From Crocinitomicaceae bacterium (GTDB taxonomy: Bacteria; Bacteroidota; Bacteroidia; Flavobacteriales_D; Crocinitomicaceae), in the NCBI GenBank assembly GCA_030830205.1, contig JAURNL010000062.1, positions 1 to 52,748 on the forward strand: 52,748 bases of DNA, given 5' to 3'. The notes beneath the pieces are model-generated. The model saw only the letters and a list, made by a program, of their open reading frames with translations. It made no database searches and was not told where the DNA came from. This document shows, piece by piece, positions 1 to 52,748 of the stretch. The position numbers and the translations under genes are program-made. The stretch's first letter is position 1. Each line of letters begins with the position of its first letter.

Positions 1-1
1 A

Positions 2-835
2 TGCTTTAGAAATAACCGCGAGCTGAGCATTGCTGCATCAGTACAATTCTTTTCAAGCGGAAGAGTTAGGTCCCATTATTTTATGGAAATGGCAATGGGT
101 GGAATACGAACACAGTTTTTTAGAACACTGCGCTACAAGTTTATTCATACTTGGGTTTGTCCACTGCCCTATTTAGTAAATCAAGTTAAACAGCAGTCTC
201 GGGTAGCAGAAAATAAAATCAACCTTATCCATTCAGGCGTTTCAATGGACAGACAAACGTATTTGAATCCAATAGAGGCAAGAAATAAGTTGGGATGGCC
301 AACGGATAAAAAAATTATGGTCGTTGTTGGAAGAATTGACCCGAAAAAAAGACAACGTTTTATATGGGAAAGCTTTTGCCAAAGACCTTCACTCAATGAG
401 TTGTTGGTTTTTGTGGGTGCGCCAACACCAGATCAAGACTCATCATACCATACTAGCTTGTTAGAAAGCATCAAAAGTCATCCAAAAAGTAACCAAGTAT
501 TGTGGTCGGGTTTTCATCGAGCAATGGATCTTGTTTATAGTGCTGCAGATCTTGTCATAATGGCTGCTGACCACGAAACGGTAGGTATGGTCACAATAGA
601 AGCACTTTTTAATGATTGTATCATCGTAGGTTCAAAAAACGGAGGGACCCGAGAAATCATAGAAACCTACGGAGGGGGCCTTTGCTTTATGCCAAATGAT
701 CAAAATGAGCTTAATCAGCAGCTCGATTCAGCGCTGCAGGGGCATGTACCCCCTATCAATCGTTCGCTTTTTGAGCAACATTTTGACTTCAACTACGTTT
801 GTGAACGAGTAGAAACCGAAATCTTGGGTTCATAG
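2..835 (+). CDS. Glycosyltransferase family 4 (GT-B) protein, 5'-truncated by the window edge
   Basis: Frame is open to base 2 upstream of the listed ATG at 83 (CFRNNRELSIAASVQFFSSGRVRSHYF-MEMAMGG). GT4-like motifs VVVGRIDPKKRQ and ADHETVGMVTIEALFNDCIIVGSKNGGTREII. Confidence 0.85.
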   Translation, partial: CFRNNRELSIAASVQFFSSGRVRSHYFMEMAMGGIRTQFFRTLRYKFIHTWVCPLPYLVNQVKQQSRVAENKINLIHSGVSMDRQTYLNPIEARNKLGWPTDKKIMVVVGRIDPKKRQRFIWESFCQRPSLNELLVFVGAPTPDQDSSYHTSLLESIKSHPKSNQVLWSGFHRAMDLVYSAADLVIMAADHETVGMVTIEALFNDCIIVGSKNGGTREIIETYGGGLCFMPNDQNELNQQLDSALQGHVPPINRSLFEQHFDFNYVCERVETEILGS

Positions 836-862
836 GCCCCAATTTTTCTGTAAATTCGTTCA

Positions 863-2365
863 ATGGATTTATACGCCTCTAAACAGCGATGGAAATTATT
901 TTTGGTCCTTTTGTCCTTGGCCATCGTCAGCGGATCTTTATTTTATTCAAATCAAAGTATCAGAAAAATTGGCGCGCGCGAACGCAGTAAAGCTCAACAA
1001 TGGGCCTTAGCCCTACGTAAAAAAGCTGAACTTGTGGAGTTGAGTAGTCAAATTTTCACCGCGCTGCAAGAAAAAGAAAGAGAAAAAATAGAACTTGTTG
1101 TCAGAGCAAATCGAAATCTATTAAGTGCATCTGACCTAGGTGTAAGTCAGGATGTGGATTTTGCTTTGGCGATCATCGAAGCCAACAGAGATATTCCTTT
1201 TATTTTACTCAATGACGATCAGTCTGTATCACAATTTAGAAATATTGACACTAACTCTACTCAAAATAACCTTCAAGGGCTCGCCAATGAATGGATTGCA
1301 GCCGGTCGGAGTTATCAAATACAGGTCTTTGAAGGAATGTACATGACCCTTTGTCATGGTTTTTCTAAAGAGTTGGAACGCTTACAGGCACATTCTGACT
1401 CTTTAATTCGCTCATTTAATGCCGACCTCACCGATCAAAAAAGTCTTGTGCCTGTGTTATTATATGATCCAAAAACACAAAAGGTTGAGGCGAGTAATTT
1501 GTCAAAAAAAGAATTAGCTACGGCTAATGTCCGCGCTACGATTACTGAAATGGCTAAATGGCACCCGCCAATTGAACTCACCATAAACGGAGGCGCTAAA
1601 TTACTTTATCTTAAAGACAGCGAGGAAGTTCAACAATTATTTTGGTTGCCATACTTACAGTTTGGGATTTTAGGCTTAATTGTTTTGATCGGGTATTTAT
1701 TGTTTTCAATGTACAGAAAAGCCGAACAAAACCAAGTTTGGGCCGGAATGGCAAAAGAAACTGCTCATCAATTAGGAACTCCTTTATCTTCTATGATGGC
1801 TTGGGTAGCCTATCTCGAACAACAAAAGGTAGACCCCATGATAGCGCAAGAAATGCACAAAGATTTAGAACGTTTAGAGAAAATTACTGATCGTTTCTCA
1901 AAAATCGGATCAGGGGCCAAACTTACAGAAGGTGATTTAGCTGCAACAATAGAGCAGAATCTGAATTACCTGAAAGCTCGCTTATCTCAAAAAGTAGAAA
2001 TGCAATTTGAGCTTGATGGAGAGAGGCCGCTTATCGTCCTACATAATGCCTCTTTAATGGAATGGGTCATTGAAAATATTTGCAAAAACGCAGTAGATGC
2101 TATGGGAGGGATTGGTGTTTTGCGGATTCATATTCAAGAAGTGGCAGAATGGGTCCATATTGATATTTCAGACTCAGGTAAAGGTCTTACCCCAAAACAA
2201 TTCAAAACTATATTTGAACCGGGTTATTCCACAAAAAAGCGCGGCTGGGGTTTAGGTCTTACCCTGGTTAAGCGCATTGTTGAAGAATATCATAAAGGGA
2301 AAGTTTTTGTCTTAGCCTCGGAACCTGAAAAAGGGACTACGTTCAGGATCAGTATTCCGCACTAA
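863..2365 (+). CDS. Membrane sensor histidine kinase
   Basis: N-terminal TM segment, second TM near aa 270, H-box MAKETAHQLGTPLSSMMAW, N-box ENICKNAVDAM, G-boxes DSGKGL and GWGLGLTLVKRI. Confidence 0.9.
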   Translation: MDLYASKQRWKLFLVLLSLAIVSGSLFYSNQSIRKIGARERSKAQQWALALRKKAELVELSSQIFTALQEKEREKIELVVRANRNLLSASDLGVSQDVDFALAIIEANRDIPFILLNDDQSVSQFRNIDTNSTQNNLQGLANEWIAAGRSYQIQVFEGMYMTLCHGFSKELERLQAHSDSLIRSFNADLTDQKSLVPVLLYDPKTQKVEASNLSKKELATANVRATITEMAKWHPPIELTINGGAKLLYLKDSEEVQQLFWLPYLQFGILGLIVLIGYLLFSMYRKAEQNQVWAGMAKETAHQLGTPLSSMMAWVAYLEQQKVDPMIAQEMHKDLERLEKITDRFSKIGSGAKLTEGDLAATIEQNLNYLKARLSQKVEMQFELDGERPLIVLHNASLMEWVIENICKNAVDAMGGIGVLRIHIQEVAEWVHIDISDSGKGLTPKQFKTIFEPGYSTKKRGWGLGLTLVKRIVEEYHKGKVFVLASEPEKGTTFRISIPH

Positions 2366-2415
2366 GTCTACCAACTACATTATTCTGACTATCTTTAACC
2401 CATCAATTAAATTTT

Positions 2416-3192
2416 ATGGAAGCGCTCATTCTAACAGAAATTCGCAATCAAATTGCTTTTTTAACTATCAATCGTCCGCAACAACTAAATGCACTTAATC
2501 AAACAACCATTGAAGCCCTTCATTCCGCGCTTCATTCTGCTGATACAAACCCTGATGTTAGAGTCATTGTGCTAACCGGTAGCGGAGAAAAAGCTTTTGT
2601 AGCGGGTGCAGACATTAAAGAGTTTGCAGATTTCAATATTGCACAAGGTGGAGAACTCGCAATGCGTGGTCAACAAACCCTGTTTGATTTTATAGAACAA
2701 CTCAGCACACCCGTCATTGCAGCCGTAAATGGCTTTGCACTCGGGGGTGGTTTGGAGCTAGCTATGGCTGCACACATTCGCATCGCTAGCACAAATGCCC
2801 GAATGGGTCTGCCTGAAACCTCATTAGGTGTAATCCCTGGTTACGGGGGGACACAGCGTTTGGCACAATTAGTTGGTAGAGGAAAAGCAAACGAAATGAT
2901 TTTCACAGCCGGTATGATGAAGGCTGAAGAAGCATTGCAATGGGGCTTAGTAAATACAGTTGTAGAACAGGCAGAATTGCTCTCTACTTGTGAAGGCTTG
3001 GCTCAAAAAATTATTGCGAACTCGCCAAAAGCTATTGCAGCTGCCATTCGTTGCGTCAATGCAGGTTTTAACACCGGAGTGAACGGATTTGAGGTTGAAA
3101 TTGAAGAATTTGGCAAATGTTTTGGAACTTCTGATTTCAAAGAAGGCACAACGGCCTTTTTAGAAAAAAGAAAGCCTAATTTCAGCGCATAA
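2416..3192 (+). CDS. Enoyl-CoA hydratase/isomerase family protein
   Basis: Crotonase motifs: AFVAGADIKEFA, GFALGGGLELAMAAHIRIAS, GLPETSLGVIPGYGGTQRL. Confidence 0.92.
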   Translation: MEALILTEIRNQIAFLTINRPQQLNALNQTTIEALHSALHSADTNPDVRVIVLTGSGEKAFVAGADIKEFADFNIAQGGELAMRGQQTLFDFIEQLSTPVIAAVNGFALGGGLELAMAAHIRIASTNARMGLPETSLGVIPGYGGTQRLAQLVGRGKANEMIFTAGMMKAEEALQWGLVNTVVEQAELLSTCEGLAQKIIANSPKAIAAAIRCVNAGFNTGVNGFEVEIEEFGKCFGTSDFKEGTTAFLEKRKPNFSA

Positions 3193-3195
3193 TCA

Positions 3196-4659
3196 ATGAG
3201 CAACCCTATCCGCAAATTAGTTGGTCAAACTGCCATTTATGGCCTGCCCTCTATCCTTGGGCGCTTGCTCAACTATTTGCTCGTGCCTCTACACACTTAT
3301 TATTTTGCACAAACTGCTGACTACGGGGTCATTTCCGAACTTTATGCCTGGGTTGCCTTCTTAATTGTTCTACTCACATTCGGAATGGAAACTGCATTCT
3401 TTCGTTTTCTTCAAAACGAAAATGACAAAGACAAAGCTTACAGCGCAGCTTTCTGGTCCGTTGTGGGCATCAATGCTCTATTTTACTTCGTTTTACTGTA
3501 CTTCAATAATGATATTGCAAATGCATTACTTTTTGAAGGCCATAACGAATATGTCGTGCTTTTGGGGACCATCGTCATGATTGATGCTATAACAGCTTTG
3601 CCTCTTGCAAGATTAAGGGCTGAAGAAAAAGCACTCCGTTTTGCAGCAATTCAAATGACAAGTATTGGCCTCAACATTGCCTTGAATGTGATTGCCATGG
3701 TATTCTTTTTCAGCGCAAGTCGACCAGAAGAAGGGATCTTGTTTATTCTTTTGGCAAACCTTATCGCCTCCTTAGCTAAGCCTCTTTTACTATACGACAG
3801 TATTTTCAATGTGCTATTTGTTAGAGATTGGGGGCTCTACAAACGCATGTGGCGTTACGCAATACCTCTTGTCATCGCGGGTTTTGCAGGAATCATCAAC
3901 GAAACCTTTGATCGCATTTTACTCAAGCATTTACTTTACGATCCGGCAGTCCCGGACTCCTTGATTTATGCCGAATCTCAAGTTGGCATTTATAGCGCTT
4001 GTTACAAGCTAGCCATGTTAGTCACAATCATTTTACAAGCCTATCGCTACGCAGCCGAACCCTTCTTTTTTAACCAAATGCAAAACCAGGACCGAAATAC
4101 TGTTTATGTGAAGGTCATGAATGTATTTGTTGCTATGGTTTGCGCTGTGTTTTTGCTCGTTAGTCTCAATTTGGATATTTTCAAACATTTTATCCAAAAA
4201 GAAGCCTATTGGGAAGGCTTGAAAGTGGTGCCCATTTTATTGATGGCCAATGTTTTCTTAGGCATCTACTACAACCAAAGCATCTGGTATAAATTGAGCG
4301 GAAAAACGCAATTTGGAGCCTATATCACGATTATAGGCGCACTCCTAACCATTGCTATCAATGTGTATTATATTCCTCAGTACCAATATATGGCTAGTGC
4401 CTGGGCCACACTCATTGTATATGCAACGCAAATGTTACTTTCTTATTGGCTTGGTCAAAGACACTTTCCCATTCCATACAATATCAAAAAATTCACACTA
4501 TACCTCTGCTTAAGTTTAATCTTGTTTTGGCTTGGTCAGCAGGCTGAATTCACAAAACCTATCCTCAACCACTTATTTCACAACTTCTTGGTGTTTTGTT
4601 TTGTGTTACTCGCATTTGTACTCGAAAAAAACAACCTAAAAGCCAGTAGCAAACACTAA
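3196..4659 (+). CDS. Polysaccharide biosynthesis/flippase (MATE/Wzx-like) membrane protein
   Basis: About 12-14 hydrophobic segments; N-terminus RKLVGQTAIYGLPSILGRLLNYLLVPLHTYYF is typical of the Wzx/PST family. Confidence 0.85.
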   Translation: MSNPIRKLVGQTAIYGLPSILGRLLNYLLVPLHTYYFAQTADYGVISELYAWVAFLIVLLTFGMETAFFRFLQNENDKDKAYSAAFWSVVGINALFYFVLLYFNNDIANALLFEGHNEYVVLLGTIVMIDAITALPLARLRAEEKALRFAAIQMTSIGLNIALNVIAMVFFFSASRPEEGILFILLANLIASLAKPLLLYDSIFNVLFVRDWGLYKRMWRYAIPLVIAGFAGIINETFDRILLKHLLYDPAVPDSLIYAESQVGIYSACYKLAMLVTIILQAYRYAAEPFFFNQMQNQDRNTVYVKVMNVFVAMVCAVFLLVSLNLDIFKHFIQKEAYWEGLKVVPILLMANVFLGIYYNQSIWYKLSGKTQFGAYITIIGALLTIAINVYYIPQYQYMASAWATLIVYATQMLLSYWLGQRHFPIPYNIKKFTLYLCLSLILFWLGQQAEFTKPILNHLFHNFLVFCFVLLAFVLEKNNLKASSKH

Positions 4660-4705
4660 TTAAACATTTTCTGCGTTAGGGTGTTTAAATAGCTACCTAA
4701 ACGCT

Positions 4706-4713
4706 TAACTTTG
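4706..4713 (+). promoter_or_regulatory. Bacteroidota -7 box TAACTTTG upstream of dxs
   Basis: Matches TAnnTTTG; 5 nt before the ATG at 4719. Confidence 0.55.
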
Positions 4714-4718
4714 TTCAC

Positions 4719-6677
4719 ATGTCAAATCATCCGTACAAGCCCGGCCCCCTTCTTTCTCAGATTATAGTTCCGAGCGACCTACGCACGAATTTCACAGAAG
4801 AACAACTCCCACAAGTAGCTCAAGAATTGCGTCAATATATTGTAGATGTTATTTCTGAAATTGGTAACTCACACTTTGGTGCCTCGTTAGGTGTAGTAGA
4901 GCTCACAGTTGCGCTGCACTACGCTTTCAATACCCCAGAAGACCAACTCGTATGGGATGTAGGTCACCAAGCATACGGTCACAAAATCTTGACAGGACGC
5001 AGAGATAAATTTCACACCAACCGTCTGAAAGGCGGAATTTCAGGTTTCCCAAAAAGATCGGAAAGTGAATATGATACATTTGGTGTGGGCCACTCTTCTA
5101 CTTCTATTTCTGCTGCCCTTGGTATGGCTGTTGCTAACAACTACAAAGGAGAAACCAAACGCCAACACATCGCTGTCATTGGAGATGGCGCCATGACCGC
5201 AGGTCTATCTTTCGAAGGGATGAATCATGCGGGTTTTGAGAAAGATGCTAATTTGCTTGTTATTCTCAACGACAACTGCATGTCCATCGATCCCAATGTA
5301 GGAGCCCTCAAAGAATACCTAACAGACATCACTACTTCACATACTTATAACAAAGTCAAAGACGAAGTTTGGAAATTACTTGGCAAAGTATCTAAATTTG
5401 GCCCAGACGCCCAAACTATTGCATCAAAAGTCTCACATGCTCTCAAAGGAACGCTATTAAAGCAATCTAACCTTTTTGAAGCTTTAAATTTCAGGTATTT
5501 TGGCCCTGTAGATGGCCATGACGTCATTGGACTTGCTAAAGTAATGGCAGATCTAAAAGACATTCCGGGTCCAAAAATACTACACTGCATCACGCGTAAA
5601 GGAGCTGGATACAAATTCTCTGAGGAAGGCAACCCAACCAAATGGCATGCGCCAGGGGTTTTCAATAAAGAAACGGGAGAAATTGTTAAAATTGTTCCAA
5701 AATCTCCGGAGCCTCCAAAATACCAAGACGTATTCGGTCACAGCATCGTTGAACTTGCTGAAAAGAACGACAAAATTATGGGCGTTACCCCTGCTATGCC
5801 CTCGGGTTGCTCACTTAATATCATGATGCAAGCCATGCCGAAACGCGCCTTCGACGTAGGTATTGCTGAACAACATGCTGTAACCTTCAGTGCAGGCTTA
5901 GCAACACAGGGAATGGTTCCTTTTTGCAACATCTACTCTTCGTTCATGCAACGCGCTTTTGATCAAGTTTTGCATGACGTCGCACTTCAAAACCTCAATG
6001 TAGTTTTTTGTCTAGACCGCGGTGGTCTGGTAGGAGCCGATGGCGCTACGCACCATGGGGCTTATGATCTTGCTTATATGCGCATGATACCAAACATGAT
6101 TGTTGCTGCACCCATGAATGAAGAAGAGTTGCGCAACCTCATGTATACTGCCCAATTACCCAACCAAGGGCCCTTCTCTATACGTTACCCACGTGGAAAC
6201 GGCGTTATGACCGAATGGAAAACACCTTTCAAAGAAATAAAAATTGGTCAGGGAAGAAAAGTTACTTCTGGAGACGACATCGCTATTTTAAGTATTGGCC
6301 ATCCCGGCAATTTTGCTCAATCTGCTATTAAAATCCTGAAAGAATCTGGGATTTCAGTTGCTCACTACGACATGCGATTCGTCAAACCACTAGACACTCT
6401 TCTTTTGCATGAAGTCTTTAGTAAATTCAATAAAGTAATTACAGTTGAAGACGGATGCCTCATGGGTGGTTTTGGCTCCGCAGTACTTGAATTTATGGTA
6501 GACCAAAAATACCAAGCTGAAGTCATTCGTCTGGGTATTCCTGACGAGTATATTCATCACGGAACCCAAGAAGAACTCTGGGCAGATTGTGGTTTTGATG
6601 CACAAGCTATAATTCGTACTGTTTCTAGCATTTTCCAACTCGATAAAGAAAAAATTTCGCAGCAACATGTCGGTTAA
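4719..6677 (+). CDS. dxs: 1-deoxy-D-xylulose-5-phosphate synthase
   Basis: DVGHQAYGHKILTGRRD, GVGHSSTSISAALGMA, VIGDGAMTAGLSFEGMNHAG, DVGIAEQHAVTFSAGLA, GATHHGAYDLAYMR. Confidence 0.95.
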   Translation: MSNHPYKPGPLLSQIIVPSDLRTNFTEEQLPQVAQELRQYIVDVISEIGNSHFGASLGVVELTVALHYAFNTPEDQLVWDVGHQAYGHKILTGRRDKFHTNRLKGGISGFPKRSESEYDTFGVGHSSTSISAALGMAVANNYKGETKRQHIAVIGDGAMTAGLSFEGMNHAGFEKDANLLVILNDNCMSIDPNVGALKEYLTDITTSHTYNKVKDEVWKLLGKVSKFGPDAQTIASKVSHALKGTLLKQSNLFEALNFRYFGPVDGHDVIGLAKVMADLKDIPGPKILHCITRKGAGYKFSEEGNPTKWHAPGVFNKETGEIVKIVPKSPEPPKYQDVFGHSIVELAEKNDKIMGVTPAMPSGCSLNIMMQAMPKRAFDVGIAEQHAVTFSAGLATQGMVPFCNIYSSFMQRAFDQVLHDVALQNLNVVFCLDRGGLVGADGATHHGAYDLAYMRMIPNMIVAAPMNEEELRNLMYTAQLPNQGPFSIRYPRGNGVMTEWKTPFKEIKIGQGRKVTSGDDIAILSIGHPGNFAQSAIKILKESGISVAHYDMRFVKPLDTLLLHEVFSKFNKVITVEDGCLMGGFGSAVLEFMVDQKYQAEVIRLGIPDEYIHHGTQEELWADCGFDAQAIIRTVSSIFQLDKEKISQQHVG

Positions 6678-6684
6678 AACCAAA

Positions 6685-6705
6685 TTATTGTAATTTGGAC
6701 CAAAA
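6685..6705 (+). promoter_or_regulatory. Weak candidate copy of the 21-bp Nudix-regulator operator
   Basis: TTATTGTAATTTGGACCAAAA; left arm TTATTGTA identical to the 8856 site, 16/21 identical overall; 14 bp before the MFS start. Confidence 0.3.
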
Positions 6706-6719
6706 CTTTATCGACTACT

Positions 6720-8144
6720 ATGCAAAAAACAAACTACAGCGCCTTTGGGACGCTTATTGTCATCTTTTTCTTTTGGGGCTTTGTAGCCGCAAGTAACGAC
6801 ATCCTCATTCCTGTTTTCAAAAAAGCTCTTGACCTTAAACAAAGCAAAGTACTTTGGATTCAAAATACCTTCTATGTTGCTTATACAGTAGGTTCACTTA
6901 TTTACTTTGCAACCTCTTCCCTGCTCAAAAGAGACTTATTCAATAAAATTGGCTATCGCAATGGACTTGCTTTGGGACTTTTGGTTTCTGCGCTAGGCAC
7001 TTTACTATTTATTCCCGCCTCCAATAATGGTGGTTCCTTCGAAATGTTATTGGGTGGATTATTTATTGTTGGGCTCGGTTTTTCATTTCAACAAATGGCT
7101 GCAAATCCACTTGCAATACAAATGGGTGACCCTGCCAAAGGGAATGTTCGCTTAAGTATGGCTGGGGGAATCAATAACCTTGGAACTACAATTGGGCCTG
7201 TAATTGTGTCATATGCCATTTTTGGAAATGCATCCAATGCAAAAACAACCCTAGATCTAGCTTCTGTCCAAACTCCTTATTTAGTTTTGGGAATTGTTTT
7301 TGTTTTGGCGGCGCTATTTTTTAAGTTCTCCAATTTACCTGATCACATTGGCGAAGACAATCAAAATGAGCCAGGGCAAATGCTGAGCACCTTGCGCGAA
7401 CCGCAAGTACTTTTAGCTATGATCGCGATATTCGTTTATGTTGGTGTTGAAGTCGCTACAGCCAGTAACTTACCAGAGTTCATGAAGCAGAACTTAGGCA
7501 AAAAAGAAAGTGAAGTAGCTCCTTTTGTCTCCTTATTTTGGGCTAGCATGATGATCGGTCGTTGGGCCTCAGCTGCCGGTGTATTTGAAAAATCTAAAGT
7601 TTTCAATCGATTAATGGGTATTTTCTTGCCGATTGTTGCTTTTGGAATATTCGCCTTAGCTAACACCATTGGCGGATCTGATATGTCCTCATTTATGCCT
7701 TATATAGGATTGGTTTTTGTGCTTATCGCTGCTGACTTTATATCCAACGGCAACCCAGTTCGTCAGATCATTTTGTATTCTTCTCTCGGTTCTTTAGCAC
7801 TCATTATCGGTATTTTTAGTTCAGGTTATATCAGTGTATTTGCCTTTATTTCTGTGGGTTTATTTTGCAGCACATTGTGGCCGTGTATTTTCACGCTGGG
7901 CATTGCAGGATTGGGGTCAAAAACTAATATTGCCTCGAGCTTGCTTATCCTTATGATCATGGGCGGTGGATTTATCACTTTGGCACAAGGAACCCTGGCT
8001 GCAGATAACTTATTGGGAATACAGCAATCTTATTGGGTAGGTGTAGCATGTTTTGCATACCTTATTTACTTTGCAATTCGCACTTCAACAATTCTTAAAA
8101 ACAAAGGAATTAATACCTTTGAAACCGCAAAAAGCGGACACTAA
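6720..8144 (+). CDS. MFS sugar transporter (FucP/glucose-galactose-like)
   Basis: About 12 TM segments; FFFWGFVAASNDILIPVFKKALDLKQSKVLWIQNTFYVAYTVGSL matches the FucP-type N-terminus. Confidence 0.85.
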   Translation: MQKTNYSAFGTLIVIFFFWGFVAASNDILIPVFKKALDLKQSKVLWIQNTFYVAYTVGSLIYFATSSLLKRDLFNKIGYRNGLALGLLVSALGTLLFIPASNNGGSFEMLLGGLFIVGLGFSFQQMAANPLAIQMGDPAKGNVRLSMAGGINNLGTTIGPVIVSYAIFGNASNAKTTLDLASVQTPYLVLGIVFVLAALFFKFSNLPDHIGEDNQNEPGQMLSTLREPQVLLAMIAIFVYVGVEVATASNLPEFMKQNLGKKESEVAPFVSLFWASMMIGRWASAAGVFEKSKVFNRLMGIFLPIVAFGIFALANTIGGSDMSSFMPYIGLVFVLIAADFISNGNPVRQIILYSSLGSLALIIGIFSSGYISVFAFISVGLFCSTLWPCIFTLGIAGLGSKTNIASSLLILMIMGGGFITLAQGTLAADNLLGIQQSYWVGVACFAYLIYFAIRTSTILKNKGINTFETAKSGH

Positions 8145-8845
8145 TGGGTATGTATAAAATTGAATTTCACGACTTCTTTACTGCGGCCTTCTCTGTAGAC
8201 TGTATTATTTTTGGTTATGAAAACGGGCAAATCAAAGCACTTTTAATTAAACGTGCTATGGAGCCCTACGAGAACTATTGGGCTATCCCTGGTGATTTGG
8301 TCTACCCTGACGAAGATTTACCAGTTGCTGCAGAACGCATCCTTAAAGAACTTACAGGCCTCGATGATTTACCAATGCATCAATCTCAGTCTTTTGGCCA
8401 TCCAAAAAGACACCCACAGGGTCGAGTTATCACCATTGCACATTTCGCATTGGTACGTATAGAAGATTTTCAAGTTAAAGCCTCTTCTTGGGCAGACGAC
8501 ATTAGCTGGGTTCCACTTAATGAAGTGCCAACACTGGCTTTTGATCACAATCATATTCTAGAAAGCACCTACGAAATGCTCAAGCAAAAGCTTCAATCTG
8601 AACCTGTTTGTTTTGATTTATTGCCTGAACGCTTTACACTCAATGAATTTCAACAACTCTATGAATTTGCTTTTGAGCAAGAAATGGACAAAGCCAATTT
8701 TAGAAAAAAAATAAAATATATCCCACTCATTGCGCTGAATGAAAAACAAAAGAACGTGAAACATAGGCCAGCTAAGCTTTTCAGCTTTGATCGAGACACC
8801 TATCTACAACGTTTGCTCGCTAATGAGTACAATTTTAAAATGTAA
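8144..8845 (+). CDS. Nudix-domain transcriptional regulator (NrtR/AraR-like) with C-terminal winged HTH
   Basis: Nudix-like core DCIIFGYENGQIKALLIKRAMEPYENYWAIPGDLVYPDEDLPVAAERILKELTGL plus NrtR-type wHTH FTLNEFQQLYEFAFEQEMDKANFRKKI. Nudix box degenerate (AAERILKELTG instead of AAxRExxEExG). Confidence 0.85.
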   Translation: MGMYKIEFHDFFTAAFSVDCIIFGYENGQIKALLIKRAMEPYENYWAIPGDLVYPDEDLPVAAERILKELTGLDDLPMHQSQSFGHPKRHPQGRVITIAHFALVRIEDFQVKASSWADDISWVPLNEVPTLAFDHNHILESTYEMLKQKLQSEPVCFDLLPERFTLNEFQQLYEFAFEQEMDKANFRKKIKYIPLIALNEKQKNVKHRPAKLFSFDRDTYLQRLLANEYNFKM

Positions 8846-8855
8846 ATTTTTTTAG

Positions 8856-8876
8856 TTATTGTATTTTTTACAATAA
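8856..8876 (+). promoter_or_regulatory. 21-bp palindromic operator candidate (site 1)
   Basis: TTATTGTA-TTTTT-TACAATAA, perfect 8-bp inverted arms. Confidence 0.65.
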
Positions 8877-8939
8877 TGTTTGTAAATTAGACCATCGCTT
8901 TCACTCAATGACGAGCGTTATACAGGTTAATAATCAAGG

Positions 8940-8968
8940 AAACGGAGAGGAGTGTCTCCGTTTCTCTT
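8940..8968 (+). terminator. Hairpin terminator or attenuator-like structure
   Basis: AAACGGAGA-GGAGTG-TCTCCGTTT followed by CTCTTTTATT. Confidence 0.6.
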
Positions 8969-9004
8969 TTATTATAGAATTGATTAGTTGTTCACTTACA
9001 AAAC

Positions 9005-9025
9005 TTATTGTTATTTGTACAATAA
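9005..9025 (+). promoter_or_regulatory. 21-bp palindromic operator candidate (site 2) upstream of susC
   Basis: TTATTGT-TATTTGT-ACAATAA; same arm sequence and overall length as site 1; candidate -7 element TATATTTA at 9039-9046. Confidence 0.65.
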
Positions 9026-9068
9026 TTTAATTTTTCCTTATATTTAACCACTCTAAAACTAAAACAAC

Positions 9069-12000
9069 ATGATCAGAAAACTCGTCATGGCACTTCTATG
9101 CAGCATAGGTGTCACGCAAGTCTATGGGCAAAGCATCAGCGGAACCGTATTAAACGAGCGCTCGGAGGCCATTCCCTATGTTAAAATCACCGTTAAAAGC
9201 AGCAAAAAACCTTTTTTAACTGACGGCAAAGGTCTTTTCCAAATTTCAGTTACTGACCCGCAAACCGAAGTGCTCATTTTCTCAGCAATGGGTTACCAAA
9301 AACTCGAAGTTCCTGTCCTAGGTAAAACCAATTTGACCGTTGTACTTCAGGAGCTTGTCCAGGACACTAAAGATGTTGTCGTTGTGGGTTATGGTACATC
9401 CAAAACCAAAGAGCTCACGGGCGCTACGTCAAAAGTAAAGGGAGAAGACATCGAAAAGATGAACATGACTCGTATGGACCAGGCACTTCAAGGCCAGGTA
9501 TCTGGAGTAACTATTTCGAGCAACTCTGGGTCGCCAGGTGGTTCTTCTAACATTCGAATCCGCGGATTGTCAACTTTTGGAGACAATGATCCTTTGATTC
9601 TTGTTGACGGCGTCGTATATGACTCAGAAGGGCTCAATGCTCTCAACCCATCTGATATTAAATCCATCAACGTGTTAAAGGATGCAACAGCAGGTATTTA
9701 CGGTGTTCGTGCGGCTAACGGAGTTATCATTGTTGAAACAAAAAACGGTGCAATCAATCGCAAACCAAGCATAGAATACAACGGGTACTATGGTGTTCAA
9801 CAAACCGCTAGAAAATTAGATTTATTAACCGCTGAAGAATATGCTGTCATCAAAAATGAAGCTTTCGCTTTTGGAGGTCAAGCAATGCCCTTTTCCAACA
9901 CCAATCTAGGAACTGGAACAAATTGGCAAGATTCAGTTTTTAGCTCAGCACCGGTGCAAAGCCACAACCTTTCACTTAATGGCGGAACGCTAAACACGCG
10001 TTACTCAATTGGCTTAGGATACTTTAACCAAGACGGTATTGTAGGTGCCGACAAAGCCAACTTTGGCCGTTACAATGCGAGAATGAACTTCAGTACCGAT
10101 ATGTCTGAAAAGTTAAAATTAAATTCAGTGCTTTTATTCTCCTCGGACATGCGTAGCACGCTTCCTGAGAATGGAATTGGCTCTGTGCTATATAACACAA
10201 TTAATGCGTTCCCGAACGAACCAATTTACAGCAGCCCAGGCACATTCTCATACATGGAAGAGGTGAGCGACATTATCAATCCCATTGCACAAATGATGAA
10301 CCAATATAACTGGAGCACTGCAAATAAATTTGTTGGTAAAGAAGAGTTTATCTATGAGTTCAATGAAAACCTTTCTTTCACCAATCGTTTCAACTATAAT
10401 TATGCCAACGTAGATAGCAAAGTGTTTTCTCCGCTTGTGTGGTACGGAGATGGCAAATACGCCAATACTGCTGCTGATGCTAGCTTAGCCTCCCCTCAGG
10501 TAGAAATTGCTGACAGTATTTTCATCACTAGAGGCGCTGCTGTTTATGAAGAGCGTTCAACTTTTCTCGATCTTACCTACGAGAGCTTTCTGAACTATGA
10601 AAAGATTTGGAATGAAATACATAAAGTTAAGGGGACTTTAGGTGCTTCTGTATTTGAGCGCAAAGGACAATCCTTAAACGGTGTTGCATTTGGTATTCCT
10701 AACAACTCATTAGATTACGCAGATATCTCTGCCAACACAGCACAAGGAGGCTACCTCAACAATGTAAACTCATGGGAATTCAAAGAGCGTTTGCTATCTG
10801 CTTTCTTGCGTGCTGAATATGCTTACAAAGAAAAGTATCTTGTTTCGGGAATTCTTCGCAGAGACGGCTCAAGCAAATTTGGACCAAACAGTCGTTGGGG
10901 TCTTTTCCCAACAATTTCAGGTGGATGGCTCATTTCAGACGAGTCTTTCTTTAAGTCTGAAAGTATAGATTTCTTAAAACTACGCATGAGTTATGGGGTT
11001 TCTGGCAACGACCAAATTCCAAACTTTGCCTACCGTGCTTTGCTCAACGGAGAAGGAGTTTATGTTTTTGATGACTTAATCACACAGGGTGTGGCAATTG
11101 GCCGCCCGGCAAACCCAGACCTCAAATGGGAAACAACAAGACAATTCAACGTCGGTGTTGACCTTACTTGGTTAAAGGTGCTCAACTTTACCACTAACTA
11201 CTTCATTAAAAACACCAATGATTTACTTTTCCAACCTGATGTATCTGCACTATTAGGGTCTTATGGCCCGGGAGGCTATCCTCCAATCATCAATGCAGGA
11301 GACGTTTCAAATAAAGGTTGGGAATTTGAAGTGGCTTACCAATCAGATCGCAAAAACATCTTGCAAACCAACCTTAATTTCAACTTTACCACCATTAACA
11401 ACAAAGTAGTCAGTGTGCCGGAAGGCGTTCAGTATATTCCTGGTGCAAGTTTCAGTGTGGGTGGTGATGTAGCAACGCGCTTCCAAGAAGGATATGAAAT
11501 TGGCTACTTCTTTGGTTACCAAACAGCTGGAATATTCCAAACACAAGAAGAAATTGACAACGCTACTGTCGTTCAAGAAGGAGCGCAACCAGGAGATCTA
11601 ATTTTTGTGGATCAAGATGGGGATGGAAAAATTAATTTCTCAGATGACTCAGACAAAACCTATTTGGGTTCTGCCATTCCGGACTTTACAATGGGATTTG
11701 GATTTAGTTTTAAAGCACATGGTTTTGATCTATCTGGAAATGTCTATGCTGCTCTTGGTCAAGAAATTATTCGTAATTACGAACGTCAACAGCCTTACGC
11801 AAACCAATTGGCATATGTAATAGACCGATGGACAGGCCCAGGGTCAACTAACGAGCATCCGCGCCTTACGACCGGAGCAACTAACAATAACCTTTTCTCA
11901 GACTACTTTGTTGAAGATGGTTCTTTTGTTCGCCTTCGTAATCTCCAATTTGGTTATACATTACCAGGCACGCTTTTGCGTAAAATAAATGTAGAGTCAC

Positions 12001-12158
12001 TGCGTATATACGTAGCGGCAAATAACCTCATTACCCTCACCCGATATATGGGCTTTGACCCAGACCTAAGTTCCTCAAGTGTACTTTCTGCGGGTGTAGA
12101 TTATGGCATGTATCCACAGGCGCGTTCTGTAATGAGCGGCATTCAAATCAAATTTTAA
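9069..12158 (+). CDS. SusC/RagA-family TonB-linked outer membrane protein
   Basis: Signal peptide, CarboxypepD-reg-like domain, plug motifs VVVGYGTSKTKELTGATSKV and IRIRGLSTFGDNDPLILVDGV; C-terminal beta strand ending in F. Confidence 0.96.
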   Translation: MIRKLVMALLCSIGVTQVYGQSISGTVLNERSEAIPYVKITVKSSKKPFLTDGKGLFQISVTDPQTEVLIFSAMGYQKLEVPVLGKTNLTVVLQELVQDTKDVVVVGYGTSKTKELTGATSKVKGEDIEKMNMTRMDQALQGQVSGVTISSNSGSPGGSSNIRIRGLSTFGDNDPLILVDGVVYDSEGLNALNPSDIKSINVLKDATAGIYGVRAANGVIIVETKNGAINRKPSIEYNGYYGVQQTARKLDLLTAEEYAVIKNEAFAFGGQAMPFSNTNLGTGTNWQDSVFSSAPVQSHNLSLNGGTLNTRYSIGLGYFNQDGIVGADKANFGRYNARMNFSTDMSEKLKLNSVLLFSSDMRSTLPENGIGSVLYNTINAFPNEPIYSSPGTFSYMEEVSDIINPIAQMMNQYNWSTANKFVGKEEFIYEFNENLSFTNRFNYNYANVDSKVFSPLVWYGDGKYANTAADASLASPQVEIADSIFITRGAAVYEERSTFLDLTYESFLNYEKIWNEIHKVKGTLGASVFERKGQSLNGVAFGIPNNSLDYADISANTAQGGYLNNVNSWEFKERLLSAFLRAEYAYKEKYLVSGILRRDGSSKFGPNSRWGLFPTISGGWLISDESFFKSESIDFLKLRMSYGVSGNDQIPNFAYRALLNGEGVYVFDDLITQGVAIGRPANPDLKWETTRQFNVGVDLTWLKVLNFTTNYFIKNTNDLLFQPDVSALLGSYGPGGYPPIINAGDVSNKGWEFEVAYQSDRKNILQTNLNFNFTTINNKVVSVPEGVQYIPGASFSVGGDVATRFQEGYEIGYFFGYQTAGIFQTQEEIDNATVVQEGAQPGDLIFVDQDGDGKINFSDDSDKTYLGSAIPDFTMGFGFSFKAHGFDLSGNVYAALGQEIIRNYERQQPYANQLAYVIDRWTGPGSTNEHPRLTTGATNNNLFSDYFVEDGSFVRLRNLQFGYTLPGTLLRKINVESLRIYVAANNLITLTRYMGFDPDLSSSSVLSAGVDYGMYPQARSVMSGIQIKF

Positions 12159-12169
12159 GTATTCAAGTC

Positions 12170-13630
12170 ATGAAAAAACTCATCTACATACTTTTGGCAT
12201 TTGTAACGATAGTTACCTTGCCTTCCTGCGAAAAATTCTTATCCGTAGACCCTCCGTACGCTCAAGATGCAGAGAATTTCTTCCAAACACCTGAAGACTT
12301 CGATCGTGCACTTACCGGAGCTTACGACCTCCTTCAAGGATCGTTTCTTTCACTTTGGATTGGTGAAATAGCTTCTGACAACGCAATTGCTGGTGGCGAG
12401 AGTGTAAACGACAGCAAAGGACTCCACGATATCGATAACATGACACATGGTGGTGTGAATGTAGAATTGCGCAGTGTATTACGCTGGAACTACACAGGAA
12501 TTACCCGCGCAAACTATATAATGGAACATCAAGACAACATTGATTTTCCTGGAAAAGCACACATTATTGCTGAAGCCAAATTTTTACGTGCCTATTACTA
12601 TTTTGAGCTTGTTAAATTCTTTGGTGATGTTCCTCTAATCCTAGACAAAAGAATCGGTATAGAGGAAGCGCGAAGTATTCCTAGATCTCCCAAAAGTGAG
12701 GTTTATGCCCAAATCGAGGCTGATTTAATTGCCGCTTCCGCTGTGCTCAACCCTGTTGCGAGCCAAAAAGGGCGCGCAACAAAGGGCGCTGCTAAATCAT
12801 TACTTGGTAAGGTTTACCTCTACCAAAATAAATACACTGAAGCAGCAGAAATTCTTGAAGAAGTCATTGCTTCTGGCCAATACAGCTTATATCAAGATTA
12901 CAGTACTTTATTTAGTGTCGCAGCAGAAGGTAATCCCGAAACTGTATTTGACATTGAATATACTGGACTCGAGGGAGGTAGTTATGGCTGTCTAATTTGC
13001 CTAGAAGGAAACGCCGCTGTCGGATTTCAAGGGATCCGTCAGTACAACGGTCCTGTTTATGGAGACGGCAACTCGTACAACTTGCCTACCCCAGAACTTT
13101 ATGCTGCTTTTTCGCCAATAGATTCGCGTAGAGAAGCAACTGTACTAGACATCGAGGCGTTTATCGCAGCACAACCAAATGCCGCATCAATTACATACGC
13201 AATTGGCGCAGGGGGGCATACTGGTTACTACAATAATAAATACATTAAGCGTCAAGGAGAAATAGGGTTACCTGATAACGACCTCACAAGCCCTGTAAAT
13301 TACCGCGTTATTCGATATGCTGATGTACTCCTCATGGCCGCAGAAGCCAATTACCAAATTGGCAATCCTACGCGTGCAACTCAATTGGTGAATCAAATTC
13401 GTCAGCGCGCTGGCATACCTGGAGCATCTGTAAACAGCGTAGAAAAGGTTTACCTTGAGCGTCGTTTGGAACTTTCAGGTGAAGGCCATCGCTTCTTTGA
13501 TCTCGTTCGCACGGGTCAAGCCGCACAATTTATCCCTGGATTTGTTACAGGTAAACACGAATTGTTCCCAATACCACAAGTAGAAATAGACCTCGCTGGT
13601 GGTAATTGGACACAAAACCCTGGTTATTAA
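12170..13630 (+). CDS. SusD/RagB-family nutrient-binding lipoprotein
   Basis: Lipobox LPSCEKFLSVDPP; ADVLLMAAEANYQIG; LERRLELSGEGHRFFDLVRTGQA; C-terminal NPGY. Confidence 0.96.
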   Translation: MKKLIYILLAFVTIVTLPSCEKFLSVDPPYAQDAENFFQTPEDFDRALTGAYDLLQGSFLSLWIGEIASDNAIAGGESVNDSKGLHDIDNMTHGGVNVELRSVLRWNYTGITRANYIMEHQDNIDFPGKAHIIAEAKFLRAYYYFELVKFFGDVPLILDKRIGIEEARSIPRSPKSEVYAQIEADLIAASAVLNPVASQKGRATKGAAKSLLGKVYLYQNKYTEAAEILEEVIASGQYSLYQDYSTLFSVAAEGNPETVFDIEYTGLEGGSYGCLICLEGNAAVGFQGIRQYNGPVYGDGNSYNLPTPELYAAFSPIDSRREATVLDIEAFIAAQPNAASITYAIGAGGHTGYYNNKYIKRQGEIGLPDNDLTSPVNYRVIRYADVLLMAAEANYQIGNPTRATQLVNQIRQRAGIPGASVNSVEKVYLERRLELSGEGHRFFDLVRTGQAAQFIPGFVTGKHELFPIPQVEIDLAGGNWTQNPGY

Positions 13631-13648
13631 TTTTTAAGCATTTATATC

Positions 13649-14500
13649 ATGAAAACATTATTGCTTAGCATACTCAGTATAGGACTTGCACTCGTTGCAT
13701 GCCAGAAATACGAACCCACACTCGGGCCGGCGCCTTCAGATGCTGATGCTCAATTTACAATGGCTCCATCTGCATCCAATGCAAATATTATTGAACTCAG
13801 TGCCTCAAATCCTAACATTCAGTGCGTATGGGACTTTGGCAACGGAACCAAAGCACAAGGAGCAAATGTAACTGCAACTTATCCTTATGCAGGAACGTAC
13901 ACAATCAAATTGACGGTTTTCGCCAAAGGTGGTAGTAAAAGTTCAAGCCAAGAAGTAACCATAGCTAATGACGACTTTGGTTTGCTTAACAATCCTTATT
14001 ACACTATACTTACAGGCGGTATCAACGGGCCGGGCTACAAAATTTGGGTGGTTGATTCAGCTGCCTCAGGTCATATGGGTGTTGGTCCTGATCCAGAAAG
14101 CGCACTTGGTGCTACACCAGAATGGTGGGCTGCCGGTCCAAATGAAAAGCCTGGATGCGGTCTCTATGACGACCAATATGTTTTTCATTTAAATGCCTTT
14201 AAATTTGATATGATAACAAATGGTGAGGTTTATCTGCATAATTCCCTAGCAGCAAGCTTCCCAGGTTCTTATCAGAACTTAGGCGATTTTTCTGCCCCTT
14301 TTGATGACCAAATGAATGAAAATTGGTTGCTTACAGAAGGAGAAGAAACAACAATCACCATATCTGGAAATGCGTTTCTTGGATTTTATACTGGGCCTAG
14401 AGTTTATAGAATTTTATCAGCTACTGATTCTACTCTACACCTTCAATACGGTCATCACGAAGGTGGTCTCAAATGGTATCTTAAATTAAAGACCCTTTAA
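13649..14500 (+). CDS. PKD-domain surface lipoprotein (SusE-position glycan-binding candidate)
   Basis: Lipobox LVACQKYEP; PKD motif CVWDFGNGTKAQGANVTATYPYAGTYTIKLTV. Confidence 0.8.
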   Translation: MKTLLLSILSIGLALVACQKYEPTLGPAPSDADAQFTMAPSASNANIIELSASNPNIQCVWDFGNGTKAQGANVTATYPYAGTYTIKLTVFAKGGSKSSSQEVTIANDDFGLLNNPYYTILTGGINGPGYKIWVVDSAASGHMGVGPDPESALGATPEWWAAGPNEKPGCGLYDDQYVFHLNAFKFDMITNGEVYLHNSLAASFPGSYQNLGDFSAPFDDQMNENWLLTEGEETTITISGNAFLGFYTGPRVYRILSATDSTLHLQYGHHEGGLKWYLKLKTL

Positions 14501-14509
14501 TCTTTACTC

Positions 14510-15595
14510 ATGAAAATCATGACCTTTCTTTTACTTAGTATGGCTCTTTTGGCTTGTAAACCAAACGAACCAAAACCAGCTGGTAAACCCAGTAATCTAA
14601 CAACACAACTAACCATAACAAATGGAGAGGTTCATGTTTATGCAACGGCAGACAGCGCTAACTTTTATACAGTTACGTTCTATGACGATAATGACTCTAC
14701 TACTGTTGAAACACAAGATGGAGAGGCAACACATATTTTCAACACCTCTGGCACATATAAAATTAGAACTAGAGCACACACCATTCAAACGAGCTTCATC
14801 GAAAAAACTGAAGAAGTGTTAATTGAAATTAGCACTGGAAATACAGGTGCGCCTACTTCAGGATACATCAGCCCCCTAACTTATCCAAATTACACCCTTG
14901 TTTGGCAAGACGAATTCAACGGAGCAAGCTTGTCTTCTGACTGGACCTATGATTTAGGTACCGGAAGCTGGGGTTGGGGCAATAATGAATTGCAATATTA
15001 CAAACAAGATAATGCTGTAGTCTCTGACGGGATTCTAACAATCACTGCTAAAAACGAAAACTTCAACACTTCCAACTACACCTCAGGTCGTATCAAAACA
15101 CAAGGCATTAAATCTTGGAAATACGGCCGCATAGATGTGCGTGCAGCGCTCCCATACGGACAAGGTATCTGGCCTGCAATTTGGATGTTAGGAGACAATA
15201 TCACCTCCGCTGGCTGGCCTGCATGTGGTGAAATTGATATTATGGAACTAATAGGTGGTGATGGGGCTAATGACAGAACCGTTCACGGAACTGTTCACTG
15301 GAGTAATGCTGGCGCACATGCACAATATGGTGGTAGCAAGTCACTAACGTCGGGCAAATTTGCAGATAACTTCCACGTATTCTCTATTACTTGGGATGCA
15401 AATTCTATACATTGGTTGCTTGATGATGTAGAATATCATTCCATTGATACTAGCCCCGCAGAAATGAGTGAGTTTCGCGAGAAATTCTTCATCATTATGA
15501 ATGTTGCCGTGGGCGGAAATTGGCCTGGATCGCCAAATGCAAGCACGATTTTTCCACAAAAAATGTATGTAGATTACGTTCGCGTATTTCAATAA
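14510..15595 (+). CDS. GH16 family beta-glucanase (laminarinase-like) lipoprotein
   Basis: Lipobox ALLACKP; GH16 catalytic motif GEIDIMELIG; YTLVWQDEFNG; WPAIWMLG. Confidence 0.93.
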   Translation: MKIMTFLLLSMALLACKPNEPKPAGKPSNLTTQLTITNGEVHVYATADSANFYTVTFYDDNDSTTVETQDGEATHIFNTSGTYKIRTRAHTIQTSFIEKTEEVLIEISTGNTGAPTSGYISPLTYPNYTLVWQDEFNGASLSSDWTYDLGTGSWGWGNNELQYYKQDNAVVSDGILTITAKNENFNTSNYTSGRIKTQGIKSWKYGRIDVRAALPYGQGIWPAIWMLGDNITSAGWPACGEIDIMELIGGDGANDRTVHGTVHWSNAGAHAQYGGSKSLTSGKFADNFHVFSITWDANSIHWLLDDVEYHSIDTSPAEMSEFREKFFIIMNVAVGGNWPGSPNASTIFPQKMYVDYVRVFQ

Positions 15596-15604
15596 TTCAT
15601 CCTT

Positions 15605-17911
15605 ATGTTGAAAACTGTTATTTATAGCGGCTTCATCGCTATAGCTCTACTTTCCTTAAGCGGAAATGAGAAGCCTTATTTTTCTAATCCTACTGCCCAA
15701 GAGATAGAAACGCTCATCGATCAGATGAGCATAGAAGAAAAAGTTGGGCAAACCTGTCAGATTACTTTAGATGCTATCCATCAAACTGACAACAAAGGTC
15801 AGGCATTGATTCCTGAAAGAATCGACCAAGCTAAACTCAAAGAAGCATTGGAAGAATATCACGTGGGATCAATCCTCAATGTGGGCTGGCATACCTTAAG
15901 CCTTGATGAGTGGAAATCTGTCATGACCGATATCCATGCGCCTTACCTAAAAAAAGAACAGAATATTCCAATTCTTTACGGAATCGATGCAATTCATGGT
16001 GTCAACTATACAATTGGCGGTACACTTTTCCCACAAGAAATCGGTCTGGCTGCAACTTGGAACACTGAACTTGCACGTCAAATGGGAGAAGTTACGGCTT
16101 ATGAATGTAGGGCCTCTGGTATTCCATGGAATTTTTCACCCGTATTAGATTTGGGGCGTCAGCCACTTTGGTCTCGCCATTTTGAAACACTTGGCGAAGA
16201 CCCTGTCTTAGGAACTCAGATGGGCCTTGCTCTTGTTGAAGGATATCAGGGGTCGGGTCAAACCGTGGACCAGTTTCACGCGGCGGCTTGTCTCAAGCAT
16301 TTCGTTGGATATAGCGCAAGTTTCTCTGGACGCGACAGAACACCTGCATTTATACCAGAAAAATATATGCAAGAGTTGTATTTACCTGCGTTTAAAGCAG
16401 CTGTTGAAAAAGGGGCGCTTACCCTGATGATTAATTCAGGAGTTGTAAATGGAATACCAGGACATGCCAACTATAAACTTTTAACTCAAACATTAAAAAA
16501 AGATTGGGCATTCAAAGGCTTTGTGGTATCAGACTGGGAAGACTTCATTATGTTACATACCGTTCACCGCACCGCACCTTCATTAGCTGATGCAGCTATT
16601 CAAGCGTTCAACGCTGGTGTGGATATGAGCATGGTCCCATCTAACCCCCAATACAAAACCTACTGTAAGGACATGATTCAAGCGGTCAAGTCTGGTAAAA
16701 TATCAATGGAGCGATTAAACGATGCTGTTCGTCGTATTCTGTATGTAAAAAATCAACTCGGCTTGTTTACCAATCCATTACCAGCATTTGATCAGTACCC
16801 TTTATTTGGTAGTAGTAAATTTAAAGCCATGGCTAAACAAGCCGCTTTAGAATCTATTACACTCCTTAAAAACGAAAGCAATCTGCTGCCATTAAGCGGA
16901 CAACAACGTATTTTGGTGGCAGGGCCTGGTGCCGCAAGTTTAAACATGCTCAATGGTGCTTGGACGCACACTTGGCAAGGGCTTGATACTAGTTTTAATA
17001 CAAAAGGGGTTTTGAATATTTATCAGTCAGTCAGACAACAATTCCCTTCTTCTCAAATTTCACTACAGCAAGGTGTTGAGCTGTACTTAGAGAATGATTT
17101 TGAAGCTTCACGATACAAAGACTTGAACGCTTATAAAAAGGCACTTAAAAAGAATGATGTCGTCATGCTCTGTTTGGGTGAACTTCCTTCTACTGAAAAA
17201 CCTGGAGATATCCGAAGCCTTCAACTAGACGACAAACAAAAAGAGTTGGTTCGCTTAGCCAAAGCCGCTGGTAAAAAAGTCATCTTAGTTTTATTAGAAG
17301 CTAGACCTCGCATCATCAACGACATCGAGCCTTTATGTGATGCCATCATCCAAGCCTACTTACCAGGAGATCATGGTGGAGCAGCACTTGCAGAGCTTAT
17401 CACTGGAAAAGCTGATTTTACAGGTCGCCTGCCATACACCTACCCGCGCTACGACGGCGTCATAGAATTCTACGACCACCCACGCAGCGTTGACCGCTCT
17501 AAGTCTGGTGATTTCAAGGCCTATAATCCACAATGGGACTTCGGTTTTGGTCTCTCCTACAATACTGGAAAAGTGAAAAATATGCGCTTTGTCAACAAAG
17601 ATGAGCAAAAAGGCACCTTTTCTATTGAGGTCAATGTAAGCAATGAGGGTCAAAAACCTATCCTCATGGTAGTGCCCATTTACATTAGCGATTTATATGC
17701 CAGCACCACTCCAGAAAACAAACGTCTGATCGATTTTCAAAAAGTATCCATTCTCCCTGGAGAAAACAAAACCTTAGCATTTAGTTTTGATGCAAATGCC
17801 CTCAAACGCGTTAGTGCCGATGGCCAATGGCGAGCGGAAAAGGGAACTTTCGAAATTAGGTGTGCAGAAGAAATGCTCAATTATGAACTTTTTAACGACT
17901 TATTGTTTTAA
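15605..17911 (+). CDS. GH3 family beta-glucosidase
   Basis: FSPVLDLGRQPLWSRHFETLGEDP, ACLKHFVGYSASFSGRDR, nucleophile region GFVVSDWEDF, C-terminal Fn3-like domain. Confidence 0.93.
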   Translation: MLKTVIYSGFIAIALLSLSGNEKPYFSNPTAQEIETLIDQMSIEEKVGQTCQITLDAIHQTDNKGQALIPERIDQAKLKEALEEYHVGSILNVGWHTLSLDEWKSVMTDIHAPYLKKEQNIPILYGIDAIHGVNYTIGGTLFPQEIGLAATWNTELARQMGEVTAYECRASGIPWNFSPVLDLGRQPLWSRHFETLGEDPVLGTQMGLALVEGYQGSGQTVDQFHAAACLKHFVGYSASFSGRDRTPAFIPEKYMQELYLPAFKAAVEKGALTLMINSGVVNGIPGHANYKLLTQTLKKDWAFKGFVVSDWEDFIMLHTVHRTAPSLADAAIQAFNAGVDMSMVPSNPQYKTYCKDMIQAVKSGKISMERLNDAVRRILYVKNQLGLFTNPLPAFDQYPLFGSSKFKAMAKQAALESITLLKNESNLLPLSGQQRILVAGPGAASLNMLNGAWTHTWQGLDTSFNTKGVLNIYQSVRQQFPSSQISLQQGVELYLENDFEASRYKDLNAYKKALKKNDVVMLCLGELPSTEKPGDIRSLQLDDKQKELVRLAKAAGKKVILVLLEARPRIINDIEPLCDAIIQAYLPGDHGGAALAELITGKADFTGRLPYTYPRYDGVIEFYDHPRSVDRSKSGDFKAYNPQWDFGFGLSYNTGKVKNMRFVNKDEQKGTFSIEVNVSNEGQKPILMVVPIYISDLYASTTPENKRLIDFQKVSILPGENKTLAFSFDANALKRVSADGQWRAEKGTFEIRCAEEMLNYELFNDLLF

Positions 17912-17946
17912 TAGATAATTGATACAAAAAATGAGCAATTTTTTGC

Positions 17947-17967
17947 TTATTGTATTTTTTACTATAT
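17947..17967 (+). promoter_or_regulatory. 21-bp operator candidate (site 3)
   Basis: TTATTGTATTTTTTACTATAT: first 16 nt identical to site 1 (19/21 overall); overlaps TATATTTA at 17963-17970, also seen upstream of susC. Confidence 0.55.
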
Positions 17968-18017
17968 TTAACCCGTTCTTTAAATTTTGAACACTAAAAC
18001 CTCTAAAAATTAACAAC

Positions 18018-19475
18018 ATGAAAAAACTGTACTTTTTACTTTTTGCTCCAATCTTGAGTTTTTCTGCTCAGATTGAGGGTACTTGGAAATTAGCACCTCA
18101 AGCGGCTGCGCTCGGCGTAGGACCATCTGGTCCAGGCGACATGAGCTGGTGGGCAAACGGTGCTGGAGATGTAACTACTCGCGCTTGTTTATTTGATGAT
18201 TCTATCAAATTTGAAGCGAATGGTACCATGACTCACTACATGGATGGTTCTACTTGGTTAGAAGCTTGGCAAGGTGCACCTGAAGGATGTGGTACTCCAA
18301 TCGCTCCTCACGTAGGTGGTGCTGCAACTTACTCTTATGATGCTGCTGCAGGTACGCTTACTGTAAACGGATTAGGGGCACATATCGGCCTATCTAAAGT
18401 AATTAATGGTGCTGAAATCGCAAGCCCTGCTGCTGCTGCAAGTTCTATTACTTACAACGTTGCTATTTCAAACGGTGGTAACACACTTACCGCAGATATC
18501 AACTTCGGTCCAGGATGGTGGCGTTTTGTATACGAGCGCACAACTCCACTTGCTGTTCAAGACTACAACGTTACTTTCCGCGTTGACATGTCTCAATACA
18601 CAGGTTCATTGACAGGTGGTGTATTCGTAAACGGTACATTCAACGGTTGGTGTGGTACTTGTAACCCAATGACAGACATGGGTAACGGTATGTGGGAAGT
18701 AACTCTACCACTTGCTCCAGGTGCTATTGAATATAAATTCACTATCGACGGATGGAACGCTCAAGAAGAATTTGATGGAACAGAGCCATGTATTGACCCT
18801 GTAAATGACGGATTCAACAACCGTTACCACGTTGTTGCTGGTGATATTACTTTGCCTAATGTATGTTTTGCAAGCTGTGATATCTGTACAAACGATGTTA
18901 CATTCTCTGTTGACATGAATGATTACATTGCTGGTGGTGGCTCTACTGCTGCTGGTGTATTCTTAAATGGTACTTTCAACGGTTGGTGTGGTACTTGTAC
19001 CCCAATGACTGACGCGAATGCAGACAACGTATGGGATGTGACTGTTCCACTTGGACTTGGCGCAATCGAATACAAATTCACTGTTGATGGTTGGAATGAC
19101 CAAGAGAACTTTGTTGGCGGCGAGTCATGTACTGTAACAAACGGAGGCTTTACTAACCGTTCTTATACTGTTGCTGGTGCTGCTACTATTGGTGAAGTAT
19201 GTTGGGAAAGTTGTGAAGACTGTACTACAGGAATCAATGAAGCTACTTCAGCTGTTGCCATCTACCCTAACCCAGTTAACAGCATTATGACTGTTAAAGC
19301 AACTGAGGCTATGCAACAAATTCGTATCGTTGATCTTACAGGTAAAGTAGTTGCTACACATGTTGGCAATGGCCTTACTCAAGAAATCAGCGTAGACGAC
19401 CTCAAAGCAGGTATCTATACAATCCAAGTTGTTACAAATGCTGGTTTAAGCAGCAAGCAATTTGTGAAAAAATAA
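18018..19475 (+). CDS. Secreted T9SS-sorted protein with N-terminal beta-rich domain and two tandem CBM-like repeats
   Basis: Signal peptide; two repeats containing VFVNGTFNGWCGTCNPMTD / VFLNGTFNGWCGTCTPMTD; C-terminal INEATSAVAIYPNPVNSIMTVKA...LKAGIYTIQVVTNAGLSSKQFVKK is a type A T9SS sorting domain. Confidence 0.9.
   Translation: MKKLYFLLFAPILSFSAQIEGTWKLAPQAAALGVGPSGPGDMSWWANGAGDVTTRACLFDDSIKFEANGTMTHYMDGSTWLEAWQGAPEGCGTPIAPHVGGAATYSYDAAAGTLTVNGLGAHIGLSKVINGAEIASPAAAASSITYNVAISNGGNTLTADINFGPGWWRFVYERTTPLAVQDYNVTFRVDMSQYTGSLTGGVFVNGTFNGWCGTCNPMTDMGNGMWEVTLPLAPGAIEYKFTIDGWNAQEEFDGTEPCIDPVNDGFNNRYHVVAGDITLPNVCFASCDICTNDVTFSVDMNDYIAGGGSTAAGVFLNGTFNGWCGTCTPMTDANADNVWDVTVPLGLGAIEYKFTVDGWNDQENFVGGESCTVTNGGFTNRSYTVAGAATIGEVCWESCEDCTTGINEATSAVAIYPNPVNSIMTVKATEAMQQIRIVDLTGKVVATHVGNGLTQEISVDDLKAGIYTIQVVTNAGLSSKQFVKK
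18574..19200 (+). repeat. Tandem coding repeat of about 0.3 kb (two CBM-like modules)
   Basis: VTFRVDMSQY...IEYKFTIDGWN...C and VTFSVDMNDY...IEYKFTVDGWN...C are clear homologous copies. Confidence 0.8.
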
Positions 19476-19490
19476 GAAGTTGATTGATGA

Positions 19491-19525
19491 AAAGGAGGGG
19501 CTTTCGAAAGAGGCCCCTTTTTTGT
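19491..19525 (+). terminator. Rho-independent terminator after the T9SS/CBM gene
   Basis: AGGGGC-TTTCGAAAGAG-GCCCCT followed by TTTTT. Confidence 0.75.
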
Positions 19526-19549
19526 TGCCTTATATCGACGTTCTATGCG

Positions 19550-19557
19550 TATTTTTG
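19550..19557 (+). promoter_or_regulatory. -7 box TATTTTTG, 4 nt before the ATG at 19562
   Basis: TAnnTTTG match. Confidence 0.55.
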
Positions 19558-19561
19558 CAAC

Positions 19562-19924
19562 ATGGATCACGATATTGAACTGCGCTTTCAAAAATTGCAA
19601 AAACATCTTGAAATAGACTTCGGACCCGGAATGGACATGTCAACGTTCTTGTTTTTGGTGGGCGTAAATGAACTAGGAATGGGGCATAAAACATTCTCAA
19701 AGCAACAAAAAATGGAGCTCATGCATATTGCAATATGTACTTTACTTGAACCATATGGTTATTATACATTTGATGGTCGTGATGCAGACCTCTGGCCCCA
19801 TTTTTCACTCAATCAAAAATTACCGCCTCTAAATCACCAACAGCAACAACATTTACTTAAAGAGGCGCTTTTAGACTATTTCATCAAAAATGATTACTAC
19901 CATGAAATTCCAGAATCTATTTAG
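19562..19924 (+). CDS. Conserved-looking hypothetical protein
   Basis: MDHDIELRFQKLQKHLEIDFGPGMDMSTFLFLVGVNELGMG; the listed ORF start (19484) lies in the upstream terminator, so ATG 19562 is preferred. Confidence 0.75.
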   Translation: MDHDIELRFQKLQKHLEIDFGPGMDMSTFLFLVGVNELGMGHKTFSKQQKMELMHIAICTLLEPYGYYTFDGRDADLWPHFSLNQKLPPLNHQQQQHLLKEALLDYFIKNDYYHEIPESI

Positions 19925-20474
19925 CATTCTTCTGGCGATATTAATTATAAACGCATGCCAATCTTCAAAAGAGTTGACGCTACACCACAGCAAAGTGATG
20001 AAGCACCATACAACTTCTTTAACATTAGATGAAATCGAGAATTCTAATGTTTTTACTGAAACGCCCCACAACAATATTTCGATAACACAAAAGACTAAAA
20101 GCGAGAGTCCTACTTTCGAAAATTCCCCAAAATCCAATCTTACATCTGTAGAAAAACAGGATGATGTTACGTTGATTAGTCAAGCTCCAAGCCAAAAGAT
20201 TAACTCTTCTAGGCACTCAAAACATAAAGAAATTCAACAAACACCAATCGTGGCTCAGCAGCATACAAAGTATCGTCCTCGGATTTTTGGAGAATTTGGG
20301 CATGCCTTTGGCGTAATAGGCTTGGTATTTATTGTCACCGGAATTTTATTACTTGTCATTGGCGGACTCATTATTGATACAATAGGCGTACTTGCATTGG
20401 CATTTGGATTTGTTTTTCTTCTGGTTTGGCTCATTTTTACTATTCTACAAGGACTATTTGATGTAATTTTGTAA
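19890..20474 (+). CDS. Hypothetical lipoprotein with two C-terminal TM segments
   Basis: Lipobox-like LIINACQSS; two hydrophobic C-terminal helices; in-frame ORF before ctaB. Confidence 0.65.
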   Translation: MITTMKFQNLFSILLAILIINACQSSKELTLHHSKVMKHHTTSLTLDEIENSNVFTETPHNNISITQKTKSESPTFENSPKSNLTSVEKQDDVTLISQAPSQKINSSRHSKHKEIQQTPIVAQQHTKYRPRIFGEFGHAFGVIGLVFIVTGILLLVIGGLIIDTIGVLALAFGFVFLLVWLIFTILQGLFDVIL

Positions 20475-20476
20475 CA

Positions 20477-21379
20477 ATGTCTGACGCAATAGTAATAAAG
20501 CCTTCAAAAATCAAAACCTACCTGGTTTTTACCAAGTTTCGTCTTTCTTTTTTGGTCATTCTTTCGGCTTTGAGTGGTTATCTTTTCGCTGGTGGACAAA
20601 ACTGGTTGCAAATTACCTACCTCATGCTTGGTGGCACACTTGTAACCGGAGCTTCTAATGGAGCTAACCAAATTTGGGAACGAGACCTTGATCAGATCAT
20701 GAGCCGGACAAATAACAGGCCGCTTCCTACAGGGCAAATGCGTCTCAATGAGGCCTACATGATTGTCATTTTATTTTTGCTCATTGGTACTTCCTTACTC
20801 TATCTTATCAATTTAAAAAGTGCAATATTAGGTTTACTTGCTTTTTCGAGCTATGTATTCGTATATACCCCCCTTAAGCAAATAACACCCTGGGCAGTTT
20901 TTGTTGGTGCCTTTCCTGGAGCAATTCCACCTTTTCTCGGCGCAATTGCAGCTACAGACGCCTTTGGTTTCATTCCGGGCATCCTCTTCTTTGTCCAATT
21001 CACTTGGCAATTTCCTCACTTTTGGGCTATTGCTTGGGTTCTTTACGAAGATTATAAAAAAGCTGGGTTTTCATTATTGCCATCTAAAAGCGGAAAAAAC
21101 AAAAGCTCTGCTTTCCAGATTATGGTCTACGCACTGGCCCTCATTCCGTTTAGTTTAATGCCTTGGCTCTTGGGTTGGGTTGGAAGTATTACTTTGGTTG
21201 CCGCAAGTGTTTTAGGCATTTGGTTCTTTTATTTGTCCTACAAACTTTACATTAGTTGCGAAACTTCCGATGCTCGTAAACTCATGTTCGCTTCGTTTGT
21301 TTATTTACCGATCATTCAATTTATTTATGTATTTGATCGCACAGATCATTTTATTGATTTATTAAACTCTTTGTCATGA
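20477..21379 (+). CDS. ctaB: Protoheme IX farnesyltransferase
   Basis: UbiA-type motif ASNGANQIWERDLDQIMSRTNNRPLPTG; upstream of cox genes. Confidence 0.93.
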   Translation: MSDAIVIKPSKIKTYLVFTKFRLSFLVILSALSGYLFAGGQNWLQITYLMLGGTLVTGASNGANQIWERDLDQIMSRTNNRPLPTGQMRLNEAYMIVILFLLIGTSLLYLINLKSAILGLLAFSSYVFVYTPLKQITPWAVFVGAFPGAIPPFLGAIAATDAFGFIPGILFFVQFTWQFPHFWAIAWVLYEDYKKAGFSLLPSKSGKNKSSAFQIMVYALALIPFSLMPWLLGWVGSITLVAASVLGIWFFYLSYKLYISCETSDARKLMFASFVYLPIIQFIYVFDRTDHFIDLLNSLS

Positions 21380-22425
21380 AATACGAAAATGAACTTAGCC
21401 CTGAAGTAAGGGAAAAAATGAAAAAAAATCTTGTTTATGTCGGTATTTTCAGCATTGTTATGCTTTTTGCCGGTCTAACCTCAGGCTACTACGTGTCTAT
21501 GGGGAAATCATTTTGGCTTAAGTATCCAATGCCAAATGGTTTTTATCTAAGCACGCTATTTATTGGATTAAGCTCGTTAAGCTTTTGGTTGGCCATTCAA
21601 GGTGCTAAAAAAGACAAACAAGCTCAAATCAAAGGAGCTATGGCTGCAACACTTATTTTTGGAGCAGGGTTTTTATATTATCAATTCCAGGGTTATGGGC
21701 AACTCGTTCAAAAGGGTGTTAATCCGGTAAATGACATACTTGTTACCAATGGCCGTTATGGTGATTATTACGAATTTAAATACAAAGGAAATCTTGTTGC
21801 AGTAGACGGCAACGAATACCTCATCAACGGAAAATCTATCTCCGATCAAGATTTTGAAAAAATACAAGCGTATTTCAAACAATTTGAAAAAATAAAACAT
21901 AACCAAACGTTGCGCTTGCGCGAGCCCAATTCGGCAATAGAGCTTTATTACAACGGTAGTCCAGTATTAATTAAAAATGGATTATTGTTCACAAATGACA
22001 GCACTCAACTCACCTATTCAGACGAAGTTCGTTTAAGTGAATTGGCCATAAATATTAGAGATAAACGAGGTGATTTCTTTGCGCGCGGCACCTATGGTAA
22101 AGATTTCACCATTTACTATTCTGGTAAGGCGCTCCAATATGAAAACAGACAACTCAAATATAATGGGACCGTTCTCAAACCGCACCTACAACTCAGCGCA
22201 ATGCAAGCCGCGGATTCAGCATCAGCCTATCTCTATCTTATAACTTTTGTACACCTATTACATGTTTTGATTGCTTTACTTTACCTAGTAAAAGTTGCAA
22301 TTGCTTCATTTACAGGTAAGTTCTCGTCTCAAAATCATTTGTCACTCAGACTGAGTAGCATCTTCTGGCACTTTTTAGGTCTTTTGTGGGTGTATTTACT
22401 CGTCTTTTTGATTTTTATTCACTAA
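21376..22425 (+). CDS. Cytochrome c oxidase subunit III (first copy, large soluble insert)
   Basis: TM segments with LYLITFVHLLHVLIALLYL and RLSSIFWHFLGLLWVYLLVFLIF; about 165 residues between TM3 and TM4. Confidence 0.85.
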   Translation: MKYENELSPEVREKMKKNLVYVGIFSIVMLFAGLTSGYYVSMGKSFWLKYPMPNGFYLSTLFIGLSSLSFWLAIQGAKKDKQAQIKGAMAATLIFGAGFLYYQFQGYGQLVQKGVNPVNDILVTNGRYGDYYEFKYKGNLVAVDGNEYLINGKSISDQDFEKIQAYFKQFEKIKHNQTLRLREPNSAIELYYNGSPVLIKNGLLFTNDSTQLTYSDEVRLSELAINIRDKRGDFFARGTYGKDFTIYYSGKALQYENRQLKYNGTVLKPHLQLSAMQAADSASAYLYLITFVHLLHVLIALLYLVKVAIASFTGKFSSQNHLSLRLSSIFWHFLGLLWVYLLVFLIFIH

Positions 22426-22449
22426 ACTTGCACAAAAATTTCTCTTAAA

Positions 22450-23475
22450 ATGGCCGGACATTCTGCTCAACTAGACGCCAAAACACTATGGGGTGGTAAA
22501 GAATCCCCTTTCCAAACAAGTTATGGCAAACTAATGATGTGGTTCTTCCTCGTTTCGGATGCACTCACTTTCAGTGGTTTATTAATTTCTTATGGTTTCA
22601 CACGCCACAATACCCAAGATGCTTGGCCTATTGGTGAAGAAACCTTTAATTCAATGCCATTCCTTGGTCACGGGTATCCATTGCTTTACGTAGCCCTCAT
22701 GACATTTATCCTCATTGTATCTTCTGTAACTATGGTACTCGCCGTTGAAGCAGGACACCGCATGGATAGAAAAGGAGTAACCAAATGGATGATTGCCACA
22801 GTGATTGGTGGCTTTTTCTTTTTAGGTTCGCAGGCATGGGAATGGTCTCACTTTATTCACGGATCTGAGTTTGGTAAAATAGAACTCGCAGATGGTTCTG
22901 TAGCTATTGTCAAAGGTCACTTTGGTGAAATTGAAAACTTTACAGTTGTTGAGGCAGGTACTAAACATAAAGCGGGCGCAGTTATCAAAGAAGACCTGAT
23001 GCACCAATATCAGCACGCAGCTGAAATGGGTCATCTTGAAGCTGGTAAAATACACCTAACTGACGGTTCTGTTGCTCTCATTAACAAAGCTGCAGATCAT
23101 GAAATGAAGCTTATCATCAAAAAAAGCGGTAAACAATTTCAGGTTGGTGGCAAAGAAATCACAGGTAAAGAAGCAGAAAAATTATATTACGAATCGCTTT
23201 ATGCTGGTGAAAAGAACCGTGTTATTTATGGTGCCAATATGAAACAAAACGAATATGGCCCTCAACAATATGCTCAATTCTTTTTCTTCATCACTGGCTT
23301 CCACGGTTTCCACGTATTCTCAGGAGTGGTAATTAACATACTTATTTTACTTGGTGTATTAAGAGGAACTTATCACAAGAGAGGCCACTACGAAATGGTT
23401 GAAAAAACTGGTTTGTATTGGCACTTTGTTGACCTTGTTTGGGTCTTCGTATTTACCTTCTTTTATTTATTGTAA
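22450..23475 (+). CDS. Cytochrome c oxidase subunit III (second copy)
   Basis: GSQAWEWSHFIHG, FFFFITGFHGFHVFSGVVINI, GLYWHFVDLVWVFVFTFFYLL. Confidence 0.93.
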   Translation: MAGHSAQLDAKTLWGGKESPFQTSYGKLMMWFFLVSDALTFSGLLISYGFTRHNTQDAWPIGEETFNSMPFLGHGYPLLYVALMTFILIVSSVTMVLAVEAGHRMDRKGVTKWMIATVIGGFFFLGSQAWEWSHFIHGSEFGKIELADGSVAIVKGHFGEIENFTVVEAGTKHKAGAVIKEDLMHQYQHAAEMGHLEAGKIHLTDGSVALINKAADHEMKLIIKKSGKQFQVGGKEITGKEAEKLYYESLYAGEKNRVIYGANMKQNEYGPQQYAQFFFFITGFHGFHVFSGVVINILILLGVLRGTYHKRGHYEMVEKTGLYWHFVDLVWVFVFTFFYLL

Positions 23476-23496
23476 TTCTCTTAAAAGTCAAAAAAC

Positions 23497-23865
23497 ATGG
23501 AAAGAGACGACCTCATAGAATACTCACTTCACGGACATCACAACGAAGCAAAAGGCAAAGAAATCCGCTCTAAGATTTACAAAGTCACCCTTTTACTTAC
23601 GATAGTAACGGTCATAGAAGTATTTATTGGTGCAAGCATCAAGCAATCTTCAGACTGGTGGACGGCAGTAAAAATCATCTTTATTTTACTCACTTTATTA
23701 AAAGCTGGTTACATCGTTATGGTATTTATGCACCTCGGAGACGAGCGCAAATACTTACGTAATGTAATTCTGGTTCCTTACTTCATTTTTGTTCTCTATT
23801 TAATTTTCATAGCTCTTGTTGAAGGCACTGCTATTGGTAGTGTTTGGGCAACAATGTGGCAATAA
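23497..23865 (+). CDS. Cytochrome c oxidase subunit IV-type protein
   Basis: Three TM segments, LLKAGYIVMVFMHLGDERKYLR; directly after the coxC copies. Confidence 0.85.
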   Translation: MERDDLIEYSLHGHHNEAKGKEIRSKIYKVTLLLTIVTVIEVFIGASIKQSSDWWTAVKIIFILLTLLKAGYIVMVFMHLGDERKYLRNVILVPYFIFVLYLIFIALVEGTAIGSVWATMWQ

Positions 23866-23868
23866 AAT

Positions 23869-24567
23869 ATGGAAAATAATAGAGCTAAGCGTAGTAAAAG
23901 ACGGTCTATTTTAGCCCTCACACTAGTATTTGGGCCAGCACTCATTCTTATTTTCATGGCCACGCGTGGTTGCGACCACCGTTTCAAAAAATTAGCAGAT
24001 TACGGGTTGGTGGAAACACCAACCTTTTCTGTATTCAACCATAAGGGCAAGCAGCAGCTTACCCTAAATGATTATAAAAATCAAGTAGTCCTCATCACTA
24101 CCCTACAGACAACATGCCCCCATCAATGTGGTTTAGCATTTTTTCCGTTAACTCAAAACCTCTACAAAGATTTACGAACCAATAAGCGTAAAAAACTAAA
24201 GCAAGTAAGAATGCTTTCCATTGTCGTAGATTCATTAGGCAAACCCGTTTCAGAACAAGAGCTATTAGACATACAAGACATGTTAAAAAGCAGGGTAGAA
24301 GGATTTGATCCAGAACTTTGGCAATTAATCAATGCGGACCCTAAAGATTTCTACAACTTAGCCAATAACGGTCAAAAACTTATTGTTAAAGACCCGAAAT
24401 ACTTTGGGGGAGTCTCTTACAATGAATTGATTTTGCTACTCGACAAACAAAACCATTTGCGAATGGTGCTCAATGGTCATACCGAAGGAATGATCCGTAA
24501 AATGAAAGAACACCTTGCGCTCTTGATGAAACAATACGACAAAGAACGTGCTAAAAAACAAAAGTAA
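23869..24567 (+). CDS. SCO1/SenC-like copper/thioredoxin-fold protein
   Basis: N-terminal TM; CPHQC (CxxxC); located between cox genes and a second SCO. Confidence 0.75.
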   Translation: MENNRAKRSKRRSILALTLVFGPALILIFMATRGCDHRFKKLADYGLVETPTFSVFNHKGKQQLTLNDYKNQVVLITTLQTTCPHQCGLAFFPLTQNLYKDLRTNKRKKLKQVRMLSIVVDSLGKPVSEQELLDIQDMLKSRVEGFDPELWQLINADPKDFYNLANNGQKLIVKDPKYFGGVSYNELILLLDKQNHLRMVLNGHTEGMIRKMKEHLALLMKQYDKERAKKQK

Positions 24568-25228
24568 CTGGATACTCTTGTGCTTGCTCTTAGCTTATTC
24601 TTGCATTGAGCAAAAACCAAATCGTTTACCCTTTTTAGGCAATTACGACGTTACTTACCAACAACAGAATGGTAAGACAACTACTGATACCATTTATCAG
24701 ACCATACCAGATTTTTCTTTTTTCAATGAAGATTCAGTCATTGTGAATAACAAAACATTTGAAGGGAAAGTTTGGATCAGTGAATTCTTCTTTGCCGCTT
24801 GCCCTAGTATTTGCCCCATTATGAATACCCAACTAAAAAACGTAGAGAAGGCGCTAGGTCAATATAAACAAGACATTCATTACCTGTCTTTTACTATAGA
24901 CCCATCACACGACACTCCTAGTGTGCTAAAGACCTACAAGCAAAAATTGGGTATCAATAATCCAAATTGGTCGTTTTTAACTGGAAATGAATCATTTACA
25001 CATCAACTTGGGATTGAACACTTCCTTATTTTTGCAGGAAGAGAAGAAGACGCCCTCGGAGGATATGCTCACTCTGGTGCATTTACCCTTATTGATAAAA
25101 AGGGCTATGTGCGCGGGGTCTATGAAGTGGTTCAGCCGGACCTTAGCGTCAACAAAAAAGAGTTTAAACGGTTAATTAAAGATGTCAAAACACTTTTTAC
25201 ATATGAATACAACTTCCAGCCCCAATAA
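24548..25228 (+). CDS. SCO1/SenC family protein
   Basis: CPSICPIMNTQ (CxxxC), LSFTIDPSHDTPSVL, GYAHSGAFTLIDKKGYVRGVY. GTG start. Confidence 0.88.
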   Translation: MLKNKSNWILLCLLLAYSCIEQKPNRLPFLGNYDVTYQQQNGKTTTDTIYQTIPDFSFFNEDSVIVNNKTFEGKVWISEFFFAACPSICPIMNTQLKNVEKALGQYKQDIHYLSFTIDPSHDTPSVLKTYKQKLGINNPNWSFLTGNESFTHQLGIEHFLIFAGREEDALGGYAHSGAFTLIDKKGYVRGVYEVVQPDLSVNKKEFKRLIKDVKTLFTYEYNFQPQ

Positions 25229-25730
25229 ATCGGGATTACGTAAATGGATCATCGCTATTTCCATTGTTATCCCCATAGCTGTTGCCGCCTTATTCGGCAT
25301 TAAGATTGAAGGTATTGATTTCTCTTTCCTTCCACCCATTTATGCAGGAATTAATGGTATGACCGCAATGCTGCTTATTTTGGCTTTGTATTTTATCAAA
25401 AATGGAAAGGTTCAGCAACATCAAAAGACCATCCAATTTGCTCTTGTTTTAAGCGTATTATTCTTGTTGTGTTATGTTGCATACCACATGACCTCAGATT
25501 CAACTCCATACGGTGGTAGTGCTAAATGGCTATATTATACCATCCTTATTTCTCATATTTTCTTAAGTGTGGCAGTAATCCCTTTGGTCCTATTTACCTA
25601 CTTACACGCATGGGAAGGAAATTATCAAAAACATAAAAAGTGGGCAAAGTTTGCTTTCCCTATTTGGCTTTATGTTGCCACTACGGGCGTTGTGGTATAT
25701 TTCATGATTAAGCCCTATTATTTACACTGA
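25203..25730 (+). CDS. DUF420-family membrane protein
   Basis: Multi-TM protein downstream of SCO; LPPIYAGINGMTAMLLILALYFIKNGK, ISHIFLSVAVIPLVLFTYLHAWEGNYQKHKKWAKFAFPIWLYVATTGVVVY. Confidence 0.8.
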   Translation: MNTTSSPNKSGLRKWIIAISIVIPIAVAALFGIKIEGIDFSFLPPIYAGINGMTAMLLILALYFIKNGKVQQHQKTIQFALVLSVLFLLCYVAYHMTSDSTPYGGSAKWLYYTILISHIFLSVAVIPLVLFTYLHAWEGNYQKHKKWAKFAFPIWLYVATTGVVVYFMIKPYYLH

Positions 25731-25765
25731 TAATTGAGTATCTTTCAACTTTCAACATCAGCTTT

Positions 25766-26191
25766 ATGGCCTATCTACACCTTCTTAGCAACCACCTACC
25801 TATTGTCGGCACCCTACTCGGCATACTTTTATTAGTAATTGCAGCTGTTAAGCCCAACTTAAACACCACACTTAGCGCCTATATAATCATGCTGGTAAGT
25901 GGTCTAGGGGGTTTTGTTGCCTACTTTACTGGAGAGTCCGCAGAAGAGGCTATTGAGCACATAAGAGGTGTCTCCCACCAGTTGATTCATGTCCATGAAG
26001 AAATGGCCGAAAATGCCCTGGTTTTTGTTTTTCTATTAACTGCTGCTTCACTCTTAGGATTATGGGCTGAACGCTCACAATGGACTAGCGCTAAGAAAAT
26101 TGAACTTTTTGCGCTCATAGTAGGCGTTATCGCATTTATATTATTTGCATTCACTGGATATTTAGGAGGTCATATCAGACATGGCGCATAA
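25766..26191 (+). CDS. Small four-TM hypothetical membrane protein
   Basis: MAYLHLLSNHLPIVGTLLGILLLVIA; four hydrophobic segments. Confidence 0.7.
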   Translation: MAYLHLLSNHLPIVGTLLGILLLVIAAVKPNLNTTLSAYIIMLVSGLGGFVAYFTGESAEEAIEHIRGVSHQLIHVHEEMAENALVFVFLLTAASLLGLWAERSQWTSAKKIELFALIVGVIAFILFAFTGYLGGHIRHGA

Positions 26192-26627
26192 ACAATCAGA
26201 TTCCAAACAAAATCGCTATGATAAAGCCTATTTGAGCCTAGCCGCAAGTTGGGCCTTGCTCTCTCATTGCAAAAGAAAACAAGTAGGTGCTATTATTGTC
26301 AAAGACGCCATGATCATTTCGGATGGCTATAATGGCACCCCTGCAGGTTTTGACAATTGTTGTGAAGACGACAACAACCAAACACATTGGTATGTATTGC
26401 ATGCAGAAGCTAATGCCATATTAAAGGTAGCGCGCTCAACTAATAATTGCAAAGACGCAACACTTTATCTCACCCATTCACCATGCAAAGATTGCAGCAA
26501 ACTTGTTCTGCAATCAGGTATCAAACGAGTAGTTTACCAAGAAGCCTACAAAGATGTTTCTGGATTGGAGTTTCTAAAGTCTGCTGGACTTGATGTTTTA
26601 CAAATCGAAAATATAGACGATGTCTGA
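26181..26627 (+). CDS. Deoxycytidylate/cytidine deaminase family protein
   Basis: HAEANAILKVA and HSPCKDCSKLVLQSGIKRVVY zinc-binding motifs. Confidence 0.9.
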   Translation: MAHKQSDSKQNRYDKAYLSLAASWALLSHCKRKQVGAIIVKDAMIISDGYNGTPAGFDNCCEDDNNQTHWYVLHAEANAILKVARSTNNCKDATLYLTHSPCKDCSKLVLQSGIKRVVYQEAYKDVSGLEFLKSAGLDVLQIENIDDV

Positions 26628-28188
26628 AGAAGGCCCAAAACCTCTTTATTGGCTTCCTATTTTGCTCACTGCTTTTTGCGCATTTGGCATCTGGATTGGC
26701 AGCTCGCTTTTCAGTAAAAACCAAAGCGAAAATAAAAACCTGCAGAAACTTGAACAAATCTTTCAAGTTCTTGATCAACAATATGTCGATCAAATCAATA
26801 CCGAGGAAATTTTTGAACAGACCATTACTGAAATGCTGCACAAATTAGATCCGCACAGCAATTATATTTCAGCAAAGAATCTTAAATTTTTAGATGAACA
26901 AACAAACGCTGCGTTTGGAGGCATAGGAGTTCGTTTTTTGTTGTTTCGTGACACAATCTGTATCACACACGTCAATGCGCTGTCTCCTGCCTTTAATGCG
27001 GGTTTAAAGCGCGGCGATCGCATCATTACAATTGATGGAAAACCCTCAACAGGAAAATCAATCACAAGTGAAAAAGTGATGAAGCGCCTCAAAGGAATGC
27101 CAAATTCATCTGTTCAAGTAGGCATTTACCGCAAAGGTAAAAAACTGAAAAAAACCATTATTCGAAATACAATTCCTATCGCTACAGTGCCCTGCTTTTA
27201 TATGATTAACAAAGAAACCGGCTATATCCAAATTAGTCAATTTTCCTTGCCCACCGCCGAGGAATTCCATAATGCTGCGGTCAGACTACAAGCGAAAGGA
27301 ATGAAAAAATTAGTGCTTGACCTGCGCGGAAACGGCGGAGGGACAATGGATGCGGCCATTCAAATTGCAGACGAATTCTTGCCAAACGGATTCCTTATTT
27401 TGAGTTCTAAAGGTTATCATAGTAAAGAACAGAAACATTACGCAACTACAGAAGGCGTCCTTGAAAAAACAAAAACCGTTGTATTAATTGACGCACAATC
27501 TGCTTCGGCAAGTGAAATATTAGCCGGTGCACTTCAAGACAATGACCGCGCCAAAATCATTGGTAGACGATCATACGGAAAAGGGCTTATACAACAAGAT
27601 AAGCGCCTAAAAGACGGCAGCAACTTGCGTATTACCGTTGCCCGCTATTACACGCCTTCAGGCAGATCTATTCAACGTCCTTATGAAAAAGGATACGATG
27701 CATATAAAGCTGAGGAAAGAAAGGCTTTTACCGATGCTTACTTTGAACTCGACTCAAGTCTATTTGTAGATTCACTCAAATACAAGACCCGGAACGGCAG
27801 AACTGTATATGGTGGAGGGGGAATTATGCCTGATATATTTGTGGCTGGCGACACCAGCGGCACATCCTTATACCTATCAGAGCTGCAGTGGAACGGGGTG
27901 TTTAATGCATTTGCGTTTGACTACCTCAACCAATATGAAATCAATTATAATCTGCAAGAATTTCTAAATAAATTCATCGTCACAGACGAACTTATCAATC
28001 GGTTTACAGCATTTGCTTCAAAAGAATTCAAGATTGCCTTTCAACAGAAAGAATTTCAGCACAGCAAAGAAAATACAAAGCGCTTGCTCAAAGCAGAAAT
28101 TGCTCGGCATTTATTTTTGGAAAACGGTTATTATCAAGTCATCAATAATACCGACACAGATGTACAACGGGCGCTTAAGTCATTTTAA
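26620..28188 (+). CDS. S41 family C-terminal processing peptidase
   Basis: PDZ domain GDRIITIDGKPSTGKS; catalytic DAQSASASEILAGALQDNDRAKIIGRRSYGKGLIQQ. Confidence 0.93.
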   Translation: MSEEGPKPLYWLPILLTAFCAFGIWIGSSLFSKNQSENKNLQKLEQIFQVLDQQYVDQINTEEIFEQTITEMLHKLDPHSNYISAKNLKFLDEQTNAAFGGIGVRFLLFRDTICITHVNALSPAFNAGLKRGDRIITIDGKPSTGKSITSEKVMKRLKGMPNSSVQVGIYRKGKKLKKTIIRNTIPIATVPCFYMINKETGYIQISQFSLPTAEEFHNAAVRLQAKGMKKLVLDLRGNGGGTMDAAIQIADEFLPNGFLILSSKGYHSKEQKHYATTEGVLEKTKTVVLIDAQSASASEILAGALQDNDRAKIIGRRSYGKGLIQQDKRLKDGSNLRITVARYYTPSGRSIQRPYEKGYDAYKAEERKAFTDAYFELDSSLFVDSLKYKTRNGRTVYGGGGIMPDIFVAGDTSGTSLYLSELQWNGVFNAFAFDYLNQYEINYNLQEFLNKFIVTDELINRFTAFASKEFKIAFQQKEFQHSKENTKRLLKAEIARHLFLENGYYQVINNTDTDVQRALKSF

Positions 28189-28295
28189 TTTTTTCGGTCA
28201 GTCAAAAAGACGGCGAAAATAATGCTTAAAATCGCTAGTACCGCTGCACCTGCCCACCAAAAATTACTATCAAATTGTGGTATAAGTGAAATCAT
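28185..28295 (-). CDS. 36-aa single-TM micro-ORF (absent from the supplied ORF track)
   Basis: Translated by hand: MISLIPQFDSNFWWAGAAVLAILSIIFAVFLTDRKN*. Near-consensus -7 box TAAACTTG 4 nt before the ATG; stop overlaps the S41 peptidase stop on the opposite strand. Confidence 0.5.
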   Translation of the reverse strand: MISLIPQFDSNFWWAGAAVLAILSIIFAVFLTDRKN

Positions 28296-28409
28296 ACTGC
28301 AAGTTTATTCCTATGAATGTAAGACATTTGTTCTAAGGAACTTAGCTAAATGAACATTTGCGCTTATTGATTGAACAAGCACGCTAGTATAAAGAATATG
28401 TGCCTTAAT

Positions 28410-29531
28410 TCAATTGGATTTGACCCAGGTTTGGTGAAAATTCGGGCCTACAAGGTAGTAAATTCCTGGTCTCAGAGATGATAAGTCTTGTTCGGACTTG
28501 TTTTTTTTCCATTCTATTGCCCTTCGCCCACTAGTGTCAATTAAGGCGTATTCCTTTAAAAACTGAGTCGGAATATATAAGATGTTTTCGTGAAAATAAA
28601 TCATCCTACTTGGCAACTTTGTAGTGTGTAAGAGCTCGTTGAAATCAAATGAATGTAGCTTTGGTGAAATAGTAATAATGGAGTTGATTTGCTCTCCAGA
28701 AATCCAGCCTTTGTTCGCGTCACCAAAACAAAGGCCTTCTGTTTGTCCTAAATTCAAGGTCGATCCCAGCTCAATTCGTCGATAATCAGAATTGAAAAAT
28801 GAGCCATTCGTATTTTCGAATCGATACATGAAAGAACTATACAGCCCGCTTAACTCTTTTTTGTAACCTAAAAGATAAATATTGCCTGTGGACGCATCTA
28901 AGGTCGCATCTGTGATAAGGCCGTTCACATTAAAAGAATCGCGCGGACTCACCACAATTGTGTCTTGCCATTCAGTTGGTATCACGTAGTGGCGCGTCCA
29001 TAGATTTTGCCAATTCTTAGTCAAAAGATGCAGAGAGTCTTGCCAAAAGACCATGGCTTCACAATCATAATCGTGGTCATTAAGAGATAAAGGCACATTA
29101 GGCTGGTCTGCAAACTGAAAAGTGCGTTTTTGAGCCACCAACGTTGTATTTCCGGACAGAATTGCCTCTCTAGGAAACATATAAATATCAAATGTAGTTC
29201 GCGTTCCCGCGTTGTTGCCAATGTCACCGATAAAAAAGTGATCAGGACTGAGTGCAAGTGCTTCCCAATCAATATTGCTCGCGTCTTGGATAAGCCAACT
29301 GGCTAGATGTTGACCATCTATACTTTTAAAAGCGTTTATTACCGGCTGATTCCCGCTGTCATTAATTGAAAAAAGCGTGTCATTAATATAAACTAGGCCC
29401 GATGTTTCGGCATTTATATTGCTTAAATTGGCTACAAATATTGGTGAATAGTTCAGCGTTCCCAAATCCAATCCTTGGCTAAAAATGATAAGCCAACAAC
29501 TATTGAAAACGACTAATAGGATATTCCTCAT
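28410..29531 (-). CDS. Secreted hypothetical protein, possible beta-propeller, with degenerate T9SS-like C-terminus
   Basis: Signal peptide; C-terminus EYALIDTSGRRAIEWKKNKSEQDLSSLRPGIYYLVGPNFHQTWVKSN resembles a type A T9SS domain. Confidence 0.7.
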   Translation of the reverse strand: MRNILLVVFNSCWLIIFSQGLDLGTLNYSPIFVANLSNINAETSGLVYINDTLFSINDSGNQPVINAFKSIDGQHLASWLIQDASNIDWEALALSPDHFFIGDIGNNAGTRTTFDIYMFPREAILSGNTTLVAQKRTFQFADQPNVPLSLNDHDYDCEAMVFWQDSLHLLTKNWQNLWTRHYVIPTEWQDTIVVSPRDSFNVNGLITDATLDASTGNIYLLGYKKELSGLYSSFMYRFENTNGSFFNSDYRRIELGSTLNLGQTEGLCFGDANKGWISGEQINSIITISPKLHSFDFNELLHTTKLPSRMIYFHENILYIPTQFLKEYALIDTSGRRAIEWKKNKSEQDLSSLRPGIYYLVGPNFHQTWVKSN

Positions 29532-30385
29532 TGCAATAATTTGGTAGTCCAGTTTTCAGCCTCTTGAGGGGAAACAAGTTTTAAATCTAGCAAAGTATTG
29601 ACAACATTTTGTAAATCTTTCTGATTAACTTCTTGCGAAACAGACCATTCTGTTTGATCTAACCACTCCCTCACCTCTGCTTGCTTTAAAGCATAGCGCC
29701 AAGATAGTACTTCTGGAGTGTCTGCCGAAATTTTAAGTTGTGCAGCTCTATTTTGAACGATGGATACCACTGCATTCAAAAGAGCTTCATCTTGTGTTAA
29801 AACCTCGTTTCTTACAGCAATAACAAAACATGGCCATGGCGTGTAAACTTCTCCAATACGTTTGCATTTGCCTTGGTCTACAAAAGGCTGGGTAGTGTAT
29901 TTCTCCCATAAAAAGCCTTGTGCTTCACCATGATTTAATGCCCATAACCCGCCATAAACATCACCAACTACATCGAAAGAAAGTGCGGCTGGCTCCCAAC
30001 CTTCTCTGTTTGCCAACACATAACTCATTAGATGTGAGCCAGAGCCTTCTCGCGATATAGCAAAAGTAGCGCCGTCAAGGTCTGATAATTGACTAATCGC
30101 CTGCTGGGTAGGAACGTGAATGCCCCAACAGAGCGGGCTTCGTACGTAGACGGCTATGATTTTGGCGTCAAGTCCTTTTAAAATAGCGCGGCTAATGCCT
30201 TCCGTTAGCAAGACGGCAATATCCAGCGTTCCGGCTTGTAAGCCTTTGATCATTTGCCCTGTACCACCCGTCATATCTGACCAGTGTAATTCAACTCCAA
30301 GGTCTTTAAATTTGCCTTCTTCTATAGATAAGCGCCAAGGCAGGTTAAAGTGTTCTGGAACTCCACCGATTTTAAAACGTTTCAT
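29528..30385 (-). CDS. Substrate-binding-protein-like (NMT1/THI5/SsuA fold) protein without signal peptide
   Basis: FKIGGVPEHFNLPWRLSIEEGKFKDLGVELHWSDMTGGTGQMIKGLQAGTLDIAVLLTEGISRAILKG; starts cytosolically. Confidence 0.75.
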   Translation of the reverse strand: MKRFKIGGVPEHFNLPWRLSIEEGKFKDLGVELHWSDMTGGTGQMIKGLQAGTLDIAVLLTEGISRAILKGLDAKIIAVYVRSPLCWGIHVPTQQAISQLSDLDGATFAISREGSGSHLMSYVLANREGWEPAALSFDVVGDVYGGLWALNHGEAQGFLWEKYTTQPFVDQGKCKRIGEVYTPWPCFVIAVRNEVLTQDEALLNAVVSIVQNRAAQLKISADTPEVLSWRYALKQAEVREWLDQTEWSVSQEVNQKDLQNVVNTLLDLKLVSPQEAENWTTKLLQ

Positions 30386-32145
30386 GCTTCTTGATTGAAA
30401 TATTGCCTATCCGACAAGTTTTTATAATGCCCATCTATTGCCAGTAATTGCTCATGGGTGCCTTGCTCAATTATTCGCCCGTTTTCCATCACGATTATAC
30501 GATCTGCCTTGCGAATTGTAGACAAACGGTGCGCGATAACAATCGCTGTTCGACCCGCTGTCAATTTATCGGTTGCGCGCTGAATCATAGATTCACTTTC
30601 GCTATCTACGCTTGAAGTTGCTTCATCTAGAATAAGTAACGATGGCTGATAAACATATGCTCTGATAAAAGCTAAGAGTTGACGCTGGCCAGTAGAAAGA
30701 GAGCCTCCTCTTTCGGCAATTTTTTGATTATATTGATCGGGTAACGCGCTAATAAAGTCATGTGCTCCAACTTCTTTTGATGCGGAGATAACTTGATCAA
30801 GGGTAATACTCGGATCTCCTAGTGTAATATTGTTGAAAATAGTATCTGAAAACAAGAAAACATCTTGTAATACAATTGCAATATTCTTACGTAAGGTGCT
30901 TAATTCAATCTCTTCGATCGGAACAGCACCTATTAATATTTGGCCCTGTTGATGCTCATAAAAACGCCCCAACAAATTAACTAACGTTGTTTTTCCTGAA
31001 CCCGTAGCCCCAACAATTGCAACTGTTTGACCACATTTGATTTCCAAGTTTAGGTTTGTAATAACTGGTTGGCCTTCTACATATGAAAAGCAAACATCCT
31101 TAAAAACCAAATTCTGGTTGAAATCTACCTTTGCTAGGCTACCTTTATCTTGGATGTCTGTGTGCTCGTCTAAAACGGCAAAAATACGCTCCGCTCTGAC
31201 AGTTCCACGCTGCAGCACATTGAATTTATCCGCCAACATTCGAATTGGCCTATACAATTGACTTATCCAAAAAACAAAAGCGAATAATTCTCCAAACATG
31301 TTACTCACATCTTGTTCAGATTTTCCAGAAACCTGAAGGGCTCCCCAAACCAATAAAAAGGCAATAGAAAGGGAACTTAATAATTCAACAAAAGGAAAGA
31401 AGATGGAGTTAGCCCATACCGCTTTTATGTGGGCTGCGCGATGATCCGAGTTAATTTGCTCAAAATGGCGAGCCTCTTGTTGTTGTCGATTAAAAAGCTG
31501 AACAAGACTCATTCCTGTTAAGCGCTCTTGAACAAAAGTATTTAGTCTCGTAACTGCTTGTCTTTCTTATTGAAATGATGCTTTCATGGCGCGAGCAAAA
31601 ATGCGTGTTGCCCAAATCAGTAAAGGAACCGGAATAAGAGTTAAAAACGCTAACTGCCAATTAGTTAGAAACATAAATAAAACAATTAGCACCAATGACA
31701 ATAAATCCGCAGCAATATCCATTAGGCCCGATGAGAAAACTTCGGTAATTGCCTCCATATCAGAGACAACTCTTGTAACCATTGCTCCCACTGGATTTTT
31801 ATCAAAATAGGCAACCCTTAATTTCATATAATGGCGAATAACTTTCTGTCGCAAATCTCGAATAACTGACTGAGCTAAAAGATTGGAGAAAAAGGTGCCC
31901 ACCACCTGAAATACAGCTTCCAATAAGAGCATCAACAACACCAACAGAGATCCCCAAAGCAACATGTCTGGATCTTTGGTTTTTATCAAATAATGGTCAA
32001 TAATATAACCTATCACTCGTGGCCTTAACGGTGAGAGAGCGGCTAATAAAATTGTCGCGCTAATGGCTACAAATAAGTATTTTTTATAGGGCTTGGCAAA
32101 GCCGAAAAGGCGTTTGAACAAGGAAAATTGTAGCTTTTGACTCAT
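30382..32145 (-). pseudogene. ABC transporter, exporter type (MsbA/LmrA-like), interrupted by one in-frame TAA at 31567-31569
   Basis: N-terminal TMD ORF (31567-32145) and C-terminal TMD/NBD ORF (30382-31512) are in the same frame; reading through gives AMKASFQ*ERQAVTRLNTFVQERLTGMSLVQLFNRQQ. NBD intact: GATGSGKTT, LSTGQRQL, LLILDEATSSVD. Confidence 0.85.
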
Positions 32146-32173
32146 TGTGTTACAAAATTAGTTCTTAATTCCT

Positions 32174-32181
32174 TACCTTTG
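32174..32181 (+). promoter_or_regulatory. -7 box TACCTTTG upstream of prs
   Basis: TAnnTTTG match, 18 nt before the GTG start. Confidence 0.5.
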
Positions 32182-32199
32182 CACTCAATTTAAAGTAAC

Positions 32200-33129
32200 G
32201 TGGGCGTAAAAATCTTTGCAGGTAGGGCTTCTGAAAAACTCGCAGCTAACATCGCTAAATCTTTTGGCGCGAGTCTTGGCGACGTGAAAGTAAGTGTTTT
32301 TTCTGATGGCGAATTTCAGCCTTCCTTTGAAGAAACTGTTCGTGGGCAAGATGTTTTTATTGTTCAATCCACGATGCCTCCTACAGAAAACTTATTTGAA
32401 CTTCTTTTACTTGTCGATGCCGCACGCAGAGCATCAGCACGTAAAATCATTGCAGTTATTCCTTATTTTGGATTTGCGCGTCAAGACCGTAAGGATAAAC
32501 CACGGGTTGCGATTGGCGCAAAATTAATTGCCAATATGCTGATGGCAGCTGGTGTAGATCGCATCATGACAATGGACCTTCATGCCGATCAAATTCAGGG
32601 CTTTTTTGAAGTTCCTGTAGACCACTTATTTGCATCTACCTTATTCTTTAATGAAATAAACGACCTCAACAGAGACAATCTTGTTGTTGCTGCACCAGAC
32701 GCTGGAGGCGCCAAGCGAGCTAATTCTTACGCCAAAAACCTCAACTGCGGCCTAGTTTTATGCCATAAAAACCGCAAAAAAGCAAATGAAATTGCAGAAA
32801 TGACAGTCATTGGAGATGTCGTTGGTAAAGATGTTGTTATTATTGACGACATGTGCGACACCGCAGGTACACTTACCACAGCGGCTGACCTGCTCATAGA
32901 AAAAGGAGCTAAAAGTGTACGTGCATTCACCACTCACGCTGTACTTAGCGGGCCTGCATTTGAGCGCATTGCGGCTTCTAAACTCACCGAACTTATCGTG
33001 ACAGACACTATTCCACTCCAAAAACACAGCGACAAAATTCGTGTCGTGAGTGTTGCTGACCTCTTTGCAGATGTCATCAAGCGTTTGGTCAATAATGAAT
33101 CGATTAGTTCACATTTTGTAATCTCTTAA
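32200..33129 (+). CDS. prs: Ribose-phosphate pyrophosphokinase
   Basis: GTG start; VKIFAGRASEKLAANIAKSFG, FSDGEFQPSFEETVRGQDVFIVQST, DLHADQIQGFF, VIIDDMCDTAGTL. Confidence 0.95.
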   Translation: MGVKIFAGRASEKLAANIAKSFGASLGDVKVSVFSDGEFQPSFEETVRGQDVFIVQSTMPPTENLFELLLLVDAARRASARKIIAVIPYFGFARQDRKDKPRVAIGAKLIANMLMAAGVDRIMTMDLHADQIQGFFEVPVDHLFASTLFFNEINDLNRDNLVVAAPDAGGAKRANSYAKNLNCGLVLCHKNRKKANEIAEMTVIGDVVGKDVVIIDDMCDTAGTLTTAADLLIEKGAKSVRAFTTHAVLSGPAFERIAASKLTELIVTDTIPLQKHSDKIRVVSVADLFADVIKRLVNNESISSHFVIS

Positions 33130-33142
33130 ATAAATATATAAC

Positions 33143-33736
33143 ATGAAAACAGCACATTTGAGCGGTTCGCTCCGAGCGAACGTAGGGAAGAAGGATGCTG
33201 CGGCTTTGCGTAATGCAGGCTTGGTTCCTTGTGTGCTTTACGGACAAGGTGAGCAAACTCACTTCGCAGTAAAGCGAACAGCAATTGACAAAATCGTTTT
33301 TTCACCTGAAGTTTATCAGGTTGCCCTCGACATCGAAGGTAAAAAAGCGACAGGTATCATTCGTGAGTTACAACAACACCCAACCAAAGACACAATTCAA
33401 CACGTTGATTTCTATCAACTCGACGAAAGCAAAGAAGTGCGTGTAAAACTTCCAGTTCGCATCACCGGTTCATCTCGTGGTGTAATGGCTGGTGGTAAAC
33501 TCATGATAGTGTTCCGTCAATTACAGTGCGTTGGTTTACCAGGAGCATTACCAGATGCAATCACTTTAGACATTACCAAGCTTCGTATTGGTCAGTCCAT
33601 TCGTGTAAGCAGCATCGAGATCCCTGGTGTTAAATTTCTAGACCCTGCAAATGCAGTGGTTGTTTCCGTCAAAATGGCTCGTGGTGCTGTCAAAGGTGCT
33701 GACGCAGCAGGAGACGAAGAAGAAGAAGAAGCATAA
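33143..33736 (+). CDS. rplY: 50S ribosomal protein L25 (Ctc form)
   Basis: LVPCVLYGQGEQTHFAV, HVDFYQLDESKEVRVKLPVRITGSSRGVMAGGKL; acidic C-terminus; adjacent to prs. Confidence 0.93.
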   Translation: MKTAHLSGSLRANVGKKDAAALRNAGLVPCVLYGQGEQTHFAVKRTAIDKIVFSPEVYQVALDIEGKKATGIIRELQQHPTKDTIQHVDFYQLDESKEVRVKLPVRITGSSRGVMAGGKLMIVFRQLQCVGLPGALPDAITLDITKLRIGQSIRVSSIEIPGVKFLDPANAVVVSVKMARGAVKGADAAGDEEEEEA

Positions 33737-33755
33737 TCTGATAAGTCTTCAGAAG

Positions 33756-33783
33756 AAAAACCGCCTTTATGGCGGTTTTTTTA
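33756..33783 (+). terminator. Rho-independent terminator after rplY
   Basis: AAAAACCGCC-TTTAT-GGCGGTTTTTTT. Confidence 0.85.
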
Positions 33784-33858
33784 TGCCCAACAGTAAAGAA
33801 ACTAATGAACGAACAATTCATTTGTCACTTTTCTTCTTTAATTTCGTTCATAATAGAT

Positions 33859-34575
33859 ATGTCTAACCCGCGAACCCTTATTATCATACCCACGTACAAT
33901 GAACTTGAAAACATCTCAAAAATGGTTTCAGCAGTATCGGATTTACAACAGGGTTATCATATCCTCTTTATTGACGACAATTCTCCGGACGGAACTGCAA
34001 ACCAAATTGAAGCGTTAATGGAGAAGTTTCCTACAGTTTTTCTTGAAAAAAGAGCTGGAAAACAAGGGTTAGGAACAGCTTATATTCATGGTTTTAAGTG
34101 GGCGCTAGCCAGAGATTACACTTACATTGTTGAAATGGATTGCGACTTTTCTCATAACCCAGAAGACCTTCCTCGCTTGGTTCAAGCCTGTGAAGAAGGC
34201 GCGGATTGTGCTATTGGCTCTCGTTATGTGAGCGGTGGAAAAGTAAAAAATTGGCCCTTGAAACGTATTTTAATGAGCTACTTTGCCAGTGTTTATGTGC
34301 GTCTCATTCTCTTCATCAATATCAAAGACACCACAGCAGGTTTTAAATGTTACCACCACAAAGTGCTGGAACAAATTCCTTTAGACTCCATCCCTTTCAA
34401 AGGATATGCATTTCAAATCTGCATGAAATATGCCGCTGTTCAACTTGGATTTAAAGTTAAAGAAATACCTATAACTTTCATTGATAGAGTTTTAGGTGAG
34501 TCTAAAATGAGCACAGGCATTTTTAAAGAAGCTTTTTTTGGCGTATGGCAAATGCGCAAAATGAAATGGAAATAA
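33859..34575 (+). CDS. Polyprenol monophosphomannose synthase-like GT2 glycosyltransferase
   Basis: TLIIIPTYNELENI, FIDDNSPDGTANQIE, EMDCDFSHNPEDLPRL, GSRYVSGGKVKNWPLKR. ATG 33859 preferred over 33769, which lies within the rplY terminator. Confidence 0.9.
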   Translation: MSNPRTLIIIPTYNELENISKMVSAVSDLQQGYHILFIDDNSPDGTANQIEALMEKFPTVFLEKRAGKQGLGTAYIHGFKWALARDYTYIVEMDCDFSHNPEDLPRLVQACEEGADCAIGSRYVSGGKVKNWPLKRILMSYFASVYVRLILFINIKDTTAGFKCYHHKVLEQIPLDSIPFKGYAFQICMKYAAVQLGFKVKEIPITFIDRVLGESKMSTGIFKEAFFGVWQMRKMKWK

Positions 34576-34582
34576 TTCAATT

Positions 34583-35920
34583 ATGAAAACGCTCATCAAA
34601 AACGGAACTATTGTAAACGAAGGAAAATCTTTTAGTGCCGACATCCTTATTTCAGGTGGCATAATTGAAAAAATTGCAGCTGAAATAGCTGTTGAAGGTC
34701 AAGTGGAAGAAATTGATGCAAATGGCCTGCTCGTTTTACCGGGCTGTATTGATGATCAGGTTCACTTTCGCGAACCCGGCCTTACTCACAAAGGCAACAT
34801 CTACTCAGAATCTAGAGCGGCTGTTGCGGGCGGTATTACTAGTTTTATGGAAATGCCCAATACCATCCCTAATGCACTTACGCAAGATTTACTAGAAGAT
34901 AAATATCAAATCGCTGCCCAAAACTCTCTTGCAAACTATTCCTTTTTCATGGGTGCTTCAAATGATAATCTAGAAGAAGTTTTGCGAACAGACACCTCTA
35001 AAATTTGCGGTGTAAAGGTTTTTATGGGCTCTTCGACGGGTAATATGCTCGTTGATAAAGAAAGCGTGTTAGAAGGCTTGTTTTCTCGCGTTGGAGCGCT
35101 TATCGCGACGCACTGCGAAGATGAGCACACAGTTCGAACCAATCTAGCAGCATTTCAGGAAAAATATGGTGATCAAATTCCTGTTTGGGCTCATCCAATA
35201 ATACGCAGCGAAGACGCTTGTTATTTATCTTCTTCAAAAGCTGTTTCACTAGCAAAAAAACATGGTGCGCGCTTACATATCCTTCATATATCCACGGCAA
35301 AAGAAACAGCACTTTTCGACAACATAATTCCTCTTGATCAGAAGAAAATAACCGCCGAAGCATGTATTCACCATTTGTGGTTCAGTGATGCAGACTACCC
35401 AACTAAAGGAAACCTCATCAAGTGGAACCCAGCTGTAAAAACAGCTGATGATCGCGAAGGGATCTGGAATGCATTATTGGACGATCGAATAGACGTCGTA
35501 GCTACAGATCATGCGCCACACACACTTGAAGAAAAAGCAAATCCATATTTATCCGCTCCATCAGGTGGTCCGCTTGTTCAGCATGCATTGCTCGCAATGC
35601 TTGACAAAGTAAAAGAAGGTAAGCTTACCATTGAGCGGGTAGTAGAAAAAATGGCACACGCACCAGCTACCCTATTTAGGGTAAAGGATCGTGGATTCAT
35701 CCGGGAAGGGTATGCAGCTGATTTAGTGCTGATTTCCACCAAACCAGGAAAACCAGTAACTAAAGAAAATTTACTTTATAAATGCGGATGGTCTCCGTTT
35801 GAAGGACACCGTTTTGCAAATGAGGTTCACAGCACCTTTGTAAATGGTAATTGTGTTTATGCGAATGGAAGCATTCTTGAAAAAGGACTAGGCCAACGAA
35901 TGTTGTTTAATCCGAGATGA
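34583..35920 (+). CDS. pyrC: Dihydroorotase (amidohydrolase family)
   Basis: DDQVHFREPGLTHKGNI, ATHCEDE, HILHIST, VVATDHAPHTLEEK. Confidence 0.88.
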   Translation: MKTLIKNGTIVNEGKSFSADILISGGIIEKIAAEIAVEGQVEEIDANGLLVLPGCIDDQVHFREPGLTHKGNIYSESRAAVAGGITSFMEMPNTIPNALTQDLLEDKYQIAAQNSLANYSFFMGASNDNLEEVLRTDTSKICGVKVFMGSSTGNMLVDKESVLEGLFSRVGALIATHCEDEHTVRTNLAAFQEKYGDQIPVWAHPIIRSEDACYLSSSKAVSLAKKHGARLHILHISTAKETALFDNIIPLDQKKITAEACIHHLWFSDADYPTKGNLIKWNPAVKTADDREGIWNALLDDRIDVVATDHAPHTLEEKANPYLSAPSGGPLVQHALLAMLDKVKEGKLTIERVVEKMAHAPATLFRVKDRGFIREGYAADLVLISTKPGKPVTKENLLYKCGWSPFEGHRFANEVHSTFVNGNCVYANGSILEKGLGQRMLFNPR

Positions 35921-36240
35921 AAATTATAAGTTCTATTTTTTGCCTGATTTTTGTTTTTGCGTGCCAAGACAAGCTCATTCCTGCGGGAATATTACCACTA
36001 GAAAAAATGGCGCCTTTGGTTACAGAAATCACCTTGCTAGAAACACATTATCAAAGCAAATACGGCGTACCAAGCCAATACAAAGCAGCATTAGATGGTT
36101 CGGTTAAAAAAGTGTTGAAAAAAGCAAATTGCAACAGAGGAACTTTTGAGAAAAGTCTGAAATATTATGCCGCACACCCAACTCTTCAAGAGGTGCTCAA
36201 CGAAACAATACTTACCAATTTAAGTAGAAAACTTAGATAA
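35917..36240 (+). CDS. DUF4296-like small lipoprotein
   Basis: Lipobox LIFVFACQDK; short helical protein overlapping the pyrC stop by 4 nt. Confidence 0.65.
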   Translation: MKIISSIFCLIFVFACQDKLIPAGILPLEKMAPLVTEITLLETHYQSKYGVPSQYKAALDGSVKKVLKKANCNRGTFEKSLKYYAAHPTLQEVLNETILTNLSRKLR

Positions 36241-36242
36241 AG

Positions 36243-37067
36243 TTAAAAACTGTGGTGCCTTGCAGCCACTTCTTCCTGAAGAAAATAGCTGGCTTTCTCA
36301 TTAAATACTTGGGGTGTTTCAGAAGTATAATAATGCACCGTCCCGTTTCTTAACAAACGTTTTTCCATTTCTGGATGAGCGGCTAAGTAGCTTTGTAATT
36401 TATCCGCCACTATCGAGCCTTGTGATATAACCTGAACATTAGGCCCAACAATACCTTCTATTTGTGTTTTTAGCACTGGGTAATGTGTACAAGCGAGTAA
36501 AAGCGTATCAATTTCATCATGTTGACTCATCACCGTCTGCACGTCCTCTGCAATAAAAAGACGGCCCGCCGGGTGTTCATATTTTTGATTCTCAATGAGT
36601 GGAACCCACATAGGGCAAGCATGTTGATAAACCCGTACAGCTGGTGCAAATTTTGATAATTCTATTGGATAAGACTCTGACTGAATAGTACCCACCGTTC
36701 CTAAAACACCCACATGACCGCTTGTAGTGAGCTCTCCAAGCACTTCGGTGCTCGGGCGAATAACACCAAGAACTCGGTTGTGATGAGAAAGCTGAGGAAG
36801 ATCTTTTTGTTGAATGGTGCGCAGTGCTTTTGCTGAAGCCGTATTACATGCTAAAATTATTAAAGGACACCCTTGATTAAACAAGAATTTTACTGCTTCT
36901 AAAGTAAATTCATAAACTACATCAAAAGATCGGTTGCCGTATGGGGCCCGCGCATTATCTCCAAAGTAAATGAAATCATGGTTTGGTAGCTTTTTTCGAA
37001 GTTCCGCTAAAACGGTTAAGCCGCCATAACCTGAATCAAAAACACCTATTGGCCCTAGTTTTTCCAC
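36243..37067 (-). CDS. murI: Glutamate racemase
   Basis: IGVFDSGYGGLTVLAELRKKLP, YFGDNARAPYG, LACNTASA, LLACTHYPVL; GTG start. Confidence 0.94.
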   Translation of the reverse strand: MEKLGPIGVFDSGYGGLTVLAELRKKLPNHDFIYFGDNARAPYGNRSFDVVYEFTLEAVKFLFNQGCPLIILACNTASAKALRTIQQKDLPQLSHHNRVLGVIRPSTEVLGELTTSGHVGVLGTVGTIQSESYPIELSKFAPAVRVYQHACPMWVPLIENQKYEHPAGRLFIAEDVQTVMSQHDEIDTLLLACTHYPVLKTQIEGIVGPNVQVISQGSIVADKLQSYLAAHPEMEKRLLRNGTVHYYTSETPQVFNEKASYFLQEEVAARHHSF

Positions 37068-37071
37068 AAAT

Positions 37072-37079
37072 CAAAGCTA
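37072..37079 (-). promoter_or_regulatory. -7 box TAGCTTTG, 4 nt before the murI GTG
   Basis: Reverse-strand TAGCTTTG-ATTT-GTG. Confidence 0.55.
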
Positions 37080-37082
37080 ACT

Positions 37083-37113
37083 AAAAAAGGGCTACCATCG
37101 GCAGCCCTTTTAG
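37083..37113 (-). terminator. Terminator of the uppS-bamA-ompH operon
   Basis: Reverse strand AAAAGGGCT-GCCGATGGT-AGCCCTTTTTT. Confidence 0.8.
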
Positions 37114-37133
37114 ATATCGTGGCATATTCCTTA

Positions 37134-37640
37134 CTACTTGCTTGCTCCATCTAACAAAAGGAGTTCAACAATCACCTCGCTAGTGATATCAATACCTCCT
37201 TTTGAATACATTGTAGCCGATACGTCAAGAACGTAATTTAGCTTTTTGCGCTCAGCGACAATATCAATCGATTTTTGAACACGCTCAAGGATAGGTTTAT
37301 TTAATTCTTCACTCATGATTTGTAAACCTTCTTCTAATGATGCTTGAGTAGCCTCGAGCATTTGTTGCTTTTGCATCAAGCGGCCTTCAATAATTTGACG
37401 TTCTGCTGGAGACTTGCTTGCTTGATTGGTCATATAATCTTGATATGCTTTTTGGAAATCAGCATCCATCAACTGTAACTCTTGCATACCTGCTGTTTTC
37501 ATGGAGTCGAGCTTTTTAATGGCCTCTATACGAGAAGGCAAAGTGTCGAGTAATTTTTGTGAGTCAACATGTCCAATTTTCGTTTGGGCAAAAGTGCTGA
37601 ATCCAATGATTACAAATAGCCCGAGTATTACATTTTTCAT
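37134..37640 (-). CDS. OmpH/Skp family periplasmic chaperone
   Basis: Signal peptide; KIGHVDSQKLLDTLPS; coiled-coil helical core. Confidence 0.88.
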   Translation of the reverse strand: MKNVILGLFVIIGFSTFAQTKIGHVDSQKLLDTLPSRIEAIKKLDSMKTAGMQELQLMDADFQKAYQDYMTNQASKSPAERQIIEGRLMQKQQMLEATQASLEEGLQIMSEELNKPILERVQKSIDIVAERKKLNYVLDVSATMYSKGGIDITSEVIVELLLLDGASK

Positions 37641-37648
37641 TTTTATAT

Positions 37649-38167
37649 TTATTTAGTTATTCCCATTTCATCGAGCACCTCATCCGAGATGTCGAATTCT
37701 TTTACCGCATAGAGTAGATTACTCTGGTTAGCTTTATCAAATACAAAATCATAGCCTTCTCTTTTTGCCACCTTTTTCATTGCAGTAAAAACGCGGTCCT
37801 GTATAGGTTTGATTAACTCTTGTCTCTTTTGAAAGTAATCTCCATTAGAGCCAAAATGTTGCGTTTGAAGGTCAATTGCTTCTTGCTCTAGTTTTTCAAT
37901 TTCTACTTTTCTTTTTTCTCTTTCTTCTTTTGGAAGAAGGACTTCTTCGCGATCATAATTGCTTTTTAAGCTTTTGATGGTTGCGTATCTGTCCTCGATT
38001 TCTTTGGTCCAACGCTCGGCCATTTTATCTAGGCGTTCTTTTGCTTCTGCATATTCCGGTACGTTTTCTAGAATATAATCTGAATCTATGAACGCATAGG
38101 TCTGTGCATGAACAAACTGTATGCCAAAAACCAATAAGAGAAGCGCAAGATATTTCATGTTTTTCAT
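37649..38167 (-). CDS. OmpH/Skp family periplasmic chaperone
   Basis: Signal peptide; YAFIDSDYILENVPEY; downstream of bamA. Confidence 0.88.
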   Translation of the reverse strand: MKNMKYLALLLLVFGIQFVHAQTYAFIDSDYILENVPEYAEAKERLDKMAERWTKEIEDRYATIKSLKSNYDREEVLLPKEEREKRKVEIEKLEQEAIDLQTQHFGSNGDYFQKRQELIKPIQDRVFTAMKKVAKREGYDFVFDKANQSNLLYAVKEFDISDEVLDEMGITK

Positions 38168-38209
38168 TTGCCTGCTTAGAACGACGAAGTTACCAAATTA
38201 TTGTTAATG

Positions 38210-40768
38210 CTACAATTCTCCGAGGTTCATCCCGATTGTAAATGTTAATTTAGGGTAATAGCCCTTTGCATTGATATCCAAATCAGAGCCTTTACCAAAT
38301 CCGCTCGCCCAAGAATCCATTTGATCAAAGCCTAAGCCGTAATCAAGCCCAAGCATTCCGAACATAGGTAAAAAGACACGGATACCAACTCCTGCAGTTC
38401 GTTTTACATTGAATGGGTTGAATTTATCAAAGCTTGGATAGGTGTTTCCTGCTTCCAGAAAACTCAACGCATAGAAAGTTGCTTGCGGATTTAGAGAAAT
38501 TGGATAGCGCAATTCTAAAGTATATTTAGCTACAATTGGGTCTCCTCCAGCAGAAGAAATGGTTTGGTCCTCATAACCACGCAGTGCGATAATCTCTCGT
38601 CCGCCGATTTGATTGGCTCCCATGCCGGTTAGCCCACTCCCTCCCATAATGAATCTGTCGAAAGGAGATATGCCTTTAGCTTTGTTGTAAGCTCCCATAT
38701 AGCCAAAGCCAAATCGTGACATGAGTACTAATTTTTTATCTGAACTGAGCGGCGTATACCACTCACCTGTAAATTTCAATTTAAAGTATTCCAAATATTT
38801 AAAGCGCTCTTGTTGCGTCATGCTTGAATAGTCCTTGTCTGGACCCAACATAGAATATGGCGCAGTAGCTTTGGCAGAGAAAGTAAAATTCGAACCATTT
38901 TGTGGATATATAGGGGCGCTAACTGAGCTACGTTGCAAAGTATATTTCAAAGAAATGTCGTTCGCGTATCCATTTTGAAAAAGTGGAAAAAATGAATATT
39001 TCTGAACGTCATAATACTGATATGAAAGTTCATAACTTGCTACGAAATAATCATCTGGCCACTTTTTGCGACGACCCATTGCAATCCCCGCCCCAGAAAT
39101 AGAGATGCCATTGTAATCTGGATTAGAGCGCAACAAACCATTTGTTGAAATAGAGGAATTAGTCACGTAAAATGTAAGTGAATTTGGCTTTTTACCGCCT
39201 AACCATGGTTCAGTAAAGGAAAAATTATAGCCTTGGTAAAAACGACCTGTTGATTGTGCTCTTATGGTAAGACGTTGACCATCTCCACCAGGAAGCGGAC
39301 TCCAAGCGTCTTTCTTGAAAAAGTTTTTAGTAGAAAAATTATTAAAAGACAAGCCTAGTGTGCCTATAACACGTCCAGAAGTGTTGGGTCCTGCGCCACC
39401 ATAACCTCCTGAAAGTTCGATTTGATCACTTGACTTTTCTGCTACAACATATTCGATGTCTACTGTTCCATCTGCAGGATTTGGCTTAGGGATAACCTGA
39501 AACCCTTGCTCATCAAAAAACCCGAGTTGTGATAACTCACGTTGGGTTCGCATAATATCTGCTTTGTTGAAAAGATCGCCTGGTTTTGTGCGAATTTCTC
39601 TTAAAATAACGTGGTCATTTGTTTTCGTATTACCACGAATAGTCACTGTTCCGATGTGCGCCTCCTTACCTTCAATTAAGCGTATTTGATGATTAATCCG
39701 GTTGTCTTTTACACCTGTCTCTACTGGTGAAATCTGGAAAAAGAGGTAGCCCCGATCCATATAAAGAGAAGAAATATCTCGTCCGTCACCGTTCCCATAT
39801 AAGCGTTGGTTGAATAAATCTTTATTATAAAGATCTCCAGGCTTAATTCCCAATACGGTATCAAGGAAGCTTGATCTATACTTAGCATTACCAATCCACT
39901 CGATTTCGCCAAAATAGTATTTCTCTCCTTCGCTTATCTCGATTCGAATTTTCATGTTCTTTTCATCAAGCATGAAGACGGTATCTTTAATAATAGCTGC
40001 GTCGCGAAGTCCTTCTGCATTGAACTTTGCTAACATCGCTGCTTTATCGGTAGCGTAACTGCTCTCTGTATATTTAGAGCGCTTGAAAATACGCTGGGGT
40101 CCTTTTTGCTTTGTGTCTTTCATCGCCATTCTTAGTTTCCATATGGGAACAGAACTTACACCGACGAACTCAATTTCTTTAATACCAACCTTTGTGCCTT
40201 TATCTACTTGAATAACGAATATTTCTGAATTATTGATTAGCGTATCTAGTTGACGATTGATTTGGACTTTTGCATAATAATATCCTTTGTCGCGATAATA
40301 GCCTCTGATTTTACTGTTTGTTTCAAAAACCAAATTCTCAGTGATTGTTTTTCCTGCATACAGTGAAATTTCTTCTCTAAGCTTGTCTGCTTCTCGCTTA
40401 TTCACACCCACAAATCTAAATTTGGATAATTTTGGGCGTGGACTGAGCTCAATTACTAAATACACGATGCCACCAATTTCTTTTTCTGCATAGATTGCAA
40501 CATCGGAAAACAAGCCCTCTGCCCATAAATTTTCTATCGCCTTATTTATCTGTTGACTTGGAAGCGTGATTTTTTGTCCTGTTCGCAATCCTGCGATGAG
40601 TTTAACCGCTTGGTGATCATAATTGTCTGCGCCAACAACACGCACTGGGCCAATTTCAAAAGTTTGGGGATTCGCATAGTCAAACTCCAGCCCACCTAAA
40701 GAACTTGGTGTTTGTGCTAAACCGTTTATAGCGACAAAAAGAAGAATAAGAAAGAATAATTTATTCAT
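38210..40768 (-). CDS. bamA: Outer membrane protein assembly factor BamA
   Basis: POTRA repeats (GNTKTNDHVILREIRTKPGDLFNKADI), Omp85 barrel, GSGLTGMGANQIGGREIIALRGYEDQ. Confidence 0.94.
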   Translation of the reverse strand: MNKLFFLILLFVAINGLAQTPSSLGGLEFDYANPQTFEIGPVRVVGADNYDHQAVKLIAGLRTGQKITLPSQQINKAIENLWAEGLFSDVAIYAEKEIGGIVYLVIELSPRPKLSKFRFVGVNKREADKLREEISLYAGKTITENLVFETNSKIRGYYRDKGYYYAKVQINRQLDTLINNSEIFVIQVDKGTKVGIKEIEFVGVSSVPIWKLRMAMKDTKQKGPQRIFKRSKYTESSYATDKAAMLAKFNAEGLRDAAIIKDTVFMLDEKNMKIRIEISEGEKYYFGEIEWIGNAKYRSSFLDTVLGIKPGDLYNKDLFNQRLYGNGDGRDISSLYMDRGYLFFQISPVETGVKDNRINHQIRLIEGKEAHIGTVTIRGNTKTNDHVILREIRTKPGDLFNKADIMRTQRELSQLGFFDEQGFQVIPKPNPADGTVDIEYVVAEKSSDQIELSGGYGGAGPNTSGRVIGTLGLSFNNFSTKNFFKKDAWSPLPGGDGQRLTIRAQSTGRFYQGYNFSFTEPWLGGKKPNSLTFYVTNSSISTNGLLRSNPDYNGISISGAGIAMGRRKKWPDDYFVASYELSYQYYDVQKYSFFPLFQNGYANDISLKYTLQRSSVSAPIYPQNGSNFTFSAKATAPYSMLGPDKDYSSMTQQERFKYLEYFKLKFTGEWYTPLSSDKKLVLMSRFGFGYMGAYNKAKGISPFDRFIMGGSGLTGMGANQIGGREIIALRGYEDQTISSAGGDPIVAKYTLELRYPISLNPQATFYALSFLEAGNTYPSFDKFNPFNVKRTAGVGIRVFLPMFGMLGLDYGLGFDQMDSWASGFGKGSDLDINAKGYYPKLTFTIGMNLGEL

Positions 40769-41515
40769 TTATTGATTTGATATTTGTTCAGACACCATTC
40801 CAAAACGCCTTTCTCTCTTTTGAAATGCCGCAATCGCATCAATAAATGCATCGCGGCGGAAATCAGGCCAATGAGTGTCTGTAAAAAGCAGCTCTGTATA
40901 AGACAATTGCCAAAGCAAAAAGTTACTAATGCGGCACTCTCCGCTAGTACGAATGAGTAATTCTGGGTCTGGAATGTCTTTGGTGTCTAATAATTTCGAA
41001 AATTCTATATCGCTCATCTCATCTATATTTAGCTTTCCAGAGGAGAGGAGTTCGTGTGTCGCTAACGCGGCATTTAATATTTCTTTTCTTGCTGAATAAT
41101 TCAAGGCTAAAACAAGAGTTAAACCAGTATTTTCTTTGGTGTATTCTATTGCTGAAAGTAAAGATTGATAACAATTACCCGGCAATCCTTTGATGTCTCC
41201 AATAGTGACTAGACGCACCCCATTTGCGTGCATTTCATCCACCTCATTTGAAATGGCATCTACCAATAAATTCATCAAGCCTTCGACCTCATCGCTAGGT
41301 CGAGCCCAATTCTCAGTAGAGAAGGCATACATGGTTAAAAAAGAAACTCCTATTTCTCGAGCCGTTTTAATTACCTCTTTAACCGACTCAACTCCCGCAG
41401 CATGGCCAAATAAGCGATGCTGACCTTTGCTTTTAGCCCAACGGCCGTTGCCGTCCATGATGAAAGCAACGTGTCGAGGTATGTTTTGAAGATCTAGTTT
41501 GTTTAAAGCGTTCAT
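40769..41515 (-). CDS. uppS: Isoprenyl (undecaprenyl) diphosphate synthase
   Basis: PRHVAFIMDGNGRWAKSKGQHRLFGHAAGVESV, YAFSTENWARP, LLIRTSGECRISNFLLWQLSYTEL. Confidence 0.95.
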   Translation of the reverse strand: MNALNKLDLQNIPRHVAFIMDGNGRWAKSKGQHRLFGHAAGVESVKEVIKTAREIGVSFLTMYAFSTENWARPSDEVEGLMNLLVDAISNEVDEMHANGVRLVTIGDIKGLPGNCYQSLLSAIEYTKENTGLTLVLALNYSARKEILNAALATHELLSSGKLNIDEMSDIEFSKLLDTKDIPDPELLIRTSGECRISNFLLWQLSYTELLFTDTHWPDFRRDAFIDAIAAFQKRERRFGMVSEQISNQ

Positions 41516-41554
41516 TTATAAGACGAAAATACGGAATCTTTTGCTGAAAAATTC

Positions 41555-41588
41555 ATAAAAAAAGGGAGCGGTAAAACCATTCCCTTTC
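41555..41588 (-). terminator. Terminator after atpC
   Basis: Reverse strand AAAGGGAATGGT-TTT-ACCGCTCCCTTTTTTT. Confidence 0.75.
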
Positions 41589-41608
41589 AAAGTGTTGTTT
41601 TCTTGATA

Positions 41609-41878
41609 TTATTCAGCTAAAACGATTAATTTTTGATTGTTCAGCTCAGCTACTCCTCCTTTGATTTGAACATGTACAGCGTTGCCCGAAACAACAAGGT
41701 GCTCATTCGCTTCAATAGGTTGATTAGAAACAAATACCAACTCGCCATTTTTCAATGATGAAATGATTGGAGCGTGATTATCCAAAACTTGAAAAACACC
41801 ATCTAGGCCAGGTAGACTAACGCTCTTGACCTCCCCCTTGAAGAGGCTTGCTTCTGGTGTGATGATTTCTAATATCAT
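41609..41878 (-). CDS. atpC: F1 ATP synthase epsilon subunit
   Basis: MILEIITPEASLFKGEVKSVSLPGLDGVFQVLDNHAPIISSLKNG; follows atpD. Confidence 0.92.
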   Translation of the reverse strand: MILEIITPEASLFKGEVKSVSLPGLDGVFQVLDNHAPIISSLKNGELVFVSNQPIEANEHLVVSGNAVHVQIKGGVAELNNQKLIVLAE

Positions 41879-41880
41879 GA

Positions 41881-43470
<1,590 letters not shown>

Positions 43471-44667
43471 CTATGACTTGCGCATCAAAAAACGGACAGG
43501 AAAATAAGTAAACAAAAATGCTAATGCGCTGGAAGCGAATATGATGTTAAAAAAGTCCTGTGCTTTGAAAACAATTGGAAAAGCAACACCAGCGCCAGGC
43601 ACCACTAGCCAGCCAAATTGTTGTTGACCCAAACAAATAAGCAATCCAAAAATTAAGCCAATGACGACACCAAGGAAAGACAGAAGTATGCCCTCAAAAA
43701 AGAAAATTTGAAACCGGTTTTTATGAGTCATCCCTATTGCCTTTAAAATTTGTAAATTCAATTGCTTTTCATGAATCAACATGGTGAGTGTTGCAATCAA
43801 ATTAAATGATGCCAAAACAAAGACGAAGAGTAAAATTATAAAGACCACCAAGCGCTCAGACCTACTGGTTTTGTATATCAATTCATTTTTTTCCCATTGA
43901 GTCCGAACTAAAAAGTCAGATCCAACTTGGTTTTTTATTTGTTGCTGAAGCGCGCTTACGTCAACATGGGGCTGGGTATAAATATGAAGGCGCGTTACCT
44001 CTCCTTCCTGATTAAATAATTGACTTGCCGAGGCGTAGTCCCATAACATAGTGCTGTTATTAATTTCTTGGTTGTAATTGAGCGCTCCTGCAACATCTAA
44101 TTGCTGCACATGAAAAGGAGATTTACCAAGCCTCATTTTCATGGATCGTTTTGGGGCGTAAATTTGTATGTTGTTTTGATCTGAACCTAGTCCCAATTTT
44201 AGTTTTGAAAAGACGTCTGCCCCTAAGAACACATAACCGGGGTTATTTAATAACCTAGTGCCAACGTCGTTAATGAGGTGGTTCTCTACTTTTGCGTGGT
44301 GAATAAACGCCTGGTCTACGGCATGCATATTTGCATTAATCCACCTTTGATTTTTTCTTAAAACCACCAGCTCTTCTAGCTCCTGACTATAAGCGGCAAC
44401 ACCCTCTATTTTTTTTAATTGATCGAGGTTTATTTGATTTAGAAAAAATGTCTTTCGCGATTGGTGTTGAATGGTGATAGGTGCATCAAATGACGTGTAG
44501 AGCTTCGCTATCATTTGCTCGATTCCATTAAAAGCAGAAAGTAAAATAACCATCGCTGCAGTACAAACAGCAATTCCTACAACGGAAATCCTAGAAATTA
44601 TAGCTACTATCGAACGTTTAGAACGACTAAAGAGATATCGTTTTGCTATGTAAAACGCTGTTTTAAT
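43471..44667 (-). CDS. LolE/FtsX-type ABC transporter permease, inferred to start at ATT (44667)
   Basis: The track ORF starts at 44553, inside the first TM. The frame is open back to 44670 and encodes (I/M)KTAFYIAKRYLFSRSKRSIVAIISRISVVGIAVCTAAMVILLSAFNGIE, the canonical family N-terminus, with no ATG/GTG/TTG in that segment. Confidence 0.8.
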   Translation of the reverse strand: MKTAFYIAKRYLFSRSKRSIVAIISRISVVGIAVCTAAMVILLSAFNGIEQMIAKLYTSFDAPITIQHQSRKTFFLNQINLDQLKKIEGVAAYSQELEELVVLRKNQRWINANMHAVDQAFIHHAKVENHLINDVGTRLLNNPGYVFLGADVFSKLKLGLGSDQNNIQIYAPKRSMKMRLGKSPFHVQQLDVAGALNYNQEINNSTMLWDYASASQLFNQEGEVTRLHIYTQPHVDVSALQQQIKNQVGSDFLVRTQWEKNELIYKTSRSERLVVFIILLFVFVLASFNLIATLTMLIHEKQLNLQILKAIGMTHKNRFQIFFFEGILLSFLGVVIGLIFGLLICLGQQQFGWLVVPGAGVAFPIVFKAQDFFNIIFASSALAFLFTYFPVRFLMRKS

Positions 44668-44670
44668 CGC

Positions 44671-45006
44671 TTATTTCTTGAGAAGTTCGTCTATCTGTAA
44701 GGCGTAATCTAGTGAGTCGTCAATATGAAAAACCAAATCTGGAATTTTACGAAGATTCTTTAGTCTTTTACCTACCTCTAAACGTATTTTCCCTCGATTA
44801 GCCTGAATATTTTCCAAAACTTCCTCTTTTGCTGGGCCAGCAAAAATACTGAGGTATATTCTTGCTAAACTCAGGTCAGATGTAATGCGAACTACGGTAA
44901 CTGAAACCATGGCTCCTAAACAAATCTCGGCCGCTTGTTTGCGAAAAAAGGCGGCTAATTCAGCCTGAATGACGGCCTCTATTTTTTGCTGACGGATTGA
45001 ACTCAT
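44671..45006 (-). CDS. rbfA: Ribosome-binding factor A
   Basis: MSSIRQQKIEAVIQAELAAFFRKQ; DLSLARIYLSIF; RKIPDLVFHIDDSLDYALQIDELLKK. Confidence 0.92.
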   Translation of the reverse strand: MSSIRQQKIEAVIQAELAAFFRKQAAEICLGAMVSVTVVRITSDLSLARIYLSIFAGPAKEEVLENIQANRGKIRLEVGKRLKNLRKIPDLVFHIDDSLDYALQIDELLKK

Positions 45007-45010
45007 AGTG

Positions 45011-45018
45011 CAAAGGTA
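45011..45018 (-). promoter_or_regulatory. -7 box TACCTTTG, 4 nt before the rbfA ATG
   Basis: Reverse strand TACCTTTG-CACT-ATG. Confidence 0.6.
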
Positions 45019-45057
45019 AGAATACTTGTAGTGCAAGCCCCCATCTAAACAAAAATG

Positions 45058-45065
45058 TATCTTTG
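45058..45065 (+). promoter_or_regulatory. -7 box TATCTTTG, 5 nt before the ATG at 45071
   Basis: TATCTTTG-TGTCA-ATG. Confidence 0.6.
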
Positions 45066-45070
45066 TGTCA

Positions 45071-46909
45071 ATGTCTTACTACAAAGAAATATATAAATAC
45101 ACCTTTAAATACAAAGGACTGGCTTGGGCAACCATCTTGTTCAACTTGCTTTTTGTTATTTTCAACTTACTCTCTTTGGTGTTATTTGTGCCTGTTTTAC
45201 AATTAATTTTTAAAACTGGTGATGAACTGCAGGTGGTGACAAAACCCCAATTTTATGGCGGCTTATCTGGTGTTGTTTCTTACATAAAAGACTCCTATAA
45301 TTTTGAGATGTACAACTTAGTAAAGGAAGATCCGAAAGGGGCGCTTCTTTTTGTTTGTATCAGTGTTTTTCTTGCATTTTTCATGAAAAATATTTTCAGA
45401 TATGGGGCTGTATGGACACAATCAAAACTCAGGATGTCTGTAGTGCGCGATGTAAGAGGGGCTCTTTTTGAAAAGTCTTTACAACTTCCTCTTGCTTTTC
45501 ATAGCAATGAGAAAAAGGGAGACCTTATGGCGCGTATGAACAGCGATGTAAATGAAATTGAAGTTGCAGTAGTAAGTTTACTTGAACTTATTTTTCGTGA
45601 GCCACTAGCTATTTTAATTAACTTATTAACGCTCATCTACATGAGCCCGCGGCTCACCCTCATCTCTTTGCTTCTTTTACCCATTTCTGCTTTCGTGATT
45701 TCCCGAATTGGCAAAAGCTTAAAACGAACCGCTCAAAAAACACAAGAACAACTGGGGTTTCTTTACGCGTCCATGGATGAAAATTTGGGGGGCATTCGGA
45801 TTATCAAAGCGTTTAATGCGGTGCGATTCATCGCGGCGTCATTTGAAGAAAAAAACAACCAACACCAAAAACTGGCAACACGGGTGTTTAGAAAAAGAGA
45901 TTTATCGCCTTTGGTCAATGAAACACTAGGGGCAACGGTTCTACTTGCCTTGGTTTATTTTGGGGGTAGTCTCATTTTGAACGGTAAAGAGTTTGGTCTT
46001 AGCGGGGAGGTTTTTTTAACTTACATTATTGTTTTCTCTCAATTCCTTCGTCCCATTCAAAGCGTGTCGAACAACATGGCTAACATGACTAAAGCACAAG
46101 CGTCTCAAGACCGAATAAATGCGCTACTACACGCTCAGGACACTGTTCAAGATGAACCAAACGCCACAAAGCTTATTTCTTTTGAAAATGACATTTCATT
46201 CAAGAATGTGCGTTTTTCTTATCAAGATCAGCCGGTCATTCAAGATATAAGTTGGAATATAAAAAAGGGGAGTTTGGTAGCCATTGTTGGAGAGTCTGGA
46301 AGCGGGAAATCTACACTGATGGATTTACTACTCCGCTTTTATGACGTGAACAGCGGCGCTATAGAAATTGATGGTGTTGACATCCGCCATATAAACCTCG
46401 CGTCATTGCGCAAACACATTGGTGTAGTGAGCCAAGAATCCATTCTATTTAACATGAGTGCCGCCCAAAATATAAGTTTTGGTGATGACCAACCAGACAT
46501 GGAAAAAATAATTGCAGCTGCTAAAATTGCCAATGCGCACGGATTTATCTCAGAACTTGAGAATGGTTTTGAAACCCTATTAGGTGAGCGCGGAAACAAG
46601 CTTTCTGGCGGTCAAAAACAAAGAATTGCCATTGCAAGAGCTGTATATAAAGACCCCGCTATACTTATTTTAGATGAGGCCACCTCTGCTTTGGATACCG
46701 AGGCTGAAAAACTCGTACAACAAGCCCTTGAAAAACTCATGCAAAACAGAACTTCATTTGTAATTGCTCATAGGCTTTCCACCGTTCTGAACGCCGACGA
46801 AATTATTGTATTGTCTAAGGGTTCGATTGTTGAGTGCGGACAGCATGATTCATTATTAGCACAAAAGGGTATTTATCATCGCCTTTGTTCTCTTCAAGGA
46901 ATGTCATAA
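45071..46909 (+). CDS. ABC transporter ATP-binding/permease protein (MsbA-like)
   Basis: TMD plus NBD with GESGSGKSTL, LSGGQKQRIAIARA, ILILDEATSALD; intact. Confidence 0.93.
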   Translation: MSYYKEIYKYTFKYKGLAWATILFNLLFVIFNLLSLVLFVPVLQLIFKTGDELQVVTKPQFYGGLSGVVSYIKDSYNFEMYNLVKEDPKGALLFVCISVFLAFFMKNIFRYGAVWTQSKLRMSVVRDVRGALFEKSLQLPLAFHSNEKKGDLMARMNSDVNEIEVAVVSLLELIFREPLAILINLLTLIYMSPRLTLISLLLLPISAFVISRIGKSLKRTAQKTQEQLGFLYASMDENLGGIRIIKAFNAVRFIAASFEEKNNQHQKLATRVFRKRDLSPLVNETLGATVLLALVYFGGSLILNGKEFGLSGEVFLTYIIVFSQFLRPIQSVSNNMANMTKAQASQDRINALLHAQDTVQDEPNATKLISFENDISFKNVRFSYQDQPVIQDISWNIKKGSLVAIVGESGSGKSTLMDLLLRFYDVNSGAIEIDGVDIRHINLASLRKHIGVVSQESILFNMSAAQNISFGDDQPDMEKIIAAAKIANAHGFISELENGFETLLGERGNKLSGGQKQRIAIARAVYKDPAILILDEATSALDTEAEKLVQQALEKLMQNRTSFVIAHRLSTVLNADEIIVLSKGSIVECGQHDSLLAQKGIYHRLCSLQGMS

Positions 46910-46953
46910 ATGAATTCTATGTGGGGTTAGGCGTGTGCTTATTTTTATTTGCT

Positions 46954-46961
46954 TAACTTTG
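46954..46961 (+). promoter_or_regulatory. -7 box TAACTTTG upstream of the desaturase
   Basis: TAnnTTTG match 17 nt before the ATG at 46979. Confidence 0.5.
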
Positions 46962-46978
46962 CTTCCTAATCCTACTAA

Positions 46979-48082
46979 ATGAATTACACGCCGGTTCAGT
47001 TCTCAAAAGAACACAACACTGTGTTTTACAAAACACTTAAGTCTAGAGTTAACGCATATTTCAAAGAAAATAATATTTCCAAGACAGCAAACGCTGCTAT
47101 GGTTTTCAAAACATTTGCGCTCTTAGCTTTATTCCTCGTTCCTTACGGTTTTCTCTACTGGCAAGGCTTACCTACATTAGCTTATTCTGCCCTTTGGTTC
47201 ATTATGGGGTTTGGTATGGCTGGGGTTGGCTTATCAGTAATGCACGACGCCAACCACGGAGCCTACTCCAGAAAAGAATGGGTCAATACGCTTGTAAGCA
47301 ATGTCATGATCATACTTGGCGGTAGCGCAAGGAATTGGAGAATTCAACACAACGTACTACACCATACCTACACTAATGTTACAGACCATGACGAGGACAT
47401 TGATCCGCCACTTTTTATGTTGCGCTTCTCTCCCCATTCTAAACATTATGCCATACATCGCTTTCAGCACTTATATGCTTGGTTTTTTTACGGCATGATG
47501 ACCTTATTCTGGTATTTATCCAAAGATTACCAACAGGCTTATCGCTACAAGAAGAAAGGACTAATAGAGGCTCAAGGCGTTACTTTTGGTCAACACATGT
47601 TCAGAATCATTCTCTTCAAAGTGATTTACACTGGAATCCTCTTGTTTTTACCTATTTACTTTGGTGGTGCTTCTTGGGTTGTTAATGTGCTTGGCTTCTT
47701 GCTCATGCAATTTATTTGCGGGCTGATTTTAGCCATGATTTTCCAACCAGCACACGTAGTTCCTTCTTCCACCTATCCAATGCCAAATGATTCAGGGGTT
47801 GTTGAAGCAGACTGGGCGGTTAACCAACTATACAACACGGCTAATTTTGCTCCTAAAGCGAAATTCTTTTCTTGGTATGTTGGCGGCCTGAATTATCAGG
47901 TTGAGCACCATTTGTTTCCCTCTATTTGTCATATTCACTACAAGAAAATTTCAAAAATAGTTGAACAGACTGCTAAGGATTTTAACCTCCCCTACCACTC
48001 CTACGAAACGTTCGTTCAGGCGCTTTCGGAGCACACGAAAATGCTCAAAAATCTTGGTCAGGCAAACCCTGTTATTGCCTAA
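46979..48082 (+). CDS. Membrane fatty acid desaturase (acyl-lipid/CoA type)
   Basis: Histidine boxes HDANHGAYS, HNVLHHTYTN, YQVEHHLFPSICHIHY. Confidence 0.93.
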   Translation: MNYTPVQFSKEHNTVFYKTLKSRVNAYFKENNISKTANAAMVFKTFALLALFLVPYGFLYWQGLPTLAYSALWFIMGFGMAGVGLSVMHDANHGAYSRKEWVNTLVSNVMIILGGSARNWRIQHNVLHHTYTNVTDHDEDIDPPLFMLRFSPHSKHYAIHRFQHLYAWFFYGMMTLFWYLSKDYQQAYRYKKKGLIEAQGVTFGQHMFRIILFKVIYTGILLFLPIYFGGASWVVNVLGFLLMQFICGLILAMIFQPAHVVPSSTYPMPNDSGVVEADWAVNQLYNTANFAPKAKFFSWYVGGLNYQVEHHLFPSICHIHYKKISKIVEQTAKDFNLPYHSYETFVQALSEHTKMLKNLGQANPVIA

Positions 48083-48088
48083 GCTTAC

Positions 48089-48442
48089 ATGAATGTTGAG
48101 GAACTTCATCATTTTTGTTCCCAAAAACAAGGCGCTACAGAAAGTTTTCCTTTCAACCAAAGTACGCTCGTTTTCAAAGTATACGGCAAAATCTTTGCGC
48201 TAGCTGACATTGAAGATTTTACGGCTATTAATCTCAAATGTGATCCTCATCTAGCCCTTGAACTTCGAGAGCGCTATGCTGCTGTCGAGCCGGGGTTTCA
48301 TATGAATCACAAGCACTGGAATACCATTAGACTTAACCTGGATGTTGATGATGTTCTTTTAAAAGAATTAATAGACCACTCTTATAGCCTTGTTTATGAT
48401 GGTTTGCCAAAAAAGATAAGAGATGAAAATCCGCTTAGATAA
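48089..48442 (+). CDS. MmcQ/YjbR family DNA-binding-like protein
   Basis: ATESFPFNQSTLVFKVYGKIFALADIEDF, GFHMNHKHWNTIRL, LIDHSYSLVYDGLPKKIR. Confidence 0.88.
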   Translation: MNVEELHHFCSQKQGATESFPFNQSTLVFKVYGKIFALADIEDFTAINLKCDPHLALELRERYAAVEPGFHMNHKHWNTIRLNLDVDDVLLKELIDHSYSLVYDGLPKKIRDENPLR

Positions 48443-48803
48443 ATACCTTTGGGCTGTCCGTTTAGCAAAAACGCGGTCACAAGCAACCGAGCTTATTTCC
48501 AAAGGCAAAGTTTTAATCAATGAGTTGCCGGTTAAGGCTTCAAAAGAAGTAAAACAAGGGGAAATTATTATGCTTCTCAAACATAGTGCCCGTTTTCAAT
48601 ACAAAGTAATAGAACTCCTTGATAAAAGAGTTGGAGCTGCACTAGTTAAAGACTACATTTTAGATTTGACCACGCCTGAAGAACTTGAAAAGTTAAGAGT
48701 TTATCAAGAGTCACAAAGAAACTATCGCCTAACCGATGGGAAACCCACTAAAAAGGATCGGAGAGAACTCGACCGGTTCATGGAAGATTGGCAAGCAGAT
48801 TAG
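48423..48803 (+). CDS. RNA-binding S4 domain protein (HslR-like)
   Basis: MKIRLDKYLWAVRLAKTRSQATELISKGKVLINELPVKASKEVKQGE. Confidence 0.9.
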   Translation: MKIRLDKYLWAVRLAKTRSQATELISKGKVLINELPVKASKEVKQGEIIMLLKHSARFQYKVIELLDKRVGAALVKDYILDLTTPEELEKLRVYQESQRNYRLTDGKPTKKDRRELDRFMEDWQAD

Positions 48804-49765
48804 CAGTTAAAATCAGTTAATATTTTTTCAGCTAATACAGCACTAAGTTTTATGTAACTTTCTGTAGTCCAGCCACCTACATGAGGTGTTAGCACCACTT
48901 TTTCCGACGCAATCAAATACGAAAATTCAGGTGGCATTTCTTGATCAAAAAACGATTCAAAACTTTTCTTCTCGTATTCTAAAACATCTAATCCTGCGCC
49001 TTTTATCAATTTATTTTGAAGGCCGTAAACCAGAGTGCTAGTATCAACTATTTGTCCTCTTGATAAATTTAAAAGATAAAATGGTTTTTTCATTCTTCTC
49101 AAAAAAGACAGGTTAAATAATTTCTTAGTCTCCTCGTTTTGAGGAATATGAAAACTAACGACATCAGCTTGTTCGTAAATAGCTTCTAGTGTACATTCTT
49201 GAACAAAATGATCGCCAAAATTCTGTTTATACTTGTCGTAAGCCATCACCTTAACATCAAAACCTCTTAGTTTCTTTGCAAACGCAGCACCATTATTCCC
49301 ATAGCCGATTATAGCGATGGTTTTTCCGTCTAGTTCTTCCCCTCTATTTGCCTCTCGCTCCCAAACACCAGCCCTCACTTCCTTGTCGGCTTTGTTCAGT
49401 TTATGGAGTAAACTCAATAACATGCCTAATGCGTGCTCAGCTACGGCGTTTCGATTTCCTTCCGGGGAATTATATAAACGTATATTTCGTTCTTTACAAA
49501 TTGTAGTATCTATATTTTCTAATCCAGATCCAGACCTTGCAATAAATTCAAGAGAAGGACAAAAAGATAAAAAATCTGCATTGATCGTAAATCTTGAGCG
49601 AATGACTAAACCAACAGCATCACTTAGGATCGGTTTAAGGTCTTCAAAAGACGAATGAAAATGGTTTGTGCATTCAAATCCTGCTTGTTGAAGTTTCTCT
49701 TCTAGAATTGGATGAACGCTATCAATGAAAACAACAAGCCTTTTATTCATGGTCATTTTCTTCAA
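48800..49765 (-). CDS. D-isomer-specific 2-hydroxyacid dehydrogenase (phosphoglycerate dehydrogenase-like)
   Basis: FIARSGSGLENIDT, IAIIGYGNNGAAFAKKLRGFDVKVMAYD, LLNLSRGQIVDTSTL, TPHVGGWT. Confidence 0.9.
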   Translation of the reverse strand: MKKMTMNKRLVVFIDSVHPILEEKLQQAGFECTNHFHSSFEDLKPILSDAVGLVIRSRFTINADFLSFCPSLEFIARSGSGLENIDTTICKERNIRLYNSPEGNRNAVAEHALGMLLSLLHKLNKADKEVRAGVWEREANRGEELDGKTIAIIGYGNNGAAFAKKLRGFDVKVMAYDKYKQNFGDHFVQECTLEAIYEQADVVSFHIPQNEETKKLFNLSFLRRMKKPFYLLNLSRGQIVDTSTLVYGLQNKLIKGAGLDVLEYEKKSFESFFDQEMPPEFSYLIASEKVVLTPHVGGWTTESYIKLSAVLAEKILTDFNC

Positions 49766-49894
49766 CTTATAAATTTCTACAAAGTAAGCAAAAAACCTGT
49801 TTTTTAGCCCTTTTCTAATGCAAGATCTCTTGGTGTGATTAGTGTTTCCTTATTAAAGCGGCTGAAACACGCTTAAAACAGCTTAAAAACAATT

Positions 49895-51766
49895 TTAACG
49901 CCCCAAATGGACTAGAATTACTGAAATATCACTCGGTGAAACCCCAGAAACGCGAGAGGCCTGTCCAAGAGTTGCTGGGTTAATTTTACTTAGCTTTTCT
50001 TTTGCCTCAATACTTAAACTTTTAATTTTAGCATAATCCAAGTTCATGGGTAACTGTAAGTTTTCTAATCGTTGGTGTTTTTGTGCCTGTTCTTCTTCAC
50101 GATCAATATAACCCTCATATTTTAAAAGAATCTCCGCCTGCTCTACCGCAAGTTGATTAACCGCGCCGACTTCATTTACCACTAAAGCTGTTTCTTTGTT
50201 AACACCGGCAACGTCAGCTAGAGAAATGTGAGGCCTAGTAATTAGCGAGCTCACTTTCACTTGTTGAGTTATCGGGGCAGAATCTTTTTCTATTAGCATC
50301 GGGTTTGCATCTGATGGACCTATACCGATATCTCTTAGTTTCATTTTTAAGTGCTTGGTGAGTTGTTTTTTCTGTTCAACTCTCTGTAAAGACTCCATGC
50401 TGGCCAATCCTATTTCATAACCAAGAGGGGTGAGCCTTTCGTCCGCATTGTCTTGTCTCAACAGTATTCTAAATTCCGCGCGGCTTGTAAACATCCTGTA
50501 TGGCTCATTAGTGCCTTTCGTAATTAAGTCGTCTATGAGAACACCTATATAAGCTTCGCTTCGGGATAAAATAAAAGGACTGTCTTCCTGAACCTTTTTG
50601 TGGGCATTTATTCCTGCCATCAATCCTTGACAAGCGGCCTCCTCATATCCAGTAGTTCCATTAATTTGACCCGCAAAAAACAGGTTTTCTATTAATTTCG
50701 TTTCTAGAGAATGTTTGAGTTGGGTTGGTGGAAAATAATCGTACTCGATAGCATAACCCGGCCTAAACATTTTTACACCCTCAAATCCAGGTATTGTTCT
50801 CAAGGCGGCAAACTGTACCTCTTCTGGTAAAGAGGTGCTGAATCCGTTTACATATATTTCAACAGTATGCCAGCCTTCTGGCTCTACGAAAATTTGATGT
50901 CTGTCACGATCGGCAAATCTTGAAATTTTATCTTCAATACTTGGGCAATAGCGCGGTCCACTGCTTTTGATTGCGCCATTAAACATCGGCGACCGATCAA
51001 AACCGGTTCGTAGCAAGTCGTGAGTAGCAGTATTTGTATAGGTTATATGACAAGGGCGCTGTTCTTTTAGTGGTTTTGTGTTTTCAAAACTAAATTTTGA
51101 TGGGTCAACATCTCCATCTTGTATTTCCATTTTGGAATAGTCTAAACTCCGTCCATCTACCCTTGGTGGGGTTCCTGTTTTCATTCGGCCAGACTCAAAA
51201 CCCAAGCTAACCAAATTTTCAGTAAGCCCAACAGCCGCCTTTTCTCCTGCCCTACCTCCACCAAACTGCTTTTCACCAAGATGAATAAGCCCGTTTAGAA
51301 AGGTGCCATTAGTCAGCACAACGGCATTTCCGTAAATTGTAGTTCCCATTGCCATCTTCACACCGACGACTTTATGGTTTTCTACAATTACTCCAACACA
51401 CATGTCTTGCCAAAAGTCAACATTAGGGTTTTGCTCTAATAAATAACGCCACTCCAAAGAGAAAAGCATCCTGTCGTTTTGAGTTCTAGGTGACCACATA
51501 GCTGGTCCTTTTGACCTATTTAACATCCTAAATTGTATAGCGCTTTTATCACTAACAATCCCAGAACCGCCTCCAAGAGCATCTATTTCCCTGATGATTT
51601 GACCCTTTGCAACTCCTCCCATGGCGGGATTACAGCTCATTTGGGCGATCGTATTCATATTCATGGTTACAAGCAAAACCTTGCTGCCCATGCGCGCAGC
51701 GGCATTAGCAGCTTCACAACCAGCGTGTCCTGCACCTACTACAATTACGTCGTATTTATTCAGCAT
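49895..51766 (-). CDS. mnmG: tRNA uridine-5-carboxymethylaminomethyl modification enzyme MnmG
   Basis: [65 protein letters not shown]. Confidence 0.96.
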
Positions 51767-51775
51767 TTAATAAAG

Positions 51776-51791
51776 TGTTTCACGTGAAACA
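51776..51791. other. parS centromere-like site (ParB/Spo0J binding) 1
   Basis: TGTTTCACGTGAAACA, exact match to the canonical 16-bp parS palindrome. Confidence 0.9.
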
Positions 51792-51803
51792 ACATGTTAA
51801 TAT

Positions 51804-52235
51804 TTAATTTGTTTCACGTGAAACAAATAAATCAAGGTAATAATCCTCCTTTTCTCTCATTAACAAAGCATCCTCTTTAGATTTATCCTTGTATCCACAC
51901 AAATGAAGTACACCATGAAAGACCACGCGGTAAAACTCTTGATCAAAAGACAAGTTTAATGAAAGTGAGTTGTCTTTTACACGATCAAGAGAAATCATAA
52001 CATCTCCAGAAACTTCTGGAAACAACGAATAATCAAATGTGATGACGTCGGTAAAATAGTCGTGATTTAAATATTGCTTATTTACTTCCAATAAATAATC
52101 ATCGTCTGTAAAAACCAAGCTCAAATCCTTGAGCGTTTTCCCTTCCTCGGTGACTAAATCTTTAATAAATTGTTTGAGTTGTTTCTTAGAAACAAAACTT
52201 GGGATTTTGACCCCAAGGTTAATAATTGATGTCAT
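51804..52235 (-). CDS. ybeY: Endoribonuclease YbeY (rRNA maturation factor)
   Basis: FHGVLHLCGYKDKSKEDALLMREKEDYYL; zinc-binding HGxLHLxGYxH-like motif. Confidence 0.92.
   Translation of the reverse strand: MTSIINLGVKIPSFVSKKQLKQFIKDLVTEEGKTLKDLSLVFTDDDYLLEVNKQYLNHDYFTDVITFDYSLFPEVSGDVMISLDRVKDNSLSLNLSFDQEFYRVVFHGVLHLCGYKDKSKEDALLMREKEDYYLDLFVSRETN
51810..51825. other. parS centromere-like site 2, within the 3' end of ybeY
   Basis: TGTTTCACGTGAAACA; encodes part of the YbeY C-terminus FVSRETN; 34 bp centre-to-centre from site 1. Confidence 0.9.
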
Positions 52236-52645
52236 TTATGGAAATACAGATTTACAACACTACCCATGTTATCAAACTCAACTTCGTCTGCAAGATTTTT
52301 CATTAGAAACACACCTCTTCCATTGTCTTTTAAAAGATTTTCGGGCGCAGTTGGATCAGGTAAGTTATCAAAAGCAAAACCCGTTCCTTGATCTTTAATT
52401 TGGATACAAAATAAATCATCCTTGTTTCCTACCTTCACCTCTACTTTTGCTTCAGTTTTATTTTTATTCCCGTGTTGAATGGCATTATTTACCGCTTCAG
52501 AAACTGCAATTAGTACGTTACCAAATGCATCTTCTTGGACGCCAAAATCCTCACAAACACCGCCCACCAGCTTTTCAATATCAATAAGTGATTGATAATC
52601 AGATGGTAAGACAATTTCAGTTACAATAGAGAAACCTTCTTTCAT
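52232..52645 (-). CDS. ATP-binding (HATPase, RsbW/SpoIIAB-like) protein
   Basis: NVLIAVSEAVNNAIQHGNKN, IQIKDQGTGFAFDNLPDPTAPENLLKDNGRGVFLMKNLADEVEF. Confidence 0.9.
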   Translation of the reverse strand: MKEGFSIVTEIVLPSDYQSLIDIEKLVGGVCEDFGVQEDAFGNVLIAVSEAVNNAIQHGNKNKTEAKVEVKVGNKDDLFCIQIKDQGTGFAFDNLPDPTAPENLLKDNGRGVFLMKNLADEVEFDNMGSVVNLYFHK

Positions 52646-52663
52646 AGTATAAAAATCCCGGAG

Positions 52664-52747
52664 CTATTGGTTTAGATACGCATCTGAACGTTGCTTATAA
52701 TATAACTGCAACTGTGGGTTCAATGCTTTAATCAACTCCAATTCATT
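52664..52747 (-). CDS. C-terminal end of an unidentified CDS running off the window
   Basis: Reverse-strand open frame NELELIKALNPQLQLYYKQRSDAYLNQ* continues to the window edge. Confidence 0.45.
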   Translation of the reverse strand, partial: NELELIKALNPQLQLYYKQRSDAYLNQ

Positions 52748-52748
52748 C

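Follow-up and report, generated by a model that had tools for sequence, protein, structure and literature searches.

The locus raises the question of what a repeated 21-bp palindrome does between a gene for a Nudix/winged-helix protein and a susC gene, which protein would bind it and which genes would answer to it. The source is a 2.02-Mb draft genome (MAG) of an uncultured lake-dwelling Crocinitomicaceae bacterium, and the window is one contig of it, the whole stretch of 52,748 nt analysed here. The palindrome has the consensus TTATTGTA-N5-TACAATAA, with copies starting at 8856, 9005 and 17947 and a weak one at 6685. An earlier sequence-only reading took the copies to be operators of one regulon, and this is supported by conservation, dependence on the regulator, AraR-like geometry, promoter overlap and gene content; the palindromes are very probably the operators of the 8144-8845 product, a predicted sugar-responsive repressor of the NrtR family related to AraR. 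The features concerned are as follows.

6685-6705, + strand, candidate operator O-MFS, weak (3 mismatches), with a likely -7 box, TAATTTGG, at its centre
6720-8144, + strand, MFS sugar transporter of GluP/FucP type (TIGR01272 154 bits, under the cutoff of 202)
8144-8845, + strand, NrtR-family regulator, N-terminal Nudix domain and C-terminal winged helix (NrtR_WHD/AraR_C)
8856-8876, + strand, candidate operator O1, perfect 8+5+8 palindrome, first site on the susC side
8883-8890, + strand, candidate -7 box of promoter P1, TAAATTAG, 6 nt past O1
8891-8972, + strand, conserved leader and intrinsic terminator, hairpin at 8938-8965
9005-9025, + strand, candidate operator O2, one mismatch, spanning the -33 region of susC promoter P2
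9039-9046, + strand, -7 box TATATTTA of P2, 12-14 nt past O2
9069-12158, + strand, susC TonB-dependent receptor
12170-13630, + strand, susD, best solved relative 6gcz
13649-14500, + strand, PKD-domain protein, likely to bind glycans at the cell surface, best solved relative 7kv5
14510-15595, + strand, GH16 laminarinase, best solved relative the endo-1,3-beta-glucanase 4crq
15605-17911, + strand, GH3 beta-glucosidase, best solved relative BoGH3B (5jp0)
17947-17967, + strand, candidate operator O3, which shares bases with TATATTTA, the -7 box of the CBM/T9SS gene
18018-19475, + strand, T9SS-exported protein with two CBM48/AMPK-CBM-like domains

The genes from susC to GH3 are separated by gaps of only 9-18 bp. 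The presence of SusC/SusD, a PKD protein, GH16 and GH3, together with their best PDB relatives (6gcz and 7kv5 we take to be laminarin/beta-glucan-binding proteins), bears out the proposed beta-glucan utilization locus and identifies it as a laminarin-type PUL. The same SusCD, PKD, GH16 and GH3 set is found in the laminarin/beta-1,3-glucan PULs of Bacteroidota. The likeness of the MFS protein to GluP/FucP carriers scores under the family cutoffs. The CBM48/AMPK-type modules are alpha-glucan-binding domains, here carried by an exported protein of a beta-glucan regulon; in other families, numerous such modules are encoded next to the regulator (loci L299-L307).

Re-reading of the sequence reproduced exactly the four site sequences and coordinates previously reported, the identity of the first 16 nt of 17947-17967 with those of O1, the 16/21 agreement of the weak copy 6685-6705 with O1 and its position 14 bp upstream of the MFS start, and the box TATATTTA at 9039-9046, a second copy of which (17963-17970) overlaps O3. 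Five matches with up to 3 mismatches occur in the window, compared with a mean of 0.74 in shuffled sequences, and none of 100 shuffles reached five. In the whole 2.02-Mb genome, matches with at most one mismatch were confined to 8856 and 9005, both in the susC promoter, and at up to 2 mismatches there were 12 matches versus 4 for the reversed control pattern. A PWM trained on promoters of other species gave scores of 28.8 (8856), 24.9 (9005), 24.2 (17947) and 16.1 (6685), against a maximum of 14.3 in 20 Markov-shuffled windows; in the parts of the genome scanned, the value for the MFS site is similar to those of a few unrelated matches (16.6-18.6). These mismatch counts and PWM scores speak against the 21-mer occurring at unrelated loci at background frequency.

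Several further matches were set aside. The fifth match in the window, at 38198 between bamA-like and ompH-like genes, scored 10.8 by PWM and was treated as background, while the 2-mismatch genome matches on contigs C23, C55, C56, C74, C91 and C103 either fall in coding regions or stand alone. In close relatives, further recurrent sites turn up inside a coding gene (a membrane protein in an apparent polysaccharide cluster) and were not taken as operators. A perfect AraR-type palindrome, TTAGTGTATTTTGTACACTAA, was also observed at 9272-9292 of contig C111, ahead of a ketoacyl-synthase-like gene.

Conservation was examined in 40 ortholog regions, with counts taken per distinct promoter. The site recurs before the MFS gene, susC and the CBM/T9SS gene, and before GH3 where GH3 leads the operon. 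At up to 2 mismatches it was present in 37/42 susC, 18/23 CBM/T9SS and 30/46 MFS promoters, the last rising to 44/46 at up to 3 mismatches; the counterpart of the weak MFS site in a sister species, TTATTGTAATTTGGACAATAA, has a single mismatch. Upstream of the operon-internal susD, PKD and GH16 genes and of the neighbouring dxs, the best matches in distinct promoters had 3-7 mismatches, equal to the reversed pattern. All four site positions are kept in related gene clusters, with the operon-internal genes at background, and the mismatch counts agree with the predicted conservation before orthologous susC, MFS and CBM/T9SS genes. Across 14 species the mean identity of O1 is 0.99.

The dependence of the motif on the regulator was followed through 200 Crocinitomicaceae genomes, counting sites with at most one mismatch, with the reversed pattern as control, and calling an ortholog at a best match of E < 1e-80 or as an ortholog fragment (genome G076). 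The 76 genomes with an ortholog contained a mean of 2.20 sites versus 0.20 for the control, an approximately 11-fold enrichment, and the 124 genomes without one contained 0.52 versus 0.52. The motif is therefore enriched only in ortholog-bearing genomes, as expected if it tracks the regulator (Fisher p 3e-15; within the genus p 8e-5, outside it p 2e-9, all of these values ignoring relatedness). No site at this threshold was found in 7 of the 76 ortholog-bearing genomes, some of which are incomplete. The same motif adjoins the regulator in other neighbourhoods, namely GH3-regulator operons and, in another family, divergent regulator/CBM promoters. The named relatives of the regulator come mostly from lake and pond MAGs of Crocinitomicaceae/Flavobacteriales, and the same regulator-palindrome switch appears, from these sequences, to be found in dozens of related bacteria.

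The regulator itself scored above the cutoff for both NUDIX (47.4 bits) and NrtR_WHD (67.9 bits). In its Nudix box, R65-I-L-K-E-L replaces R-E-U-x-E-E, so that the catalytic EE is gone; other NrtR regulators likewise have no intact catalytic glutamate pair. The best PDB relative is AraR of Bacteroides thetaiotaomicron (BtAraR, BT0354; 5deq/5dd4/5ddg, E 1e-46; also 5bs6), which shares the domain order at ~39% identity, the comparison resting on the PDB chain segment rather than on the N-terminal letters of the alignment. The protein is thus assigned, by homology, as an AraR relative within the NrtR family and not as a generic Nudix protein. The AraR residues that hydrogen-bond the sugar, R34, R86 and H131, are conserved as R37, R89 and H135, and G47 is also kept. 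However, the pocket residues G48 and F49 (C4/C5 positions) are replaced by D51 and L52, invariant among the orthologs, and F36 is changed as well; with the hydrogen-bonding residues retained and these two altered, the ligand is probably a sugar other than L-arabinose. No araBAD genes are present in the locus, the neighbours of the regulator being beta-glucan genes, whereas the AraR regulon is that of arabinose. NrtR of Shewanella oneidensis (3gz5/3gz6), an ADP-ribose-responsive regulator of NAD genes, shares the Nudix plus winged helix repressor fold, but its phosphate and adenine contacts are missing here: the phosphate residues N43, K76 and R98 correspond to M39, L70 and Q92, and are absent as in AraR.

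The operators of BtAraR are 21-bp sites of the form AGTGTA-N5-TACACT, from which the protein is released by L-arabinose, with subsequent upregulation of its targets (PMC4666351). The present palindromes share the 21-bp length and the TGTA-N5-TACA core, the location before SusCD systems and the tandem arrangement at the main promoter; the half-site is ATTGTA rather than AGTGTA, in an identical geometry.

Both promoter positions described earlier, an overlap of O3 with a -7 element and a location of O2 at the -33 region, were seen in the sequence. The distance from O2 to TATATTTA is 12-14 nt in nearly all relatives possessing O2, and, in addition to what had been described previously, O-MFS is centred on the MFS -7 box. 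The P1 box reads TATCTTCG, TATATTCG or TATATTTA in relatives, at a fixed spacing of 6 (or 4) nt from O1. Such overlap with -33/-7 elements suggests repression; DNA binding by the regulator, and repression as opposed to activation, are what we infer. Downstream of P1, identity among 14 species is 0.80 in the leader, 0.96 in the terminator hairpin and 0.57 in the spacer after it, and an Rfam search of the region returned only chance-level matches. The segment 8891-8972, with its strong terminator, may represent an operator-controlled short RNA of ~80 nt from P1, or else belong to the 3' end of the mRNA for the MFS protein and the regulator.

When BtAraR is bound to DNA, the structure shows Lys179 in contact with the G of operator position 4, and Arg180 intercalated beside this base (PMC4666351). 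The recognition helix of the window regulator reads DKANFRKK; the contacts K179, N181, K184 and R205 are kept, while R180 is replaced by Ala and K204 by His, and all 17 of the aligned orthologs have these replacements, giving K-A at positions 179/180. The same genome encodes an NrtR-family paralog (contig C23, 8721-9476) with K-R at these positions. A GTGT-type box at 8674, 47 bp before its gene, is kept in relatives, and the gene is divergent from those for a BadF-type kinase, an alpha-amylase, an MFS protein and GH65 (2180-9476), making it the likely alpha-glucan counterpart of the window regulator. In the tree, the K-R paralogs of Crocinitomicaceae form a clade of their own.

In regulators of sister families, base 4 covaries with these residues. 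With T-R at 179/180, position 4 was T in both halves at 11/15 sites and G in both at 0/15; with K-R and the same wing sequence, T in both halves was found at 0/14 sites and G in both at 7/14. Over six of the sister-family genomes the association gives a Fisher p of 3e-4 over sites, those within a genome not being independent. A simple code in which Ala180 specifies T is ruled out by the DTRN regulators, which keep Arg180 yet have TTGT sites, and the rule was accordingly widened to positions 179 and 180: together with the K-A orthologs and the K-R paralog, these counts suggest that Lys179 plus Arg180 goes with G and the loss of either with T. Whether this two-residue switch (Lys+Arg reading G, otherwise T) would keep the regulons of the two paralogs separate in one cell, K-A/TTGT for beta-glucan versus K-R/GTGT for alpha-amylase/GH65, we regard as evenly balanced.

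The predicted regulon also takes in an unlinked gene, which is a new target, encoding a T9SS protein on contig C58 (3565-4893), with a site 19 bp upstream of its start (PWM 23.3); most of its homologs in several genera have a site at a similar position. The N-terminus of this protein resembles PDB 8qx6 (E 7e-7) and may be a laminarin-binding module. This N-terminal domain has no Pfam match and occurs as several repeats in proteins of genomes G031 and G071. An operator-like site on contig C44 (4338-4358) lies 8 bp ahead of gapA (GAPDH) in the same genome. Better gapA sites occur in two other genera, and stronger ones in genome G150 and in sister families, but the site is absent from most species of the genus, and for this reason gapA was kept as a candidate and not as a firm target.

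In other Flavobacteriales families, whose regulators are ~46-50% identical, operators of this type lie ahead of gapA, zwf, the genes for 6-phosphogluconolactonase (pgl) and KDPG aldolase (eda), and a sodium:solute symporter; ten such genomes contained 29 exact sites versus 2 reversed controls. These sites provide evidence that the sister-family regulators control glucose metabolism, and glucose would be what links their targets, which are gapA, zwf, pgl, eda and sugar transporters. HexR of Proteobacteria, a member of the RpiR family, controls zwf, pgl, eda and gapA in response to KDPG; the analogy through this gene set is functional and not one of homology.

In the model that best accommodates these data, a regulator dimer would occupy each 21-bp site when inducer is absent and shut RNA polymerase out of the promoters of the MFS-regulator operon, the susCD-PKD-GH16-GH3 operon and the CBM/T9SS gene. 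GH16 and GH3 would cut laminarin to oligosaccharides and glucose, and a sugar imported by the MFS carrier would occupy the Nudix pocket and cause the repressor to let go. The regulator would also control its own expression, because its gene follows the MFS gene in one operon behind O-MFS. Free glucose is the most likely effector, although as a best guess it carries only an even chance; failing that, the role would fall to a short sugar from beta-glucan or to a metabolite of glucose.

The identity of the inducer is where a competing explanation comes closest. Repression by the regulator in which the inducer is a disaccharide from beta-glucan, or a metabolite of glucose (a phosphorylated sugar, for instance), falls just short of an even chance; zwf, pgl, eda and gapA, the HexR/KDPG gene set, appear to be controlled by the relatives in sister families, but the residues by which the S. 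oneidensis NrtR binds phosphate are absent, and AraR, which lacks them too, binds a free sugar. An activator that recruits RNA polymerase at susC would suit the general pattern in Bacteroidota, where many PULs are activated, by SusR or by hybrid two-component systems. O3 and O-MFS overlap a -7 box, however, and O2 spans the -33 region, positions suited to blocking, while BtAraR gives up its DNA once sugar is bound, after which expression of its targets rises (PMC4666351); activation is therefore improbable.

Binding of the palindromes by a different transcription factor, with the motif merely co-occurring with the PUL and the Nudix gene, is improbable to much the same degree. The regulator and the PUL are usually adjacent, so that the PUL is a partial confounder where motif and regulator occur together. 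Against this, the site geometry is that of the operator of a solved family member, the motif adjoins the regulator in unrelated neighbourhoods (the divergent regulator/CBM promoters and the glucose-metabolism genes), operator base 4 covaries with residues of the regulator's own recognition helix, and a separate GTGT box lies before the gene of the same-genome paralog. Finally, the AT-richness of the region might produce palindromes by chance, or the sites might be terminators, but conservation, the shuffles, the genome counts and the 200-genome profile refute this, the real terminator being the GC-rich hairpin at 8938-8965, and its likelihood is negligible.

A full-text search of the openly accessible literature retrieved AraR and XylR (BT0791, of the same family, with a predicted xylose regulon; PMC3878776) as the NrtR regulators of Bacteroidota that respond to sugars, while for laminarin PULs it turned up neither a Nudix/NrtR-type regulator nor its operator.

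Laminarin-type glucan is an abundant storage sugar of algae, and laminarin ranks with the most plentiful of their polysaccharides. Compared with the known laminarin PULs, the present analysis names a probable cognate regulator, candidate operators at base resolution and the genes of the predicted regulon, one of them unlinked, and proposes a residue-to-base rule for operator recognition in the NrtR family. Judged by sequence comparison, this is a new NrtR-family regulator-operator system with an altered half-site and a glucan regulon, which would carry the sugar-sensing NrtR branch beyond pentoses, to the metabolism of glucan and glucose in the Flavobacteriales.
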